Shown here: positions 1 through 64,000 of the stretch, in pieces
Layout of the letters: each line of letters starts with the position of its first letter
Position numbering within the stretch: the first letter of the stretch is position 1
NCBI RefSeq assembly: GCF_035658495.1
Contig: NZ_CP141944.1
Coordinates: 1,576,001-1,640,000, forward strand
Source of the DNA: Novosphingobium sp. RL4
GTDB taxonomy: Bacteria > Pseudomonadota > Alphaproteobacteria > Sphingomonadales > Sphingomonadaceae
Length of the DNA: 64,000 nucleotides
Direction of reading: 5' to 3'
The notes under the pieces: model-generated
Database searches by the model: none
Told to the model about the DNA's origin: nothing
What the model saw: the letters and a program-made list of their open reading frames with translations, nothing else
Made by a program: the position numbers and the translations under genes

Positions 1-251
1 GCCCCGGGCGGGCCAAACCGAAACCCGACCTCATCGATCTCATGCTGGAGCGCGCGGGGAGCGGCCGTTCCGGTGCCGTCAGGGCCGCTTTCGTGGGGGA
101 CACCACTTACGATACGGGCGCGGCGGCGGCGGCGGGGCTGCCCTGCGTCGCGGTCAGCTTCGGCTTCAACGACAAGCCGGCCAGCGAACTGGGCGCGACG
201 GTGGTGATCGATCATTTCGACGAACTGATCCCGGCTCTCGAAAGCCTCTGA
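1..251 (+). CDS. gph: Phosphoglycolate phosphatase-like HAD hydrolase, C-terminal part
   Basis: The reading frame is open from the left edge of the window and ends at TGA 249-251, so only the last 80 or so residues are present. They carry the end of a haloacid-dehalogenase fold: the KPKPD motif (the conserved lysine) and FVGDTTYDTGAAAAAG, which is HAD motif IV with its acidic Mg2+ ligands, followed by the usual GF segment after the glycine-rich helix. This matches Gph-type phosphatases that remove phosphate from 2-phosphoglycolate in the cytosol. Related HAD phosphatases share these motifs, so the exact substrate is inferred. It converges on the response regulator gene at 271 with only 19 bases between them. 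Confidence 0.75.
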   Translation, partial: PGRAKPKPDLIDLMLERAGSGRSGAVRAAFVGDTTYDTGAAAAAGLPCVAVSFGFNDKPASELGATVVIDHFDELIPALESL

Positions 252-270
252 CGTCGTTCGGCGTCGGGCT

Positions 271-957
271 TCAGGCTTCTGCGCTGTCGAAGACGTAGCC
301 GAACGAGCGGACGGTGCGGGGCAGGTGGGGCACCTGCATCGAGCGCAGCTTTCGGCGCAGGCGGCTGACCCACGAATCCACGGTGCGTTCGTCGCAGACG
401 TCCACGCTTTTGCCGAGCACGCCGATCAGTTCGCCGCGCGTGAACACCCGGTTGGGGTTTCGTGCGAAATGATTGAGCAGGCGCTGCTCGTTGGATTGCA
501 GGGGCACGACCAGACCCTTGTAGCGCGTCAGATGCGAATCGGGCTGGATCAGGAGATCGCCGATCTGGATCGCCGGAGTTTCTTTCCGCGCGGCTGCGGC
601 CGGCTGGTAGATTCGCAGGCGCTGAACGAGAGCGGCCGGGGTAAGCGGCCCAATCAGATAGTCATCCGCCCCCGCATCCAGCGCGCGTGCCTGGGCGCGC
701 TGGTCAGGTTCGGGCAGGATCATGGTCACGTGGAGCGGGTGGTCGTGAATACGGTCACGAAGCAGGCCGCACAGCTGAAGTCCCGACAATTCAGGCAGAA
801 GCCAGTCCAGGAAGACCCAGGTCGGTGCCTTGGAAATACGTACGCAAAGGTCGGTGGCATTCGTCACTTCCGCCTCGAAGGAGAGGAAGCTGTCACGAAC
901 GGCGCTGACATGGGCAAGGTCGCCCGAAGTCAGCACGATGTCGCCAGATTTGATCAT
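271..957 (-). CDS. OmpR-type response regulator with an atypical receiver domain
   Basis: A 228-residue protein with an N-terminal receiver (about 1-115) and a C-terminal winged-helix DNA-binding domain (about 130-225, ending RTVRSFGYVF). The phospho-acceptor aspartate is kept (D51 in FLDWLLPELSG). The acidic pair normally at the end of strand 1 is replaced by TSGD, and the invariant lysine near GADDY is glycine (YLIGP). Phosphorylation may therefore be weak or absent. I start it at ATG 957, which begins directly at receiver strand 1 and has a GGGA six bases upstream; an ATG at 1014 has no ribosome site. No kinase is adjacent. It is divergent from the TonB receptor at 1185 and may regulate it. 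Confidence 0.8.
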   Translation of the reverse strand: MIKSGDIVLTSGDLAHVSAVRDSFLSFEAEVTNATDLCVRISKAPTWVFLDWLLPELSGLQLCGLLRDRIHDHPLHVTMILPEPDQRAQARALDAGADDYLIGPLTPAALVQRLRIYQPAAAARKETPAIQIGDLLIQPDSHLTRYKGLVVPLQSNEQRLLNHFARNPNRVFTRGELIGVLGKSVDVCDERTVDSWVSRLRRKLRSMQVPHLPRTVRSFGYVFDSAEA

Positions 958-1184
958 GGTGTCCCGGGTTTCAACAGGAGTGATCCGCCCACATAGTGCC
1001 ACATCGGCTGCCATTCACGTGTCAAATTTGTCATGTTTGGCCGTCACAATCACGTCAAAAAAATTACAAGAAAGCAACATGGATGTGACGCGGGCCGCGC
1101 TTAGTCAGCCTCCCTGTCGCCCCGACGGGCGAGCCCCTTGCCGCGACTGCAAGGCGGAAAGCAAAGCATTTCAGGGAGTTTTAC

Positions 1185-3575
1185 ATGATTCGCCACGCCA
1201 TCCGTCTGGCGGCTACGTGCAGCATCGTCGCGTTGAGCCAGGCGCCGGTCGCCGCTTTCGCTGACGAAGCAGCAACAAGCGCTGCGGCCGCCGAAAGTGA
1301 TGCCTCGGTGCCGATCATCGTCACCGCTACCAAGCGCGAGACCGATCTCCAGAAGACGCCGATCGCGATTGCCGTCATCGGCAGCGCGGATATCGAGAAG
1401 CAGCACGTCCAGAGCCTGATCGACCTTGCCAGCGGCACCGTGCCGTCGCTGCGCGTCGCCACGTTCGAGGCGCGCCAGTCGGCGCTTACTGTCGGTATTC
1501 GCGGCATCGTGCCCTTCGACGCAAACCAGACCGCGCGTGACCAGGGCGTGGGCGTCTACCTTGACGGCGTATACCTCGGCCGCCAGCAGGGACTGAATGC
1601 GGCGCTGTTCGATGTGCAGCGCATCGAAGTGCTGCGCGGGCCGCAGGGCACGTTGTTCGGCCGCAATACGGAAGGCGGCGCGCTGTCCATCGTCACCAAG
1701 GCGCCGACCGGCGAATTCGGCGGCCGCGTGGAGGCCGGCATCGGCAACTACGGCCAGCGCAATGGCGAAGCGCACATCGACTTCCCCGAATTCCACAACA
1801 TCTCGATCAAGGTCGACGGCGTCTACCAGCACCAGGACGCCACGGTGAAGAACCCGCTCGCCGGGCAGACGGGCTGGAACTACTACGACCGCGTGGGTGG
1901 CCGAATCCAGGCCCAGTGGAAGCCGTTCGAGGGGCTGACCGCGAACATCTCGTTCGACAAGTCGCGTGATGACAACACGCCGATGTACAGCCAGCTCATC
2001 AACTACAATCCAAACAACCTGCCGGTTGCCACGCTGGCGCAGATCGCGGCCAATGGCGGTAAGCTGCCCAGCGGCACGATTGCCCCGCTTTCACCGCTCG
2101 TGCAGGTCAGCGGCGACAAGCGCATGAAGACCGCCGACATCGGCGTGCCGCAGCAGCCCAGCGTGGACAAGACACAGGGCGTGATGGGCAATCTCAGCTA
2201 CGATCTGGGGGCGAACCTGACGCTGCGCTCGATCACGGCATGGCGTGAGGTTCATACCGACCAGTACGACAATTCCGGCGGTGCCCATCGCTCGGTCTTC
2301 CTCCCGAATGCCAAGTTCGGCCGCTACTCGCTCTCGTTCCTCGACCAGAACCAGTTCAGCCAGGAACTGCAGATCGTCGGCAGCCTGCCGCATCTCGATT
2401 TCGTGGCGGGCGCCTTCTACTACAACGAACACGCCAGCGAATATGCCGCGACGCCCAGCTCGAACCAGTGGAATGCGGACGGCAGCGGCTACACCATCCT
2501 CAGCCCCAGCGTCACCGGCACGGTAACCTCGGGCAACCAGGGCTGGGACGATTCTTCGCTGTTCCTCCAGCGAGACAGCCGCGCGAAGGCGCAGAGCATC
2601 GCCGCTTTCGCCCAGGCAACCTACACGCCCGCCGGTCTCGACCAGGTTCACCTGACGGCGGGCGGCCGCTTCACGCATGACAAGCGTGACGGCGTGCTGG
2701 ACATGGTGAACGGCGCCGTGGTCGATTACGGCTTCCATTACCGGAAGGACCGCTTCGACCCGATGGTCACGCTGGCCTGGGACGCCACGCAGGACATCAA
2801 CCTCTACGCCAAGTATGCGACCGGCTATCGGGCCGGCGGCGCCAACGACCGTTCGCAGACGTTTGACGCCTTCGGGCCGGAAACCGTGAATTCCTACGAA
2901 GTCGGCGCCAAGATGATGTTCCTCGATCGCAAGGTGCGCCTGAACCTTGCCGGCTACATCATGGACCGTGACGGCACGCAGGTCGATTTCGACAACGTCA
3001 ACATCGATCCCAACAGCCCGTATTTCAACCTGCACACGCAGGAGACGCTCAATGCACCGGGCACCACGAAGATCCGCGGGCTTGAAGCGGAATTGAACAT
3101 CCACCCGACGAGCAACCTCTCGCTCGGCGCGTCCTATGCCTACACTTACACCAAGGTGCCCAAGACGCTGAACCCGTTCCTCGGTTCCGCTACCAATCCG
3201 GTCTACCAGAATGTCTTCATCGTCTACACGCCGAGGCATGCTGCATCCGGCTTCATCGACTACACGATACCGGTCGGCAGCGGCGACGAGAGCGTGCAGT
3301 TCCATCTGGATGCAGCTTATTCCGGCCGCCAGTACACCTTCGAGGACGAGGCCGTGAAGGCTCAGTCCAGCTTCATCGTGAACGGCCGCATCGCGCTTGC
3401 CGATATTCCGATGAGCGACAACGGAACCAGGCTGACCGTCTCCGTCTGGAGCCGCAACCTGCTCAACGAAACGCACATCTATCGCCTATCCTACGCCAAC
3501 GCGAATACCCTGGGCGCGTACGGAAACTTCAATCCGCCGCGCACCTTCGGCGTGGAGGGCACCGTCAACTTCTGA
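1185..3575 (+). CDS. TonB-dependent outer-membrane receptor
   Basis: A 796-residue protein with a signal peptide (about 1-27, ending AAFADEA), a TonB-box-like segment PIIVTATKRE at about 41-50 and a plug domain with the hallmark VLRGPQGTLFGRNTEGG. A long beta-barrel follows, ending in the aromatic C-terminus GTVNF. A GGGAG lies six bases before the ATG. Such receptors import a ligand across the outer membrane using TonB/ExbBD energy. The plug resembles the large sphingomonad subfamily often linked to organic substrates rather than classic siderophore receptors, but the ligand cannot be read here. It is followed 211 bases later by an isocitrate-lyase-fold enzyme on the same strand, with hairpins in between. 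Confidence 0.93.
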   Translation: MIRHAIRLAATCSIVALSQAPVAAFADEAATSAAAAESDASVPIIVTATKRETDLQKTPIAIAVIGSADIEKQHVQSLIDLASGTVPSLRVATFEARQSALTVGIRGIVPFDANQTARDQGVGVYLDGVYLGRQQGLNAALFDVQRIEVLRGPQGTLFGRNTEGGALSIVTKAPTGEFGGRVEAGIGNYGQRNGEAHIDFPEFHNISIKVDGVYQHQDATVKNPLAGQTGWNYYDRVGGRIQAQWKPFEGLTANISFDKSRDDNTPMYSQLINYNPNNLPVATLAQIAANGGKLPSGTIAPLSPLVQVSGDKRMKTADIGVPQQPSVDKTQGVMGNLSYDLGANLTLRSITAWREVHTDQYDNSGGAHRSVFLPNAKFGRYSLSFLDQNQFSQELQIVGSLPHLDFVAGAFYYNEHASEYAATPSSNQWNADGSGYTILSPSVTGTVTSGNQGWDDSSLFLQRDSRAKAQSIAAFAQATYTPAGLDQVHLTAGGRFTHDKRDGVLDMVNGAVVDYGFHYRKDRFDPMVTLAWDATQDINLYAKYATGYRAGGANDRSQTFDAFGPETVNSYEVGAKMMFLDRKVRLNLAGYIMDRDGTQVDFDNVNIDPNSPYFNLHTQETLNAPGTTKIRGLEAELNIHPTSNLSLGASYAYTYTKVPKTLNPFLGSATNPVYQNVFIVYTPRHAASGFIDYTIPVGSGDESVQFHLDAAYSGRQYTFEDEAVKAQSSFIVNGRIALADIPMSDNGTRLTVSVWSRNLLNETHIYRLSYANANTLGAYGNFNPPRTFGVEGTVNF

Positions 3576-3588
3576 TCGCTCCGGTTCC

Positions 3589-3628
3589 GGCAGGCCGCTC
3601 CCTCGCGGCCTGCCGGCAGGTTCCTGCC
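3589..3628 (+). terminator. Two adjacent hairpins after the TonB receptor gene
   Basis: A ten-base-pair stem (GGCAGGCCGC with GCGGCCTGCC, loop 3599-3604) is followed at once by a second small hairpin (GGCAGG with CCTGCC, 3615-3628). There is no T-run, so this may be a weak or Rho-assisted terminator or an mRNA stabiliser. Confidence 0.4.
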
Positions 3629-3786
3629 TGCAAAACTGCACGCGGCTGGGCTTCGGCGCGGCCGCGTGCCTTGTTCGTGGGAACGATGAACGCGGCGGCG
3701 ATGCCCGCTCCGCTTGCCGGTGCCCTCCGATCATGCGAGCCCTCTGCGATGAAGGCGCCGCTCGGAACGGGCCGCGAGGACGGGAG

Positions 3787-4674
3787 ATGAGGACGATGCC
3801 GACACCGGGTGAGAAACTGCGCGCGCTGATCGAAAGCGGAGAGCATTTCGTGGCGGCCGAGGCCTATTCCGCGCTGACCGGGCGCGCGGTGCAGCATGTC
3901 GGGTTCAAGGCGGCCTATCTTGGCGGACATGCCTGCTCCGCCTTCCACTACGCAGTGCCGGACAATGGCATCTTCTCGCAGGTCGAGATGATCGAACAGT
4001 CTGGCCGGATCGCGCAGGCCATCGACATTCCCCTGATCGTGGATGCCGATACCCTGGGCGAAACCGTGGCCGATGCCTATCATTTCACGCGAAGGTACGT
4101 GGCCGCGGGCGTCGCAGGTTATCACGTCGAGGATGAGGTCAATCCCAAGCATTCCAAGCATGCCAACGGTCTCTGTTCGATCGAGGACATGCAGCTTCGC
4201 ATCGAGGCCGGCGTAAAGGCACGGGGCGATTCCGGGCTCGTCATCATCGCCCGCTGCGACGAGCTCTATACCAGCGCCAATGGCGGGGGCGGTACGGGCT
4301 CGATCGAGGAGGCGATCCGGCGCGGCAAGGCTTATGCCGAGGCAGGGGCCGATGCCATCGTCTTCGCCAGCGCCCCGCCCGAGCAGCAGGCCGAAGTGAT
4401 CCCGCACATGCCGATCCCGGTCTGCACGCTGGGCTTCAACCTTCCGGATACGGGTTTCACGCTCTCGACCGGCTGGGGCTGGGTTTCGGCGGCCGTCGGC
4501 CACCTCGCCATGGCGCGCGAACTGATGGAGACCGGCGCGGTGAAGAGCGCGATGGCGGCCTTCACCAACTTCCCGGAGAAATACGATCTGATCGACCAGA
4601 ACCTCTACGACGATCTGATCGTCGAATGGGCGGAGCGGACGGGGCGGCCGACACGCCCCAATCACGCGAGGTAA
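3787..4674 (+). CDS. Isocitrate lyase / PEP mutase superfamily enzyme
   Basis: A 295-residue protein with the (beta/alpha)8 fold of the ICL/PEPM superfamily. Visible marks are the Mg2+-binding DADTLG (about 86-91) and HVEDEVNPK (about 113-121) segments and the IIARCDE strand. The catalytic cysteine loop of isocitrate and methylisocitrate lyases (KRCGH type) is replaced by KHSKH, so classic lyase activity is unlikely. Oxaloacetate decarboxylase-like or other C-C or C-P bond chemistry on an alpha-oxo acid is more plausible. I chose ATG 3787, six bases after GAGGA; ATG 3733 and 3796 are in frame as well. It may be co-transcribed with the upstream TonB receptor. Confidence 0.78.
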   Translation: MRTMPTPGEKLRALIESGEHFVAAEAYSALTGRAVQHVGFKAAYLGGHACSAFHYAVPDNGIFSQVEMIEQSGRIAQAIDIPLIVDADTLGETVADAYHFTRRYVAAGVAGYHVEDEVNPKHSKHANGLCSIEDMQLRIEAGVKARGDSGLVIIARCDELYTSANGGGGTGSIEEAIRRGKAYAEAGADAIVFASAPPEQQAEVIPHMPIPVCTLGFNLPDTGFTLSTGWGWVSAAVGHLAMARELMETGAVKSAMAAFTNFPEKYDLIDQNLYDDLIVEWAERTGRPTRPNHAR

Positions 4675-4691
4675 GCGAACAAAAACCGAGG

Positions 4692-4722
4692 CGAGGCTTG
4701 AGGGGCGGTCCATCAAGCCTCG
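4692..4722. terminator. Hairpin between convergent genes
   Basis: CGAGGCTTGA pairs with TCAAGCCTCG over ten bases with an 11-base loop, in the 75-base gap between the lyase-fold gene and the convergent peptidase gene. An A-rich stretch lies just before it, so it would work best as a terminator for the minus-strand gene. There is no long T-run on the plus side. Confidence 0.55.
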
Positions 4723-4749
4723 TCCTCCGCACGCGTGCTTGCGCGCCCC

Positions 4750-7590
4750 TTACTTTGCGGGCGCTTCCACGCCTTCGGGCAGGGCCAGGACCTCCAGCCC
4801 CATGGCGGGATCGAGATAGCGCTGCGCCATGGCCTGGACATCGGCCGGAGTGATCGTCAGCAGACGGTCGCGGGCCTTGGTGAAGCGTTCGATGCGGTCG
4901 GCCTGGGTCTGGGCGCGGTCCACCAGGGAAAGCCAGCCGCCGTTGCCCTTGAGCGCATTCTGATAGGCTTCGAGCAGAGGCGCGCGGGCACGTTGCAGCA
5001 CGTCATCGCTGACGGGGGCGAGCCGCAGTTCGCGGGCGACTTTCCCGATGGCTTCGCGGCTTGCGGGCACGTCGGCCACGTCGATCGAGGCGCTGATCGT
5101 GAAGGTGCCGTAGCCCTTCCAGTAGTGCGAGAGCGAACTGCCGGCAGAGGGTGAGTAAGCCTTGCCGAGCACTTCGCGAAGGCTGTCGGTCAGTTCGATG
5201 CGGACGACGCGTTCGAGCATTTGCAGCTTCAGCGCGTCCAGCGGGTCGGAATCGTCGCGGGTGGGCCAGGTCAGGCGAAGCAGCGCCTGGTCGGCAGGGC
5301 CGGTATGGCGCAGCACGCGGGGCTTGCGGTCAGCCGTGAAGGTGCGCGGCGGCTGATCCGCGTAGGGACGAAAGGCGGCCTCGCGGGCGGGCAGGGCGCC
5401 CAGCGTTCGCGCGACCACCGCGATGGCCTTGTCCTCGTCGAAGTCACCTACTAGCGCCAGTTCGACGGCGCCGTGGGCGAGGCGTTCGGAGATGGTGTCG
5501 CGCAGCTTGCCGTAAGTGAGGTGGCGATAGTCGTCCACCTGCTGAAGGCTGAAGCGCGGATCGTTGTCTGACAGGATCCTGCCGAGGTCCGCGCCCATTG
5601 CCGAAGCCGGGGTTGCGCGAAGCTGGGCGAAGCTGTTGTTGACCTGCTGGCGGTACTGGACTTCGCCTTCGGCACGGTAGCCGGGATCGGTCATGAGCGC
5701 GGTCAGCAGTTGCAGTTGCAATTCGAGATCGCGCGGGGTGGTCGCGGTTTCGGCATCGAAGCTGGCGGCGCCATTGCCAAGGCCGAAGCCCAGCGTATGG
5801 CCGGCCATGATCGTATCGAGTTCGTCGCGGCTGTGCTTGCCGAGGCCGCCCTTGTCGAGCCAGCCCACCATTTCGGTGGCGAGCGGGTTCTCCCGGGTGT
5901 CGAGCATGTCGCCGCCGTCGATGGAGAGGCTGACGCGGATGCGGTCCTTTTCAAGCTCGGTGGGCTTGAGGTTCAGCATGACGCCGTTCGAGAAGCGCAA
6001 TTCGCGAATGCCGAGCAGGGGGTCGCGCCTGTCGCTGACGATGGTGCCGGGCGTGCCGAAATCGGTGTAGCCGAATTCCGTCACGGATGGGTCCGCTTCC
6101 CGGGGTACGGGGCCGCGCATCGCGCTGAGCCATGAGGCGCGGATGGCCTGTTCTCCGCCTTCGGGAGCCTTGCGGCCTTCGAAACGGATGAGTGGCCTGT
6201 CGAGAGCGAGCGCCTCCCGCTTGAGCGCGGCCAGCACCGCTTTGGGCGTGATGGCAGGCGCGAAGGTTTCGAATCGCTCAAGTGCGGAGGCGGGCGTGGA
6301 AGGCACGACCCGGTCCTCGACCACCGACAGTGCAATGCCGGCAAGCGCCGCGTTGCTGCGGGTGTTGGCAGAGCCGGCGGCATTGACCATCGAAGTACGG
6401 AGCTGCGCCACTTGCTCGGCCACTTCCGCCGCGCTGAACCCTTGAGCGAGGGCGCGGCGATATTCCTGTGCGGTTGCGGTTACGCCATCGGCCCATTTGC
6501 CGTCGACGCTGTCGATGATGAGGCGCGTCGAGCGGGCGGTCTCGAAAACGTCACCGGTTCCGAACCCGGCACCGCGGAACGGCGGCGTGGCGCTGCGCGA
6601 CAAGCGCTGGAGACGGCGATTGACGATGGAATAGCCGATGGAGCGCAGCAGGTTCTCGCGCCGCTGGGCGATACTGTCGGGTTCGTCCAGCCAATCGCCG
6701 TTGCGCTGGATCACGAGGCGTTCCGACAGCGCCGGATCGATCCATATTCCGGTGCGGTCGCGATCCTTCGAGGCAACCGGGCCGGGGTCGGGCTGGACCT
6801 CGGCCGGGCCGCCGGTCCAGTCAGCGAAGTGGCGGGTGATGCCGGCCTCGACGGCGGCAGTGTCGAAATCGCCGACGATGACCAGCGTGACATGTGCGGG
6901 CACATATTCGCGCTCGTAGAAAGCGCGCAGGTTCGCCGCATTCGCGCCGTTGAGCGTGGCGACCGTGCCGATCGGGAAACGGCTGCCGTAGAGCGCCTGC
7001 GGATAGAAGAAGTGCGTGGAATCAATGCTGTTGCGCAGGCCGAAAGTATTGCGGTCGCGCATTTCCGAGAGAATCACGCCGCGCTCGCGGTCTATCGCGC
7101 CTTGTGAAATGGTCAGTTCGCTTGCCGTTTCGCGCATCAGCATGAGCGCAGTGTCCAGCAACTTGGCGTCGTTGCGCGGCAGGTCGAGCTTGTAGATCGT
7201 ACGCTCGAAGTTGGTCGAGGCGTTGGTATCGGCCCCAAAAGCGAGGCCGTCCCGTTCCAGCAGGGGGATCATCTGGCCTTCGGGCACGCGCTTGCTGCCG
7301 TTGAAGGCCATGTGTTCGACGAAATGCGCAAAGCCCTGTTCGGCTTCCTGTTCGTCCAGCGAGCCGGCGGCGACTTCCATCCGCACCACGGCGGTTCCGG
7401 CGGGCGTTGCATTGTGGCGGATCACATAGCGCATGCCGTTGGCCAGGCGGCCGAAGCGGAAATCGGGATCGACCGGCACGTCGCTCGTTTCGAAGGCCCA
7501 ACGGGTCTCCTCGGTACGGAGCGGTGCTTCCCGGGCGGACAGGGGAAGGGGCGTGGCAAGGACCAGCGCAGTAATGAGAACGATTCGCAT
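4750..7590 (-). CDS. M16 family (pitrilysin-type) zinc metallopeptidase
   Basis: A 946-residue protein with a signal peptide (about 1-20, MRIVLITALVLATPLPLSAR). The first M16 domain holds the inverted zinc motif HFVEH (H89, E92, H93) and the distal ligand E169 in DRERGVILSE, with the family's 76-residue spacing. A second, inactive-type M16 domain follows in the C-terminal half. It should be a periplasmic or membrane-associated protease that degrades peptides inside a two-bowl chamber. The chosen ATG 7590 begins exactly at the signal peptide; 42 further in-frame upstream residues are not protein-like. It lies downstream of purC, separated by a hairpin, so it is probably transcribed on its own. 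Confidence 0.92.
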   Translation of the reverse strand: MRIVLITALVLATPLPLSAREAPLRTEETRWAFETSDVPVDPDFRFGRLANGMRYVIRHNATPAGTAVVRMEVAAGSLDEQEAEQGFAHFVEHMAFNGSKRVPEGQMIPLLERDGLAFGADTNASTNFERTIYKLDLPRNDAKLLDTALMLMRETASELTISQGAIDRERGVILSEMRDRNTFGLRNSIDSTHFFYPQALYGSRFPIGTVATLNGANAANLRAFYEREYVPAHVTLVIVGDFDTAAVEAGITRHFADWTGGPAEVQPDPGPVASKDRDRTGIWIDPALSERLVIQRNGDWLDEPDSIAQRRENLLRSIGYSIVNRRLQRLSRSATPPFRGAGFGTGDVFETARSTRLIIDSVDGKWADGVTATAQEYRRALAQGFSAAEVAEQVAQLRTSMVNAAGSANTRSNAALAGIALSVVEDRVVPSTPASALERFETFAPAITPKAVLAALKREALALDRPLIRFEGRKAPEGGEQAIRASWLSAMRGPVPREADPSVTEFGYTDFGTPGTIVSDRRDPLLGIRELRFSNGVMLNLKPTELEKDRIRVSLSIDGGDMLDTRENPLATEMVGWLDKGGLGKHSRDELDTIMAGHTLGFGLGNGAASFDAETATTPRDLELQLQLLTALMTDPGYRAEGEVQYRQQVNNSFAQLRATPASAMGADLGRILSDNDPRFSLQQVDDYRHLTYGKLRDTISERLAHGAVELALVGDFDEDKAIAVVARTLGALPAREAAFRPYADQPPRTFTADRKPRVLRHTGPADQALLRLTWPTRDDSDPLDALKLQMLERVVRIELTDSLREVLGKAYSPSAGSSLSHYWKGYGTFTISASIDVADVPASREAIGKVARELRLAPVSDDVLQRARAPLLEAYQNALKGNGGWLSLVDRAQTQADRIERFTKARDRLLTITPADVQAMAQRYLDPAMGLEVLALPEGVEAPAK

Positions 7591-7674
7591 ATGGCGCGAG
7601 TGCCCGAGCAGTCCCTTGATAACAAGGGGAGAGAGAGGTGAACTGTGAGGACTTGCGGATGCTCCAGACGCAAG

Positions 7675-7707
7675 AAGGCCCGGCACACCTTGCGGCGGCC
7701 GGGCCTT
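7675..7707 (-). terminator. Hairpin downstream of purC
   Basis: AAGGCCCGGC pairs with GCCGGGCCTT over ten bases, starting about 20 bases after the purC stop codon. The T-tract on the minus strand is short, so strength is uncertain. Confidence 0.6.
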
Positions 7708-7727
7708 CGGGAGCATCGCTGCGGGCC

Positions 7728-8510
7728 TTACTTGCCGCGCAGCTTGCGGTGCTTCGACAGGTCGAAGACTTCGCTCGGGCCGTTATCGTCCTGCAGCAGG
7801 CCGAGGCGACGGGCGACTTCCTGATAGGCCTCTTCCTCGCCGCCGAGATCGCGGCGGAAGCGGTCCTTGTCCAGCTTTTCGCCGGTGAACATGTCCCACA
7901 GGCGGCAGCCATCGGGGCTGATTTCGTCCGCGAGGATGACGCGGCTGTAGTCGCCGTCCCAGATACGGCCGAATTCGAGCTTGAAGTCGACAAGGCGGAT
8001 GTTGATCGCCGCGAACATGCCGCACATGAAGTCGTTCACGCGGATGGCCATCGCGGCGATGTCCTGCATCTCCTCGTTGGTGGCCCAGCCGAAGCAGGCG
8101 ATGTGCTCTTCGGCGATCATCGGATCACCCAGGGCATCGTCCTTGTAATAATATTCGATCAGCGTGTGTGGCAGCGGCTCACCCTCGGGAATGCCGAGAC
8201 GCTTCGAGATCGAACCGGCGGCCACATTGCGCACCACGACCTCGATCGGGATGATCTCGACCTGGCGGACGAGCTGCTCGCGCATGTTGAGGCGGCGGAT
8301 GAAGTGGTTGGGCACGCCGATGTGGTTGAGGCGCGTGAACACGTACTCGCTGATGCGGTTGTTGATCACGCCCTTGCCCTGGATCGTGCCCTTCTTCTGC
8401 GCGTTGAACGCAGTGGCGTCGTCCTTGAAGTACTGGATCAGGGTGCCGGGTTCAGGGCCTTCGTAGAGGATCTTGGCCTTGCCCTCGTAGATCTGGCGGC
8501 GACGGGACAT
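7728..8510 (-). CDS. purC: Phosphoribosylaminoimidazole-succinocarboxamide synthase
   Basis: A 260-residue SAICAR synthetase, which joins aspartate to CAIR using ATP in de novo purine synthesis. Recognisable family segments run in order: the N-terminal [11 protein letters not shown] nucleotide loop, [28 protein letters not shown] and [14 protein letters not shown]. Length is typical for the short bacterial form. ATG 8510 gives [13 protein letters not shown], the usual start; upstream in-frame codons add 38 unlike residues. The purS and purQ genes that often follow purC in alphaproteobacteria are not adjacent here. Confidence 0.97.
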
Positions 8511-8746
8511 GCGTGTTCGTCCTTGAAACTGTAAAAGAGCGAGCCCCGGCACGTTGAAGTCGCTTTGGCGACTGCGGGCCGGGGCGTTCGAGCGGGCATA
8601 TAATGAAAGCAGGCCCAAAAGCAAACAGGGCTTGAGGCAGGGGGATCGAACCGGGCCGCGACCGGGGCATGCCGTTGCGGAGGATTGCCCGGCGAACCAC
8701 GAGCCGTGCTCTGAACGAGCAGGAAGTCCGTGTCCCGGATTGCGAA

Positions 8747-9241
8747 TTAGTGCCCTTGACCATCGCGTTCATCGAGAAATTCGGCGACGAGGTTCCGCGC
8801 GGCTTCGCTCACCTGTTCCCACGTCGTCACGAAACCTTCTGGGCCACCGAAGTAGGGATCGTCGACATCCTGCCCCTCCATGCCCGGCACATGGTCCAGC
8901 AGCAGCGAAAGCCGGGCGTGGGGGCTGGCGGGTGCGATCCGTTCGAGGTTCGCCAGATTGCTGGCGTCCAGCGCGACGATTCGATCGAAACGGTCGAAAT
9001 CCCGGACCGTGACCTGCCGGGCGCGATAGTGGGTGATGTCGATGCCGTGCCGGGATGCCTCGTCGCAGGAACGCGGATCGGGCCCCTTGCCGATATGCCA
9101 GGATCCGGTTCCGGCCGAATCAACGGTCAGTTCCAGTCCGGCTTCCTGCGCGGCATGGCGCAACGCCGCCTCGGCCAGCGGGGAGCGGCAGATATTGCCG
9201 AGGCAGACGAACAGGACGGATGGGGGAGGCGTTGCAGACAT
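8747..9241 (-). CDS. Low-molecular-weight protein-tyrosine phosphatase
   Basis: A 164-residue cytosolic phosphatase. The active-site P-loop VCLGNICRS (nucleophile C13, R19) sits at the N-terminus and the general acid lies in the DDPYFGG motif (D128). These are the two defining signatures of the family, which dephosphorylates tyrosine or arginine and often controls exopolysaccharide kinases. No tyrosine kinase or polysaccharide gene is nearby. It precedes purC by 236 bases on the same strand. Confidence 0.95.
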
Positions 9242-9284
9242 GCTTCCGGCCTAGCGCCGGGCAGGATCGTTCTCAAACGATCAT

Positions 9285-9434
9285 TCAATGCCGGCCAAAC
9301 AGGCGCTCGAGGAACGTGGGCTCTTCCATCGGCTGGATCGGCCCATGGAAACGCCGGCGGAGGCCGGGATCCAGTGGTGGGCGGGGCGTCCAGATACGTT
9401 CGGATCGGTAGGTGCGTTCTTGCGTCAAGGCCAT
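9285..9434 (-). CDS. Small protein of unknown function, 49 residues
   Basis: The frame MALTQERTYRSERI... ends in LERLFGRH and is rich in arginine and proline. I support it because ATG 9434 has a strong ribosome site AAGGAG nine bases upstream and the frame fills the gap between the phosphatase and the kinase gene. No signal peptide or membrane segment is visible. I do not recognise a family. A longer in-frame version to 9512 exists, but its extra residues lack a ribosome site. Confidence 0.5.
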   Translation of the reverse strand: MALTQERTYRSERIWTPRPPLDPGLRRRFHGPIQPMEEPTFLERLFGRH

Positions 9435-9513
9435 AGGCGATGCTCCTTCTTCCGTCCCGAAGAAACCCGAAGGAAGGCTGAAAGGTTCCCCCGCTGCGCC
9501 GCCGTTTGCCATT

Positions 9514-11343
9514 TCAGGGCGTCACGGCGCCGGCTTCGGCAGCCAGTCTCCTGACCATGGCGCAGACCTCGGTGCCGAGAAACGGCTTGCCCAGCATCGG
9601 TCTGTGGCTGTGGCCGCTTGGAAGGTGCTGCCGGTCGTAGCCGCTGACGAAAGCGAAGGGGATGTCGCGTGCGGCCAGTTCGTCGGCAACGGCATCGATC
9701 CTCTCGCCGTTGAGGTTGCCGTCCAGCAGGGCCAGGTCCGGCACGGTGTCTCGGATCATGTGGATCGCCTGATCGCACGACGTCGCGGGGCCGAGGGGCG
9801 ATGCGCCCCAGTCCTCGATCTCCATCATGAGCTCCATGGCCACGAGCGGCTCATCCTCGACCACGAGCACCCTGAGCGCCCGCGGACTGGGCGCGGCTTC
9901 CGCAGGAGGGGCGTCCGGGGCAGGCTCAGAACGCGGCGATTCCTCGACGGTAGCAGGCGCTTCGGCGGCGGCATCTGAGAGCGGCAGGACCAACTGCCAG
10001 CGCACGCCTTCCGGTGCATATTCCGCACTGATCCGGGCGCCATCACCCGCCATGCTGTTCTCGATCAGGGTGGACCCGAAGCCACGCCGTTCCGGGACGG
10101 AAACGGGAGGGCCGCCGTGCTCGCTCCAGGCGAGCGACAGCACTTGTCCTTTCAGCGACCAGTCGAGCGTGACCGTTCCGGCCTCGTTCGAGAGTGCACC
10201 GTACTTGTGGGCATTGGTCGCCAGTTCGTGGATGATGAGCGAGAAGCGCAGGGCGAGTTCCGGCGGCAGGTCCACGTCCGGGCCGGAGAGCTTCAGCCGA
10301 TCCTCGCCGACCGCGCCGATGGCAACCTGATCGGCGATCAGGCGGCGCAGGCTGGCGGGCTCCCATGTCGTTGCGCTCAGCAGCGAATGGGCGCGGGCAA
10401 GCGATTGCAGGCGGCCGGTGAACGACTGGTGGAAGCCCTCGGGAGACCGGGCGTGCCGGAACCCCTGCGAGGCGATGGCCTGAACCGTCGCGAGGGTGTT
10501 CTTCACCCGGTGGTTCAATTCCCCGATCAGCAGCCGCTGGGTCTCTTCGGCGCGCAGGCGTTCGGTCACGTCGATCAGTTCGATCATCACGCTGGCGCCG
10601 CGCGATCCGGTGCCGACCAGCGAGGAGCAGTACCATTCGCCTTCGCGAAGGGCACCGTCGGCGCGCACGAAGCGGTGGTCCTGCTTCTCCCTGCGGTCCT
10701 CACCGCCGAGGAGGGCCCGCATCCCGTCCAGGAAGCGCGGACGGTCCGCCACGGGGAGGAAGGGGGCGTCCTCTACCTTGAGGCCGAGAATATCCTGCGC
10801 CGCGAAGCCGATCTCGCGTTCGGCGCTGCGATACCAGCTCACGATTCGCAGGTTGGCGTCGATTTCCAGAACGGCGAGGGGGGAGTTGTCGCCATGCGCG
10901 CGAAGGCGGCCGAGGGCCAGGCCGAGTTCGTCGCGCTGGCGGGCGATCTCGCGCCGCTGGCGGGCGAGTTCGACGAAGACCGCGACCTTGGAATTGAGTT
11001 CGACCATGTCGAGCGGCTTGAGCAGGTAATCCACGGCGCCGGCCTCGTATCCGAGGAACTTGCGCCGCTCGTCCGTGGCCAGGGCAGTGAGGAATATGAT
11101 CGGCACGGCACGCGTGCGCTCGGTCCCGCGCATGAGCTCGGCGAGTTCGAAGCCGTCCATCTCCGGCATCATCACGTCGAGCAGGGCCAGTGCGAAATCG
11201 TCGCGCAGCATGGCTTCCAGCGCCTCGAACCCCGAGGAAACCGTGACCAGTTCGACGCCGGGCTGGTCCAGCGCGGCTTCGAGCACGAGAAGGTTGTCCC
11301 TGATATCGTCGACCGCAAGGATCTTGAGCGGCTCATTCAGCAA
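9514..11343 (-). CDS. Receiver-PAS-HWE histidine kinase-receiver protein
   Basis: A 609-residue cytosolic hybrid kinase. Domains in order: receiver 1 (about 7-125, phospho-acceptor D56 in LLDVMMPEMDG, lysine in LLKPLD), a PAS domain (about 150-260) and an HWE/HisKA_2 kinase (phospho-acceptor H278 in ELNHRVKN, then HELATNAHKYGALS). A linker rich in proline and alanine leads to receiver 2 (about 492-600, LLDGNLNGE). HWE kinases are typical of alphaproteobacteria and often feed stress or light pathways. The start overlaps the end of cheR by 11 bases, so the two are translationally coupled. It is the last gene of the three-gene signalling operon and probably takes phosphate from, or returns it to, the upstream hybrid kinase. 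Confidence 0.93.
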   Translation of the reverse strand: MLNEPLKILAVDDIRDNLLVLEAALDQPGVELVTVSSGFEALEAMLRDDFALALLDVMMPEMDGFELAELMRGTERTRAVPIIFLTALATDERRKFLGYEAGAVDYLLKPLDMVELNSKVAVFVELARQRREIARQRDELGLALGRLRAHGDNSPLAVLEIDANLRIVSWYRSAEREIGFAAQDILGLKVEDAPFLPVADRPRFLDGMRALLGGEDRREKQDHRFVRADGALREGEWYCSSLVGTGSRGASVMIELIDVTERLRAEETQRLLIGELNHRVKNTLATVQAIASQGFRHARSPEGFHQSFTGRLQSLARAHSLLSATTWEPASLRRLIADQVAIGAVGEDRLKLSGPDVDLPPELALRFSLIIHELATNAHKYGALSNEAGTVTLDWSLKGQVLSLAWSEHGGPPVSVPERRGFGSTLIENSMAGDGARISAEYAPEGVRWQLVLPLSDAAAEAPATVEESPRSEPAPDAPPAEAAPSPRALRVLVVEDEPLVAMELMMEIEDWGASPLGPATSCDQAIHMIRDTVPDLALLDGNLNGERIDAVADELAARDIPFAFVSGYDRQHLPSGHSHRPMLGKPFLGTEVCAMVRRLAAEAGAVTP

Positions 11344-12201
11344 AGGCGGCCTCCTGCACGTCGTGCTTGGTGCGGCGCCAGATCTTCTCGATCGGCGCGA
11401 AGTCGGCGAAGCTATCGCCCTCGGCGGAAAAGTGGACGGTCTCCTTCGAACCGAGGCCCAGGAAGCCGCCGGGCGGCAGTGAACTGGCGAAAAGGCCGAG
11501 TGCGCGGTCCTGCAGCGCCCGGTCGAAATAGATCAGCACGTTGCGGCTGGAGACAAGCTGGACTTCCGAGAACACGGCATCGCTGGCGAGATTGTGATCG
11601 GCAAAGACCGCGCGCTTGCGCAATGTCGGGTCGAACCGGGCGACGCCGTAATTGGCGGTGTAATAGTCCGAAAGCGAACCTTTCCCGCCCGCTTCCATGT
11701 AATTGCGGGAGAAGCCTGCAATACGCTCGATCTCGTAGACCCCGGCCTCTGCCTTGACGAGAGCTGCCGGGTTGATGTCGGTGCAGTAGAACATCGTGCG
11801 ATCGTCCAGCCCTTCCTCGCGGAAGAGGATCGCCAGCGAATAGAACTCCTCGCCATTGGCGCAGCCCGCAACCCAGACCTTGATGGAGGGCCATGTGCGA
11901 AGGTGCGGGATCACTTGCTCGCGGATCGCCCGGAAATACTCGGGATCGCGGAACATCTCGCTGACCTGGATGGTCAGGAACCCGATCAGGACATTCAGGC
12001 TGTCGGGATCGTGGAGAATGCGGTCGAGCAGGCTGGAGAGATGGGGATAGCCGAAATGGGACTGGGCACGTTGCAGGCGGCGCAGAAGCGAGGCACGGGA
12101 ATAGTCGCGGAAATCGTATTGGTAGCGCCGCCAGATGGCCTCGACGAGGAGATCGACTTCGATATCCTCGACGGCCTCCGCCAACCTTCGTGACATCGGC
12201 T

Positions 12202-12205
<4 letters not shown>
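11333..12205 (-). CDS. CheR-type S-adenosylmethionine methyltransferase
   Basis: A 290-residue CheR homologue: an N-terminal helical domain, then the SAM-binding Rossmann fold with VWVAGCANGEEFYSLAI (motif I), CTDINP and the SRNVLIYFD motif. Classic CheR methylates glutamates of chemoreceptors, but no receptor, CheB, CheA or CheW is encoded here. ATG 12205 overlaps the stop of the hybrid kinase gene as ATGA, so translation is coupled; a GTG at 12217 is a less likely start. The likely target is the glutamate- and glutamine-rich coiled coil of that kinase. That is an inference from context. Confidence 0.92.
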
Positions 12206-15315
<3,110 letters not shown>

Positions 15316-15450
15316 TACGAATCTCAAGGGAAAAGGCCGGCTGCAGGCGGACCGAATCTTCCCCCAAAAATTCGAGACGGTCCCCGGATCGGGAGCTTGA
15401 ACGCTCTGCGTTGCGATTGGTTCCGGAGAAATCGTGGTAAATCCTGTGTT

Positions 15451-15465
15451 TCCCGAAATTCGGGA
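15451..15465. promoter_or_regulatory. 15-base palindrome in the kinase/Tad divergent region
   Basis: TCCCGAA-A-TTCGGGA is a perfect dyad with seven-base arms in the 260-base gap between the divergent hybrid kinase and TadG genes. It is a possible operator, with no known regulator assigned. Confidence 0.35.
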
Positions 15466-15575
15466 CGCTTCGTGAAGGAAGGCGGTCCACGCTCGGTGAG
15501 GGTTTCATTAAGCAATCTCCTCTAGGAGACGGCTGAAATCCTGCGGAAAATCCTAGCCGAAAGACTGGTTAACCG

Positions 15576-17483
15576 ATGCGCCAAATCCATCACTGGTTGC
15601 GAGACTGTCTTCGGGATGCCTCGGGCAATATCCTGCCCATGGCTGCGGTGGGAATGCTGGTCGCGGTCGTCGTGGTGGGTGCCGCGGTCGATATCAGCCG
15701 CACCTACAAGGTACAGAACCAGCTTCAGGCCGCTTGTGACGCGGCAGTACTCGCCGGACGTCGCTCGGTGACGACGAACGGACTCGACGAAGCGTCGAAG
15801 GCGATCGCAAGGAATTATTTCGCGACCAATTTCAACGATGGTGTGCACGAGAGCACGGGAACCACTTTCGACTCCACGTCCGACGACGATGGCCAGACGG
15901 TGAAGGGCACGGCTTCCACCACCGTCAACACGCTCATCATGCGACTGGTCGGCTACGATACGTTTCCGGTCAACGTTCACTGCACGTCCTCGATGGGCGT
16001 GGGCAACGCGGATGTCATGATGGTGCTCGACACGACAGGGTCGATGGGGGAAGCGCTGGGCAGTTCCACCCGCATCGCCGCCCTGCGTTCCGCCGTGAAG
16101 AACTTCTACAAGACGCTCTCCACCGCGACGAACGATACCAACGCCCGCGTCCGCTACGGGTTCGTTCCCTACAGTTCCACGGTCAACGTCGGGCACCTGC
16201 TTTCCGAACTCAATCCGGCGTTCCTGGCGAATTCCGCCGACTACCAGTCGCGCCAGCCGGTGTTCTACAATGTCTCGAAAGGGACGAAGGGCACATCGAC
16301 GGTCGAGTACAAGAACGCGGGCAGCAGCAACACGTCGAAGAGCTACAATTCGTCGAGCGCCTGCAATTCGGCGCTCTCGGCCAACGATACGGACTACAAG
16401 GACTACGGTTCCGCCACGAGCACGACTTCGACTTCGGGAACGAGCCCCAATGTCGTCGTCAACGTCGTGACCACGCAGCCGCAGCGCAAGATGGAGTATT
16501 CCTGCGCCAAGTCCGGGAGCAAGTATTACCTTTATACTTATACGTACACGCGCGACAAGGTTACGACCCAGCCTTACACGAACGCCACGACCAATGCGCC
16601 GACGTCGGGATATACGTTCGATCACTTCGAATACATGAAGCTGACGCGCGACACGAGCCTGTTCAAGACCTTTGCCGCAACCGCGGTCAACAACGGAACC
16701 AACGGCGCGTCGGTTTCCTATACCTGGGGCGGCTGCATCATCGAGCGCCAGACGGTCAACAGCGATAAGTTTTCTTACTCATCCATTACCGGCATGTCCC
16801 CTTCCGGCGCGCTCGACGTGGATATCGATACTGCGCCGGGAACGGGCAATGCGACGCGCTGGGCCCCGCTGTGGCCGGAGATTTCCTATCGCCGCGCCGG
16901 AAGCGCCGCCAACACCTACACGCTCGATCCTGGCACGACAGGCGCTTCGGCTGGAACCTACTGCCCGGCAAAATCGCAACTGCTCCAGGAAATGGACCAG
17001 AAGAGCTTCAATGCCTACGCGGATTCGCTGACGGCGGTGGGCGGAACCTATCTTGATATCGGGATGATCTGGGGTGGGCGTCTGCTTTCGCCCGACGGCA
17101 TCTTCGGTTCCGTGGTGAACAAGGATCCGTCGAACGGCGGCGAAGTTTCGCGCCACATCATTTTCATGACCGACGGCTACATGGATACCGCCAACTACGT
17201 GCCTACCGCGTGGGGGATGGAATGGTGGGATCGCCGCACGACGAGCGATGGCTCGAAGCTCCAGGAGGACGCACGCCACACGCAGCGCTTCCTCTCGGTC
17301 TGCGAGGCGATCAAGGCGAAGGGCATCCGGGTCTGGGTGATCGCCTTTACCTCGGCCCTGTCCACCGATCTCCAGACCTGCGCTTCGGATGACAGTTCGT
17401 TCACCGCGAACAATTCCACGGAACTCGATTCCGCTTTCCAGGAAATCGCCAAGCAGGTCGGCGAGCTCAGGATTACCCAGTGA
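15576..17483 (+). CDS. TadG-like pseudopilin protein with von Willebrand A domain
   Basis: A 635-residue protein. The N-terminus has a Tad-type prepilin-like hydrophobic segment (about 18-42) after DASGNILPMAAVG, then a periplasmic part. The vWA metal site DTTGSMG at about 152-158 matches the MIDAS DxSxS pattern, with a later MTDGYMD strand. A long serine-, threonine- and tyrosine-rich insertion (about 230-350) interrupts the vWA fold. TadG proteins anchor or shape the Tad/Flp pilus at the envelope. No flp, cpa or other tad genes are in the window, so this minor set would have to work with a Tad machine encoded elsewhere. Its stop overlaps the next gene by four bases. Confidence 0.85.
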   Translation: MRQIHHWLRDCLRDASGNILPMAAVGMLVAVVVVGAAVDISRTYKVQNQLQAACDAAVLAGRRSVTTNGLDEASKAIARNYFATNFNDGVHESTGTTFDSTSDDDGQTVKGTASTTVNTLIMRLVGYDTFPVNVHCTSSMGVGNADVMMVLDTTGSMGEALGSSTRIAALRSAVKNFYKTLSTATNDTNARVRYGFVPYSSTVNVGHLLSELNPAFLANSADYQSRQPVFYNVSKGTKGTSTVEYKNAGSSNTSKSYNSSSACNSALSANDTDYKDYGSATSTTSTSGTSPNVVVNVVTTQPQRKMEYSCAKSGSKYYLYTYTYTRDKVTTQPYTNATTNAPTSGYTFDHFEYMKLTRDTSLFKTFAATAVNNGTNGASVSYTWGGCIIERQTVNSDKFSYSSITGMSPSGALDVDIDTAPGTGNATRWAPLWPEISYRRAGSAANTYTLDPGTTGASAGTYCPAKSQLLQEMDQKSFNAYADSLTAVGGTYLDIGMIWGGRLLSPDGIFGSVVNKDPSNGGEVSRHIIFMTDGYMDTANYVPTAWGMEWWDRRTTSDGSKLQEDARHTQRFLSVCEAIKAKGIRVWVIAFTSALSTDLQTCASDDSSFTANNSTELDSAFQEIAKQVGELRITQ

Positions 17484-18103
17484 AGCGTAGCGGGCATCAT
17501 CGCCCGGTGCGTCGCTTCGCGGCCCTGCTGCGCCGCTGCGGCGCCGCCCGGGAAGGCGTGACGGCCGTTGAGTTCGCGCTGGCGGCGCCGGTGCTGATCA
17601 TGCTCCTGATGGGAATCTTCGACATCGGACACATGGCCTATGTCCGGGCCGTGCTTCAGGGTGCGGTCCAGCAGGTTGCCCGTAACGCGACGCTGGAAAC
17701 CGCCGACACGGCAACGGAGGATGCGTTCGTCAGCAAGATCGTGGGCGGCGTCGCGCCCGGTGCCGTGGTGGAATTCTCGCGCTCCAGCTACTACGACTTT
17801 ACCGACATTGCCCGGCCGGAATCGTGGAACGACAAGAACAACAACGGCATATGCGATAACGGCGAGACCTATACGGACGAGAACAAGAACGGTCAGTGGG
17901 ATGCCGACGTCGGAAAAAGCGGTAACGGCGGCGCGAACGATGTCGTGATCTACAAGGTCAATGTCACCTACAGCCCACTGTTCCCCATTCCCGGCCTGAC
18001 CAACCGCGACGCCACGCGCACGCTCAGCGCAACGGCGGTCAAGAAGAACCAGCCCTACTCGCTGCAACAGGCTTATGGTTCCGCGGCGGGGACCTGCAGA
18101 TGA
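17480..18103 (+). CDS. TadE-family pseudopilin with calcium-loop insert
   Basis: A 207-residue protein with the classic TadE N-terminus: a basic leader, then REGVTAVEFALAAPVLIMLL with the conserved glutamate of the TadE-like domain. The middle contains two EF-hand-like acidic loops (around NNNGICDNGE and ENKNGQWDAD, about residues 118-140), which should bind calcium. The start overlaps the TadG stop and its own stop overlaps the next gene, each as ATGA, so the three proteins are made in step. It is probably a minor pilin-like subunit processed by a prepilin peptidase. Confidence 0.85.
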   Translation: MKRSGHHRPVRRFAALLRRCGAAREGVTAVEFALAAPVLIMLLMGIFDIGHMAYVRAVLQGAVQQVARNATLETADTATEDAFVSKIVGGVAPGAVVEFSRSSYYDFTDIARPESWNDKNNNGICDNGETYTDENKNGQWDADVGKSGNGGANDVVIYKVNVTYSPLFPIPGLTNRDATRTLSATAVKKNQPYSLQQAYGSAAGTCR

Positions 18104-18783
18104 ACCGGCGAGTTGCATTGCTGCGCCCGCTTGCCACCTGTCTTGGCAAACTGCTCCGGGATCGGAGCGGCGTGTCGATCCTGGAGTTTGCGCTCGTCCT
18201 GCCGGTCCTGCTGACGCTGGGGCTTTACGGTACCGAACTGGCCTACATGTCGATGATAAAGATGCAGGTCGGCGAGATCGCCACGTCGGTGGCGGACAAC
18301 GCCTCTCGGCTCGGCCAGACCGACAACAGTTCGGTAACGCCCACCGTTACCGAAACCCAGGTCGATTCGGTGATGTGGGGGGCCTTGTCGGAAGGTGCTT
18401 CCTTCGATTTCAACGCGAACGGCAGGATCATCCTGTCCAGTCTGGAAATCGATTCCGCTTCCAATCGCCAGTATATCCATTGGCAGAGGTGCCGCGGGGA
18501 GCTTGATCGCGCGTCAAGCTACGGGATTTCGGGCACCGGCAAGACGGGCAAGGTGCTCGACGGCATGGGGCAGACCGATCACAAGATCTACGCGACCGCC
18601 AATTCGGCGGTGATGTATGTCGAGGTCTTCTTCCACTACCAGCCGCTGTTCGGGGACATGTTCGTCAAGAACACGACCTTCCACCAGGAGGCGGCCTTCC
18701 TGATCCGTGACGACCGCAGTCTCAATCCGACCGGCTCGACAGACGGCATTACCGGCAGCGGCGGGCAGTCTCACTGCACCTGA
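18100..18783 (+). CDS. TadE/TadF-type pseudopilin
   Basis: A 227-residue protein beginning with a basic leader and RSGVSILEFALVLPVLLTLG, again the TadE-like hydrophobic helix with the conserved glutamate. The remainder is a periplasmic domain with two cysteines (in WQRCRGE and near the C-terminus QSHCT) that could form a disulfide. It is the third gene of the coupled TadG-TadE-TadE operon. The role is inferred from the family: minor pseudopilin priming or anchoring Tad pilus assembly. Confidence 0.8.
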   Translation: MNRRVALLRPLATCLGKLLRDRSGVSILEFALVLPVLLTLGLYGTELAYMSMIKMQVGEIATSVADNASRLGQTDNSSVTPTVTETQVDSVMWGALSEGASFDFNANGRIILSSLEIDSASNRQYIHWQRCRGELDRASSYGISGTGKTGKVLDGMGQTDHKIYATANSAVMYVEVFFHYQPLFGDMFVKNTTFHQEAAFLIRDDRSLNPTGSTDGITGSGGQSHCT

Positions 18784-19447
18784 CGTATTGCCGGGCGTTC
18801 TGACCGGCAGGCTTGGGCTATCCGGTCGGAGCAGGAAATTCCGAAGGGTTTCATCCAGTTCCGTGCGATTACCGACTTTTCCGGGGAGATATGCTGTGCA
18901 GTCTCGATCCGGAAAGCGAGCAAACGACGCATAAGACTGGATTTTCGGTAACTTGACGATGACCGGGCGCATTGCGGCGTTACCCCGCAAAGCCGGGGAA
19001 GATGCCGCCCATGAGGGGCCGCCTTGCGTTCAATACTGCGCGCATCCCTATCCGGCAGCGCCCGATGCCGCACTTCCTGACCGAAGTTCTTGATCCGCAT
19101 TCCCAATTTCACTGGGGCAATCCATCCGAAGCGGACGGGAAAGTGCTGTTCGCGATTGAGTCGCGAACCTATCGATGCACTCAGTAAAAATAGAATAAAC
19201 CTGTCAGGGATGTGGTGCCCTCATAATAGTATCCACGATATCTATCGCAATTTTGCTGGCCATGATGACGTAACGAAAGTTCGTATGGCCTGGAATACGA
19301 TCTGCACGTTCCGGATAAACGCTGATTTAGCCGTAATATGACGGAGCTAACACGCGGATATTTCTCCGCGCGCACGCGTCTTTCCAGAACGCTGCCCAAA
19401 ACGCGCCGCCAGGCGGCGAGGCGATCCTTCTTTCTGGGAGACGTTCG
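18784..19447. other. 664-base non-coding region before the adhesin gene
   Basis: No convincing gene is present; frames crossing it lack ribosome sites and look like noise. Composition becomes AT-richer at about 19170-19340, as expected for the promoter and leader of the large adhesin operon. The adhesin ribosome site is GGGAG, seven bases before ATG 19448. I could not assign clear -35 and -10 boxes. Confidence 0.5.
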
Positions 19448-22400
19448 ATGGAAAAGCGTGTCGAAATCACCAATCGCACAACCCGGACCGTCAATACCAC
19501 CACGGCACGGGAAGGCGTCACGCAGATCGCCGTCCAGCCAGGTTCCAATGTGAAGGTCGTGGCGCCGCCCAGCAGCGTGTCCTCGATGGTCCGCGAAGGT
19601 GACGATCTCGTCATAACGTTCTCGGATGGCTCCACCATTCGTCTGGACGGCTACTTCGCCTGCCCGGCGGACGATATCGGTCAGCTCAGCTTCGGCGATC
19701 CGGGCAGCGGCGAACAGTGGCTCGTCCATCTTGGAGATGCCGCCTGCTTCGCGCCTGCCGACGCTTCGACCGAACCGCTCGATTTCAGCATGTCGCCGCT
19801 GGGTGCGGCTGGTGGTGGCGGGATCGGCACGGGCGCTCTACTCGCGCTTGGCGCGCTGGGTGTGGGCGGGGGGATCGCGCTTGCGGCCAGCGGCGGGGGT
19901 GGTCACTCCGACGAACCGGTGGATACGACACCTCCGGCCGCGCCGACCGTGGCGGCAACAAACGGCACTGTCCTGAGCGGAACGGCGGAACCCGGCGCCA
20001 CAGTGCGTATCGACATCAACGGTGACGGCACCACCGATGCCACCGTGACGGCCAACGCAAGCGGAAGCTGGACCTATACGCCGACGACGCCGATCGCCGA
20101 CGGCACCACGGTTACAGTAAGAGCGGTGGACGCTGCCGGGAACGTCAGCACGCCGGCATCGGTCACGGTCGATGCCGCGCCTCCCGCGGTGCCGACGATC
20201 AGCGCGGCTGCCGACGATGTCGGGGCCATCCAGGGCAATGTCGCAAGCGGCGGCGCAACCGATGATACCCGTCCGGCGCTATCGGGCACGGCCGAAGCGG
20301 GATCGACCGTTTCCATCTACGACAACGGCACCCTGATCGGCACCGCTACGGCGAGTTCGACAGGCACCTGGAGCTTCACGCCGCCCAGCGCTCTGGCACA
20401 GGGCCATCACAGCTTCACGATCACCGCGAAGGACGCGGTCGGTAATGTCAGCGCGGCATCTCCGGCTTACGAGTTGACGGTGGACACCGCCTCTCCGGCG
20501 GCGCCCGTGCTCAATCCGACGGACGGGATCACGGTTTCCGGCACCGCCGAGGCGGGCACAATTGTCTCGATCGACGTCGATGGTGATGGAACCCCCGATG
20601 CAACCGCCGTTGCCGGGCCTACCGGCAGCTGGAGCGTGACGCTGGATGAGCCGCTTGCCGATGGCACGGTGGTGAGTGCCACGGCGACAGACGCGGCCGG
20701 GAACAGTTCGCCGGCAGCGACCGTCACGGTGGATGGCGACATCGACACGACCCCGCCGCCCGTGCCGGGCGTGGGCGGCGCGGACGATGATACGGGCGCG
20801 ATCCAGGGTAATCTCGCGAACGGGGCGATTACCGACGATTCCACGCCCGAATTCAGCGGGTCTGGCGGGGAACCGGGATCGACCGTCTCCGTCTACGACA
20901 ATGGCGTGCTGATCGGCTCGACCACGGTTGACGGCGATGGGGACTGGCAGTTCACCCCGTCTCCTCCACTGGGGGAGGGCGGCCATAGCCTGACCTTCAC
21001 TTCAAGCGACGGAGACGGCAACGAGAGCGCCCCGTCGCAGCCTTTCGCGTTCACGGTGGATACCGTGCCTCCCCTGGCCGCCACGGTCGACCCCAGCAAC
21101 GGCGCGGCCTTGACCGGCACGGCCGAGCCGGGATCGGTCGTCAACATCGACTTCGGCGATGACGGCACGATCGACGGAACCGCGCTGACCAATGCCGCGG
21201 GGGATTGGGTCTTCGTGCCCACCACGCACATTCCCGACGGCACGACCGTCAGCATCACGGTGAGCGATGCGGCTGGAAACAGTTCGCCGCCCGTGACCGT
21301 GGTCGTGGATATCGAAGCGGCCGTCGCGCCTATCATTCTCCGGGTCGTTGACGATGCCGCGCCGCAGACCGGCACCGTGCCCAGCGGTGGTCTCACCAAC
21401 GATGCCACGCCGACGATCGGCGGCACGGCCGAAGCAGGCTCTACCGTCTCCTTGTACGACAATGGCGTGCTGCTCGGCACGGCCATCGCGAACGGATCGG
21501 GCGACTGGACGTTCACGGCGGCGGCCTTGCCCGAAGGCGACCACATCTTCGCCGTCACGTCGGTAAACGAGGCGGGCGGGGTAGGCGGGCCTTCTTCCGG
21601 ATATGCCGTCACGATCGATCTCAGCGCACCCGCCGCGCCCACGCTCAGCCCGACAGATGGCGTAACCCTGTCCGGCACGGCCGAGGCCGGGGCGACCGTT
21701 ACGGTGGACACGAACGGCGATGGAACCCCGGACGCCAGCGTGGTCGCCGGAGACGGTGGGCAGTGGAGCGTCACTTTCGCCGCCCCGCTCGCGGATGGAA
21801 CCGTCGTCAGTGTGATCGCCACCGATGCGGCGGGGAATCCGTCGCCTGCTGCAACCACCACCGTGGATGCAGAGCTGGACAGTACACCGCCCCCGGTTCC
21901 CGTGCTGGTTTCGGCCACCGATGACGTGGGCACGGTGCAGGGGCCGCTGGCCAATGGTGCGGTGACCGATGACACCCAACCTCGACTGGCGGGCACGGCC
22001 GAGGCGGGTGTCCTGGTCTCGATCTATGACGGCGCAAACCTCCTCGGTACGGTCGTCGCTGATGGTTCGGGGGCCTGGAACTTTACCCCGACCCTTGCAC
22101 AGGGCGCGCATAGCCTGACCTTCACCACTACCGACAGCGAGGGTAACGAAAGCCAGGCCACGCCTGTCTTCGGCCTGACCGTGGATACGACGGCCCCTGC
22201 GGCGCCTGTCATCAATCCTTCCAACGGATCGCTGGTCTCCGGCACGGCCGAGGCAGGCGCCGTGGTTCGGCTGGACCTGAACGGCAATGGCACCGTGGAT
22301 GCCACGGTGCAGGCCGGCCCTTCGGGTTCGTGGTCCTACACCCCGGCCACGCCGCTAGCCGATGGCAGTACGGTGATCGCCACCGCTACGGACGCCGCCG

Positions 22401-25400
22401 GGAATACCTCGCTTCAGGGTTCGACCACCATTGATCGCAGCCCGCCGCCTGCGCCGGTCGTAACGTCAGCAGCCGACGATGTCGGCGCGAGCCAGGGCAT
22501 GCTGGTGAGCGGTTCGTCCACGGATGACGGGCAGCCGGCTTTGTCGGGTACGGCGGAAGCCAATTCGACGGTATCCGTCTACGACGGCCCAACCTTGCTG
22601 GGAACGACCACGGCAAGCGGGGCGGGGAGCTGGACCTTCACGCCCACCGCGCCGCTAAGCCAGGGAACCCATACACTCACGATTACGGCGACCGATGCGG
22701 TAGGCAATGTCAGCGCCAATTCCGCGCCTTTCACTCTGACGATCGACAATACCCCTCCGGCAGCGCCTGCCATCTCGTCGATTGCCGACGATTTCGGGGA
22801 CAGCCAGGGGCCTGTTTCCAATGGCGGAACCACGGACGATGCACGCCCCACGCTGACCGGCACATCGGAGGCCAATGCAACCGTCTCCGTTTACGACAAC
22901 GGCGCGCTGCTGGGCACGACCACGGCGAACGGTTCCGGGGCATGGAGCTTCACGCCGGTTTCGGCGCTGGGGCAGGGCAGTCACAGCTTCGTCGTCACTG
23001 CTGGGGATGCCGCTGGCAACGTCAGCGCGCAATCGCCGGCCTACGTGGTGTCGATCAACAATTCCGTGCCCGACACGCCCGCAATCGCGATCGCAGTGGA
23101 CAATGTGGGGCTGGAGCAGGGCGCCGTCGTCAATGGCGGCATCACCAACGACACCCAGCCGAGCCTCTCCGGCACGGCAGCCCCCAACTCCACCGTCACG
23201 ATCCTGCGCGGCGGTATTCCCGTGGCCACGGTATCGGCCGATGCCCTGGGCGGCTGGAACTATACGCCTGCGGCGCCTCTGGCGCAGGGCACTTACAGCT
23301 ACACCGTGATGAGCATCAATGCGGCCGGCAATGAAAGCGCGCTGTCATCGCCTTACGTTGTCACCGTGGACACGACACCGCCGGCCGCGCCGCTGTTCGG
23401 TAGCGCGAACGACAATGTCGGCACCGTTCAGGGGCCGCTGCCGAGCGGTTCGGTCACTGACGATATTCTTCCCACGCTTGCAGGTTCCGCCGAACCGGGA
23501 GCGACGGTCACCATCTTCCACAACGGCAATGCAATCGGCACGGCGGCGGTGAACGGCCTTGGCATCTGGAGCTTCACGCCCGGCACCGCGCTGGCGGAGG
23601 GGCCGCACAACTTCACCGCCGTCGCTACCGATGCGGCCGGCAACGTGAGCGTGCCTTCGGGAACCTTCACCCTTGTTGTCGACGTCACGCCGCCCGCTGA
23701 TCCCACGATCAATCCGAGCACGGGAACCACCCTTGGCGGTACGGCCGAACCGAATGCGACGATCAACCTCGATCTCGACGGCAACGGCACGGTAGACGTG
23801 ACGACAACTGCAAACGGTTCCGGCATATGGACATACAATCCGCCTCTCCAACTTGCGGACGGGGTGACCGTGATCGTCACGGCCACGGATGCGGCCGGCA
23901 ATACTTCCGCGCCCGAAAGCATCGTGGTTGACCGCACCGCGCCCGCCGCTCCGGCGATCGTCAGCGTGACGGACGATGTGGGGCCGCAGACCGGGACCGT
24001 CGCGAACGGCGGCGCCACGGACGATACTTTGCCGGTCATCAGCGGCACCGCCGAGCATGGTGCGACGGTAACCGTCTACGATAACGGCGCCGCGATCGGG
24101 CAGGCGGTGGCGGGCGTTTCCGGCATCTGGACCCTGACCCTCTCGACGCCGCTCCTGTCCGGCCCGCATGCCTTCACCGCAGCGGCGACCGATGCCACCG
24201 GCAACCTCGGCCCGGCTTCCCCGGCCTATACCGTCACGCTCGACACGAGCACGCCGGCAGCACCCGTCATCACGCTTGTGAGCGACGATATCGGCGCTAC
24301 TCAGGGTACGGTCGCCAATGGCGGCACAACGGATGACAGCAAGCCGACCGTAACCGGCACCTCGGCCGCCAATGTCGTGGTTTCCGTCTATGCGAACGGC
24401 AGCCTGCTCGGCACCACGACGGCGGACGGAACAGGGGCATGGAGCTTCACGCCGACCGGCGCCCTGAGCGGAACACCCAGCTTCACCGCGATGGCCACCA
24501 ATGGCGCAGGCAATGTCAGCGCCTTTTCCAACAGCTATGCCGTGACGATCGATACCGTGCCTCCTCCGGTGCCGCAGATCACGTCGCTGACGGATAACGC
24601 GCCCAACATAACCGGACCGATCACGGACGGAGGGCTCACCAACGACACCACGCCTCTCATCAGCGGCACCTCTGCAGCCAATGCCACGATATCCATTTTC
24701 AACAATGGCGTGCTGCTGGCGACGACGACGGCCAATGGCAGCGGCGCCTGGAGCTACACTCCAACCCTGGGACAAGGCGCGCAGAGCATCACCGTCAGCG
24801 CGACCAATTCGGCTGGAAACACCAGCGGGGTCTCGTCGCCCTTCGCCTTCACCATCGATGCAACCGCGCCGAGCGCACCTTCCGTCCAGCCCAGTAACGG
24901 GCAGATTCTGTCCGGCACGGCGGAGGCGAACGCCTTCATCGATATCGATATCGGCAACAACGGGTCGATCGACACGCGCGTACAGGCCAATGCTTCGGGA
25001 GAGTGGAGCTACACCCTGCCGAGCAATCCGGGGAACAACACGCCGGTTTCGGTTACGGCGGTGGATGCGGCGGGGAACGTCTCGGGCGCGACTACGATCA
25101 CCGTGGATGCGGTTGCGCCGGGGGTTCCCGCGCTTACCGCCGTGACCGACGATCAGGGCGCGGTTGTGGGGGCTGTCAGCGCCAACGGCTCCACCGACGA
25201 TACACTGCCGGTGCTCAGCGGAACGGCGGAAGGCAATGCGACCGTCACGATACTCGACAACGGATCGGCTATCGGAACCGTACAGGCCAACAATGCCGGA
25301 AACTGGACCTTCACGCCCTCGGCACCGCTGGGGCAGGGATCGCACAGCATCACGATCACCGCGACCGATGCAGCCGGAAACACCGGCACGGCTTCGGCTC

Positions 25401-28400
25401 CCTTCGTGTTCTCCGTGGACACGAATGCGCCGCCGGCACCGACGATCCTGACCGTTGCGGATGATGTCCTGCCGCAGACCGGAACGGTTGCGAGCGGGGG
25501 CTCCACCAACGATACGCAACCGGTCATTTCCGGTACGGCGGAAGCCGGTGCGACGATCACCCTCTATATCAACGGGTCCGCCTATCCGGCCACGACCACT
25601 GCCGACATCAACGGAGACTGGTCGTTCTCGCCCGTCTTGCCTGAAGGCAACTACAACTTCGCCGTCACGGCAACCGACCGGGCCGGTAACGTCAGCCCGC
25701 AATCGGTCGCTTACACCGTTCGCGTGGATACGACAGCTCCCGCCGACCCGACCCTGAACCCGACCGACGGCACAACGGTGTCCGGCACCGGAGAGGCCGG
25801 CGCGGTGATCCAGGTCCATACCGATGCCATCGGCGTTCCCGATACGACTGCCACGGTAGACAGTTTCGGGCAGTGGAGCGTCACTTTCAGCCCCACACTT
25901 CCGAATGGCACGGAGATCACCGTCGTTGCCGTCGATGCGGCCGGCAACGTTTCGGGCAGCGATTCCGAAATCGTCAATACCGGCATGAATACGACACCGC
26001 CGCCGATCCCGTCAGCACCCGTAATCGCGGATGACGTCGGCACCACGCAGGGGCCGATCGGTCCGGGCGGCGTTACCGATGATCCGGTTCCCGAGATTCA
26101 CGGTACGGCGCAAGTGGGCTCGCTTGTCACCATCTATGACAATGGCGTCCAGATCGGCACCGTAATCGCCGATACGTTTGGCGAGTGGAGCATCTCCCCT
26201 ACGCTGGGAGACGGCGCACACAGCATTACCGCCACGGCTACGGACAACGGCGTGCAGAGCCTCAACAGCCCGCCGCTCGCATTCGAGGTCGATACGGTGC
26301 CTCCCGCGGCGCCCACGGTCAATGCCAGCAATGGCACCACCCTGACAGGCACGGCAGAGGCGGGCGCTACCGTCAATCTCGATTTCGATGGCGATAGCAA
26401 CACCGATGCCTCGGTGCTGGCGGACCCGTCCGGAAACTGGACGTATACACCGCCGACGCCGCTCTCGAACGGGACCGTGGTCAGTGCAGTGGCGGTGGAC
26501 CCTGCCGGAAACGCTTCGCCTCCCGGCACGGCAACGATCGACCGGGCGCCTCCTTCGCCGCCGGCCATCGCCACGGTGACGGACGATGTCGGTCCGGTGA
26601 CAGGCTCCGTGAACAGCGGCGGCCAGACCGACGATACGCGGCCCACGCTTTCCGGCACGACCGAGGGGAATGCGACCGTAACCGTCTACGACGGCGCAAC
26701 GCTGCTGGGAACGACCACGGCCAACGGCGCGGGCAATTGGGCCTTCACGCCCACGACACCGCTGGGACAAGGCAGCCACAGCTTCACGATCACTGCCACC
26801 GATACGCTCGGCAATGTCAGTCTGCCTTCCCCGGCCTATACGGTCACGGTCGTCACCACGGCGCCGGCAACGCCTGTCATCACCGGCGCCACCGATGACG
26901 TGGGGTCGATCCAGGGGCCGGTCGCCAGCGGCGGGGTAACCGACGACGCGCGGCCGACGCTGGTCGGCACCGCTCCCGCCAATGTGACGGTTTCGATCTA
27001 TCAGGGCGCGACGCTGGTCGGCACCACCACTTCCAACGGGTCCGGCGCATGGAGCTTCACGCCTTCCACGCCGCTGTCGAGCGGGCTCCACAACCTGACC
27101 GCTGTTGCCACCGATCCGGCAGGCAACCAGAGCGCGACATCGAACACCTATAGCCTGACGGTGGATAACACGGCGCCGAGCACGCCGGTCCTGGCATCGG
27201 TCACGGATGATGTCGGCCTGATCCAGGGACCGCTCGCCAACGGCGCGACGACGGATGATGCCCGTCCGACCCTTGCCGGAACGGCAGAGGGCAATGCGAC
27301 GATATCGATCTTCGATGGGGCGACGCTGGTGGGCACGACCACGGCAAATGCCTCCGGCGCATGGAGCTTCACGCCTTCCGGCCCCTTGTCCTCCGGACCG
27401 CACGCCCTGACCGTTACGGCCACGGATGCGGCAGGCAATCAGAGCGGTGCAACCACCGTCTTCAATCTTACCGTCGATACCAGCGCACCGACAGCGCCTG
27501 TCATCACTGGCGCCGCCGATGACGTCGGCACGACGCAGGGGCCGGTCGCCAGCGGCGGCGTTACCGACGATGCCACGCCGCTCCTGTCCGGCACCGCCGA
27601 GGCAAACTCCATCGTCTCGGTCTACAACGGTGCGGTCCTGCTTGGTACTGCGACGGCGAACGGGGCGGGTGCCTGGAGCTTCACGCCGCCATCTCCGCTG
27701 TCCGATGGACCGCACAGCTTTACCGTCACGGCGCGTGATGCAGCGGGCAACGTCAGTCCATCGTCCACGGCCTATGTCGTCGTCGTGGACACCACGCCTC
27801 CCTCGGCTCCGCTGATCGCCAGCGTTACAGACGATGTGGGAAGCCGTACCGGCGCGCTGGCGAACGGCGCGGCGACCGATGATACCCGGCCAACGCTTTC
27901 GGGCACGTCGGAGGCCAATGCCACCGTCTCGATCTACGACAACGGCACGCTGGTCGGCACCACCACCGCGAACGGGTCTGGCGCCTGGAGCTACACCCCT
28001 CCTGCCGCACTTGCCCAGGGCGATCACAGCCTTACCGTTCGGGCAACGGATGCCGCAGGCAATCTTGGCCCTGCCTCTTCGCCATTCGCGATCCGGGTCG
28101 ACACCAGCGCCCCTGCCGCGCCGACGATCTCCAGCGTTACCGACGATGTCGGCACCGTGCAGGGCTCGGTCGCCAATGGCGGCGTGACCAACGACACAGT
28201 GCCGCTCCTTCGCGGCACCGCCGAGGCGGGATCGACGCTGACGCTGTTGGCGAACGGAGTGTCGATCGGCACGACGCTGGTGGATGCGAGCGGCAACTGG
28301 ACTTTCAGTCCATCGCCGGCGCTGGGCGAGGGGACATACAGCTTCACCGCTACCGCCACGGATGCCGCAGGGAACACCGGAGCGACCTCCAATGCCTTCG

Positions 28401-30055
28401 CCATCACGGTGGACACCACGCCCCCGTCAGTGCCGGTCATCACCGGCATCGTGGACGACGTGGCGCCGAACACCGGTACCGTCGCGAATGGCGGCGTTTC
28501 CAACGATGGCACTCCGCAACTGACCGGCACGGCTTCGGCCAACACAGCCGTGGCGATCTACGACAATGGAGTGGTCATCGGCAGCACCACCTCCAATGCG
28601 AGCGGCGCGTGGACCTTCACGCCTTCCTCGGGCCTGAGCGACGGTACGCATAACTTCACGGCTGTTGCCATGGACACGGCCGGAAATGCCAGCGCCGCGT
28701 CCAACACTTACGGCGTGACGCTGGACCAGACGCCGCCTTCCGCCACGATCGCCATCACTACGCTGTCGGTCGATACGGGCACCGTCGGTGACTGGAGCAC
28801 GCAGGACAACAGCCCCACCATCAGCGGAACTCTCGGTTCGGCTCTCGGCACGGGCGAGCAGGTGCAGATCCAGATCGACAGTGGAACCTGGGTCAATGCC
28901 TCGGTATCCGGCACAAGCTGGTATTATGGGCCGGGCACCCTTTCCGTGGGATCGCATGCCGTTGCCGTTCGCGTCGTCGATGCCGCAGGCAACGTGGGTC
29001 ACAATGCCTCGCAGACGATCAGCATAACCAGCATTCCGGCGCAGGCACCGATGGTGCAGGCGAGCAATTCGGCACTGCTGGGACTGGTCGGCGTGGAGGC
29101 GCTGAACCTGCTGGACCTCGGCTCGCAGTCGCTTACCGCCGTGGATCCCAACAACAACCTCAAGACGGTGCAGGTCAAGTATGCCCCGGTGCTGTCGCTG
29201 GCTCTCGGCGCTTATACGCTGACGGCTTCGGCAGCGCTGGCGGCGGAACTCGGGCTGCATATCTCGATCAGCAATTCTTCCGGCATCCTCGGCATCGTGG
29301 CGCCTTCCTCCACGCTGACGATCACCGCTATCGACAATGGCGCGATGAGCAACATGGCGGTGAACGAACTGCTCGGCACCGTGCATTTCGAGCAGAATCT
29401 GTCGCTTCTCGGCCTCGACGTGCTCAACGCGACGACGATCACGGCAACCGATACGACAGGCCTTTCCGCCAGTGCCGCCACAGGTTCGCTGCTCGATGTC
29501 AGCCTGCTCAATTCCGGTGGCTCGGCCAACGTGATCCAGGGCGATGCCGGCGCGAACACCCTCAGCGGGACGACCGGAAACGACCGCCTCTACGGCTTTG
29601 CCGGGAATGACGTGCTGAACGGCAATGACGGCAACGATCTGCTGCGCGGTGGGGCGGGTGCCGATACGCTCAACGGCGGCGCGGGCAACGACACGCTCGT
29701 CTATGATGCCAGCGATACGCTGATCGACGGCGGTGCGGGAAGCGATACGCTGCTGATCGATAGCGGAACCGGGCAGGTGCTCAATCTCGATGCGGTGAGC
29801 AACATTCGCAACATCGAACGCATTGATCTGGGAACCGGGGATGCCGGCAGGCAGATCACCCTGACCGAGACCGGCGTCCTGCGCGCGACCGACAGTAACC
29901 ACCAACTGACGATCGCCGGTGACGGGAGCGACCGGGTCACCATGACCGGAGCGGTCTTCCAGGGCCAAACCCTGATCAATGGCGAAGCCTACAACCACTA
30001 CACTTTGGGAACGACGGATATCTTCGTCGATCACCCGGTTCTCGTCGTGGTTTGA
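19448..30055 (+). CDS. Giant Ig-repeat RTX adhesin secreted by a type I system
   Basis: A 3535-residue surface protein of the BapA/LapA/SiiE type. Residues 1-130 form a BapA-prefix-like beta domain. A glycine-rich hydrophobic stretch follows (GIGTGALLALGALGVGGG, about 130-147), possibly for retention in the outer-membrane channel. About 31 Ig-like repeats occupy residues 159 to about 3195. A further beta region leads to RTX nonapeptides (about 3365-3435, GNDxLxGGAGND type) that bind calcium and mark type I export, and the tail ends FVDHPVLVVV. There is no Sec signal. The next three genes encode the matching TolC, ABC and HlyD parts. Its role is probably surface attachment or biofilm; no LapD/LapG-type release genes are present. 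Confidence 0.93.
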   Translation: MEKRVEITNRTTRTVNTTTAREGVTQIAVQPGSNVKVVAPPSSVSSMVREGDDLVITFSDGSTIRLDGYFACPADDIGQLSFGDPGSGEQWLVHLGDAACFAPADASTEPLDFSMSPLGAAGGGGIGTGALLALGALGVGGGIALAASGGGGHSDEPVDTTPPAAPTVAATNGTVLSGTAEPGATVRIDINGDGTTDATVTANASGSWTYTPTTPIADGTTVTVRAVDAAGNVSTPASVTVDAAPPAVPTISAAADDVGAIQGNVASGGATDDTRPALSGTAEAGSTVSIYDNGTLIGTATASSTGTWSFTPPSALAQGHHSFTITAKDAVGNVSAASPAYELTVDTASPAAPVLNPTDGITVSGTAEAGTIVSIDVDGDGTPDATAVAGPTGSWSVTLDEPLADGTVVSATATDAAGNSSPAATVTVDGDIDTTPPPVPGVGGADDDTGAIQGNLANGAITDDSTPEFSGSGGEPGSTVSVYDNGVLIGSTTVDGDGDWQFTPSPPLGEGGHSLTFTSSDGDGNESAPSQPFAFTVDTVPPLAATVDPSNGAALTGTAEPGSVVNIDFGDDGTIDGTALTNAAGDWVFVPTTHIPDGTTVSITVSDAAGNSSPPVTVVVDIEAAVAPIILRVVDDAAPQTGTVPSGGLTNDATPTIGGTAEAGSTVSLYDNGVLLGTAIANGSGDWTFTAAALPEGDHIFAVTSVNEAGGVGGPSSGYAVTIDLSAPAAPTLSPTDGVTLSGTAEAGATVTVDTNGDGTPDASVVAGDGGQWSVTFAAPLADGTVVSVIATDAAGNPSPAATTTVDAELDSTPPPVPVLVSATDDVGTVQGPLANGAVTDDTQPRLAGTAEAGVLVSIYDGANLLGTVVADGSGAWNFTPTLAQGAHSLTFTTTDSEGNESQATPVFGLTVDTTAPAAPVINPSNGSLVSGTAEAGAVVRLDLNGNGTVDATVQAGPSGSWSYTPATPLADGSTVIATATDAAGNTSLQGSTTIDRSPPPAPVVTSAADDVGASQGMLVSGSSTDDGQPALSGTAEANSTVSVYDGPTLLGTTTASGAGSWTFTPTAPLSQGTHTLTITATDAVGNVSANSAPFTLTIDNTPPAAPAISSIADDFGDSQGPVSNGGTTDDARPTLTGTSEANATVSVYDNGALLGTTTANGSGAWSFTPVSALGQGSHSFVVTAGDAAGNVSAQSPAYVVSINNSVPDTPAIAIAVDNVGLEQGAVVNGGITNDTQPSLSGTAAPNSTVTILRGGIPVATVSADALGGWNYTPAAPLAQGTYSYTVMSINAAGNESALSSPYVVTVDTTPPAAPLFGSANDNVGTVQGPLPSGSVTDDILPTLAGSAEPGATVTIFHNGNAIGTAAVNGLGIWSFTPGTALAEGPHNFTAVATDAAGNVSVPSGTFTLVVDVTPPADPTINPSTGTTLGGTAEPNATINLDLDGNGTVDVTTTANGSGIWTYNPPLQLADGVTVIVTATDAAGNTSAPESIVVDRTAPAAPAIVSVTDDVGPQTGTVANGGATDDTLPVISGTAEHGATVTVYDNGAAIGQAVAGVSGIWTLTLSTPLLSGPHAFTAAATDATGNLGPASPAYTVTLDTSTPAAPVITLVSDDIGATQGTVANGGTTDDSKPTVTGTSAANVVVSVYANGSLLGTTTADGTGAWSFTPTGALSGTPSFTAMATNGAGNVSAFSNSYAVTIDTVPPPVPQITSLTDNAPNITGPITDGGLTNDTTPLISGTSAANATISIFNNGVLLATTTANGSGAWSYTPTLGQGAQSITVSATNSAGNTSGVSSPFAFTIDATAPSAPSVQPSNGQILSGTAEANAFIDIDIGNNGSIDTRVQANASGEWSYTLPSNPGNNTPVSVTAVDAAGNVSGATTITVDAVAPGVPALTAVTDDQGAVVGAVSANGSTDDTLPVLSGTAEGNATVTILDNGSAIGTVQANNAGNWTFTPSAPLGQGSHSITITATDAAGNTGTASAPFVFSVDTNAPPAPTILTVADDVLPQTGTVASGGSTNDTQPVISGTAEAGATITLYINGSAYPATTTADINGDWSFSPVLPEGNYNFAVTATDRAGNVSPQSVAYTVRVDTTAPADPTLNPTDGTTVSGTGEAGAVIQVHTDAIGVPDTTATVDSFGQWSVTFSPTLPNGTEITVVAVDAAGNVSGSDSEIVNTGMNTTPPPIPSAPVIADDVGTTQGPIGPGGVTDDPVPEIHGTAQVGSLVTIYDNGVQIGTVIADTFGEWSISPTLGDGAHSITATATDNGVQSLNSPPLAFEVDTVPPAAPTVNASNGTTLTGTAEAGATVNLDFDGDSNTDASVLADPSGNWTYTPPTPLSNGTVVSAVAVDPAGNASPPGTATIDRAPPSPPAIATVTDDVGPVTGSVNSGGQTDDTRPTLSGTTEGNATVTVYDGATLLGTTTANGAGNWAFTPTTPLGQGSHSFTITATDTLGNVSLPSPAYTVTVVTTAPATPVITGATDDVGSIQGPVASGGVTDDARPTLVGTAPANVTVSIYQGATLVGTTTSNGSGAWSFTPSTPLSSGLHNLTAVATDPAGNQSATSNTYSLTVDNTAPSTPVLASVTDDVGLIQGPLANGATTDDARPTLAGTAEGNATISIFDGATLVGTTTANASGAWSFTPSGPLSSGPHALTVTATDAAGNQSGATTVFNLTVDTSAPTAPVITGAADDVGTTQGPVASGGVTDDATPLLSGTAEANSIVSVYNGAVLLGTATANGAGAWSFTPPSPLSDGPHSFTVTARDAAGNVSPSSTAYVVVVDTTPPSAPLIASVTDDVGSRTGALANGAATDDTRPTLSGTSEANATVSIYDNGTLVGTTTANGSGAWSYTPPAALAQGDHSLTVRATDAAGNLGPASSPFAIRVDTSAPAAPTISSVTDDVGTVQGSVANGGVTNDTVPLLRGTAEAGSTLTLLANGVSIGTTLVDASGNWTFSPSPALGEGTYSFTATATDAAGNTGATSNAFAITVDTTPPSVPVITGIVDDVAPNTGTVANGGVSNDGTPQLTGTASANTAVAIYDNGVVIGSTTSNASGAWTFTPSSGLSDGTHNFTAVAMDTAGNASAASNTYGVTLDQTPPSATIAITTLSVDTGTVGDWSTQDNSPTISGTLGSALGTGEQVQIQIDSGTWVNASVSGTSWYYGPGTLSVGSHAVAVRVVDAAGNVGHNASQTISITSIPAQAPMVQASNSALLGLVGVEALNLLDLGSQSLTAVDPNNNLKTVQVKYAPVLSLALGAYTLTASAALAAELGLHISISNSSGILGIVAPSSTLTITAIDNGAMSNMAVNELLGTVHFEQNLSLLGLDVLNATTITATDTTGLSASAATGSLLDVSLLNSGGSANVIQGDAGANTLSGTTGNDRLYGFAGNDVLNGNDGNDLLRGGAGADTLNGGAGNDTLVYDASDTLIDGGAGSDTLLIDSGTGQVLNLDAVSNIRNIERIDLGTGDAGRQITLTETGVLRATDSNHQLTIAGDGSDRVTMTGAVFQGQTLINGEAYNHYTLGTTDIFVDHPVLVVV
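19922..29034 (+). repeat. About 31 tandem Ig-like repeats of two kinds
   Basis: By my count there are 21 long units (about 100 residues, about 300 bases) marked by a DDVGxxQG segment and a YDNGxxLG strand. Nine short units (about 83 residues) have an acidic loop such as DLNGNGTVD instead, and one divergent unit comes last. Long and short units alternate strictly at the start; the final third is almost all long units, which suggests later amplification. DNA identity between units is moderate rather than perfect. Confidence 0.9.
29540..29760 (+). repeat. RTX calcium-binding nonapeptide repeats
   Basis: Tandem nine-residue units such as GNDRLYGFA, GNDVLNGND, GNDLLRGGA, GADTLNGGA and GNDTLVYDA form a short parallel beta-roll. 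This type folds on calcium outside the cell and signals type I secretion. Confidence 0.9.
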
Positions 30056-30123
30056 GCCGCCGGGGAGAGCGCATCCGGCCAGCGTGCCGGTCGAATATGG
30101 GAAGCGGATCATGAAGGGGACTC

Positions 30124-31500
30124 ATGACCTTTACGTGGCGCAGGATCGCCGGAGCGGCCGTGTTTCTTATGGCCGGGATGATGGCGGAGAAGTTGGCAGC
30201 GCAAGATGGCGAAGGAGCTTCACGAAACTTCGAACAACCGGGTGGCCCTGAACTGGCTGAACGGGTTCCGGCCAACCTCGACATCGCGCAGGCCGTTGCG
30301 CTGACGCTGGCGCGGCACCCGCAGATCGCCCGGGCCAATGCCGCGCTGGCGCGGGGCCGGGCCGATCTCGGCGCGGCACGCGCGGCCTGGTATCCGCAGC
30401 TTTCCTACCAGGCCAATCTCGGGCCGAACATGCTCACGGACAGGAACGGTTCCGGGCTCAACCAGAACATGGCCGGGCCAAGCGTCTATCTGCAGCAGCA
30501 GGTCTGGGACTTCGGACGATCCAGGGGAGAAATCGGCGCGGCCCGTTCAACGACGAGCCAGCGCCGGTTCGAACTGGAATCGGTGGCGGATCAGCTTGCC
30601 GAACAGGGTGCGCTGGCGTTTCTCGAAGTGCGCCGTTTCGAGCAGCTGTCGGCCGAAGCGGCGCGGCAGGTGGAGGAACTGGAGCGGCTGCGGGAACTGA
30701 TCGGATTTCGGGTTCGCGCCGGCATATCCGACAAGTCCGACCTCATGCTGGCCGACGTAAGAGTGGAAAGCGCGCGCGGTGAAGCGATCCAGGCACAGAC
30801 CGCGCTTGCGATCGCGAGCGCGGCCTTGGCGAACCTGATCGGCGGGGTCGCCCTGACCTATGCCGATCCATCTGCCGAGATTTCGCGCCTCGAAGCCGGG
30901 GACGAAGAGCCGGACTATGATCGCTTGCCCGCGATCGCCGCCGCGCAGGAAGCGGAGAACGCCGCTGCGGCCCGGATCGGGCAGGCCAAGGCCGAACGCT
31001 ATCCCAGGCTTGGGCTGCAAATGGGCTACACCCGCAACAACTACACCTACAACACACGGGACAATGCCTTCACGGCGCTGGTGACGGTGACGGGCGATGT
31101 CTACCGCCGGGGCAACCGCTATCTCGTTCAAGCTGCCGAGGAAGACCGCCGCGCGGCTGACGCGACGCGGGAAGCGGCCATCATGGAAGCGCGAGGCAAG
31201 GCTCTTTCCGCGCGGCAGGAAATCCGTGCCGGCCACTTGCGGATCGCCGCCTATTCGCATCAGGAAGAGCAGGCGATCACCGCCAGCCGCATCTTCTTCG
31301 AGGAATACAAGCTGGGCAAGCGAACGCTGACCGAACTGCTCAACACCCAGCTTGAAATCTACCGCGCCGCCAGTGCCCGGATCGTGGCCGAACATGACAT
31401 CATGGGCGCGCGCGTCCGGTTCGAGAACCTTTGCGGGACGCTGCGTCCCTCGCTGGGCCTTCCCGCGCGCCTCATCGAGGAAGAAGACCTGCATGGCTGA
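30124..31500 (+). CDS. TolC-family outer-membrane channel of the type I system
   Basis: A 458-residue protein with a signal peptide (about 1-26) and two TolC-type repeats of long amphipathic helices, including the conserved start LDIAQAVALTLARHPQIARANA and the LTELLNTQLEIY helix near the end. It forms the trimeric exit duct for the adhesin. ATG 30124 has AAGGGGA four bases upstream. It begins 68 bases after the adhesin stop and its end overlaps the ABC gene by eight bases, so it belongs to one operon with adhesin, ABC and HlyD genes. Type I operons that encode their own TolC are typical of large-adhesin systems. Confidence 0.93.
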   Translation: MTFTWRRIAGAAVFLMAGMMAEKLAAQDGEGASRNFEQPGGPELAERVPANLDIAQAVALTLARHPQIARANAALARGRADLGAARAAWYPQLSYQANLGPNMLTDRNGSGLNQNMAGPSVYLQQQVWDFGRSRGEIGAARSTTSQRRFELESVADQLAEQGALAFLEVRRFEQLSAEAARQVEELERLRELIGFRVRAGISDKSDLMLADVRVESARGEAIQAQTALAIASAALANLIGGVALTYADPSAEISRLEAGDEEPDYDRLPAIAAAQEAENAAAARIGQAKAERYPRLGLQMGYTRNNYTYNTRDNAFTALVTVTGDVYRRGNRYLVQAAEEDRRAADATREAAIMEARGKALSARQEIRAGHLRIAAYSHQEEQAITASRIFFEEYKLGKRTLTELLNTQLEIYRAASARIVAEHDIMGARVRFENLCGTLRPSLGLPARLIEEEDLHG

Positions 31501-33637
31501 CAGTCCGGAAGTGCTGCACGATCCCTGGGCCGCCGCCATCGCGGCGCTCGCTACATTGAAGGGCGTGCCGGTCGGCGTGCCTGAACTGGCGCGGCGGCTC
31601 TACTGGAATGAGGGCAGGGGGGCGGAAGAAGGCCTGGCAGAGGCTGCGCGGCTGTCCGGCCTCGATTTCGAGATCGTGGCGATGGGCATTGAAGATGTGC
31701 CGCAAATGCTGCTTCCGGCCATCTTCGAACTGCGCGGCGAAGGGGCGGCCATCGTCCACAGCCGCGATGCAGGGCATGTCCGCGTCACGATGCCATGGCT
31801 CCACAGGGATACACCGGTCGAACTCGCGCTGGAGACATTCCGCGCGCAGGTTTCGGGGCGGGTCGGCTTCGTCGAACCCCTGTCCACGCGATCGCGAGAT
31901 GCCCGGTTGGAGGAGTTCCTGCGGCGGCCATCCCGTTCCTGGGTGTGGGATATCATCACCGCGGACCGGCGCGGCTACGGGGAGGTGCTGCTGGCGTCGG
32001 TGTTCGGCAACCTGCTCACTTTCGCCACCTCGCTTTTCGCAATGCAGGTTTGGGACCGCGTGATCCCCGCCCAGTCCATTCCCACGCTGTGGGTGCTGGC
32101 GCTGGGGACGGGACTGGCGCTGTTATTCGAATTCATGTTGCGCACGGCGCGGGTGCAACTGGTGGACCGCATCGGGCGGCGGGCCGACCTTGCCATTTCC
32201 TCGCGGATATTTGCCCGTGCGCTGGACATCCGCAACGATGCCCGCCCGCGATCGACGGGGGCCCTGATCGCGCAATTGCGCGATGTCGAACAGATCCGCG
32301 AGATGCTCACCTCCACCACCGTATCGGCCCTGATCGACGTCCCGTTCGTCGCTCTCTTCCTCATGCTGTTCGCCCTGCTGGCAGGGCCGCTCACTTTCGT
32401 GCTGGTGGGCGCTGCCGTGCTGATCGTGCTGCCAGGCCTCCTGCTACAGCGGCCGCTTGCCCGGCTGGCGACGGAGGGCATGAAGGAAGGGGCATTGCGA
32501 AACGCGATCCTCGTGGAATCGATCGAGCGTATCGACGAGATCAAGATGGCGCAGGCGGAGCCGCGCTTCCAGTCGCTGTGGGAGCGGCTCTCGGTGACGG
32601 GTGCGCGCGTCGGCGCGGAGCAGCGTTTCCTGTCCTCGTTTTTCGTCAACTGGACGCAGACCCTTCAGCAACTGGCTTATACGGTCGTCGTCGTCGCCGG
32701 GGCATTTCGCGTGATGGACGGCGACATGACGATGGGCGCGCTTATCGCCTGCTCCATCCTGACTAGCCGCGCGCTGGTGCTGTTCGTTCCGTTCGGCCAG
32801 ATATTCACTCGATGGCAGAATGCCAGGGTCGCACTTGGCGGGCTTGAGGATCTCTTCGGGAAACCGGTCGATCATGATCCCGAGCGGGGGCTGCTGCGTC
32901 GCCCCGTGCTCAAGGGATACTACGAGATCAACGATCTGAGATATGCCTATGATCCCGAGGGGCCGCTGGCCCTCAAGGTCGAGCGGCTGTCCATCCGCGC
33001 CGGGGAGCGGATTGCCCTGCTGGGACGGATCGGAGCCGGCAAGTCGACTCTGCTGCGAGTCCTTGCGGGGCTGGCCTTGCCATCGGGCGGCGATGTGCTG
33101 CTTGACGGCAGCAGTCTTGCGCAGATCAGCCCGGCCGATGTTCGCCGGGACATTTCCTATCTCGGGCAGGGGGCTCAGCTCTTTCTCGGTACGATTCGCG
33201 AAAACCTGCTGATCGGCGCGCCCGGCACCAGCGACGAACGGATACTGCGGGCGCTGGCGGTGACCGGCGGCACCGGGATCGTCCAGAACCAGCCGCACGG
33301 GCTAGACCTGTTGCTTCAGGAGGGCGGGGCGGGGCTTTCCGGCGGGCAGCGGCAAACCCTGCTGCTGACCAGGGCGCTGCTGCGAGGTGGCAATATCCTG
33401 CTGCTCGATGAACCTTCCGCGCCGCTGGACGATATCAGCGAGCGCAATCTGGTGGCCAATCTCGGCCAGTGGCTGAACGGGAGGACCCTTGTCGTGACGA
33501 CCAACCGGCCGGGGCTGCTCGAACTGGTGGACCGGATCGTGCTGATCGACGGCGGGCGGGTCGCGCTCGACGGAGCCAAGGAGGCCGTGCTCGCGGCACT
33601 GGCGATGCCTGCTGCGCTGAAGGAGAAACGCTCATGA
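31493..33637 (+). CDS. Type I secretion ABC transporter with degenerate C39 domain
   Basis: A 714-residue inner-membrane exporter (LapB/HlyB type). Residues 1-130 form a C39-like peptidase domain without the catalytic cysteine, as in exporters that bind RTX cargo rather than cut it. The membrane domain spans about 160-445. The ATPase domain has Walker A GRIGAGKST (511-519), Q-loop YLGQG, signature LSGGQ (615-619) and Walker B ILLLDE (E640). The switch histidine is asparagine (N671 in VVTTNRPGLL), which is unusual and could slow ATP hydrolysis. ATG 31493 overlaps the TolC stop; the frame extends upstream only as a shadow. Four-base overlap with the HlyD gene. Confidence 0.93.
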   Translation: MADSPEVLHDPWAAAIAALATLKGVPVGVPELARRLYWNEGRGAEEGLAEAARLSGLDFEIVAMGIEDVPQMLLPAIFELRGEGAAIVHSRDAGHVRVTMPWLHRDTPVELALETFRAQVSGRVGFVEPLSTRSRDARLEEFLRRPSRSWVWDIITADRRGYGEVLLASVFGNLLTFATSLFAMQVWDRVIPAQSIPTLWVLALGTGLALLFEFMLRTARVQLVDRIGRRADLAISSRIFARALDIRNDARPRSTGALIAQLRDVEQIREMLTSTTVSALIDVPFVALFLMLFALLAGPLTFVLVGAAVLIVLPGLLLQRPLARLATEGMKEGALRNAILVESIERIDEIKMAQAEPRFQSLWERLSVTGARVGAEQRFLSSFFVNWTQTLQQLAYTVVVVAGAFRVMDGDMTMGALIACSILTSRALVLFVPFGQIFTRWQNARVALGGLEDLFGKPVDHDPERGLLRRPVLKGYYEINDLRYAYDPEGPLALKVERLSIRAGERIALLGRIGAGKSTLLRVLAGLALPSGGDVLLDGSSLAQISPADVRRDISYLGQGAQLFLGTIRENLLIGAPGTSDERILRALAVTGGTGIVQNQPHGLDLLLQEGGAGLSGGQRQTLLLTRALLRGGNILLLDEPSAPLDDISERNLVANLGQWLNGRTLVVTTNRPGLLELVDRIVLIDGGRVALDGAKEAVLAALAMPAALKEKRS

Positions 33638-34839
33638 ACCGGACCATGCCGGTTTCCGCGAGCCTGCCGGCGGGTTTCGGCGGCGATGAGGAGAGCCGCT
33701 GGCTGCGTACCCTGGGGCGTCTGCGCATCGTGCCGATCCTTTCGATCGGCATCCTGGCTTTCCTGGTCTGGAGCTACTTCGGCGTGCTTGACGAAGTGGC
33801 CGTGGGGCCAGGCAAAGTGACGCCGCCCTCCCGATCCCAGATTGTTCAGAGTCTGGAGGGGGGGATCGTCAATGGCATCTTCGTCCATGAAGGAGATATC
33901 GTCAGCCCGCGCCAGAAGCTGGCCACGCTTGACCGTGCACGCTTCAGTTCCATGCTTGGTGAAGCGGAAGCGAAGGCACGCGCGCTCGAAGCATCAGCAG
34001 CCCGCCTTGAAGCCGAGATCAATGGCGGAACGCCTCGCTTTCCGCAGGCGGTGAAGGATACACCGGGTCTCGTCGCGCGCGAGATGGAACTGATGCATTC
34101 GCGCCGGCAGAACCTCGCCGTCGCCACCGCGAGCATGCGGCAGTCGCTGGCGCTGACCCGGCGCCAGCTTGCCATGACGGAGCCGCTCGTCGAACTCGGC
34201 GCGGCCAATCAGGTGGAAGTGATCCAGCTTCGCCGTCAGGAGAATGAGATCCAGGCCAAGCTTGATTCGCTGCGCAACCAGTACGTCATCGATGCCAGTG
34301 CAGACTATGCCAAGGCCCGCGCCGAACTGGATCAGGTGATCCAGGTGATCGGCGGCAGGCGCGACCAGCTTGACCGCACGACGCTTCATTCGCCCGTCCG
34401 CGGGATCGTAAAGAACCTGGAAGTCACGACCATCGGCGGCGTCATCCAGCCGGGCGGCTCGCTGATGGAGATCGTGCCGCTGGAGGACCAGCTCCTGATC
34501 GAAGCGCGGGTTTCCCCGCGCGACATCGCCTTCATCCGGCCCGGCCAGCCGGCCACCGTAAAAATCACGGCATACGATCCATCCATCTACGGCACTTTAC
34601 CGGGAACGGTGGACCGCATTTCTCCCGATACCTTGCAGGACGAGGTCCACCGCGATCAGGTCTATTACCGCGTCTACGTTCGCACCCACAATTCCAGCCT
34701 GCGGACGAAAGACGGGCGCGAGCATGCGATCATGCCGGGAATGGTGGCTACGGTGGAAATCCGCACCGGTCGGAAAACCATACTCCAGTACCTGATGAAG
34801 CCGATCAACAAGGCGCAAGAAGCGCTGCGGGAGCGCTAG
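33634..34839 (+). CDS. HlyD-family membrane fusion protein of the type I system
   Basis: A 401-residue protein with one N-terminal membrane helix (about 35-55, VPILSIGILAFLVWSYFG). A biotinyl-lipoyl half (EVAVGPGKV, SLEGGIVNGIFVHEGD) follows, then a periplasmic coiled coil (about 105-235), the second lipoyl half and a beta-barrel ending TVEIRTGRKTILQYLMKPI, the usual HlyD C-terminus. It bridges the ABC exporter to TolC. ATG 33634 overlaps the ABC stop codon by four bases. It is the last gene of the adhesin operon and ends 22 bases from the convergent aldo/keto reductase. Confidence 0.94.
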   Translation: MNRTMPVSASLPAGFGGDEESRWLRTLGRLRIVPILSIGILAFLVWSYFGVLDEVAVGPGKVTPPSRSQIVQSLEGGIVNGIFVHEGDIVSPRQKLATLDRARFSSMLGEAEAKARALEASAARLEAEINGGTPRFPQAVKDTPGLVAREMELMHSRRQNLAVATASMRQSLALTRRQLAMTEPLVELGAANQVEVIQLRRQENEIQAKLDSLRNQYVIDASADYAKARAELDQVIQVIGGRRDQLDRTTLHSPVRGIVKNLEVTTIGGVIQPGGSLMEIVPLEDQLLIEARVSPRDIAFIRPGQPATVKITAYDPSIYGTLPGTVDRISPDTLQDEVHRDQVYYRVYVRTHNSSLRTKDGREHAIMPGMVATVEIRTGRKTILQYLMKPINKAQEALRER

Positions 34840-34861
34840 GCCGGAAAATGTGCTTTCCCGG

Positions 34862-35734
<873 letters not shown>

Positions 35735-35912
35735 TCAGATCGGCGATCATGTGCGGTCTCAGCCTGACTCATGGCGATTACCCGAGGTTCGCGTCAGGTT
35801 GCCGGCCAATACGGCGCAGGCCGCCGGGAAAATTGTCGGATCGGATATAGTCTGGCAGCCGGAATGCGATTAGACGCCGTAATCGGCATGTCACTATAAG
35901 GTACGCTAATTA

Positions 35913-36806
35913 ATGGCGGGTGAGAACTACAACGAGCTCGCAGCGTTCGTGATGGTCGCGCGTGAGCGCAGTTTTACCCGCGCGGCTGCAAAGCTTGGCG
36001 TTTCGCAATCGGCGCTCAGCCAGACGATCCGCGGGCTCGAAGAGCGATTGGGATTGAGGTTGCTCACCCGCACGACCCGCAGCGTATCGCCGACCGAGGC
36101 GGGGCACCGCCTGTTCGGCACCCTGGCGCCGCGCTTCGAGGAGATCGCGCAGGAACTCGTCTCGCTAAGCCAGTTGCGCGACAAGCCGTCTGGCACCATC
36201 CGCATCAATGCGGGGGAACATGCGGCACTGGCGGTCCTGCAGCCGGCGCTGCGTAAATTCCTGCCCGATAACCCCGACATCCGCGTCGAGATCGTTGTCG
36301 ACAACGGTCTGACCGACATCGTGGCCGAAGGATATGACGCAGGGGTTCGGTTGGGCGATCAGGTGGCCAAGGACATGGTTGCAGTTCGTATCGGCCCAGA
36401 TTTGCGCATGGCCGTTGTCGGGTCGCCCGAGTATTTTGCCCGCTATCCCGTTCCGCATACGCCGCAAGACCTGACACGGCACAATTGCATCGGTATCCGG
36501 CTGCCCACCTATGGCGGCATTTTCCCGTGGGACCTCGATAAGGACGGGCACGAAGTCAATGTTCGGATCGAGGGGCAACTGGTGTTCAACAACATCGGCC
36601 TGCGGCTCAATTCGACGCTGGATGGCCTGGGCCTTGCCTATCTGCCGGAGGATCAGGTTTTGCCCTATATCGCACAAGGCCGCCTGATCCGGGTGATGGA
36701 AGACTGGTGCGGACCTTTTCCCGGTCACCATCTCTACTACCCGAGCCGTCGCCACGCTTCTCCCGCCTTCGCCCTGCTGGTCGAGACCTTGCGCTATCGG
36801 CCTTGA
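35913..36806 (+). CDS. LysR-family transcriptional regulator
   Basis: A 297-residue LTTR. An N-terminal winged helix (about 5-64, AFVMVARERSFTRAAAKLGVSQSALSQ) is followed by a periplasmic-binding-protein-like effector domain (about 90-295). It resembles the large subgroup with GTIRINAGEHAA at the start of the effector domain. The 193-base gap to the divergent aldo/keto reductase is the likely shared promoter. Regulation of that reductase is the usual LysR arrangement but is inferred. Confidence 0.93.
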   Translation: MAGENYNELAAFVMVARERSFTRAAAKLGVSQSALSQTIRGLEERLGLRLLTRTTRSVSPTEAGHRLFGTLAPRFEEIAQELVSLSQLRDKPSGTIRINAGEHAALAVLQPALRKFLPDNPDIRVEIVVDNGLTDIVAEGYDAGVRLGDQVAKDMVAVRIGPDLRMAVVGSPEYFARYPVPHTPQDLTRHNCIGIRLPTYGGIFPWDLDKDGHEVNVRIEGQLVFNNIGLRLNSTLDGLGLAYLPEDQVLPYIAQGRLIRVMEDWCGPFPGHHLYYPSRRHASPAFALLVETLRYRP

Positions 36807-37573
36807 GGCAGGGCGGACCTGCGTAAGAACATCCGTCATGGCTTTGCCAGCGGCCGCGCAGCGCCGAAAGCGGGCCTCGATCCTGGAAGGTACCGGTGTT
36901 CTGGAAAAACGAATGGTCGGGGAGACAGGCGTGGACCAGCCTATCTATACTATTGAATTTTAAGGGCTGTACTATCGCTTGACGCAATTTGACCAACTGA
37001 TTCGGCCAACATTGATTGGGCTTTAATGGGTTGATTTGGGACGACGGTGCGGTGAATCGATGAGCTGTTTCTGCCACGCGACAAATTGAGGAGGTCTGTG
37101 GATAACTTTCCTCGGTACAGATCGGAAGGGGCAGTCAGGAAATTTCTTCCGTTGCCTCGTGCGTGAATGACATTCCTCTGACCGGGCGAGGCGGGTGATT
37201 CTGGGCAGCTGATTCGGAGCGGCTGAGCGGACAATGACTGGCAGGCAGCAATGCTCTCCATGGCGGTCGTCGCTTTGCTCAGAAACTAATCCTAAAATCC
37301 TTCGATCTCGGGGTTCCGGCACCTGGCAGCCCAAATGGCTGGGATTGGGGACAGAGCCGTCATTCACATTTCGTCTCGTGAACGGCGGCTTCTGACGGGA
37401 ACGGTCCTCGTCAGTCTCGTCCCAAAGGGCCAGATGGTCGACCTACAACTGTGATGAGTTGTTCTATACAGTCCGGCAGTCGTGCCAGCACGCAGCTCGA
37501 AACCTGGCGTGGGTGCCCAAACTCATAGATCGCTCATGTGCGTAGTTCATCTGCCATGAGATAGTGCTTCTCC
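36807..37573. other. 767-base gene-poor region
   Basis: No frame here has both a ribosome site and a protein-like sequence. Composition drops towards AT from about 36940. The stretch looks like eroded sequence between the backbone (LysR side) and the accessory region. I saw no tRNA, direct repeat or transposase fragment that would prove an integration site. Confidence 0.4.
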
Positions 37574-38737
37574 CTACCTGAATGTAGGCCTCCGCCCAGG
37601 ATCATCGAACCTACTTAATGGTCCATAGGCGCTGTGTGACGATCGACACGCCATCCTACTCCAATCTTTCCCTTTAATGCGCCAACCAAATGACTCACTC
37701 GCAAGTCCTATTTCCGTCATCTCTAGAGCCGGCGATTCACCATCTTTCGCATCGATGCTTCCAAACGCATATGGGATTATAAACGCATCTGAAAGATCAT
37801 ATTCCGAGATGACCGTCTGTCCCAAGGAGATCTGCTCTACCTTGCGTTCACCATAGTTTAAAATGTATAAGTCGTTCGACTTGACATCAATCTGGACGAC
37901 TAAAATATCTTCTTTATTGTATGTGAGCGGGGATTCAAAGCTATTCGTAAGCCCAATATCCACATCACTTTTGATCGACCATTGAGGGTCGCAACTTAAT
38001 TTCCTGGAAGCGTAGATATAAACACCCGTGCCAAACCTTGCCAGAAACTTACCAAGTCTGCTTGATTTTGCCGGATACCCGGTATCGACCGGGAAATATT
38101 GAATTGTTAATCTTCCATCGATATCTCTGATGGTTCCGTCGTCCGACTGCCATTCGTTGGGGCTTTCGAGAGCCATTTTTCTGTCGCCCTGTCTCGATCT
38201 TAGATAATCACCCTCATCTATAATATCTGAATTTAGCTTCACTCTAACATTTAAATTCAGCGTCTTTAGAGGCCGTGTCAATCGCTTAATCTGCGCCAAG
38301 TTCATGGTAACTGCATCTAAATTTCGTCGAGCTCCGTCGGCAACGTCTCGTGCGATCCTGAGATCTCTGTTCTTCTGCTCGGCGGCGCTCGTTAACACTG
38401 ATAACTGTAGTCGGGCAGCGGCCGCGTTTCGATCCGCCTCCCGTCTATCAATTAGCTGTTGATCGGCTTGGCGCTGCTGTGCGGATCGAAGTTTTTGTAA
38501 TTCAGCCTGACCAAGTGCGACTTCCCTCTCGCGCTGAGTATTGAGCGTCTCTACCGCAAAGGCTAGCATGCTGATGACAGCAGAAGTTATCGTAATCGCA
38601 ATTGCCACGTGACCGGATGCGGTTAGCCGCTTTCGACCAACAGCGTCTTCAAACGTTGTCTTTCTTACCAAGCTCCAAATGCCGGCCAAGGCGGTCACCA
38701 AAAAGCCTAAGTACTTTAGGATAGCGATTGTCAGCAT
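37574..38737 (-). CDS. Membrane-anchored coiled-coil protein of unknown function
   Basis: A 387-residue protein from ATG 38737. Two membrane helices (about 5-23 and 41-63) are followed by a long coiled coil rich in Q, R, E and A (about 64-150) and a C-terminal soluble domain of mixed strands (about 155-387). I recognise no family. Base composition is clearly lower in GC than in the neighbouring genes, which points to horizontal origin. It stands alone between two gene-poor stretches. An 18-residue longer version in frame to 38791 is less likely. Confidence 0.65.
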   Translation of the reverse strand: MLTIAILKYLGFLVTALAGIWSLVRKTTFEDAVGRKRLTASGHVAIAITITSAVISMLAFAVETLNTQREREVALGQAELQKLRSAQQRQADQQLIDRREADRNAAAARLQLSVLTSAAEQKNRDLRIARDVADGARRNLDAVTMNLAQIKRLTRPLKTLNLNVRVKLNSDIIDEGDYLRSRQGDRKMALESPNEWQSDDGTIRDIDGRLTIQYFPVDTGYPAKSSRLGKFLARFGTGVYIYASRKLSCDPQWSIKSDVDIGLTNSFESPLTYNKEDILVVQIDVKSNDLYILNYGERKVEQISLGQTVISEYDLSDAFIIPYAFGSIDAKDGESPALEMTEIGLASESFGWRIKGKDWSRMACRSSHSAYGPLSRFDDPGRRPTFR

Positions 38738-39278
38738 CTCAGCTCGCCAAGCCTCCCCATTCGCAAAAGGCACGTGGAGCAATAAGACCACGCACTCACG
38801 GCGAGCTAAGTGCCGCCTCCGTGTGACGACTATCTTCCGCCCTCATCGCCGCCGCGACATGCCGCCTAAAATTGTGCCACGAACTCCGCGACTTTTCATC
38901 TTCATTGTTGCGCATGCGGGGCTGCGGAGAAAGCGCGGCCGGCAGCAACGCCGATTTCCTCGTCGGCCGATCGCCAGCGGCATAACGCCGACCTTCAATT
39001 GACCGTTTGTGGAACGATTGCGAGTTTCTGGAACGCTCCCATAGCCTCAAAGCGGGCGAATGGCCGTTGCCGACACAAGCGGCCGTTCACGAGCCAATCG
39101 CTGGGTGGCAAGATTTGGGTCGGGTGCTGCCCAAATCCACCGCCGGGATTTGGGCGCGCCGCCTAGATGGTCGATGCGATTCAGTAGCTGGTGGCACAAT
39201 TCCCCTTGCTTCCGTCACTCTTGGTCGGCGGGAGGTGTCGGAAGCAGCTTTCAGCCATTTGGGCATTCCCTGTGTAAA
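38738..39278. other. 541-base region with no recognisable gene
   Basis: It separates the orphan membrane protein from the catabolic cluster. Frames in it give arginine- and proline-rich noise without ribosome sites. It could hold remnants of decayed genes, but I could not identify any. Confidence 0.4.
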
Positions 39279-40214
39279 TTAACGCTCGGGGGAAGCGTCG
39301 ACTTCGTAGTTGTGAACAAAATCGGTTGGTACTGCGGGCCCCCAATTGGCGAGGCTGTCCTTCATTGAATAGTTGGTTGGAGTCCAAAGTGAATAATCAT
39401 CAATGAAGTCCATATCGGAATAATACTCGAACCAGCTTCCCCACGGGTCTTGTATATAATGGAAGAAGTTGGACCCGATTGTGTGTCGGCCGAATCCCCA
39501 GTCACCTTTACCAGCCTTTTCCACCAAGGCTCGCCCGCCACGGCCGACTTCGTCGGGGTCTCTGACCTGAAAGCTTCCATGATGAAAACCTGTCCCCGGT
39601 GATTGTGCAAAGGCCAGGACGTGATGATCGCTGTTTTCTCGCGCACAGCAGAAGGCGATGACATCCTGGGCGCGATCGGCGAGGCCCATGCCAAGCGCTT
39701 CCGTCACAAAACGAACGCTTTTGGGAACATCGGGGCTGAACACGAGCACGTGGCCGAGCCGCAGCGGTCGGACAGGGGCGTAGTCATCTCCAGGCAGGAC
39801 CGCAGATTGCCTCATGCGAACGATGTCGCCGGGCGCGTTTATGCAGAAGGGCGAGCCTTTCGTTAGCGCGGCATCTTCCGAACATTCCTCCAGGTGAAGC
39901 AGCATTCCGTGTGGATCTGAAAGCCATAGGCCTTCGGCCTCGAATCCCTCGGGAGCATTGACGATAAGCCCGCCGAGTTCGGGCACTTTGTCTGCTATCG
40001 AAGCAAGTTCGCTGGCTCGCAGCCTTATGTGGTGAAGCCGTTTCGCTGGATAGCCTCCAAGCAAGACTATTGAGGGACGTGTTTGTCCCTCGCAAGTCAG
40101 CGTTGCAATATTACCCTTCTGATTGGCAATTAATCCGGCGTTCGAATAAAATTCTATACCTTGTGAAATATCAGGAACTTCAAGGGTGTATGAAATGACT
40201 CCCTGGACGGCCAT
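39279..40214 (-). CDS. Type I extradiol dioxygenase (VOC superfamily)
   Basis: A 311-residue two-domain ring-cleavage dioxygenase of the 2,3-dihydroxybiphenyl/catechol 2,3-dioxygenase family. The C-terminal domain keeps the full iron triad H155, H211 and E263 (in RLGHVLVFS, GFHHGSFQV and SWFEYYSDMDF) and the GRHTIGSN loop. It should open a catechol-type ring next to the hydroxyls (meta cleavage) in the cytosol. It is third in an operon after the FAD hydroxylase (42745) and the FAH-family enzyme (41117), which suggests the order hydroxylate, cleave, hydrolyse. The exact catechol is unknown. Confidence 0.92.
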   Translation of the reverse strand: MAVQGVISYTLEVPDISQGIEFYSNAGLIANQKGNIATLTCEGQTRPSIVLLGGYPAKRLHHIRLRASELASIADKVPELGGLIVNAPEGFEAEGLWLSDPHGMLLHLEECSEDAALTKGSPFCINAPGDIVRMRQSAVLPGDDYAPVRPLRLGHVLVFSPDVPKSVRFVTEALGMGLADRAQDVIAFCCARENSDHHVLAFAQSPGTGFHHGSFQVRDPDEVGRGGRALVEKAGKGDWGFGRHTIGSNFFHYIQDPWGSWFEYYSDMDFIDDYSLWTPTNYSMKDSLANWGPAVPTDFVHNYEVDASPER

Positions 40215-40268
40215 GATAGATCCTCTCTCGATTTTTTATTTGTTCAATCGCGCAAATCGGTCTTTGCG

Positions 40269-41117
40269 CTAGATTACTCTGTTTTCTATTGCGCCAATGC
40301 CGTCGACTTCGCATCGGACAACGTCGCCAGACCCGAGGAAAACAGGGGGCTCTCGACCCACTCCGACGCCTTCAGGCGTCCCCGTGGCAATGAGATCGCC
40401 CGGCTCGAGCGTAAATGCCTGGGACAGATAGGAAATCTGGGCAGCGATGCTGTGGATCATGTTCCCAGTGTTATTGCTTTGCCGCAGTTCCCCGTTGACA
40501 TAGCTTCGCAGATTGAGCGCCTGCGGGTTCGGGACTTCATCAGCTGTCACCAGCCATGGGCCGATCGGCCCATGCGTGTCGAACGACTTGCCCATAGTGA
40601 AGGTCGGTGAGTGGAACTGCCAATCTCTGGCCGACACATCGTTGGTTACGGTGTATCCGAAGATGTAATCGAGTGCGTCCGTTTCTGAAACGGCCTTGGC
40701 GGGCCGCCCGATCACGACTGCGAGTTCAACTTCGTAATCCAGCTTTTCCGTGATACCCGGTTCAATCCCGTCGTAGGGACCGGAGAGGCAGCTCGTTTGC
40801 TTGTTGAACCAGACTTGGTGCTTGGATCGCGCGACGCCTAGTTTGTCGGCCTCTTCGAGATGCTTGGCATAGTTCATACCGATGGCGAGGTACTTGCCAG
40901 GCCGCTCGATGGGGGCAAGCAATTGAACTTCGGAGAGCGGCCGCACCGATGCTGCGGATGCAGCCTGCCGAAGAATATCCAAGCCTTTTGAGCCCGCCGC
41001 TATGACCTCCGTCATAGTGCGATACGGAATGTTGGTCGTCGTAAGATCCAGGACGTTATCGTGCTCTACGATGCCGATGCGGGCGCCTTGGTCCGATTGG
41101 AAGCGGATGAGTTTCAT
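40269..41117 (-). CDS. Fumarylacetoacetate hydrolase family protein (module 1)
   Basis: A 282-residue FAH-fold enzyme. Key segments are GKYLAIGMNYAKHLEEA (oxyanion/catalytic region), the metal-binding LDYEVELAVVIG with two glutamates, YTVTNDVSARDWQ and the C-terminal GDLIATGTPEGVG. Relatives hydrolyse, hydrate, isomerise or decarboxylate ring-cleavage products. Here it sits between the hydroxylase and the extradiol dioxygenase, so it probably handles the meta-cleavage product. The start overlaps the hydroxylase stop by four bases, so translation is coupled. Confidence 0.92.
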   Translation of the reverse strand: MKLIRFQSDQGARIGIVEHDNVLDLTTTNIPYRTMTEVIAAGSKGLDILRQAASAASVRPLSEVQLLAPIERPGKYLAIGMNYAKHLEEADKLGVARSKHQVWFNKQTSCLSGPYDGIEPGITEKLDYEVELAVVIGRPAKAVSETDALDYIFGYTVTNDVSARDWQFHSPTFTMGKSFDTHGPIGPWLVTADEVPNPQALNLRSYVNGELRQSNNTGNMIHSIAAQISYLSQAFTLEPGDLIATGTPEGVGVGREPPVFLGSGDVVRCEVDGIGAIENRVI

Positions 41118-42745
41118 GCGTTCTCCTTGCGCGGTGCGATTGGGCGGCGATCGTCGATTTTGACGCCGGCGCTGCTGAGTTCGTTAAAAAGGGCTTCAAC
41201 CAGTGGTGGAAGATCGCAGGCGCCGACGGCGCCGCCGAAGACATAGAAGTCGGGGCGAATGATCATTGCTGACCAGCCTTGGGCATCAAGGAATGCATGG
41301 ATGCGCCCGTCCACATCCTTCCAACTCGGCTCGCCATCGGGCGCATCGATGTTGACGAATGCCACGCCCAATTCCTCCAATTTGAGGAGATCGCGATCGG
41401 ACAGATGTTTTTCGGCGCTAAGCGCGCGAGAGATAATGACAAAGTGACTTCCGGCGCCGGTGACCTCGTCCAGTGGGCTTATCACGCTTCCTTGCTTGAT
41501 GACGGAATGGGGCGAGAGCAGCCCGGCGCCGGCCTGTAGCTGGCCTTCGCCATCTCGGCGTAGCAAGCCTGAGATTAACTGCGGGAAGGGGGGCATGGCT
41601 GGCGCACGCCCCTCAAGGAAGAGGCGGTCGCGGTTTGCTGCTTCTTCCGGATCGGGGATGCAGATGATCTTGCCGAGGAAGATGGCCATATCGATAATCT
41701 GGCTCACGTGTGGGAGCCGTTCGATTTGGTAGCTATCGAGGAGACTGTCGTCTGCCTTGCCATCCAGGATCAGGCCCAGTTTCCAGGCAAGGTTCCAGCT
41801 GTCGCGAAGCCCCGCGCACATTCCCTGCCCCAGGAACGGCGGCATGACATGCGCTGCGTCACCGGCAATCATGAGGCGGCGATCTCTCCAGCGATCCGCT
41901 ATCAGAGACCTGAAATTGTAGACTTTGTGCCGAACCAATTCGACCTCATCAGGCCCGGCCCAGGCTTCCAGGAGCTTCCAGACGTAGGACTCCTGTTCCA
42001 GATCCTCGACAGTTTCACCGGGAAGCCGCATGAACTCCCAGCGACGGAATTTCTTTCCATCGCGCACGCCGGCCGGCACGATGGTCGTCGGCCGGTCGGG
42101 GTTACAATATTGGCCGGCCTCCGGAATTCCTAGACCTTCGACGGTTACGCCATCTTTCAGAAGCACGTCGACCACCAGCCAATCGGCCTGGAAGCCTCGA
42201 TCCTCTTGCTGCGAACCAATCGAACGCCGCACGAGGGAATTGGCGCCGTCACAGCCGACAATATACCGTGCCGAAACCTGCTTCACTTCTCCAGTTTCGA
42301 CTGATTTTAGCGTAACTTGCGCGGTATTTTCATCTTGGGTGACCTCGATCGCCTCCCAACCCAGGTTGAGGCTAACCGTTGGCTGGGCTTGAACTTTTTC
42401 GTCAAGCGCCGTCTCGAGCGTCGGTTGGTGGACGAAGTTGATTTCGGGCCCACCGGAGATCGCCGGCTTGCCCCAGTCAATTACCAGAAGCTCCTGCCAC
42501 TGCGCGTTGAACCATTGATAGAGCGACCCTGGGTGGGTGAGGGAAGGGAGCTCTTCACGCAATCCGGTCGCGGCGAGGACACGGTATAGCTCGTGGTCGA
42601 CGCACACAGCCCGGGGAAGACGATAGCGTGTCGTCCAGCGTTCAAAGATCGCGACGGATCGCCCCTGTCTTGAGAGCATCAAGGCAAGCGACTCGCTGAC
42701 AGGTCCGTAACCGATCAGAATCACATCAAAAGTGTTGTTGTTCAT
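41114..42745 (-). CDS. FAD-dependent aromatic hydroxylase (MhpA-like, module 1)
   Basis: A 543-residue class A flavin monooxygenase of the 3-(3-hydroxyphenyl)propionate hydroxylase type. The N-terminal dinucleotide loop reads IGYGPVSES, so the third glycine of GxGxxG is serine. The DG motif (GCDGANSLVR) and the GD motif (IAGDAAHVMPP) are intact, and the C-terminus has the thioredoxin-like domain of the family. It adds an ortho hydroxyl to a phenolic acid with NAD(P)H and O2. It is first in an operon with FAH and extradiol dioxygenase, and its promoter carries a large dyad at 42782-42826. Confidence 0.9.
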   Translation of the reverse strand: MNNNTFDVILIGYGPVSESLALMLSRQGRSVAIFERWTTRYRLPRAVCVDHELYRVLAATGLREELPSLTHPGSLYQWFNAQWQELLVIDWGKPAISGGPEINFVHQPTLETALDEKVQAQPTVSLNLGWEAIEVTQDENTAQVTLKSVETGEVKQVSARYIVGCDGANSLVRRSIGSQQEDRGFQADWLVVDVLLKDGVTVEGLGIPEAGQYCNPDRPTTIVPAGVRDGKKFRRWEFMRLPGETVEDLEQESYVWKLLEAWAGPDEVELVRHKVYNFRSLIADRWRDRRLMIAGDAAHVMPPFLGQGMCAGLRDSWNLAWKLGLILDGKADDSLLDSYQIERLPHVSQIIDMAIFLGKIICIPDPEEAANRDRLFLEGRAPAMPPFPQLISGLLRRDGEGQLQAGAGLLSPHSVIKQGSVISPLDEVTGAGSHFVIISRALSAEKHLSDRDLLKLEELGVAFVNIDAPDGEPSWKDVDGRIHAFLDAQGWSAMIIRPDFYVFGGAVGACDLPPLVEALFNELSSAGVKIDDRRPIAPRKENA

Positions 42746-42781
42746 CCCTCTCTCCTTGCCCGGGCTATAGCCCTGAGCGTT

Positions 42782-42826
42782 TTCATATTATCATTAATGT
42801 CATGATGACAAAAATGATAATATGAA
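42782..42826. promoter_or_regulatory. 45-base near-perfect dyad, operator of hydroxylase operon
   Basis: Two 22-base arms flank a single central G at 42804 and match at 20 of 22 positions. The core is TGTCA-TGA-TGACA (42798-42810). On the minus strand a TTGTCA with a TATGAA 18 bases later could be the -35 and -10, so the dyad would cover the promoter. It ends 37 bases upstream of ATG 42745. The TetR protein encoded next door is the likely binder. Confidence 0.75.
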
Positions 42827-43021
42827 GTCAAGGGAGATTTTGGGGTGCACTCTCGTGCTCGGTTTTGGGTCGGGGCAGGGCGGTTAAGTCCAAGGGGGGG
42901 CAGCCTGCAGCTCCCATGGAACCGCAGTTGCGGGTGACTCGATATGAACTGTGCGGCAGCGCTTTTGTCGGATGCCCCCCACCATTTTAGAGGCGGGCGC
43001 TTTTGTCCCGTGAGACTGACG

Positions 43022-43741
43022 TCAGCTGAGAGGACGCCACCAGGCGAGCTTGCCAGGGGCTTCTTTCAAAAGCCGCTCAAACGTCTGATCTACGACAACC
43101 TCGGCTTCGTCTGAAGGAACTCCAAAGCTCCGCAAGACCATAGCCGTCATCCCTTTGATGTACGATGGATCCCGCTCACCTGAAACAATGCGGCGAATAG
43201 CTTCGTGCTTTGCGCCCATCAGGAGATCCGCTGCCAAATCCACCGAGAGAACGGAATAGGCCCCAGAGCGTACGCCGGCCCGAATATCTCCTTTCACTTT
43301 GGCAGAGATCAGCCCAGCTTCACCGTCCATCAGTCCCAGGTGAGTCAGGAATCCACCCCATTCCACATCGATCAAGGCACGGGCCAGGAATGTCTGAAAT
43401 CCTGTAGCAGTGCGCGCGACCGGATCATCAAGGACATCGTAGACGCTCGCAATGCCCTGCGTCATCTCTTCGGCGAGTTGAAAGGCCAGCTGAATGACGG
43501 CCTCGTCGAGGGAATCGAAATACTTGTAGAACGTGCCGCGCGAAACGTCAGCATGCCGCACCACGTCCTCGATGACTGTGGCACCGGTAAGCCGCTTGCC
43601 TGCACAAACCGCGAGGACGGATTGGAGGAGATGAGCGCGCATCCGCTCACGTTTCTCCCGCGCAACGCGAACCCGATGGTCTTCGCGAGGAGTGCCGGAT
43701 GCGGTTGTGTCAGCGGATACGGTCGCGTTCAGAGTGCTCAT
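43022..43741 (-). CDS. TetR/AcrR-family transcriptional regulator
   Basis: A 239-residue regulator with a TetR helix-turn-helix at about 38-85 (TGATVIEDVVRHADVSRGTFYKYF is the hallmark region) and a C-terminal ligand-binding helical domain. ATG 43741 lies three bases from a TGTCA/TGACA operator, pointing to autoregulation; an in-frame extension to 43813 would bury that operator in coding DNA. It lies downstream of the 4-TM membrane gene and upstream of the hydroxylase operon, all on the minus strand. The same TGTCA-N3-TGACA motif marks four promoters here, so I propose it as their regulator. Confidence 0.9.
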   Translation of the reverse strand: MSTLNATVSADTTASGTPREDHRVRVAREKRERMRAHLLQSVLAVCAGKRLTGATVIEDVVRHADVSRGTFYKYFDSLDEAVIQLAFQLAEEMTQGIASVYDVLDDPVARTATGFQTFLARALIDVEWGGFLTHLGLMDGEAGLISAKVKGDIRAGVRSGAYSVLSVDLAADLLMGAKHEAIRRIVSGERDPSYIKGMTAMVLRSFGVPSDEAEVVVDQTFERLLKEAPGKLAWWRPLS

Positions 43742-43743
43742 TC

Positions 43744-43764
43744 TGTCATCGTGACAGATTGTCA
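43744..43764. promoter_or_regulatory. Operator at the TetR gene start
   Basis: TGTCA (43744), TGACA (43752) and TGTCA (43760) follow one another every eight bases, giving TGTCA-N3-TGACA plus an extra half-site. The first dyad abuts the TetR start codon, consistent with autorepression. Confidence 0.7.
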
Positions 43765-43819
43765 CTACAGTGGAAAGGGTGCGACCGTTCAATCGGGTCC
43801 AGAGATGAGCCATTTTATC

Positions 43820-44269
43820 TCAAGCGCGAGAGACTTTCCGCTTTGCTTTGGTCAGCTGCAAACCATCGCGCATGTTGAGTGACAGGAGAAAAAGGTTGGC
43901 CGCGCCGGCAACGAGCTCGACCGCTTGGATCGTATAGAAGCTGGTATCGAAGCTGCCATTGGAAGCCTTGTGGGATAGGTACAGCGCGGCGGGAATGAGA
44001 ATGAGAACGCCGTTAGCGGCAATAAACGGCATGCGCCGCGCTTTCTTGCCAACCAATCCCTTTCGGTTCCCGTTTGCTAGCGAAAAACCTGATCCGCCGG
44101 TCGCGGCTAGTGCCGGTACCAGCAGGAGAAATCCCCAAGGGATCGTCGTTTTCACTACTGCGATCGTTGCGGCCGAACCAAAAATCTCGCTCAGGATTGT
44201 CGAAACCCAGAAAGCCGCAATTGTAAGGAGCGCGAGTCCGCCTGCGACGGGATGGATAATTCTCTTCAT
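43820..44269 (-). CDS. Small four-helix membrane protein
   Basis: A 149-residue protein from ATG 44269 with four hydrophobic helices (about 7-27, 36-56, 83-103 and 115-138), a basic cytosolic loop NRKGLVGKKARR and a lysine-rich tail. No signal peptide or catalytic motif is visible and I do not recognise a named family. It lies 78 bases upstream of the TetR gene on the same strand and has a composite operator 75-98 bases upstream, so it belongs to the catabolic regulon. Confidence 0.75.
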   Translation of the reverse strand: MKRIIHPVAGGLALLTIAAFWVSTILSEIFGSAATIAVVKTTIPWGFLLLVPALAATGGSGFSLANGNRKGLVGKKARRMPFIAANGVLILIPAALYLSHKASNGSFDTSFYTIQAVELVAGAANLFLLSLNMRDGLQLTKAKRKVSRA

Positions 44270-44343
44270 GTTCAATCCTTGAAGGCGGCGGAAGCGCACG
44301 TCGAAACGAGAACTTGATCGGAAACCGGTATATCCCATACCAA

Positions 44344-44367
44344 TGTCATAATGACATGATGATGTCA
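44344..44367. promoter_or_regulatory. Composite operator with both motif classes overlapping
   Basis: TGTCA-TAA-TGACA (44344-44356) and TGACA-TGATGA-TGTCA (44352-44367) share the TGACA at 44352-44356. The first matches the TetR-class motif and the second the MarR-class motif found elsewhere in the cluster. It lies between the divergent 4-TM gene and the ABM gene. Confidence 0.75.
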
Positions 44368-44479
44368 AAAAATGAGCATGTTTCCGGTCGACGATTTAGC
44401 CCCGAAAGTTTGAATTTATCTAGCAGGTATAAGGGTTTGTGGTTCGATGCATCGGAGAAATCTTCGCCAATGAAAGGAA

Positions 44480-44508
44480 TTGTCAAACTGACAAAGCCTT
44501 TACAAAAT
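44480..44508 (+). promoter_or_regulatory. Promoter with overlapping operator for the ABM gene
   Basis: TTGTCA (44480-44485), a 17-base spacer and CAAAAT (44503-44508) fit a sigma-70 promoter. The dyad TGTCA-AAC-TGACA (44481-44493) overlaps the -35 box, so binding would block polymerase. The ATG is 72 bases further on. Confidence 0.65.
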
Positions 44509-44580
44509 CGAAGTGTTTGATACCTTCCAATCACCCGCAAGCGGGAATGGCCCTGCTCAAGGAATCAAAGAGGAGACGGT

Positions 44581-44952
44581 ATGCTTGAACGTAAAGAGCT
44601 CGATCGTGTGGTCACGATGCGGGAGCAGCTTGGCGACACGAACCCAGAGTCCGTCGTGTTGATCAATACATTCAACGTTGATGCAGGCGATGTGGACGAA
44701 CTGATCGCCGCCTGGGAAGCCGATGCGGCCTATTTCAAGCGCCAGCCTGGCTTCATTTCAACCCAGCTTCACCGGGGAATTGCAGGTAGCTGCACGTTCC
44801 TTAATTATGCCGTCTGGCAGGACATCAACACCTTCCGCGCCGCGTTTCTGAACCCTGAATTTCAGGAAAAGCTGGCCGCATATCCTTCCAGCACGAGCGC
44901 ATCTCCGCATCTGTTCCGAAAGATGGCTGTGCCCAACATCTGCGTATCGTGA
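44581..44952 (+). CDS. Antibiotic-biosynthesis-monooxygenase (ABM) domain protein
   Basis: A 123-residue protein with a ferredoxin-like alpha/beta fold of the ABM/quinol monooxygenase family: VVLINTFNV strand, AWEADAAYFKRQPGFISTQLHR and the FLNYAVWQD strand. Such proteins are cofactor-free oxygenases or dimeric accessory proteins acting on quinols and aromatic intermediates. Here it might oxidise a hydroquinone by-product of the hydroxylase. A good GAGGAG ribosome site precedes the ATG. It is transcribed divergently from the TetR side and carries the TGTCA-N3-TGACA operator, so it is probably co-induced with the hydroxylase operon. Confidence 0.85.
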   Translation: MLERKELDRVVTMREQLGDTNPESVVLINTFNVDAGDVDELIAAWEADAAYFKRQPGFISTQLHRGIAGSCTFLNYAVWQDINTFRAAFLNPEFQEKLAAYPSSTSASPHLFRKMAVPNICVS

Positions 44953-44961
44953 TCAAAGGTC

Positions 44962-44987
44962 GGGAGCAAATTTTCGGATTTGCTCCC
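44962..44987 (+). terminator. Hairpin after the ABM gene
   Basis: GGGAGCAAAT pairs perfectly with ATTTGCTCCC over ten bases with a six-base loop, nine bases after the stop codon. There is no clear T-run. Confidence 0.55.
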
Positions 44988-45116
44988 ACCTTGGCGGCCG
45001 CGATTTCAGGAGGTTAGGCGGCATTCAAGCGGACAGATTGTTACGATACCTCATCATAGCTGCATAGGGTTGCCAACCCTTTGCGGCTATTTTTGTGAGC
45101 GCCATAAAAAGCTAAA

Positions 45117-45157
45117 CCCATCTTCCGCCGCCGGCTGCGCGGCGAGCGGAAGATGGG
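45117..45157 (-). terminator. Terminator after the TAXI gene
   Basis: CCCATCTTCCGC pairs with GCGGAAGATGGG over 12 bases with a GC-rich internal loop. On the minus strand the stem is followed by a T-rich stretch (TTTAGCTTTTTA), as expected for an intrinsic terminator of the gene ending at 45199. Confidence 0.75.
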
Positions 45158-45198
45158 TCCGTCTCCTTACCCCCGCAGGGAGACGAATAGGATCTGGC

Positions 45199-46188
45199 TT
45201 AGATGTATCCGGCCTCGCGGTAGTACCGCTCTGCACCTGGATGAAGTGGAACTGGGGTATCGGCCATCTTGAATGGATCGAGCGGATAGCTCAGCGGGCT
45301 CCGTTCCGGCGGAATATGGCGGTATTGGGCTTCGAGGGTGCCGCGGGTTTCGACAAGGCACCAGGCCAGCAAATGGGCAATATCGTCGGGCATGTCGTCG
45401 CGAACGAGAATAACGAAGTCGGAAAAATCGAGCGTGTCGATCGCCTCCGGCAGATTGTCCCAGTAACCTGCAGGAAGGCTGTTGCGGCGAAATCCATAGT
45501 TCTGCTTCAGCACTGCCAGAGCCTGCTCTTCGGCCGGTAGCGCGACAGCATTGCGGACACTCATGGCTTCGCGCCACCAGGGGGTCATGATTGCTTCCTG
45601 GAGTACCGCGTCCACTTCACCCGAAACCATTCGGGCAATCGACTGCTCTGGGCGCTGGGAAACGACATATTCGCCGCCCCAGGACTTGAGGGTCGCCTCG
45701 TCAATGCCATGGGCTTCCATATAACGCTGGCTGACATACCCAATGTAGTTGGTGCCATCGTCGACCGAAGCGGCGATCCGCAAGTTGGGCTTTTTGGCGC
45801 GCAGCTCTTCAAATGTGGAAACGCCGAACTTTGGATCAATCGCCAGTACCAGGCGATCGTTTTGCGGGAGAACGCCAAGAGCGCGAAGAGTCGGCATTGC
45901 GTTGCCGGAAAAGATGCCTTCCCCAACCAGCGCGTCACCGACCAGCATGGCCGGCGTCGTGATGCAAAGCTGTGCCTCACCATCGAAAACCGAAATCGGC
46001 CCTTCGAGGCCTCCGCCGCGCGTATTCCAAATGGCGACACGGCTTCGCAGACCGGCTCGATCGCTGAATTCCTGGCAGAGCCAGGAGCAAATCCGGTGGA
46101 AATTGGCCTGGCCCCAGTCGCCTACAAAATTCAAGGTGACGGAGCGGTCGATCGAGGGGGATCCCGGGCTCTGCATGTACTCTCCCAT
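45199..46188 (-). CDS. TAXI-family TRAP-type solute-binding protein lacking a signal peptide
   Basis: A 329-residue protein of the TAXI (TRAP-associated extracytoplasmic immunogenic) fold: LNFVGDWGQANFHRICSWL, then VAIWNTRGGG, ITTPAMLVGDAL and the lobe with IAASVDDGTNYIGYVSQRYMEA. Normal TAXI proteins have a Sec signal and partner with TRAP permeases. This one starts MGEYMQSPGSPSIDR with no hydrophobic segment, and there is no permease gene. It may bind an aromatic acid in the cytosol. ATG 46188 is the first plausible start; the frame continues upstream into the MFS terminator. A TGACA-N6-TGTCA operator sits 25 bases upstream. Confidence 0.82.
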   Translation of the reverse strand: MGEYMQSPGSPSIDRSVTLNFVGDWGQANFHRICSWLCQEFSDRAGLRSRVAIWNTRGGGLEGPISVFDGEAQLCITTPAMLVGDALVGEGIFSGNAMPTLRALGVLPQNDRLVLAIDPKFGVSTFEELRAKKPNLRIAASVDDGTNYIGYVSQRYMEAHGIDEATLKSWGGEYVVSQRPEQSIARMVSGEVDAVLQEAIMTPWWREAMSVRNAVALPAEEQALAVLKQNYGFRRNSLPAGYWDNLPEAIDTLDFSDFVILVRDDMPDDIAHLLAWCLVETRGTLEAQYRHIPPERSPLSYPLDPFKMADTPVPLHPGAERYYREAGYI

Positions 46189-46212
46189 CTTTTGTGTTGT
46201 TCGCGCACTTAA

Positions 46213-46228
46213 TGACAAGGTTCTGTCA
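46213..46228. promoter_or_regulatory. TGACA-N6-TGTCA operator of the TAXI gene
   Basis: TGACA-AGGTTC-TGTCA forms a 16-base dyad 25-40 bases upstream of the start codon. An extra TGTCA half-site follows at 46243. Confidence 0.7.
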
Positions 46229-46337
46229 AAATGGAAATACACTGTCAAGGATTCGAGGTCGCGATCGGCTGTCACATCCCAAGCTGAAAGTGTGGTCTGC
46301 GGTAGGAAATGTGGTCGGAAGCGGGCCTGTTCGGCAC

Positions 46338-46373
46338 AAAAAAAAGCCGGTCGGATGTCATGTTCCGACCGGC
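46338..46373 (-). terminator. Intrinsic terminator after the MFS gene
   Basis: On the minus strand GCCGGTCGGA pairs with TCCGACCGGC over ten bases with an eight-base loop, followed by eight T residues. This is a textbook Rho-independent terminator 38 bases after the MFS stop, ending the PPOX-reductase-MFS operon. Confidence 0.92.
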
Positions 46374-46411
46374 CAGTGGGAGGGCGCCCTGAGGCCATCA
46401 GGGCGCGTTCA

Positions 46412-47731
46412 TCAGTGCATTGCGACAGCTGGTCCAGTCGGCGTAAAATGCCGGCGGCGTGCGATGAGGAACGTCGACAGCCCCGCTGCAAGCAGCATGG
46501 CGAACGTAAGCATGACCAAGCCCGCGGAATAGGATCCGGTGTTCCCTTTGAGTACGCCGAACAGCCAGTTGCCGCCGAATTGACCGATGCCTGCCGCCAC
46601 CATGGCAATGGCGAAGCCCGTTGCGGCGGATTTGCCGCGCAAATCTTCTGACAGGGCCGCCATGAAGATGCCGCCGATGCAACGCGCGATCAGAAAGGCG
46701 AGTGCGAGAGCATAGAACGAGATCGACGGGGCTACGATACCGGCAATGCCGGTTAGGCAAGCCGAGGCCAGAGCGCTGCCGATGACCCACGGGTAGCGCT
46801 TGCCGCTGACGTCCGAGAAATGGCTTACCGCGTACGAGGCGATGATCCCGCCTACGAACAGAGGTACGATGATCTTGCCGATCTCGGCGAGCGACAGTCC
46901 CAAAGTGTCGTGACCGACCTTGGGAATCCAGAAGACCATGGTCGACGCCGCGCCCGCCACCGTCAGGTTCACGAGGGCAGCGGCAGAGATGTAGCTTGCT
47001 GGCGCTCCTTGCGATGAGGATGCGGCATGAGCTGTTTCCTGGGTATCGAAGGCCTTGGCAAGCCATTTTCGCTCATCTGCCGTGAGCCAGCGCGCGGCTT
47101 GCGGACCGGAAGGCATCAGCCTCAGAGCGAATATACCCATGAATACGATGGGAACGCCTTCGAGAATGAACAGCCAGCGCCAGCCCTCCAGGCCGGCGAG
47201 GCCATGAAACTGAATCAGAAACGCACTAAGCGGCGCGCCAACGATCGCGGCGACGGCAGCACCAGCCATGATCAGGGTTACAGCGCGGGCGCGGTATGCA
47301 GGCGGGTACCAGAGTGAGCAGGCGATCAGGATCGAAGGAACGACACCGGCTTCAGCGACGCCGAGTGCGAAGCGCAATGCATAGAAGGTTTTAGGGCCTT
47401 GCACAGCACCCATCAAAGCTGCGCAAAATGCCCAGCCGATCATCATGATGGGGATCCAGCGGTGCACTCCGAAGCGGCGGGCAGCCATGCTGCTTGGAAC
47501 GGCAAAGAGGGCTTCGCCAATGAAGAAAATGCCGGCACCAAATCCAAACATGCCGGGCGTAAGGCCGAGATCGCGGTTCATTGCGAGCGCGGCGTAGCTG
47601 GTGTTCATGCGGTCGACATAACTAGTCAGCACCACCACGAAGAGAAAAGAAAGTATGTGCCAGTGGATCTTGCGGATCGCAGCGCGACCGACCCGATCTT
47701 CGTTTTGCCCGGAGGATAGAGTTGTTGCCAT
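46412..47731 (-). CDS. MFS transporter, anion:cation symporter (ACS) type
   Basis: A 439-residue inner-membrane protein with 12 predicted helices. The first helix pair carries the ACS-family marks TSYVDRMNTSYAA and AVPSSMAARRFGVHRW, and the LRFALGVAEAGVVPSI motif in helix 4 is typical of phthalate, tartrate and aromatic-acid importers. It should take up an organic anion with protons. It lies 21 bases after the reductase gene and ends in a strong terminator, so it is the last gene of a four-gene operon with two PPOX proteins and the reductase. Confidence 0.93.
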   Translation of the reverse strand: MATTLSSGQNEDRVGRAAIRKIHWHILSFLFVVVLTSYVDRMNTSYAALAMNRDLGLTPGMFGFGAGIFFIGEALFAVPSSMAARRFGVHRWIPIMMIGWAFCAALMGAVQGPKTFYALRFALGVAEAGVVPSILIACSLWYPPAYRARAVTLIMAGAAVAAIVGAPLSAFLIQFHGLAGLEGWRWLFILEGVPIVFMGIFALRLMPSGPQAARWLTADERKWLAKAFDTQETAHAASSSQGAPASYISAAALVNLTVAGAASTMVFWIPKVGHDTLGLSLAEIGKIIVPLFVGGIIASYAVSHFSDVSGKRYPWVIGSALASACLTGIAGIVAPSISFYALALAFLIARCIGGIFMAALSEDLRGKSAATGFAIAMVAAGIGQFGGNWLFGVLKGNTGSYSAGLVMLTFAMLLAAGLSTFLIARRRHFTPTGPAVAMH

Positions 47732-47752
47732 GGTTTGTCCTCTCCCAGGCGG

Positions 47753-48697
47753 TCAAAGGTCTAGTTTGATGAGCGGTGACAGAGCGCGCGAGCAGCAAAG
47801 AGCCATGCAGTTGTTTTGCGCTTTTTCCTCATCCGTCAGATAATGATCGCGATGATCGGGGAGCCCCTCGAGAATGTCGGTAATGCACGAGCCGCAGATT
47901 CCCTTTTCGCACGAAACCTCGACCTCGCAGCCTTGTTCGATCAGCACGTCGGCGATCGAGCGACCGGCGGGGATTTCGAATTCCGTTCCGTCAGCAAGCT
48001 GGACCTTGAAAGGCCCGCCGCTTGTGTCCGTCTCGGCGTCGAAATACTCGAAGTGGATCCGCGCGTCGGGCCATCCGAGACCGCGAGCGGCTTCGATGAC
48101 ATGGTCCATGAAGCCCTGTGGCCCACACACGTAGATATGGTCGTCTCCGGTCGGAGCGCCAATGTCTGCCGTGAAATCGAAGCGGCGGTCCTCGGAGAAG
48201 TGTGCCTGCACAGACGGCGCCAAGGAGCCAGCGAGCAGCTCTTCGAGAAACGGCGCTTTGCTGCGGTCCCGCGCGCAATAGTGAAACTCGAACGGAGCGC
48301 CTCGGCTTCCCAAGGCGTGGGCCATCGCGATCAGCGGTGTAGCGCCGATGCCACCGGCTATGAGGAGACTGCGACCAGTCGCCGGCTCGAGCGGGAAGAG
48401 GTTCCTGGGTGAAGAGATACGGGCGCGCATTCCCTCGGCCCACTGCGTGCAGACGATCTTAGAGCCGCCGCGTGAGTTGGCGTCATTCAATACGCCGATC
48501 CTGTAACGATGAGTTTCCTCAGGATCGTTGCAAAGCGAGTATGGTCGGATCAGATTCGAGCGGATGAACAGCTCGATGTGCGCACCTGCCTCGAACGGCG
48601 GCAACTGGCCGCCGTCAGCGGCGACCAGTTCGAAAGTGTGGACGTCACCAGACAGCTTTTCAGTCCGGCGAACAATGACTTCCAGATGGCCCGACAT
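47753..48697 (-). CDS. VanB/phthalate dioxygenase reductase-type oxidoreductase
   Basis: A 314-residue single-chain reductase. The flavin domain carries RPYSLCND (51-58), the NAD domain AGGIGATPLIAMAHAL and the YVCGPQGFMDHV motif. The C-terminal plant-type [2Fe-2S] domain has CEKGICGSC and a later cysteine in NNCMALC. It passes electrons from NAD(P)H to a partner oxygenase, as VanB does for the demethylase VanA. No Rieske oxygenase lies in the window, so the partner is missing or it serves something else. ATG 48697 follows the PPOX stop as TGACATG; the upstream in-frame extension is only a shadow of the PPOX gene. Confidence 0.92.
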   Translation of the reverse strand: MSGHLEVIVRRTEKLSGDVHTFELVAADGGQLPPFEAGAHIELFIRSNLIRPYSLCNDPEETHRYRIGVLNDANSRGGSKIVCTQWAEGMRARISSPRNLFPLEPATGRSLLIAGGIGATPLIAMAHALGSRGAPFEFHYCARDRSKAPFLEELLAGSLAPSVQAHFSEDRRFDFTADIGAPTGDDHIYVCGPQGFMDHVIEAARGLGWPDARIHFEYFDAETDTSGGPFKVQLADGTEFEIPAGRSIADVLIEQGCEVEVSCEKGICGSCITDILEGLPDHRDHYLTDEEKAQNNCMALCCSRALSPLIKLDL

Positions 48698-48698
48698 G

Positions 48699-49274
48699 TC
48701 AGCCGTCCTGCTGGGCGAAGTAGTCGAATTGTCCCCATTGCGGTCGACCGGAGGCGTTGAACACGACCGCGCTGAGGACGTCGATCCGAGCGACCTGTTT
48801 ACGCTGCATGACTTCGGGATCGTTGTACTTGGCCTGCGCTTGCGGTGAGACGAACGCCAACTCCTGCTCGTCGCTAACCAGACTTGCCACGCCCTGTAGC
48901 TGGACGCCTTTGGCTTCCCGCCGGCGCTCGAACCCCACTGCATAATGGGCTTCGAAGGAGACGCGGCTGTCCCTATCGATGTTTACCAGTTCGCGCTGTG
49001 CCAGTCCGCTGATGAGATAGATTACCGGACGGCCGGTACCATCGTCGAGAGAGACGTAGCGAACGCCGCACCCGACCGGCCATCCGTCTGCGGTGACAGT
49101 GCTGAGGTGACCGTGTGCCAGATTTGCAAGAACTTCGAGCACCGTTGCACGTACCTCGGCGTCGGCGGCCGGCTTATAGGGCTTCGGCGCACCTTCCTGA
49201 TCCAGTCGATAATCGCCAGATGCGAGGGCGCTGGCGAGCAGCGGAGAGGGCTGAGAGGGGGAGGCGACGTCCAT
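48699..49274 (-). CDS. PPOX-fold flavin/pyridoxamine oxidase-like protein 1
   Basis: A 191-residue split-barrel protein of the pyridoxamine-5-phosphate oxidase superfamily. Marks are LSTVTADGWPVGCG, RPVIYLISGLAQRELVNI and SRVSFEA. Such proteins bind FMN, heme or F420 and reduce or oxidise small substrates. It is clearly a paralogue of the gene just upstream (same GWPV, RPV-YL and NI...RV pattern). ATG 49274 is chosen; the longer frame to 49406 runs into the upstream paralogue. It is one base away from the reductase gene, suggesting coupled translation and perhaps a shared flavin chemistry. Confidence 0.82.
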   Translation of the reverse strand: MDVASPSQPSPLLASALASGDYRLDQEGAPKPYKPAADAEVRATVLEVLANLAHGHLSTVTADGWPVGCGVRYVSLDDGTGRPVIYLISGLAQRELVNIDRDSRVSFEAHYAVGFERRREAKGVQLQGVASLVSDEQELAFVSPQAQAKYNDPEVMQRKQVARIDVLSAVVFNASGRPQWGQFDYFAQQDG

Positions 49275-49302
49275 GGTTCGTTTGCTTTCCGGTTTTGATC
49301 GA

Positions 49303-49905
49303 TCAGGCAGCTTCTGGAGCGTCGAGCGCTGAGAAGGTGTCGCTGTAATCCACGGTGACTGGCGCGATTCCGTTGGCAGGATCTTGCCAAACGGCGCTGA
49401 CGACATCGATACGAAGTGCCGGCTGCGTCTCGAGACCGAGATAGCGGGCGAATTCGTATCCTTCCTTTTGGAACTGGCATTCCATCGCCAGCTGATGTTC
49501 TTTGGGATCGGTGACCTGCGTCGCGAGACCCTGAATCTTCAATGAGGGCGCCGTTGCGGGATCGCCGTCGCTGCGGCCTTCGAGGACGAAAGCACCCACG
49601 CGCGGATTACCCTGGATATTGGTCAGCTTGCGCTTGTGCTCGTGTGTGAAGAGGTAGAGGACCGGTCGCATCTGGGGGCCGTTCGCAGACGCAAAATGCA
49701 TGCAATGCGAGACCGGCCAGCCGTTGCTTCCAACGGTCGAAAGTCCGACCAATTCGGCATGGGCGAGAAAAGCCTGGACCTGCTCCTTCACAGTCTGGCT
49801 CGGCTCAGCGGCGCTTGCCGGAAGCTGGTCGAGATCGCGCAGGTGCTCGCCCGACCGAGCAAGAGGTACGATTGTCTCAGGCGTCGATGCTGCATCAAGT
49901 GGCAT
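49303..49905 (-). CDS. PPOX-fold flavin-binding protein 2
   Basis: A 200-residue split-barrel protein of the same superfamily. Marks are VGLSTVGSNGWPVSHCMHF, MRPVLYLFTHEHKRKLTNI and PRVGAFVLEG. Together with its downstream paralogue it may form a heterodimer, since split-barrel proteins work as dimers with the flavin at the interface. It is first in the operon PPOX2-PPOX1-reductase-MFS; a hairpin (49928-49950) separates it from the TonB receptor gene upstream. The function is not defined. Confidence 0.82.
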   Translation of the reverse strand: MPLDAASTPETIVPLARSGEHLRDLDQLPASAAEPSQTVKEQVQAFLAHAELVGLSTVGSNGWPVSHCMHFASANGPQMRPVLYLFTHEHKRKLTNIQGNPRVGAFVLEGRSDGDPATAPSLKIQGLATQVTDPKEHQLAMECQFQKEGYEFARYLGLETQPALRIDVVSAVWQDPANGIAPVTVDYSDTFSALDAPEAA

Positions 49906-49927
49906 AGCTAAATGTCCATAAGTAGGT

Positions 49928-49950
49928 GGCCGCGTCGGATTGACGCGGCC
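49928..49950 (-). terminator. Hairpin between the TonB receptor and PPOX genes
   Basis: GGCCGCGTC pairs with GACGCGGCC over nine bases with a five-base loop just after the receptor stop codon. There is no T-run, so it may only attenuate read-through. Confidence 0.5.
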
Positions 49951-49958
49951 ATCGCATT

Positions 49959-52145
49959 TTAAAACCGGAAGCCGACTTCACCGCCGTAGAGGCGAGGAGG
50001 AGCATAGGTTTCGAGCGTTCCGAAGGGCGGAGTGCGCGAGACCTGGCTGCGGACGAGGGTGTTGCCCACGTTGCGGACGAAGCCTGCGATATAGAAGCGG
50101 TCGCCTGCGAGGTTGTACGTCAACCGCAGATTGGCGAGGTCGTAACCGCCAGCGCTCAGCGACTCGTCCTTGAAGGCCGTGAAGTAGCGCTTCGACTGGT
50201 GGAAGTAGTCGCCATAGAACTGGATCGAGCCACCATCTGCGAGTGGGATCGTCCAATCGATGAAGGCGGTGGCAGTGACCTTCGGCGCCTGTATCATCGG
50301 GTTGCCACCCACGTCGTAGGACTGAACGACTGCCGGAACGCCGGGTCGGCCCGGGATACCGTTGGCGATATCGGCAAGGATAGTTCCATCGGCATACTTG
50401 CCATCAAGCAGCGAGAGGTTGCCGCCGATCCGCAGGTTCTTGATCAGCCTTAAAGTCGGCTCGAATTCAAGGCCATTGACGGTCGCCTTGCCGGCATTCT
50501 GAAGGAAGGTCTGAACCTGCGAACCGTTCACGACGCCGTTGAAGACCTGCAGATCCTTGTAGTCGTAATGGAACGCGGTGAGGTTCAGGGTCAGGCGGCG
50601 GTCGAACAGTTCGGTTCTCAGGCCGGCTTCATAGCTCCAGATGTTTTCCGGCTTTGCCGAACTGCTGACGTTGATCGGGTCGAAGGCGCCGCTCTTGAAG
50701 CCTTTGGTCGCGCTCAGATAGATGAGCGTATCTTTGATCGGACGGTATTCGAGCGAAAACTTCGGGGAGACGTCATCCCAGCTTTGCTTGTTTTCCTGGA
50801 AAAACGCCGGGCTGCCATTGAAGCTGCTGAGAGCCGTACCCTCTCGGGTTTCCTTGCTGTAGCGCAGGCCAGCGACAAGCTTGAGCTGTGAGAGGATCGC
50901 GTAGTCGGCCTGCGCGTAGACGGCAAAGCCAGTAACCTTCGTGGTGGTGTAGTTGAGTGAAACGCCGCCCGGCGTCAGGGTTGGTTGGATACCGTCGGTG
51001 TCCTGCTTGAGCGCGGTGCCGCCAAGCATCCAGCCAAACGGGCCAGAATCCGGCTTCGAGGTGAAGGTCAGGTCCTGATAGTAGAACTTGGTATCCGAGA
51101 CTTGTCCCTGATACTCGAGAAGCGACGCGCTAGAGTCGTCGAGATCGAGGAACACCGGCCCGAGCTTATAGCGATTGTACGAGCTAACCGAAGCGAGTTG
51201 GCCGATTTCGGTGTCCCAGGCAATCCGCAGGTTGACGCCATACGACTTGGACGGGCTGCTGTCCTTCAGGTTGTGGTAGGACGCGCGCGGATCCGGTGAA
51301 AAGGGCGCGTGAAAGACGGCGAAGGGCAGGGAGTTCGGGTTGATCGCTTTCGATGCTCCCGGCGAACCGCTTTCCTTGGAGTAGTTGCCGATGAGGGTGA
51401 GGGTCAGGTTGTCGGTCGCCTGGGCGAGCAACGAACCTCTGATACCCCAGAAATCCTGGTCGTTGAAATCGTCTCCGGTCAGCAGGTTGGTCGAATAGCC
51501 ATCGTGACGATGGCGCACGACGGCAACTCGTCCGGAAAGCACATCGCCGATCAGAGGACCTGAGACCATCGCGCGATAGCGCTGCTCGCCCATGTTGCCG
51601 ATCTGCATGTCGCCGCTAGCAGTGAACGTGTTCGACGGACGCGCTGTGTTGATGAGTATGGCGCCGCCTGTGGCGTTACGACCGTAGAGCGTGGCTTGCG
51701 GGCCGCGCAGGACTTCGACGCGGTCCACGTCAAACAGTTCCTGAACCGCTGCGCTGGCGTTGGGGATGTAGACGCCGTCGACGTAGGTTGCGACGCTGTT
51801 GTCGCTGAACGAGCCATACACGTTGCTGCCGATGCCGCGCAGATAGACGAAACTGGAGCCGGCGGTGGTCGAAAACTGGAGGTTCGGTACGGCGCGCTGC
51901 AGCGAAGCGGTGTCGGTGAGGCCGGCGGCATTGAGTTCGTCGCTCGAGACTGCGTTCACTGCAAGAGCAGTGTCCTGGAGCCGTTGCGAGCGGCGCGAAG
52001 CCGTCACGACGATGTCGAAGGTGCTCGTGGTTGTCGTGTCCTCGGCGGAGGCAGCAGGCGCGTCGTTTGCCTGAGCACTTGCCAGCGAAGGAAGCAGATA
52101 GATCGCCGTGGCCGTAAGCCAGGCGCACTTATGCTGGAATCGCAT
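49959..52145 (-). CDS. TonB-dependent outer-membrane receptor of the catabolic cluster
   Basis: A 728-residue receptor with a signal peptide (about 1-25, ending LASAQA), TonB-box-like FDIVVTASRR (about 43-52), a plug with VEVLRGPQATLYGRNATGG and a 22-strand-type barrel ending YGGEVGFRF. It is likely to bring the aromatic growth substrate or a related compound through the outer membrane. It is transcribed divergently from a MarR gene at 52315, whose intergenic region contains several dyads, and lies upstream of the PPOX-reductase-MFS operon on the same strand, so uptake steps are grouped. Confidence 0.93.
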   Translation of the reverse strand: MRFQHKCAWLTATAIYLLPSLASAQANDAPAASAEDTTTTSTFDIVVTASRRSQRLQDTALAVNAVSSDELNAAGLTDTASLQRAVPNLQFSTTAGSSFVYLRGIGSNVYGSFSDNSVATYVDGVYIPNASAAVQELFDVDRVEVLRGPQATLYGRNATGGAILINTARPSNTFTASGDMQIGNMGEQRYRAMVSGPLIGDVLSGRVAVVRHRHDGYSTNLLTGDDFNDQDFWGIRGSLLAQATDNLTLTLIGNYSKESGSPGASKAINPNSLPFAVFHAPFSPDPRASYHNLKDSSPSKSYGVNLRIAWDTEIGQLASVSSYNRYKLGPVFLDLDDSSASLLEYQGQVSDTKFYYQDLTFTSKPDSGPFGWMLGGTALKQDTDGIQPTLTPGGVSLNYTTTKVTGFAVYAQADYAILSQLKLVAGLRYSKETREGTALSSFNGSPAFFQENKQSWDDVSPKFSLEYRPIKDTLIYLSATKGFKSGAFDPINVSSSAKPENIWSYEAGLRTELFDRRLTLNLTAFHYDYKDLQVFNGVVNGSQVQTFLQNAGKATVNGLEFEPTLRLIKNLRIGGNLSLLDGKYADGTILADIANGIPGRPGVPAVVQSYDVGGNPMIQAPKVTATAFIDWTIPLADGGSIQFYGDYFHQSKRYFTAFKDESLSAGGYDLANLRLTYNLAGDRFYIAGFVRNVGNTLVRSQVSRTPPFGTLETYAPPRLYGGEVGFRF

Positions 52146-52198
52146 TTCAGTATCTCCCCATTCCCGATTCTTTTCTGAGATCGTGTTTTTAAGCTATC

Positions 52199-52252
52199 TG
52201 ACGTCACGAAAGAGTCAATAGGTAGCCTATCTATCTAAATGTGATTGATAGG
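52199..52252. promoter_or_regulatory. Dyads in the receptor/MarR divergent promoter
   Basis: TGACGTCA (52199-52206), ATAGG-TAG-CCTAT (52218-52230) and a wider CCTATC...GATAGG pair (52226-52252) lie between the TonB receptor and the MarR gene at 52315. They differ from the TGACA/TGTCA classes, so this MarR probably has its own site here. Confidence 0.5.
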
Positions 52253-52314
52253 CGGCGATTGACACGGCGCTGGCATGCGACCAACGTTCGTCCGCAGAAT
52301 TCAGGGATTTGTTT

Positions 52315-52830
52315 ATGTCTCCAGCTACCGCCTTCGATGAACTCGAAACACCGAATTCCGAAACGGAGGAGGACTACCTTTCGACCAGCATGGGACTGAT
52401 GGCGCGCGATCTTTACCGCGCTATCAATCGTGCCATCGACGAGCGCGTCGCGCGCTTCGGGCTGGCCGCCCACACTTGCCGGTATCTGGCGATTATGCAC
52501 GACCGCGACGGGGTCACGCCAAAGGAGCTGAGCGACTATCTCAGCGTGAGGTCGCCGACGACTTTGGCCGCGCTGCGCACGCTCGAAGAGAAACGTCTCG
52601 TGAAGCGTTCCCGCGATGCTGATGATGGACGCAAAAGTGTCTACCGCCTGACCGCTCGAGGCAAGGAGGTCGAGGCACTTGTGCGCGAGAGTGCGCTGGA
52701 GGTCGAACGGGCGGCGGTCAGTTCGCTGACACCTGACCAGATTGCGGCCTTTCGCGATACCGTACGCCTGATCCGGAAGGCGCTCGATTTCAGCCTTGGC
52801 GATCCGGGGCAATCTTCGGATATCGACTGA
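52315..52830 (+). CDS. MarR-family transcriptional regulator 1
   Basis: A 171-residue winged-helix regulator: a dimerisation helix (LMARDLYRAINRAIDERVARFGL), a recognition region (TPKELSDYLSVRSPTTLAALRTLEEKRLVKRS) and the wing DADDGRKSVYRLTARG. MarR proteins sense phenolics and repress neighbouring genes. ATG 52315 is used; an in-frame TTG lies six bases earlier. It is divergent from the TonB receptor, which it may control through the dyads at 52199-52252. Confidence 0.9.
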   Translation: MSPATAFDELETPNSETEEDYLSTSMGLMARDLYRAINRAIDERVARFGLAAHTCRYLAIMHDRDGVTPKELSDYLSVRSPTTLAALRTLEEKRLVKRSRDADDGRKSVYRLTARGKEVEALVRESALEVERAAVSSLTPDQIAAFRDTVRLIRKALDFSLGDPGQSSDID

Positions 52831-53079
52831 CCTGTTGAAATAAGGGCGGTCGCTCGCATTTTCAGTCGCTGGCGCAGCGGTCCACGTGGCTCGCTCGCCG
52901 CGCCGTGCGTCCGTGCGACCCCACAGCAATTTACTGCTCAAACGCGGGTTCGCCCGGGACGCACGCGCGTAAGCATGCCTACTTCCTAAACCAAGCGCAG
53001 TTGCGGCTGGGAAGGACAACACGGCTCGCCTCCTTATCCGAAATGGAAACTCTGGCTCTCACGAGAGTGAGATCCATCA
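52831..53079. other. Non-coding region before the cupin promoter
   Basis: No gene or clear signal is visible between the MarR gene and the promoter at 53080. Frames crossing it are arginine-rich shadows. Confidence 0.4.
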
Positions 53080-53108
53080 TTGACAGAGTTTTGTCAAAGA
53101 GACAAAAT
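53080..53108 (+). promoter_or_regulatory. Promoter with TGACA-N6-TGTCA operator for the cupin pair
   Basis: TTGACA (53080-53085), a 17-base spacer and CAAAAT (53103-53108) form a sigma-70 promoter with a consensus -35. The dyad TGACA-GAGTTT-TGTCA (53081-53096) covers the -35 and spacer, so repressor binding would block it. An AGACA eight bases after the TGTCA also makes an imperfect TGTCA-N3-TGACA site. Confidence 0.72.
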
Positions 53109-53184
53109 CTGTCGGTCAGCCGGTTGCTTCGATACCGGCGGAGAGATTCCGCGCGCAGCGCTGATAAGGCCAAGGAGAGAGATG

Positions 53185-53826
53185 ATGAACATGCCAGGTG
53201 CCGAGGGGCATCGAGAAGAGCGGGTGCCCCTGAAGGTCAATGCGTTCGAGGTCGTGCGCGGTTCCAACTCGCAGCTTTTGCCGCTGTTCCCATACGTTGG
53301 GGCCGGCGCCATCGTGCCGTGCTCTGCGGCCTTCGAAAGCGATGGCAGCGGGACGAACATCGGGTACTTTCTTCATGAAAATACCGTCGATGAGGTTGCC
53401 CTGACGCTGGGATCAAACGGGCGTGCACGCACCGGGGATATGGCTGTCGGTCCGCGTGAACACGGCGTGGGCGGCGACTCGAGCGAGCCGTTCTTTGCGG
53501 TGATGGTTATCACCCAGCGCCAGCTTGATGAGGGTGAGCAAACGGAAGCGATGAGCTTCCAGTGCGAGAAGTGCAACACCGTGCTTCACCGCTACGAGTT
53601 CGACGAACACGAAGGCGGCGAGGGCGCGTTTGCAGGCTTGCCGACGATCATGGGTTCGGATGCTGCCGCGCTTGGTTTCAATGCCAGCGAAGAAGCCAGA
53701 ACTTGCCCTTCCTGTGGCCACGTCAGCAGGCCGTTCCCGCTCTATATCTGGGGCTGGAGCAACTATACCCGCAACACCAGGATCGCGAAGAATGCCTGGA
53801 ACGCCATGGAAGAGGTTATCTCCTGA
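53185..53826 (+). CDS. 3-hydroxyanthranilate dioxygenase-like cupin, subunit A
   Basis: A 213-residue protein combining a cupin with a rubredoxin-like zinc/iron ribbon. The cupin keeps the ligand pattern of 3-hydroxyanthranilate 3,4-dioxygenase: H64 and E70 in LHENTVDEV, and H93 in GPREHGV. The ribbon has CEKC (C127, C130) and CPSC (C174, C177). Overall identity to that enzyme appears low, so the substrate is likely different; a ring-cleaving role is inferred. ATG 53185 has AAGGAG seven bases upstream; ATG 53182 is only four bases away. The stop overlaps the partner gene as TGATG, so the two are made together. Confidence 0.75.
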   Translation: MNMPGAEGHREERVPLKVNAFEVVRGSNSQLLPLFPYVGAGAIVPCSAAFESDGSGTNIGYFLHENTVDEVALTLGSNGRARTGDMAVGPREHGVGGDSSEPFFAVMVITQRQLDEGEQTEAMSFQCEKCNTVLHRYEFDEHEGGEGAFAGLPTIMGSDAAALGFNASEEARTCPSCGHVSRPFPLYIWGWSNYTRNTRIAKNAWNAMEEVIS

Positions 53827-54401
53827 TGACGGCACCTGTCCGGACCCGGCGCAAGAACGCCTTCAACATTTATCGTGAAGCGGAAAAGCTCGCCTCCTTC
53901 GACGAATTTCCGATGCTTCGACCGGAAGTCGATCCTCAAGTTCACCTGAGCAAGAATGACGTGGATCAGCCATTTCACCTGGCCTGCGAAAAGGACACGG
54001 TGCTGGCGCAAATGAGCGGCAAGTCCCGCGTCATCTTCGCTGACGGGTCGGTTCGGTTCTTCGATCTGGTTCCCGGCGAGTTCGCCTATGTGCCAGCGGG
54101 TTATGCGCACCGCATTCTGACTGTCGAACCGGGGGCTGTGATCCGTTACAAGGCGCAAAAGCCGGGCAATGAGTCGATCATTTGGTACTGCAGCTCATGC
54201 GATGCCGAAGTGCATCGCTTTGATTGGCAAGCCGACGAGGCGCCTGTGCAGCAAGGATACGTCGAGGCCTGCCAGGAGTTCAACGCCGACGTCAAACACC
54301 GGACTTGTGGCGGTTGCGGCACTGAACTGCCGCCCGTCGATCTGACTGCTTTCCGCTGGGATGCTATCTCCGCAAAGCTGCTCGAAGCGGACGACGAATA
54401 A
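53826..54401 (+). CDS. 3-hydroxyanthranilate dioxygenase-like cupin, subunit B
   Basis: A 191-residue cupin plus rubredoxin-like ribbon. Cupin ligand positions are H51, D57 and H95, matching the spacing of H51, E57 and H95 known for the Cupriavidus 3-hydroxyanthranilate dioxygenase but with aspartate in place of glutamate. The ribbon (WYCSSCDAEVH and RTCGGCGTELPP) has C122, C125, C161 and C164, the FeS4 site of bacterial members. It is closer to the classic family than subunit A. Its ATG overlaps the stop of subunit A. A strong terminator follows ten bases after the stop, so this is a two-gene operon. Confidence 0.82.
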   Translation: MTAPVRTRRKNAFNIYREAEKLASFDEFPMLRPEVDPQVHLSKNDVDQPFHLACEKDTVLAQMSGKSRVIFADGSVRFFDLVPGEFAYVPAGYAHRILTVEPGAVIRYKAQKPGNESIIWYCSSCDAEVHRFDWQADEAPVQQGYVEACQEFNADVKHRTCGGCGTELPPVDLTAFRWDAISAKLLEADDE

Positions 54402-54410
54402 AAAGCAAAA

Positions 54411-54446
54411 CCGGCGCCGATACGGTATCGGCGCCGGCTTTTGTTT
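54411..54446. terminator. Bidirectional intrinsic terminator
   Basis: CCGGCGCCGATA pairs perfectly with TATCGGCGCCGG over 12 bases with a three-base loop, flanked by an A-rich run on the left and TTTTGTTT on the right. It can end both the cupin operon and the convergent MarR gene. Confidence 0.93.
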
Positions 54447-54473
54447 AAACGGATCTCAGATGCCGTGGGCGAC

Positions 54474-54959
54474 TTATTCGTCGTCCTCCTCCGTGCCTCT
54501 CGCCATTTCGCTCAATCGTCGTACGACGTCCACCGCAGCCTGTAGTTCTGCGGTATTGAATGCCTGGCCGAGATCGTTCGACCAGATGTGCTGACGGCGA
54601 CTGACCTCTTCGAAAGTTTCGCGGCCCTTGTCGGTGTTCCGCACCAGCTTCGCGCGGCGGTGATCCGGGTTTTTCACCAACTCAACCATGCCGTCCTTCA
54701 CGAGCGACTGCACCACCCAGAGGATACCCTGTCGGGTCAGTTCGTAATCCCGAGCGATCTGCGCCACGGTTTTCGGTGTTTGCGCGATCGCCCCGAGAAC
54801 TTGCCAGCGCGCCGCCGTTAGTCCCAGCTCCTTTGAAAGCGTGTCACCACCGCGCAGCAGCCGACCGTTTGCTCGAAAGATCGTCATTATGAGGTCGGTG
54901 ACGGCACTGCCTTCGGGCGTATGGGGTACCGATATGGCTTGCGCATCAGCTTCGGACAT
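54474..54959 (-). CDS. MarR-family transcriptional regulator 2
   Basis: A 161-residue winged-helix regulator: LGLTAARWQVLGAI, the recognition segment TVAQIARDYELTRQGILWVVQSLV and wing NPDHRRAKLVRNTDKG, with an acidic tail EEDDE. ATG 54959 is chosen; an in-frame extension to 55037 would cover the operator at 54988-55003. That operator, TGACA-N6-TGTCA, matches sites at the TAXI gene, the cupin pair and the aldehyde dehydrogenase/FAD reductase promoter, so this protein is the best candidate for their repressor and for autoregulation. Confidence 0.9.
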   Translation of the reverse strand: MSEADAQAISVPHTPEGSAVTDLIMTIFRANGRLLRGGDTLSKELGLTAARWQVLGAIAQTPKTVAQIARDYELTRQGILWVVQSLVKDGMVELVKNPDHRRAKLVRNTDKGRETFEEVSRRQHIWSNDLGQAFNTAELQAAVDVVRRLSEMARGTEEDDE

Positions 54960-54987
54960 ATTTTGGCGCCATTTCTCTTTCTTCAGA

Positions 54988-55003
54988 TGACAATATCTTG
55001 TCA
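54988..55003. promoter_or_regulatory. TGACA-N6-TGTCA operator at the MarR 2 gene
   Basis: TGACA-ATATCT-TGTCA lies 29-44 bases upstream of the MarR start codon, the expected place for autorepression. Confidence 0.7.
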
Positions 55004-55071
55004 CTCCGACGATAACCGCAGTTGCGGTGGAGGGCACCCCCTTTCTTGGTGAAAGGCGGTGCGCGCAGCCT

Positions 55072-56403
55072 TTATCGGACCGGGGTTTTCACTTCGTTGG
55101 TGTGGCGTTGGACTGCAATAATGGCCACCAACGCGGCCGCTGCCGGGATTGCTGCGATAGCGAAGGCATGTTCCGCCAATGCAGCCATGCTGAGAATACT
55201 GGCGCCCACCATCGGTGCAGCGATGGCCCCAAGTCTCCCCATTCCCGTGGCGTAGCCCGAAGCGGTGACGCGGATAGCAGTTGGGTATAATTGGTTGACC
55301 ACGGCGGTCAGGCAGAATTGGGAACCGACGATGACCGCCCCGGCGAAAGACAGGACAATCAGGAAATTTCGGCCGATTTCCGAGAAGCTGCTGAGCAGCA
55401 GGACGGAACCGATCGTCAAAGCGTAGGCGCCGCCCAAGACCCGTGCAGGACCCAGCTTCGGAAGCAAGAAAGCCATCAGAAGCCCGCCGATGACGCCGCT
55501 ACCGCTGAAGAGGGAAGCTGCAGTGACGGCAAACTGCGACGACAGGCCTCTGCTGACGAACAACGAAGGCAGCCAGCTCACGAAGTAATAGACAAGGGCC
55601 ATGTTCGCGAAGTTTATAAACCATAGCAAAAGGGTGACGGGCCGCCGATCGGGTGTGAGCAGTGCTGCGACACCTGTCGCCGCAGCTGAAGTTGGTGCCG
55701 GTGCAGCAGCGCTCGCGCCGTCCCAGGCCGCGGATGCGCCGATGCGCGTCAGCAAGCGTTCGAGCGAAGCTTTTCGGGGCGTTTGGCGAGCCATGTAGAG
55801 CGGCGACTCCGGCGCAACCAACACGCAAAGGAACATCGCAAGGAGAGTGCCGATACCCCCTACTGCGAACACTGCTGAATGCCCATGAGCAGGGATAAGC
55901 ATACCGGCGATCGCGCCGCCGAGTGCCGCTCCGAGTGGGTAGCCGCAACTCACCAGAACCACCGCAAGGGTTCGCAGGCGCGGCGGCATCAGCTCCATGG
56001 CCAAAGCAATGACGTTTGGTAGGGCGAGGCCAAGACCGATGCCGGCGATAAAGCGCATCAGTGCAAGCCACGACTGGTCAGGTGCAAAGGCACCGGCGAG
56101 AGTTCCGAGACCCGCCACGGCAAGGGCGATGACTATGCTCGGTCGGCGGCCTATTCTGTCGCCAAGCGGGGACAGTGCAAAACTGCCGATGACCAGGCCG
56201 ATAATCGAGACGGTGAGAAGCCAGCCGACGGTTCCGGTGCTGAGCTGCCAATTCTTGGCGACGAGCGGCGCGGCGAGCGCCATGGCCTGAACATCGTAGC
56301 CTTCTGTCATTCCCACCCCGACCAGTAGGGCGAGTATCGCGAATGCATAGGGCGTAGGACGAAAGTCCCCCGCTATGCGAGTATCCTGTATGTGCTTGGG
56401 CAT
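55072..56403 (-). CDS. MFS transporter, aromatic acid:H+ symporter (AAHS) type
   Basis: A 443-residue inner-membrane protein with 12 helices. Helix 1 has MTEGYDVQAMALAAP, equivalent to the conserved GYD segment that AAHS importers such as PcaK need for substrate and proton coupling, and loop 2-3 has GDRIGRRPS. It is likely to import a benzoate- or phenylpropanoate-type acid. It follows cytochrome b561 by 71 bases and ends the operon aldehyde dehydrogenase-cytochrome-transporter. Confidence 0.93.
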   Translation of the reverse strand: MPKHIQDTRIAGDFRPTPYAFAILALLVGVGMTEGYDVQAMALAAPLVAKNWQLSTGTVGWLLTVSIIGLVIGSFALSPLGDRIGRRPSIVIALAVAGLGTLAGAFAPDQSWLALMRFIAGIGLGLALPNVIALAMELMPPRLRTLAVVLVSCGYPLGAALGGAIAGMLIPAHGHSAVFAVGGIGTLLAMFLCVLVAPESPLYMARQTPRKASLERLLTRIGASAAWDGASAAAPAPTSAAATGVAALLTPDRRPVTLLLWFINFANMALVYYFVSWLPSLFVSRGLSSQFAVTAASLFSGSGVIGGLLMAFLLPKLGPARVLGGAYALTIGSVLLLSSFSEIGRNFLIVLSFAGAVIVGSQFCLTAVVNQLYPTAIRVTASGYATGMGRLGAIAAPMVGASILSMAALAEHAFAIAAIPAAAALVAIIAVQRHTNEVKTPVR

Positions 56404-56474
56404 CTTGAACTCTCCCGGGTAGAATACGCCAGCAAGGCGGCTTCGCTGTTTTCAGTTCGAAGCTTTTGGGTCGG

Positions 56475-57026
56475 TTATTTCCGGGCGTCGCCGCTGGTGC
56501 GGTACCACATCCGCCAGAACAACCCGTCTCGCAGCAGGAAGATGTGGTAGAGGGCTGCAGCGATATGCAGGATCAGGAGCGCAACGAGCAGGCGCGCGCC
56601 GATACCGTGTGGAATACGCGGCGGGAAAAGATCAAAATTCGGTAAGCGGGTGGTGCCGCCGGGCGCGAAGATGTCCGGAGCTGCTCCGCTTAACGCGACC
56701 AAGGCGATGCCGCTCCCGAGCATGGCGATGATGACGACATAGAGCGCGATGTGCGTAGCCTTGGACACAATTTTCTGCCATTTCGGGCCTGCCACGGCCT
56801 CTGGGCGCTGGTCCAGAGCCCACCAGATCAGCCGGGCGAGGGTGGCAAGCAGCATGAGTATCGTAGCGGGAATGTGAACCCGCAGGAGCGCAGCTTTCTC
56901 GGCCGCTTCGGGATGCGCTGCGGCGTTGAAGCCTGTTATCAGCAAGATGATGATCAGCACTGCACTGACCCAGTGAAGGGTTACGGCAAGCGTGCCGTAT
57001 CCCTGCTTGTCGCCTTTCATTGTCAT
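56475..57026 (-). CDS. Cytochrome b561-type di-heme membrane protein
   Basis: A 183-residue inner-membrane protein with four helices. Histidines placed to bind two hemes b occur in TLHWVSAVL, LRVHIPATIL, ATHIALYVV and LLILHIAAALYH. Proteins of this family shuttle electrons between quinone and a partner. ATG 57026 follows a GGAGGAA and overlaps the end of the aldehyde dehydrogenase gene (TGACATG), so both are made together. This suggests a link between aldehyde oxidation and the respiratory chain, or removal of superoxide as in CybB; the role is inferred. Confidence 0.88.
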   Translation of the reverse strand: MTMKGDKQGYGTLAVTLHWVSAVLIIILLITGFNAAAHPEAAEKAALLRVHIPATILMLLATLARLIWWALDQRPEAVAGPKWQKIVSKATHIALYVVIIAMLGSGIALVALSGAAPDIFAPGGTTRLPNFDLFPPRIPHGIGARLLVALLILHIAAALYHIFLLRDGLFWRMWYRTSGDARK

Positions 57027-57027
57027 G

Positions 57028-58539
57028 TCAGTTCCTCCGAACGATGAGGTTGCGGATTTCACTCATGTCTTCCATCGCGAAGCGGATCCCTTCGCGGCCC
57101 AGTCCGGAGTCTTTGACTCCGCCATATGGCATGTTGTCGACGCGGTAGCTGGGCACATCATTGATCACGACGCCGCCGACTTCGAGGCGGTCCCATGCGT
57201 CAAACATCTTGAAAAGATCGCGGGTGAAAATCCCAGCCTGGAGGCCGAATTTGCTGTCGTTGACCATCTCCAGGGCCTCGTCGAAAGAGGAGAACCGGGC
57301 AAGAATGGCGACGGGGCCAAACGCTTCCTCGACGTTGAGCTGGGCCTTGGGATCGACATTTTCGAGTAGAGTTGCTGCAAGCACGCGGCCGTCGCGCTGA
57401 CCGCCGCACAAGAGCGTCGCTCCCAATCCTACGGCCTCTTCAATCCAGGCTTCAAGGCGCCCGGCCTCGGAGTCGGAGATCATGGGGCCAACGAAAGTTT
57501 CTCGGTTCTTGGGATCGCCCGCGATGAGCGACTTGGTTCGCGCGACCAGCAAGTCGCGGAACGCTTCGTAAACCTCATCGTGAATGAGAATGCGCTGTAC
57601 ACCGATACAGCTCTGTCCCGACTGGTAGAAGGCTCCGAAGATCACGCGATCGAGTGCGTCCGACAGGTCGGCGTCACGGTCGATGATGACGGCAGCATTA
57701 CCGCCAAGTTCAAGGACCACCTTTTTCTTGCCGCTTCGTGCTTTCAGATCCCAGCCGACCTCAGGGGAACCCGTGAACGATAGCAGTTTGAGCCGATCGT
57801 CGGTCGTGAACAGATCGGCTCCGTCGCGGTGCGCGGGCAGGATCGAGAAAGCGCCTTCAGGCAAATTCGTCTGGCTGAGCACTTCACCCATGATCAGCGC
57901 GCCCAGCGGCGTTCGGCTGGCCGGTTTCATCACGAACGGGCACCCGACTGCAATGGCAGGCGCAATCTTGTGCGCGGCAAGATTGAGCGGAAAATTAAAG
58001 GGCGAAATGAAGGAGCAGGGGCCGATCGGGACTCGCTTCCACATGCCTTGATAGCCCTTGGCACGAGCAGAGATGTCGAGCGGTTGCACCTCGCCGGTCA
58101 TCCGCACGGATTCTTCGGCGGCGATTCTGAACGTATCGATCAGGCGTCCGACTTCCCCTTCCGCGTCTCTGATTGGCTTCCCGGCCTCGACGCACAGCGC
58201 ATATGCCAATTCGTCGAACCTGGCACGAAACTGCTCAACGCAGTGCTGAAGAACAGCTTGGCGCTCGTAGCTTGCCATACGTGCCATCGGTTCGGTGGCG
58301 GCAACTGCGCCAGCGATCGCCTGATTGATTGTCTGCGCGTCGGCTTGAGCACAGCGAAACGCCACTTCTCCCGTGAACTTGTCGGTCACTTCAAGGTCGG
58401 CGTTCGGCTGCGCCGCCTTGTTGTTGAGATAGAGCGGATAGATCGATTCTAGTTGTGTCACGTCGGCCTTCACCTGCGGTTGAAATGGCTTTTCAGGGGC
58501 GGTCAGCACACTGAACCTTATTGACACATACTTGTCCAT
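57028..58539 (-). CDS. Aldehyde dehydrogenase (NAD(P)-dependent)
   Basis: A 503-residue ALDH. Catalytic residues are present: N182 (SPFNFPLN), K205, the general base E277 (VVLELGGNAAV) and the nucleophile C311 (SGQSCIGVQR). The GEVGRLIDTFRIAAEE region and the fold are close to vanillin/benzaldehyde-type dehydrogenases. It oxidises an aldehyde intermediate to the acid in the cytosol. ATG 58539 is the only ATG, but the tandem operators at 58522-58556 would then overlap its first codons; a GTG at 58509 with AATAAGG just upstream is a serious alternative. Coupled to cytochrome b561. Confidence 0.92.
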   Translation of the reverse strand: MDKYVSIRFSVLTAPEKPFQPQVKADVTQLESIYPLYLNNKAAQPNADLEVTDKFTGEVAFRCAQADAQTINQAIAGAVAATEPMARMASYERQAVLQHCVEQFRARFDELAYALCVEAGKPIRDAEGEVGRLIDTFRIAAEESVRMTGEVQPLDISARAKGYQGMWKRVPIGPCSFISPFNFPLNLAAHKIAPAIAVGCPFVMKPASRTPLGALIMGEVLSQTNLPEGAFSILPAHRDGADLFTTDDRLKLLSFTGSPEVGWDLKARSGKKKVVLELGGNAAVIIDRDADLSDALDRVIFGAFYQSGQSCIGVQRILIHDEVYEAFRDLLVARTKSLIAGDPKNRETFVGPMISDSEAGRLEAWIEEAVGLGATLLCGGQRDGRVLAATLLENVDPKAQLNVEEAFGPVAILARFSSFDEALEMVNDSKFGLQAGIFTRDLFKMFDAWDRLEVGGVVINDVPSYRVDNMPYGGVKDSGLGREGIRFAMEDMSEIRNLIVRRN

Positions 58540-58556
58540 ATGACAGAGCCTTGTCA
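58522..58556. promoter_or_regulatory. Two tandem MarR-class operators in a divergent promoter
   Basis: TGACA-CATACT-TGTCC (58522-58537, one mismatch) and TGACA-GAGCCT-TGTCA (58541-58556) lie 19 bases apart, about two helix turns, between the divergent aldehyde dehydrogenase and FAD reductase genes. Cooperative binding on one face is likely. Confidence 0.75.
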
Positions 58557-58606
58557 ATAAAGGCAACGGGGCTAGGCACCGCTGCCGATGTGAGAGGCAT
58601 TGGGAC

Positions 58607-59824
58607 ATGCAAGCTGTCATTGTGGGAGCCGGACAGGCCGGAGCACGCGCGGCCAAGGCGATGCGAGGTGCAGGCTTCGAAGGTTCGATCAAGGTTTTCG
58701 GGTCTGAAGCGCACATGCCTTATGAGCGCCCTCTGCTGTCCAAGACGCTGTTACAGGACCCGGCGACGCCGGTTCCTTTCGTCTTTGCCGACGGTATCTA
58801 CCAAGAAGCGGGCATCGAGGTGCACACCGGAGCGACAGTGACCGGGATTGACCGCGAAAGGCAGGTCGTGACCCTCGCCGATGGCTCAACGGAGTCTTAT
58901 GATCGGCTGCTTTTGGCGACAGGCAGCAGGGTCCGGACTCTCGCCATCGATGGATATCCGCCTGAACGTATCCTCTATCTGCGCAGCCTCGATGACTGCC
59001 GCGCCATAGAAGCGCTCATCGGCGGTCAGCCGAGTGTCGCTATCGTGGGCGGAGGCTTTATCGGGCTCGAAGTCGCCGCGACCCTTGCCGGGCACGGCTG
59101 TCAGGTGAGTGTGGTGGAGATGGCCGATCGGCTTCTCCCCAGGCTTGGATGCGCAGACGCCAGTGCAATGGTGCTGGCGCATCACCTTTCAGTGGGCGTC
59201 GATGTGCGGTTGAGTGCAGCCATTGCAGGCGGCGAACCCGGATTACTGACTCTGGGCGACGGCGATCACATTCCTGCGGACTTCATTGTCGCAGGAGTGG
59301 GCGTGATGCCGGACACCGCGCTGGCGCAGGCTGCGGGCCTTGCGGTTACTGATGGAATCGTCGTCGATGAATTCGGCCAGACGTCAGACCCCAACATCTT
59401 CGCAGCAGGGGATGTAACGCGTCACTTCAATCCGCTGTTGGGCAGCCAACTGCGCCTTGAATCCTGGCAGAACGCAAATCTGCAGGCGGAAGCCGCCGGC
59501 AGAACGATGGCTGGCGTACCGACCGCATATGCCGAAATCCCGTGGCTTTGGTCGGATCAAGGGGGGCTCAATCTGCAGATGGCAGGCGCTCCCCAGAACG
59601 TCGACAACGTCGTGCTGCGCGGCGATCCGGCTGGCGAAGACGGCGTGACCGTTTTTCAGTTCTGCGAGGGCCGCCTGGTGGGCGGCGTCACGCTCAACCG
59701 CGGCAAGGAGATGCCGCTCATTCGCCGATTGCTGGTGACAGGCGATCTCGCGCTTCCGGCGACGAGCCTCGGCGATACCGCCATCCCGCTGCGGCAGTTC
59801 ATTCCGAAGAAAGTCGAAGCATGA
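58607..59824 (+). CDS. FAD-dependent ferredoxin reductase-type oxidoreductase
   Basis: A 405-residue flavoprotein of the class II (BphA4/putidaredoxin reductase) family. Marks are the FAD loop VGAGQAGARAA (about 6-16), the NAD loop IVGGGFIGLEVA (about 147-158), the FAD motif FAAGDV and the C-terminal reductase domain with WLWSDQGGLNLQMAG. It oxidises NADH and reduces a one-electron carrier. The start codon of the flavodoxin gene overlaps its stop (ATGA), so the carrier is likely to be that flavodoxin rather than a ferredoxin. Confidence 0.93.
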   Translation: MQAVIVGAGQAGARAAKAMRGAGFEGSIKVFGSEAHMPYERPLLSKTLLQDPATPVPFVFADGIYQEAGIEVHTGATVTGIDRERQVVTLADGSTESYDRLLLATGSRVRTLAIDGYPPERILYLRSLDDCRAIEALIGGQPSVAIVGGGFIGLEVAATLAGHGCQVSVVEMADRLLPRLGCADASAMVLAHHLSVGVDVRLSAAIAGGEPGLLTLGDGDHIPADFIVAGVGVMPDTALAQAAGLAVTDGIVVDEFGQTSDPNIFAAGDVTRHFNPLLGSQLRLESWQNANLQAEAAGRTMAGVPTAYAEIPWLWSDQGGLNLQMAGAPQNVDNVVLRGDPAGEDGVTVFQFCEGRLVGGVTLNRGKEMPLIRRLLVTGDLALPATSLGDTAIPLRQFIPKKVEA

Positions 59825-60279
59825 GTGAAAAGATAACGATCTTGGTCGCAACCATGAGCGGCACGGCAGAAATGGTCGCCGACGAACTGGCCGGCCATAT
59901 TGAAGATGCCGGCGGCGAAGCGCGCATCGTGCGAATGGAAAAAGCTTCCGTAGCCAAGCTCCAGGAAGGCGGGACCTGGATCATTTGCTCATCGACATAC
60001 GGAACGGGTGACGTTCCCGATAACGGACAGGCCTTTTACAAGGCTTTGCTGGAAGAGCGTCCTGACCTCAGTGCCGTGCGCTACGGCGTGTTTGCCCTCG
60101 GCGACAGCGTCTATCCCAATACATTCTGCTTTGGCGGCAAGAAGTTCGACGCCGCGCTTTCCGAACTCGGGGCGAAGCGCATCGGTGATCTTCAGGAGCA
60201 CGATGCGCGCGGCGGAATCTATCCCGAAGACGCAGCGGCCGAATGGATCGAAGGGTGGCTGGAGAGCGCCCAGAGCTGA
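59821..60279 (+). CDS. Flavodoxin (MioC-like)
   Basis: A 152-residue FMN protein. The phosphate loop is ATMSGTAE at residues 10-17, the second FMN loop is SSTYGTGDVPDNG, and GVFALGDSVYPNTFC is the third. It is a low-potential electron carrier of the short flavodoxin or MioC class. Translational coupling to the FAD reductase indicates a reductase-flavodoxin pair feeding an oxygenase such as a cytochrome P450. No such oxygenase is present in the window, although the sequence ends in an aromatic module. Confidence 0.9.
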   Translation: MSEKITILVATMSGTAEMVADELAGHIEDAGGEARIVRMEKASVAKLQEGGTWIICSSTYGTGDVPDNGQAFYKALLEERPDLSAVRYGVFALGDSVYPNTFCFGGKKFDAALSELGAKRIGDLQEHDARGGIYPEDAAAEWIEGWLESAQS

Positions 60280-60321
60280 TCTTTCGCCGACCAATATACC
60301 CTACTTGAGAAGGATCGAGAC

Positions 60322-61032
60322 GTGGACAATGCATCCGTTTCCCTGACCGCCGCCGACGGTGGCAGTTTCACCGCCTATCTGGCGAGGCCTTCGAAGCCCA
60401 ACGGCGCGGCTGTCGTCGTGCTTCAGGAAATTTTCGGGATCAATGCAAATATCCGGGGCATCGCCGACGATTTTGCGGACGAGGGCTTTGTCGCAATCGC
60501 TCCCGACCTTTTTTGGCGTCAGGAGCCTAATGTCGAACTGAACCCCGCCAGCGAAAGCGATCGCGAGCGGGCTACCGCTCTCCTCAAGGGCCTCGACCAG
60601 CAGGCTGCCGTGGCTGATGCGCTGGTTGCTGCAAGCTATGCGCGCGAACTACCCGAAGTTACCGGAAAGGTCGGTGCTGTCGGCTATTGTCTGGGCGGAA
60701 AGCTGGCATTTCTGCTCGCTGGCGAACCTGGTATCGATGCGGCTGTCTCCTATTACGGCGTGATGATCCAGGCGGCGCTCGACCGGGTGCCGGCGGTTCG
60801 CGCCAAGTTGCTGCTGCATATTGCCGAAGACGATCATCTTTGTCCGCCGGAGGCTCAGCAGGCCATCCGCGTGGCCGCTGACGCCGCCGCCGATCGCATC
60901 GAAATTATGAGCTATCCCGGCGTGGGGCATGCGTTTGCCCGGCGCGACAGCCAACCGTTCAACGCAAGCGCGGCTGAGCGTGCAGACGCCGCAACACTGG
61001 CACTGCTTCGCTCGGAACTCGGAGCAGGTTGA
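60322..61032 (+). CDS. Dienelactone hydrolase family protein
   Basis: A 236-residue alpha/beta hydrolase of the carboxymethylenebutenolidase family. The triad matches the known enzyme numbering: E36 (VLQEIFG), C123 (GYCLGGKLA), D171 (IAEDDHLCP) and H203 (PGVGHAFARRD). It opens enol-lactone rings formed from muconates. GTG 60322 is the start, after AGAAGGATC. It follows the flavodoxin by 42 bases and is directly followed by the class II aldolase, so all belong to the same plus-strand operon. Confidence 0.93.
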   Translation: MDNASVSLTAADGGSFTAYLARPSKPNGAAVVVLQEIFGINANIRGIADDFADEGFVAIAPDLFWRQEPNVELNPASESDRERATALLKGLDQQAAVADALVAASYARELPEVTGKVGAVGYCLGGKLAFLLAGEPGIDAAVSYYGVMIQAALDRVPAVRAKLLLHIAEDDHLCPPEAQQAIRVAADAAADRIEIMSYPGVGHAFARRDSQPFNASAAERADAATLALLRSELGAG

Positions 61033-61764
61033 ATGGAGACCGTCGACGCCCATGCGTCCATCGCCTTGGCGAGCCGTATCCTGGCTCGCCAAGGGGTTGT
61101 CGACGGGTTCGGGCATGTGAGCCGTCGCTGTGAAGCAAATCCCGACCGGTTTCTGATGTCGCGGAGTTTGGCACCGGCTTTGGTGCGTGCAGGGGACATT
61201 GTTGAACTCGATCTGGCAGGCAATTGCGAGGCGCCCTCCGCGCCGCCGCTGTTTCTAGAACGTTTCATTCATGCGGCGATTTACAGGGCCAGGCCAGACG
61301 TCATGGCGGTCGTTCATAGCCACGCCGCAGCAGTCCTTCCCTTCACCGTCGTGCACGATGTCTCCGTCAGACCGATTTGCCATATCTGCGGATTTCTCGA
61401 AGGTGTCTCGCAGCCCTTCGATGTCGCTGACCACGCAGGGGACGCGAGTGATCTGCTGATACGCAATGAGGGACTTGGCGCGGAATTCGCGCGTCACCTC
61501 GACGGTGCGGCTGTTGGGCTCATGCGGGGCCATGGCTTCACAACAGTAGGCGCCAGCGTCGCGCAAGCTGTGTTTCGGGCGATTTATACCGTCCGCAACT
61601 GCGAAGTTCAGGCCGCAGCGCTCCAGCTTGGATCGCCAAAATATCTCTCCTCGGGTGAAGCGCGTAGCTGCGAGGAAACGACCATCGGCCAAGCCGATCG
61701 CGCGTGGAACCTGTGGGTCCATGACCTGGGACAGGAACAAGAGGACATATTCCATGACCGCTGA
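61033..61764 (+). CDS. Class II aldolase/adducin-fold enzyme, probable decarboxylase or aldolase
   Basis: A 243-residue zinc enzyme of the class II aldolase/adducin family. Ligands and acid are E76 (LERFIH), H95 and H97 (VVHSHAAAV) and H167 (MRGHGFTTVG). In aromatic pathways this fold includes decarboxylases of carboxylated catechols or ring-cleavage products (CmtD, PhtC types), which fits its position next to an extradiol dioxygenase. Sugar-phosphate aldolase activity is less likely in this context. It begins directly after the DLH stop and its stop overlaps the dioxygenase start. Confidence 0.85.
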   Translation: METVDAHASIALASRILARQGVVDGFGHVSRRCEANPDRFLMSRSLAPALVRAGDIVELDLAGNCEAPSAPPLFLERFIHAAIYRARPDVMAVVHSHAAAVLPFTVVHDVSVRPICHICGFLEGVSQPFDVADHAGDASDLLIRNEGLGAEFARHLDGAAVGLMRGHGFTTVGASVAQAVFRAIYTVRNCEVQAAALQLGSPKYLSSGEARSCEETTIGQADRAWNLWVHDLGQEQEDIFHDR

Positions 61765-62605
61765 GCTGACCAAGCCCTTGCAGGCGACACTGCACCACAT
61801 TGCGCTCGGATCGCCCGATTGTGAGAAGTTGGCGCAGTTCCACCACCGCGTGATGGGTCTTGATATCCGGCCGGAAGGCGACGGTTTTCTTGGAACCGCG
61901 CCCGGCCGCCGCGTCCACTTTGTCCCCGGCGCCGCCAAGACGCTGGTGTTCGCCGGGTTTGCCGTGGTTGCTCAGGACGATCTCGACGCTCTCGAACAGC
62001 GGCTCGTTGCGCGCAAGTGGACGTTCGATCGCCTGATTGAGGGAACGGAGCAATTCCTCCCGGGCGCAATCGAAGTCGTCGACCCGGATGGCAATATGAT
62101 GCGCTTCGGTCTTGGCCGGACGGCAGATGTCCCCGTGCCGGGGGCGCTGCCGGCGCGTCTCCAGCATGTCGTTGTCGCGAGCACGGACGCGGCAAGGTTG
62201 TCGCTGTTTTACCAGGAAGTGCTCGGGTTCACTCTCTCCGACAATGTCGTCGACGAGGATCGTACGCTCAAGACGGCATTTTTGAGGTGCAGTGAAGAGC
62301 ACCACAGCTTTGCCGTGTTTCAGGCCTCAAGCAATCGCTTCGACCATCATTGCTATGAAGCGCGCGAATGGTCTCTCATCCGCGATTGGGGTGACCATTT
62401 CGCGGCGCAGCACGTCGCCGTCGAGTGGGGGCCTGGGCGGCACGGACCTGGAAACAATCTGTTCCTTTTCATTCACGACCTCGACGGCAACTGGCTGGAA
62501 ATTTCCGCTGAACTCGAGATCGTCACGCCCGATCGGCCGGTCGGCGAATGGCCGCACGCTCAACGCACACTGAACCAGTGGGGCAGTGCTCCGCTGCGGA
62601 CCTGA
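61754..62605 (+). CDS. Type I extradiol dioxygenase (VOC superfamily, module 2)
   Basis: A 283-residue two-domain VOC protein. The C-terminal iron triad is H138 (RLQHVVVAS), H198 (RFDHHCYE) and E249 (NWLEISAELE), plus the GRHGPGNNLF loop of extradiol dioxygenases. It should cleave a catechol-type ring. ATG 61754 overlaps the aldolase gene by 11 bases. It differs strongly in sequence from the first extradiol dioxygenase (39279-40214), so the two probably act on different rings or side chains. Confidence 0.88.
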   Translation: MTAELTKPLQATLHHIALGSPDCEKLAQFHHRVMGLDIRPEGDGFLGTAPGRRVHFVPGAAKTLVFAGFAVVAQDDLDALEQRLVARKWTFDRLIEGTEQFLPGAIEVVDPDGNMMRFGLGRTADVPVPGALPARLQHVVVASTDAARLSLFYQEVLGFTLSDNVVDEDRTLKTAFLRCSEEHHSFAVFQASSNRFDHHCYEAREWSLIRDWGDHFAAQHVAVEWGPGRHGPGNNLFLFIHDLDGNWLEISAELEIVTPDRPVGEWPHAQRTLNQWGSAPLRT

Positions 62606-62689
62606 ACACGTTTCACATCTTCATTGACTGACTGACTGATCGGAAGGGTGCGCCGCGTAGGCACGCCATTCCGCCAACGGAGAGCGAAT

Positions 62690-63538
62690 ATGAGACTGGC
62701 TAGTTTTGAGCATGCAGGCGTTACCACCTGGGGCGTGATTGACGGCAGCGAAGCCATCGACGTCGGGGCGGTGCTTGGGGCTGAATATCCCACGCTGCGG
62801 ACTGCAATTGCTGCTGATGCGACGGGCCGAATCTCGGCGGTTCTCGCCGATGTGCCGCGCTTCAGTGTCGACGACATCACTTGGTTGCCGGTCATTCCCG
62901 ACCCGACCAAAATCCTCTGCATCGGTCTCAACTACGAGATGCACCGCGTCGAAACGGGGCGTGACGTGACGGGCCATCCTGCTGTCTTCACCCGCTTTGC
63001 CGATAGTCAGATCGGACATAAGGCCCCGATCGTTCGTCCTCACATGTCGACGGAACTCGACTACGAAGGCGAGCTTGCGATCGTGATCGGCAAGGGCGGA
63101 CGTTACATCAGCCGTGACCAGGCGATGGACCATGTCGCGGGCTATTCGATCTACAATGACGGAAGCGTTCGCGATTGGCAGCGACACACGATCCAGTTCA
63201 CGCCGGGCAAGAATTTCCCGGGGACGGGCGCTCTCGGTCCTGTGCTGGTGACTTCGGACGAGATTACCGATTACCGCGAACTGAAGCTCGAAACCCGTGT
63301 GAACGGCGAAGTGCTCCAGTCTGCCGGTCTCGATCAGCTCATTTTCTCGATCCCGGTGCTGATCGAATATTGCTCTACCTTCACCCCGCTCAATCCCGGC
63401 GACGTGATCGCGACCGGCACGCCGGGCGGCGTCGGCGCCAAGCGCAAACCGCCGGTGTGGCTGAAGCCCGGCGACAAGGTCGAGATCGAAGTCTCCCAGA
63501 TCGGGATCCTGCAAAACGAGGTCGAGGATGAGCGCTGA
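62690..63538 (+). CDS. Fumarylacetoacetate hydrolase family protein (module 2)
   Basis: A 282-residue FAH-fold enzyme with KILCIGLNYEMHRVE, the metal site LDYEGELAVVIGKG, AGYSIYNDGSVRDWQ and the C-terminal GDVIATGTPGGVGAK. It likely hydrolyses or hydrates a ring-cleavage product of the dioxygenase just upstream. ATG 62690 follows an AACGGAGAG ribosome site. It belongs to a different FAH subgroup from the module 1 enzyme. Its stop overlaps the next hydroxylase gene by 11 bases, so they are coupled. Confidence 0.93.
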   Translation: MRLASFEHAGVTTWGVIDGSEAIDVGAVLGAEYPTLRTAIAADATGRISAVLADVPRFSVDDITWLPVIPDPTKILCIGLNYEMHRVETGRDVTGHPAVFTRFADSQIGHKAPIVRPHMSTELDYEGELAIVIGKGGRYISRDQAMDHVAGYSIYNDGSVRDWQRHTIQFTPGKNFPGTGALGPVLVTSDEITDYRELKLETRVNGEVLQSAGLDQLIFSIPVLIEYCSTFTPLNPGDVIATGTPGGVGAKRKPPVWLKPGDKVEIEVSQIGILQNEVEDER

Positions 63539-64000
63539 ACAGGCGACCGGTCGGCCCTACGATGTGATCATCGTAGGTGCCGGCCCGACCGGATTGGTAT
63601 TGGCCAATCTGCTTGGTGGCCAGGGTGTTTCGACCCTGGTCATCGAGCGCAATCCGACAACCGTCCAAGAGCCGCGAGCGGTTTCGATCGACGATGAGTC
63701 GCTCCGCACGGTGCAGGCTTCCGGGATGTTGGAATCGGTGATGGGCGGTGTCGTGGCCGGTTACGGCTCGCGCTATCTGACCCCGCAGGGCAAATGCTTC
63801 CTTACCGTCCTGCCGAGCGGCCGACCCTATGGACATTCGCGCCGTAACGCATTTCGGCAACCTGATTTCGAAAGCCGGATGCGCGAAGGGCTAAACCGCT
63901 TTCCGCACATCACCGCACTCTTTGGCTGGGAAGTCCAGAGTTTCCACCAGGATGCGGAGGGCGTCGAAGTCACTATCTCCGGTGAGGGCGAGACGCGAGC
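63528..64000 (+). CDS. FAD-dependent aromatic hydroxylase (module 2), N-terminal part
   Basis: The first 157 residues are in the window; the gene runs off the right edge. The dinucleotide loop is intact (IVGAGPTGLVLANLL), followed by the ER motif of strand 2 and EPRAVSIDDESLR, typical of the MhpA-like class A flavin monooxygenases. It should hydroxylate a phenolic acid to a catechol. It is the last visible gene of the plus-strand operon running from 58607. The DG and GD motifs lie beyond the window, so completeness cannot be judged. Confidence 0.88.
   Translation, partial: MSAEQATGRPYDVIIVGAGPTGLVLANLLGGQGVSTLVIERNPTTVQEPRAVSIDDESLRTVQASGMLESVMGGVVAGYGSRYLTPQGKCFLTVLPSGRPYGHSRRNAFRQPDFESRMREGLNRFPHITALFGWEVQSFHQDAEGVEVTISGEGETR

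What the first reader, a model, noticed from the sequence alone, without database searches (positions are those of the whole stretch)
53185..54401. Coupled pair of diverged 3-hydroxyanthranilate-dioxygenase-like cupins with rubredoxin ribbons
Two adjacent genes overlap at their stop and start codons and both encode a cupin plus a CxxC...CxxC ribbon. Subunit A keeps H/E/H (H64, E70, H93); subunit B has H/D/H (H51, D57, H95). The known enzyme is a homodimer from one gene. A two-subunit version, in an aromatic cluster without other kynurenine genes and under its own repressor site, could be a new heteromeric ring-cleavage dioxygenase with one altered iron site.
Basis: partly seen in the sequence, partly recalled or inferred. 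Interest (0 to 1): 0.85.

Follow-up and report, generated by a model that had tools for sequence, protein, structure and literature searches.

The report
Two-subunit cupin oxygenase with redox partners
Two neighbouring genes look like the two halves of an undescribed oxygen-using enzyme, one half with the metal site and the other without it, and they appear to be switched on together with genes that could feed the enzyme electrons.

The parts
53182..53826 (+). Subunit A: cupin with metal motif H65-x-N67-x3-E71...H94 and Cys4 ribbon (C128, C131, C175, C178); proposed catalytic subunit
53826..54401 (+). Subunit B: cupin with degenerate metal site (D57, H95 kept, H51 not conserved) and Cys4 ribbon (C122, C125, C161, C164); proposed vestigial partner
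53089..53107 (.). Exact palindrome TTTTGTC-AAAGA-GACAAAA upstream of A; operator-like, recurs upstream of A or the fusion in six other loci
54402..54446 (+). Inverted repeat (22-base arms, 86% complementary) directly after B, followed by T-rich sequence; terminator-like
54474..54959 (-). MarR-family regulator; relatives in 6 of 6 split proteobacterial loci compared; candidate repressor (start chosen by eye)
58530..58548 (.). Operator-like site 58 bases before the reductase gene; score above the mean, below the highest, of 20 shuffles
58607..59824 (+). Ferredoxin-reductase-like protein (AndAa/HcaD type)
59821..60279 (+). Flavodoxin; proposed electron carrier to A-B
60322..61032 (+). Dienelactone-hydrolase-family protein, in 4 of 6 split proteobacterial loci compared and in the Mycobacterium locus
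45199..46176 (-). Binding-protein-fold (NMT1_3/TAXI-like) protein without an evident signal peptide; possible lyase or decarboxylase
46221..46239 (.). Operator-like site 45 bases before the binding-protein-fold gene; score above the mean, below the highest, of 20 shuffles
42795..42813 (.). Operator-like site 50 bases before the MhpA-like hydroxylase gene (41114-42745, -); score above all 20 shuffles

Best explanation
A and B form one heteromeric metal-dependent cupin oxygenase of the 3-HAO fold. A holds the catalytic metal (Fe(II) assumed) through H65, E71 and H94, with N67 beside it. B no longer binds a metal there and serves as structural or substrate-pocket partner, as the metal-free subunit of hydroquinone dioxygenase does. 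Electrons from NAD(P)H reach the enzyme through a dedicated reductase and flavodoxin (in relatives a Rieske ferredoxin or a VanB-type reductase), most simply by way of A's rubredoxin-like Cys4 site, either in turnover or to restore Fe(II). The product goes on to the co-regulated binding-protein-fold and hydrolase enzymes of an aromatic catabolic pathway. Shown by computation: folds, conservation, fusions, co-occurrence, gene linkage, operator-like sites. Inferred: metal identity, complex in solution, electron flow, oxygenase chemistry, substrate class.
For: 3-HAO is the best structural match of both. Metal motif of A invariant in 96 of 96, B's lost. All ten long hits are B-A fusions. B in 10 of 11 genomes with A. 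Mirror-tree r 0.736, reached by 0 of 2000 permutations, 32 pairs. Reductase and flavodoxin in 6 of 6 split proteobacterial loci compared; Rieske gene next to a fusion or Rieske domain in 3 of 10 fusions; VanB-type reductase 4 bases after B on a plasmid. Shared operator-like sites. In this genome the window flavodoxin is the only one of three hits outside a large frame, and no P450 or Rieske oxygenase hit lies within 268 kb of the window.
Against: No biochemical data. I saw no redox gene beside the three adjacent myxobacterial pairs (L010, L012, L014), nor an operator-like site in the Mycobacterium, AntQ-1 and Phaeobacter loci. The sites before the reductase and binding-protein-fold genes in this window do not exceed the highest shuffle. 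The pathway has other enzymes, so the redox genes might serve one of them. The link of electrons to A's Cys4 site is inference.
Confidence: 0.6

Rival explanations
1. As to structure the same, but a classical extradiol-type dioxygenase that uses no electrons in turnover; the redox chain only re-reduces iron that has gone to Fe(III), as reactivation ferredoxins do for catechol 2,3-dioxygenase.
For: Ferredoxins that reactivate extradiol dioxygenases are established (passages of PMC2590616), and the two-subunit hydroquinone dioxygenase of Sphingomonas loses activity in oxygen (passages of PMC3222310). Explains why the carrier type is exchangeable and missing from myxobacterial loci.
Against: Does not by itself explain a dedicated reductase plus carrier in 6 of 6 loci or a fused Rieske domain; neither excludes it.
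Confidence: 0.4
2. A-B is a plain dioxygenase, and the reductase, flavodoxin and Rieske proteins serve some other enzyme of the pathway.
For: The regions hold other catabolic enzymes, e.g. MhpA-like hydroxylases in 4 of 6 loci. L006 carries a Rieske ferredoxin-like and a Rieske oxygenase-like gene about 8 kb away (by eye).
Against: Rieske domains fused to A and a Rieske gene 10 bases after a fusion gene. I saw no other electron-dependent oxygenase in L005 within the stretch fetched.
Confidence: 0.2
3. A-B is not an oxygenase but a metal-dependent lyase, isomerase or hydrolase on the cupin fold.
For: Cupins are functionally diverse (passage of PMC10306065); the substrate is unknown.
Against: Best structural matches are ring-cleaving dioxygenases; 2-His-1-Glu motif kept; linked redox genes.
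Confidence: 0.12
4. One reading: B has a second, altered iron site (H/D/H).
For: This window's B does read H51, D57, H95; D57 and H95 are conserved.
Against: Position 51 is His in 23 of 91 sequences and otherwise mostly aromatic.
Confidence: 0.08

Closest known systems
3-hydroxyanthranilate 3,4-dioxygenase, ribbon-bearing bacterial and yeast type
   Same: Fold of both subunits, Cys4 ribbon, 2-His-1-Glu motif in A
   Different: Two different subunits; A lacks the arginines conserved in seven true 3-HAOs and has Gln112 where all seven have Glu; linked redox genes; scores far under the family cut-off
Two-subunit hydroquinone 1,2-dioxygenase (PnpCD, HqdAB)
   Different: No PnpD N-terminal domain hit in A; PnpD-type proteins have no CxxC; no sequence similarity by A's profile; linked redox genes here
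Reactivation ferredoxins of extradiol dioxygenases
   Same: Electron carrier genetically linked to a ring-cleaving dioxygenase to restore Fe(II) (passages of PMC2590616)
   Different: Here flavodoxin plus reductase, or a Rieske domain fused to the enzyme; the partner is a ribbon-bearing cupin
Animal-type 3-HAO (one-chain bicupin; architecture recalled)
   Same: Two cupin halves, one vestigial, as in the B-A fusions
   Different: Here the vestigial half comes first, and the catalytic half keeps a Cys4 ribbon

Membership tests
3-hydroxyanthranilate 3,4-dioxygenase | Cupin fold with Cys4 ribbon | tested here: met
3-hydroxyanthranilate 3,4-dioxygenase | Score over the NCBIfam family cut-off | tested here: not met
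   23.9 and 40.9 bits against 220
3-hydroxyanthranilate 3,4-dioxygenase | Substrate-pocket arginines and glutamate conserved in true members (roles recalled) | tested here: not met
   Present in 7 of 7 true 3-HAO genes, absent at the aligned positions in 10 A representatives aligned (of 86)
3-hydroxyanthranilate 3,4-dioxygenase | Cleavage of 3-hydroxyanthranilate | not testable with these tools
   Needs an enzyme assay
Two-subunit hydroquinone 1,2-dioxygenase | Two cupin subunits, one with the metal site | tested here: met
   Models and conservation; complex itself not shown
Two-subunit hydroquinone 1,2-dioxygenase | HxNxxxE metal motif in the catalytic subunit | tested here: met
   96 of 96 A sequences; 3 of 3 PnpD-type proteins read
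Two-subunit hydroquinone 1,2-dioxygenase | PnpD N-terminal domain (PF18191) | tested here: not met
   No hit in A or B nor in the own genome
Two-subunit hydroquinone 1,2-dioxygenase | Cleavage of hydroquinone | not testable with these tools
   Needs an enzyme assay
Dioxygenase with reactivating electron carrier | Carrier gene linked to the dioxygenase gene | tested here: met
Dioxygenase with reactivating electron carrier | Carrier restores Fe(II) and is not used in turnover | not testable with these tools
   Needs stoichiometry and EPR

The most novel reading that the evidence does not exclude
A cupin oxygenase that works like a Rieske system: a heteromeric terminal component whose built-in rubredoxin-like site receives electrons from a dedicated reductase with flavodoxin or Rieske ferredoxin, with NAD(P)H consumed in each turnover, for instance a reductant-dependent ring oxygenation or cleavage.
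Probability: 0.3. Interest if true: 0.88.

Novelty: new variant of a known kind. Interest (0 to 1): 0.73.

Why it matters
The rubredoxin-like iron of bacterial 3-HAO has been proposed as an iron reservoir (known to me here from the title of a paper cited in PMC10143591). A family in which A's ribbon stays intact even in fusions while B's is lost, which is genetically tied to electron carriers and is fused to a Rieske domain in three proteins, makes a redox role of such a site directly testable. It would also be another lineage, besides hydroquinone dioxygenase, that shares cupin catalysis between one metal-binding and one vestigial subunit.

Tried and rejected
Rejected: B as a second iron site. 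Rejected: A as a chance cupin match; fold search and invariant motif agree. Rejected as unsupported: a role in anthraquinone degradation taken from the AntQ-1 homologue. In the paper the pathway genes are drawn at 68,745-106,725 bp of plasmid pANTQ-1 (abstract and passages), while the pair lies at about 116-118 kb.

Led nowhere: A's profile against PDB sequences gave only chance-like hits. Literature searches showed no description of this system (listings only, the library holds open-licence papers); one search found no paper; led to the reactivation passages; led to AntQ-1. Read as passages only: PMC10143591, PMC3222310, PMC10306065, PMC2590616; PMC9836352 as outline, abstract and passages. 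No hydroquinone dioxygenase row appears in the VIA-align listing for A, which excludes nothing.

Limits of the counts: of 87 A hits 86 were aligned (P0088, a partial hit with another domain, was left out), and 81 of 81 B hits. One search returned 43 hits; 10 of them are the fusions, 33 are A-only proteins. The 11 loci were found by searching for A, so A is present by construction. A was found in 1 of 396 sampled Sphingomonadales genomes, the own one. The gene caller is my own; it missed B in L004 and A and B in L012, which the profiles show, and it missed some window genes. The seven operator-like sites were picked as the best match to the window palindrome within 350 bases upstream before the leave-one-out matrix was made, so some of their likeness is selected; in L006 the picked site has 4 mismatches. 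L010-L014 were not tested for the site. Protein functions in L006, L010-L014 and L029 not given a Pfam call were judged by eye.

Full report
What is there. A (53182-53826, 214 aa) and B (53826-54401, 191 aa) lie on the + strand and share one base (TGATG). No Pfam family reaches its cut-off in either. NCBIfam's 3-HAO models match both weakly: A over the ribbon region, B over the second half of the cupin and the ribbon. An inverted repeat with 22-base arms follows B directly.

Which subunit is catalytic. In A, H65, N67, E71 and H94 are invariant in 86 of 86 split proteins and in 10 of 10 fusion halves. In B, position 51 is Tyr 27, His 23, Phe 20, Trp 6, Leu 4, Ala 1 of 81 and Phe in 10 of 10 fusions. 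B keeps D57 (91 of 91), H95 (89 of 91) and R107 (91 of 91), so its pocket is conserved, but not as a metal triad. Three PnpD-type proteins, read out of three of five matching genomes, have the same HxNxxxE motif as A and no CxxC. Against seven true 3-HAO genes from Sphingomonadales, ten A representatives (of 86) show no arginine at the two positions where all seven have one, and Gln112 where all seven have Glu. I infer that 3-hydroxyanthranilate is not the substrate; the roles of those residues are recalled.

Are A and B one enzyme. A query of the two proteins joined found 43 proteins, ten of them 413-552 aa long. The profiles show all ten hold B first and A second; in three the B part lacks about 20 profile positions of the ribbon. 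The A halves keep all four ribbon cysteines in 10 of 10; the B halves keep none of three, and the fourth (C161) in 3 of 10. Eleven fusions (the ten and one from a genome) form one clade in a quick tree of 36 rows. Of 11 genomes that hold A, 10 hold B: nine beside A, and in Enhygromyxa salina SWB007 the one A and the one B are on different contigs. In the eleventh, a MAG, the contig ends inside A. In L006 and L007 B is divergent from A. Distances of 32 pairs correlate (r 0.736; 0 of 2000 permutations reach it), part of which is common descent.

Electron-transfer genes. The window and five other split proteobacterial loci, 6 of 6, carry a ferredoxin-reductase-like protein, a flavodoxin and a MarR regulator; the binding-protein-fold protein is in 5 of 6 and in the Mycobacterium locus. 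Two plasmid loci add an FAD oxidoreductase and flavodoxin (Phaeobacter, annotated as two pieces) and a VanB-type reductase 4 bases after B (AntQ-1). The Mycobacterium locus has a pyridine-nucleotide oxidoreductase in the same run of genes. In Rhizobiales bacterium 62-17, which also has a split pair (L005), a B-A fusion gene is followed 10 bases on by a Rieske ferredoxin gene, which overlaps a binding-protein-fold gene. In P0171, P0173 and P0174 a Rieske domain follows A in the same chain; its CxH and CxxH ligands are readable by eye. Beside the three adjacent myxobacterial pairs I saw no such gene; two of them (L010, L014) and the lone B of L029 have a small SCO4226-like protein next to them (Pfam call for L014 only). 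In this genome three flavodoxin hits exist, two of them in frames of 892 and 1430 aa. The nearest P450 hit is about 269 kb and the nearest Rieske-oxygenase hit about 819 kb from the window.

One regulon. TTTTGTC-N5-GACAAAA occurs exactly once in the window, before A; six sites have up to three mismatches, 1.07 expected. With a leave-one-out matrix, the site before A or the fusion is the best of its locus in 6 of 7 proteobacterial loci and second in L007, each above all 20 shuffles. Sites before the reductase gene: L004 4978 and L007 13681 (above all shuffles), 58530 here (above the shuffle mean only); in L005 the site lies between reductase and A, in L008 between flavodoxin and A. Sites before the binding-protein-fold gene: L007 12624 (above all shuffles), 46221 here and 5837, 5856 in L004 (above the mean only). 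A site before the MhpA-like gene (42795) and one at 43741 are above all shuffles, one at 44478 above the mean only. The seven sites were picked by likeness to the window palindrome, so the test is not blind. Mycobacterium, AntQ-1 and Phaeobacter loci show no such site.

Interpretation. The simplest reading is a heteromeric cupin oxygenase: A catalytic, B vestigial, supplied with electrons by exchangeable partners. Electrons may be consumed in turnover, or only restore Fe(II) as reactivation ferredoxins do. Because unlike carriers recur and one is fused to the enzyme, I think coupling likely and its role undecided. Neighbouring hydroxylase, extradiol-type, FAA-hydrolase-type and dienelactone-hydrolase-type genes fit aromatic catabolism; the substrate is unknown.

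Novelty. Two cupin subunits with one metal site are known from hydroquinone dioxygenase, and the ribbon from 3-HAO. The combination, the fusions and the linked redox genes I did not find described in the searches. Hence a new variant of a known kind, with a possibly new mechanism.

Noticed in passing
window 45199-46176 (-); relatives in L004, L005, L007, L008, L009, L028: A binding-protein-fold (NMT1_3/TAXI-like) protein without an evident signal peptide travels with the A-B pair; some enzymes with this fold are lyases or decarboxylases (recalled).
   Followed up: partly
L028:8665-11349 and L005: Rhizobiales bacterium 62-17 carries both a split A-B pair and a B-A fusion with a Rieske ferredoxin gene.
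   Followed up: yes
L009, L010, L014, L029: A small protein of about 93-100 aa (SCO4226-like by Pfam in L014 and, under cut-off, in L009) sits next to A or B in the Mycobacterium and myxobacterial loci; role unknown.
   Followed up: partly
window 39279-42745 (-) and 61628-64000 (+): Two sets of extradiol-type (VOC), FAA-hydrolase-type and FAD-hydroxylase-like genes flank the pair; the second hydroxylase runs off the window.
   Followed up: partly
window 48699-49274 and 49303-49905 (-): Two adjacent PNPOx-like genes next to a VanB-type reductase gene (47753-48697).
   Followed up: no
window 19448-30055 (+): A 3535-aa repetitive protein, followed by genes that look by eye like a type I secretion system (30124-34839).
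   Followed up: no
L004:403-3212 (-): By eye, an intradiol-dioxygenase-like and a maleylacetate-reductase-like gene next to the hydrolase gene, so the pathway below A-B may differ between hosts.
   Followed up: no
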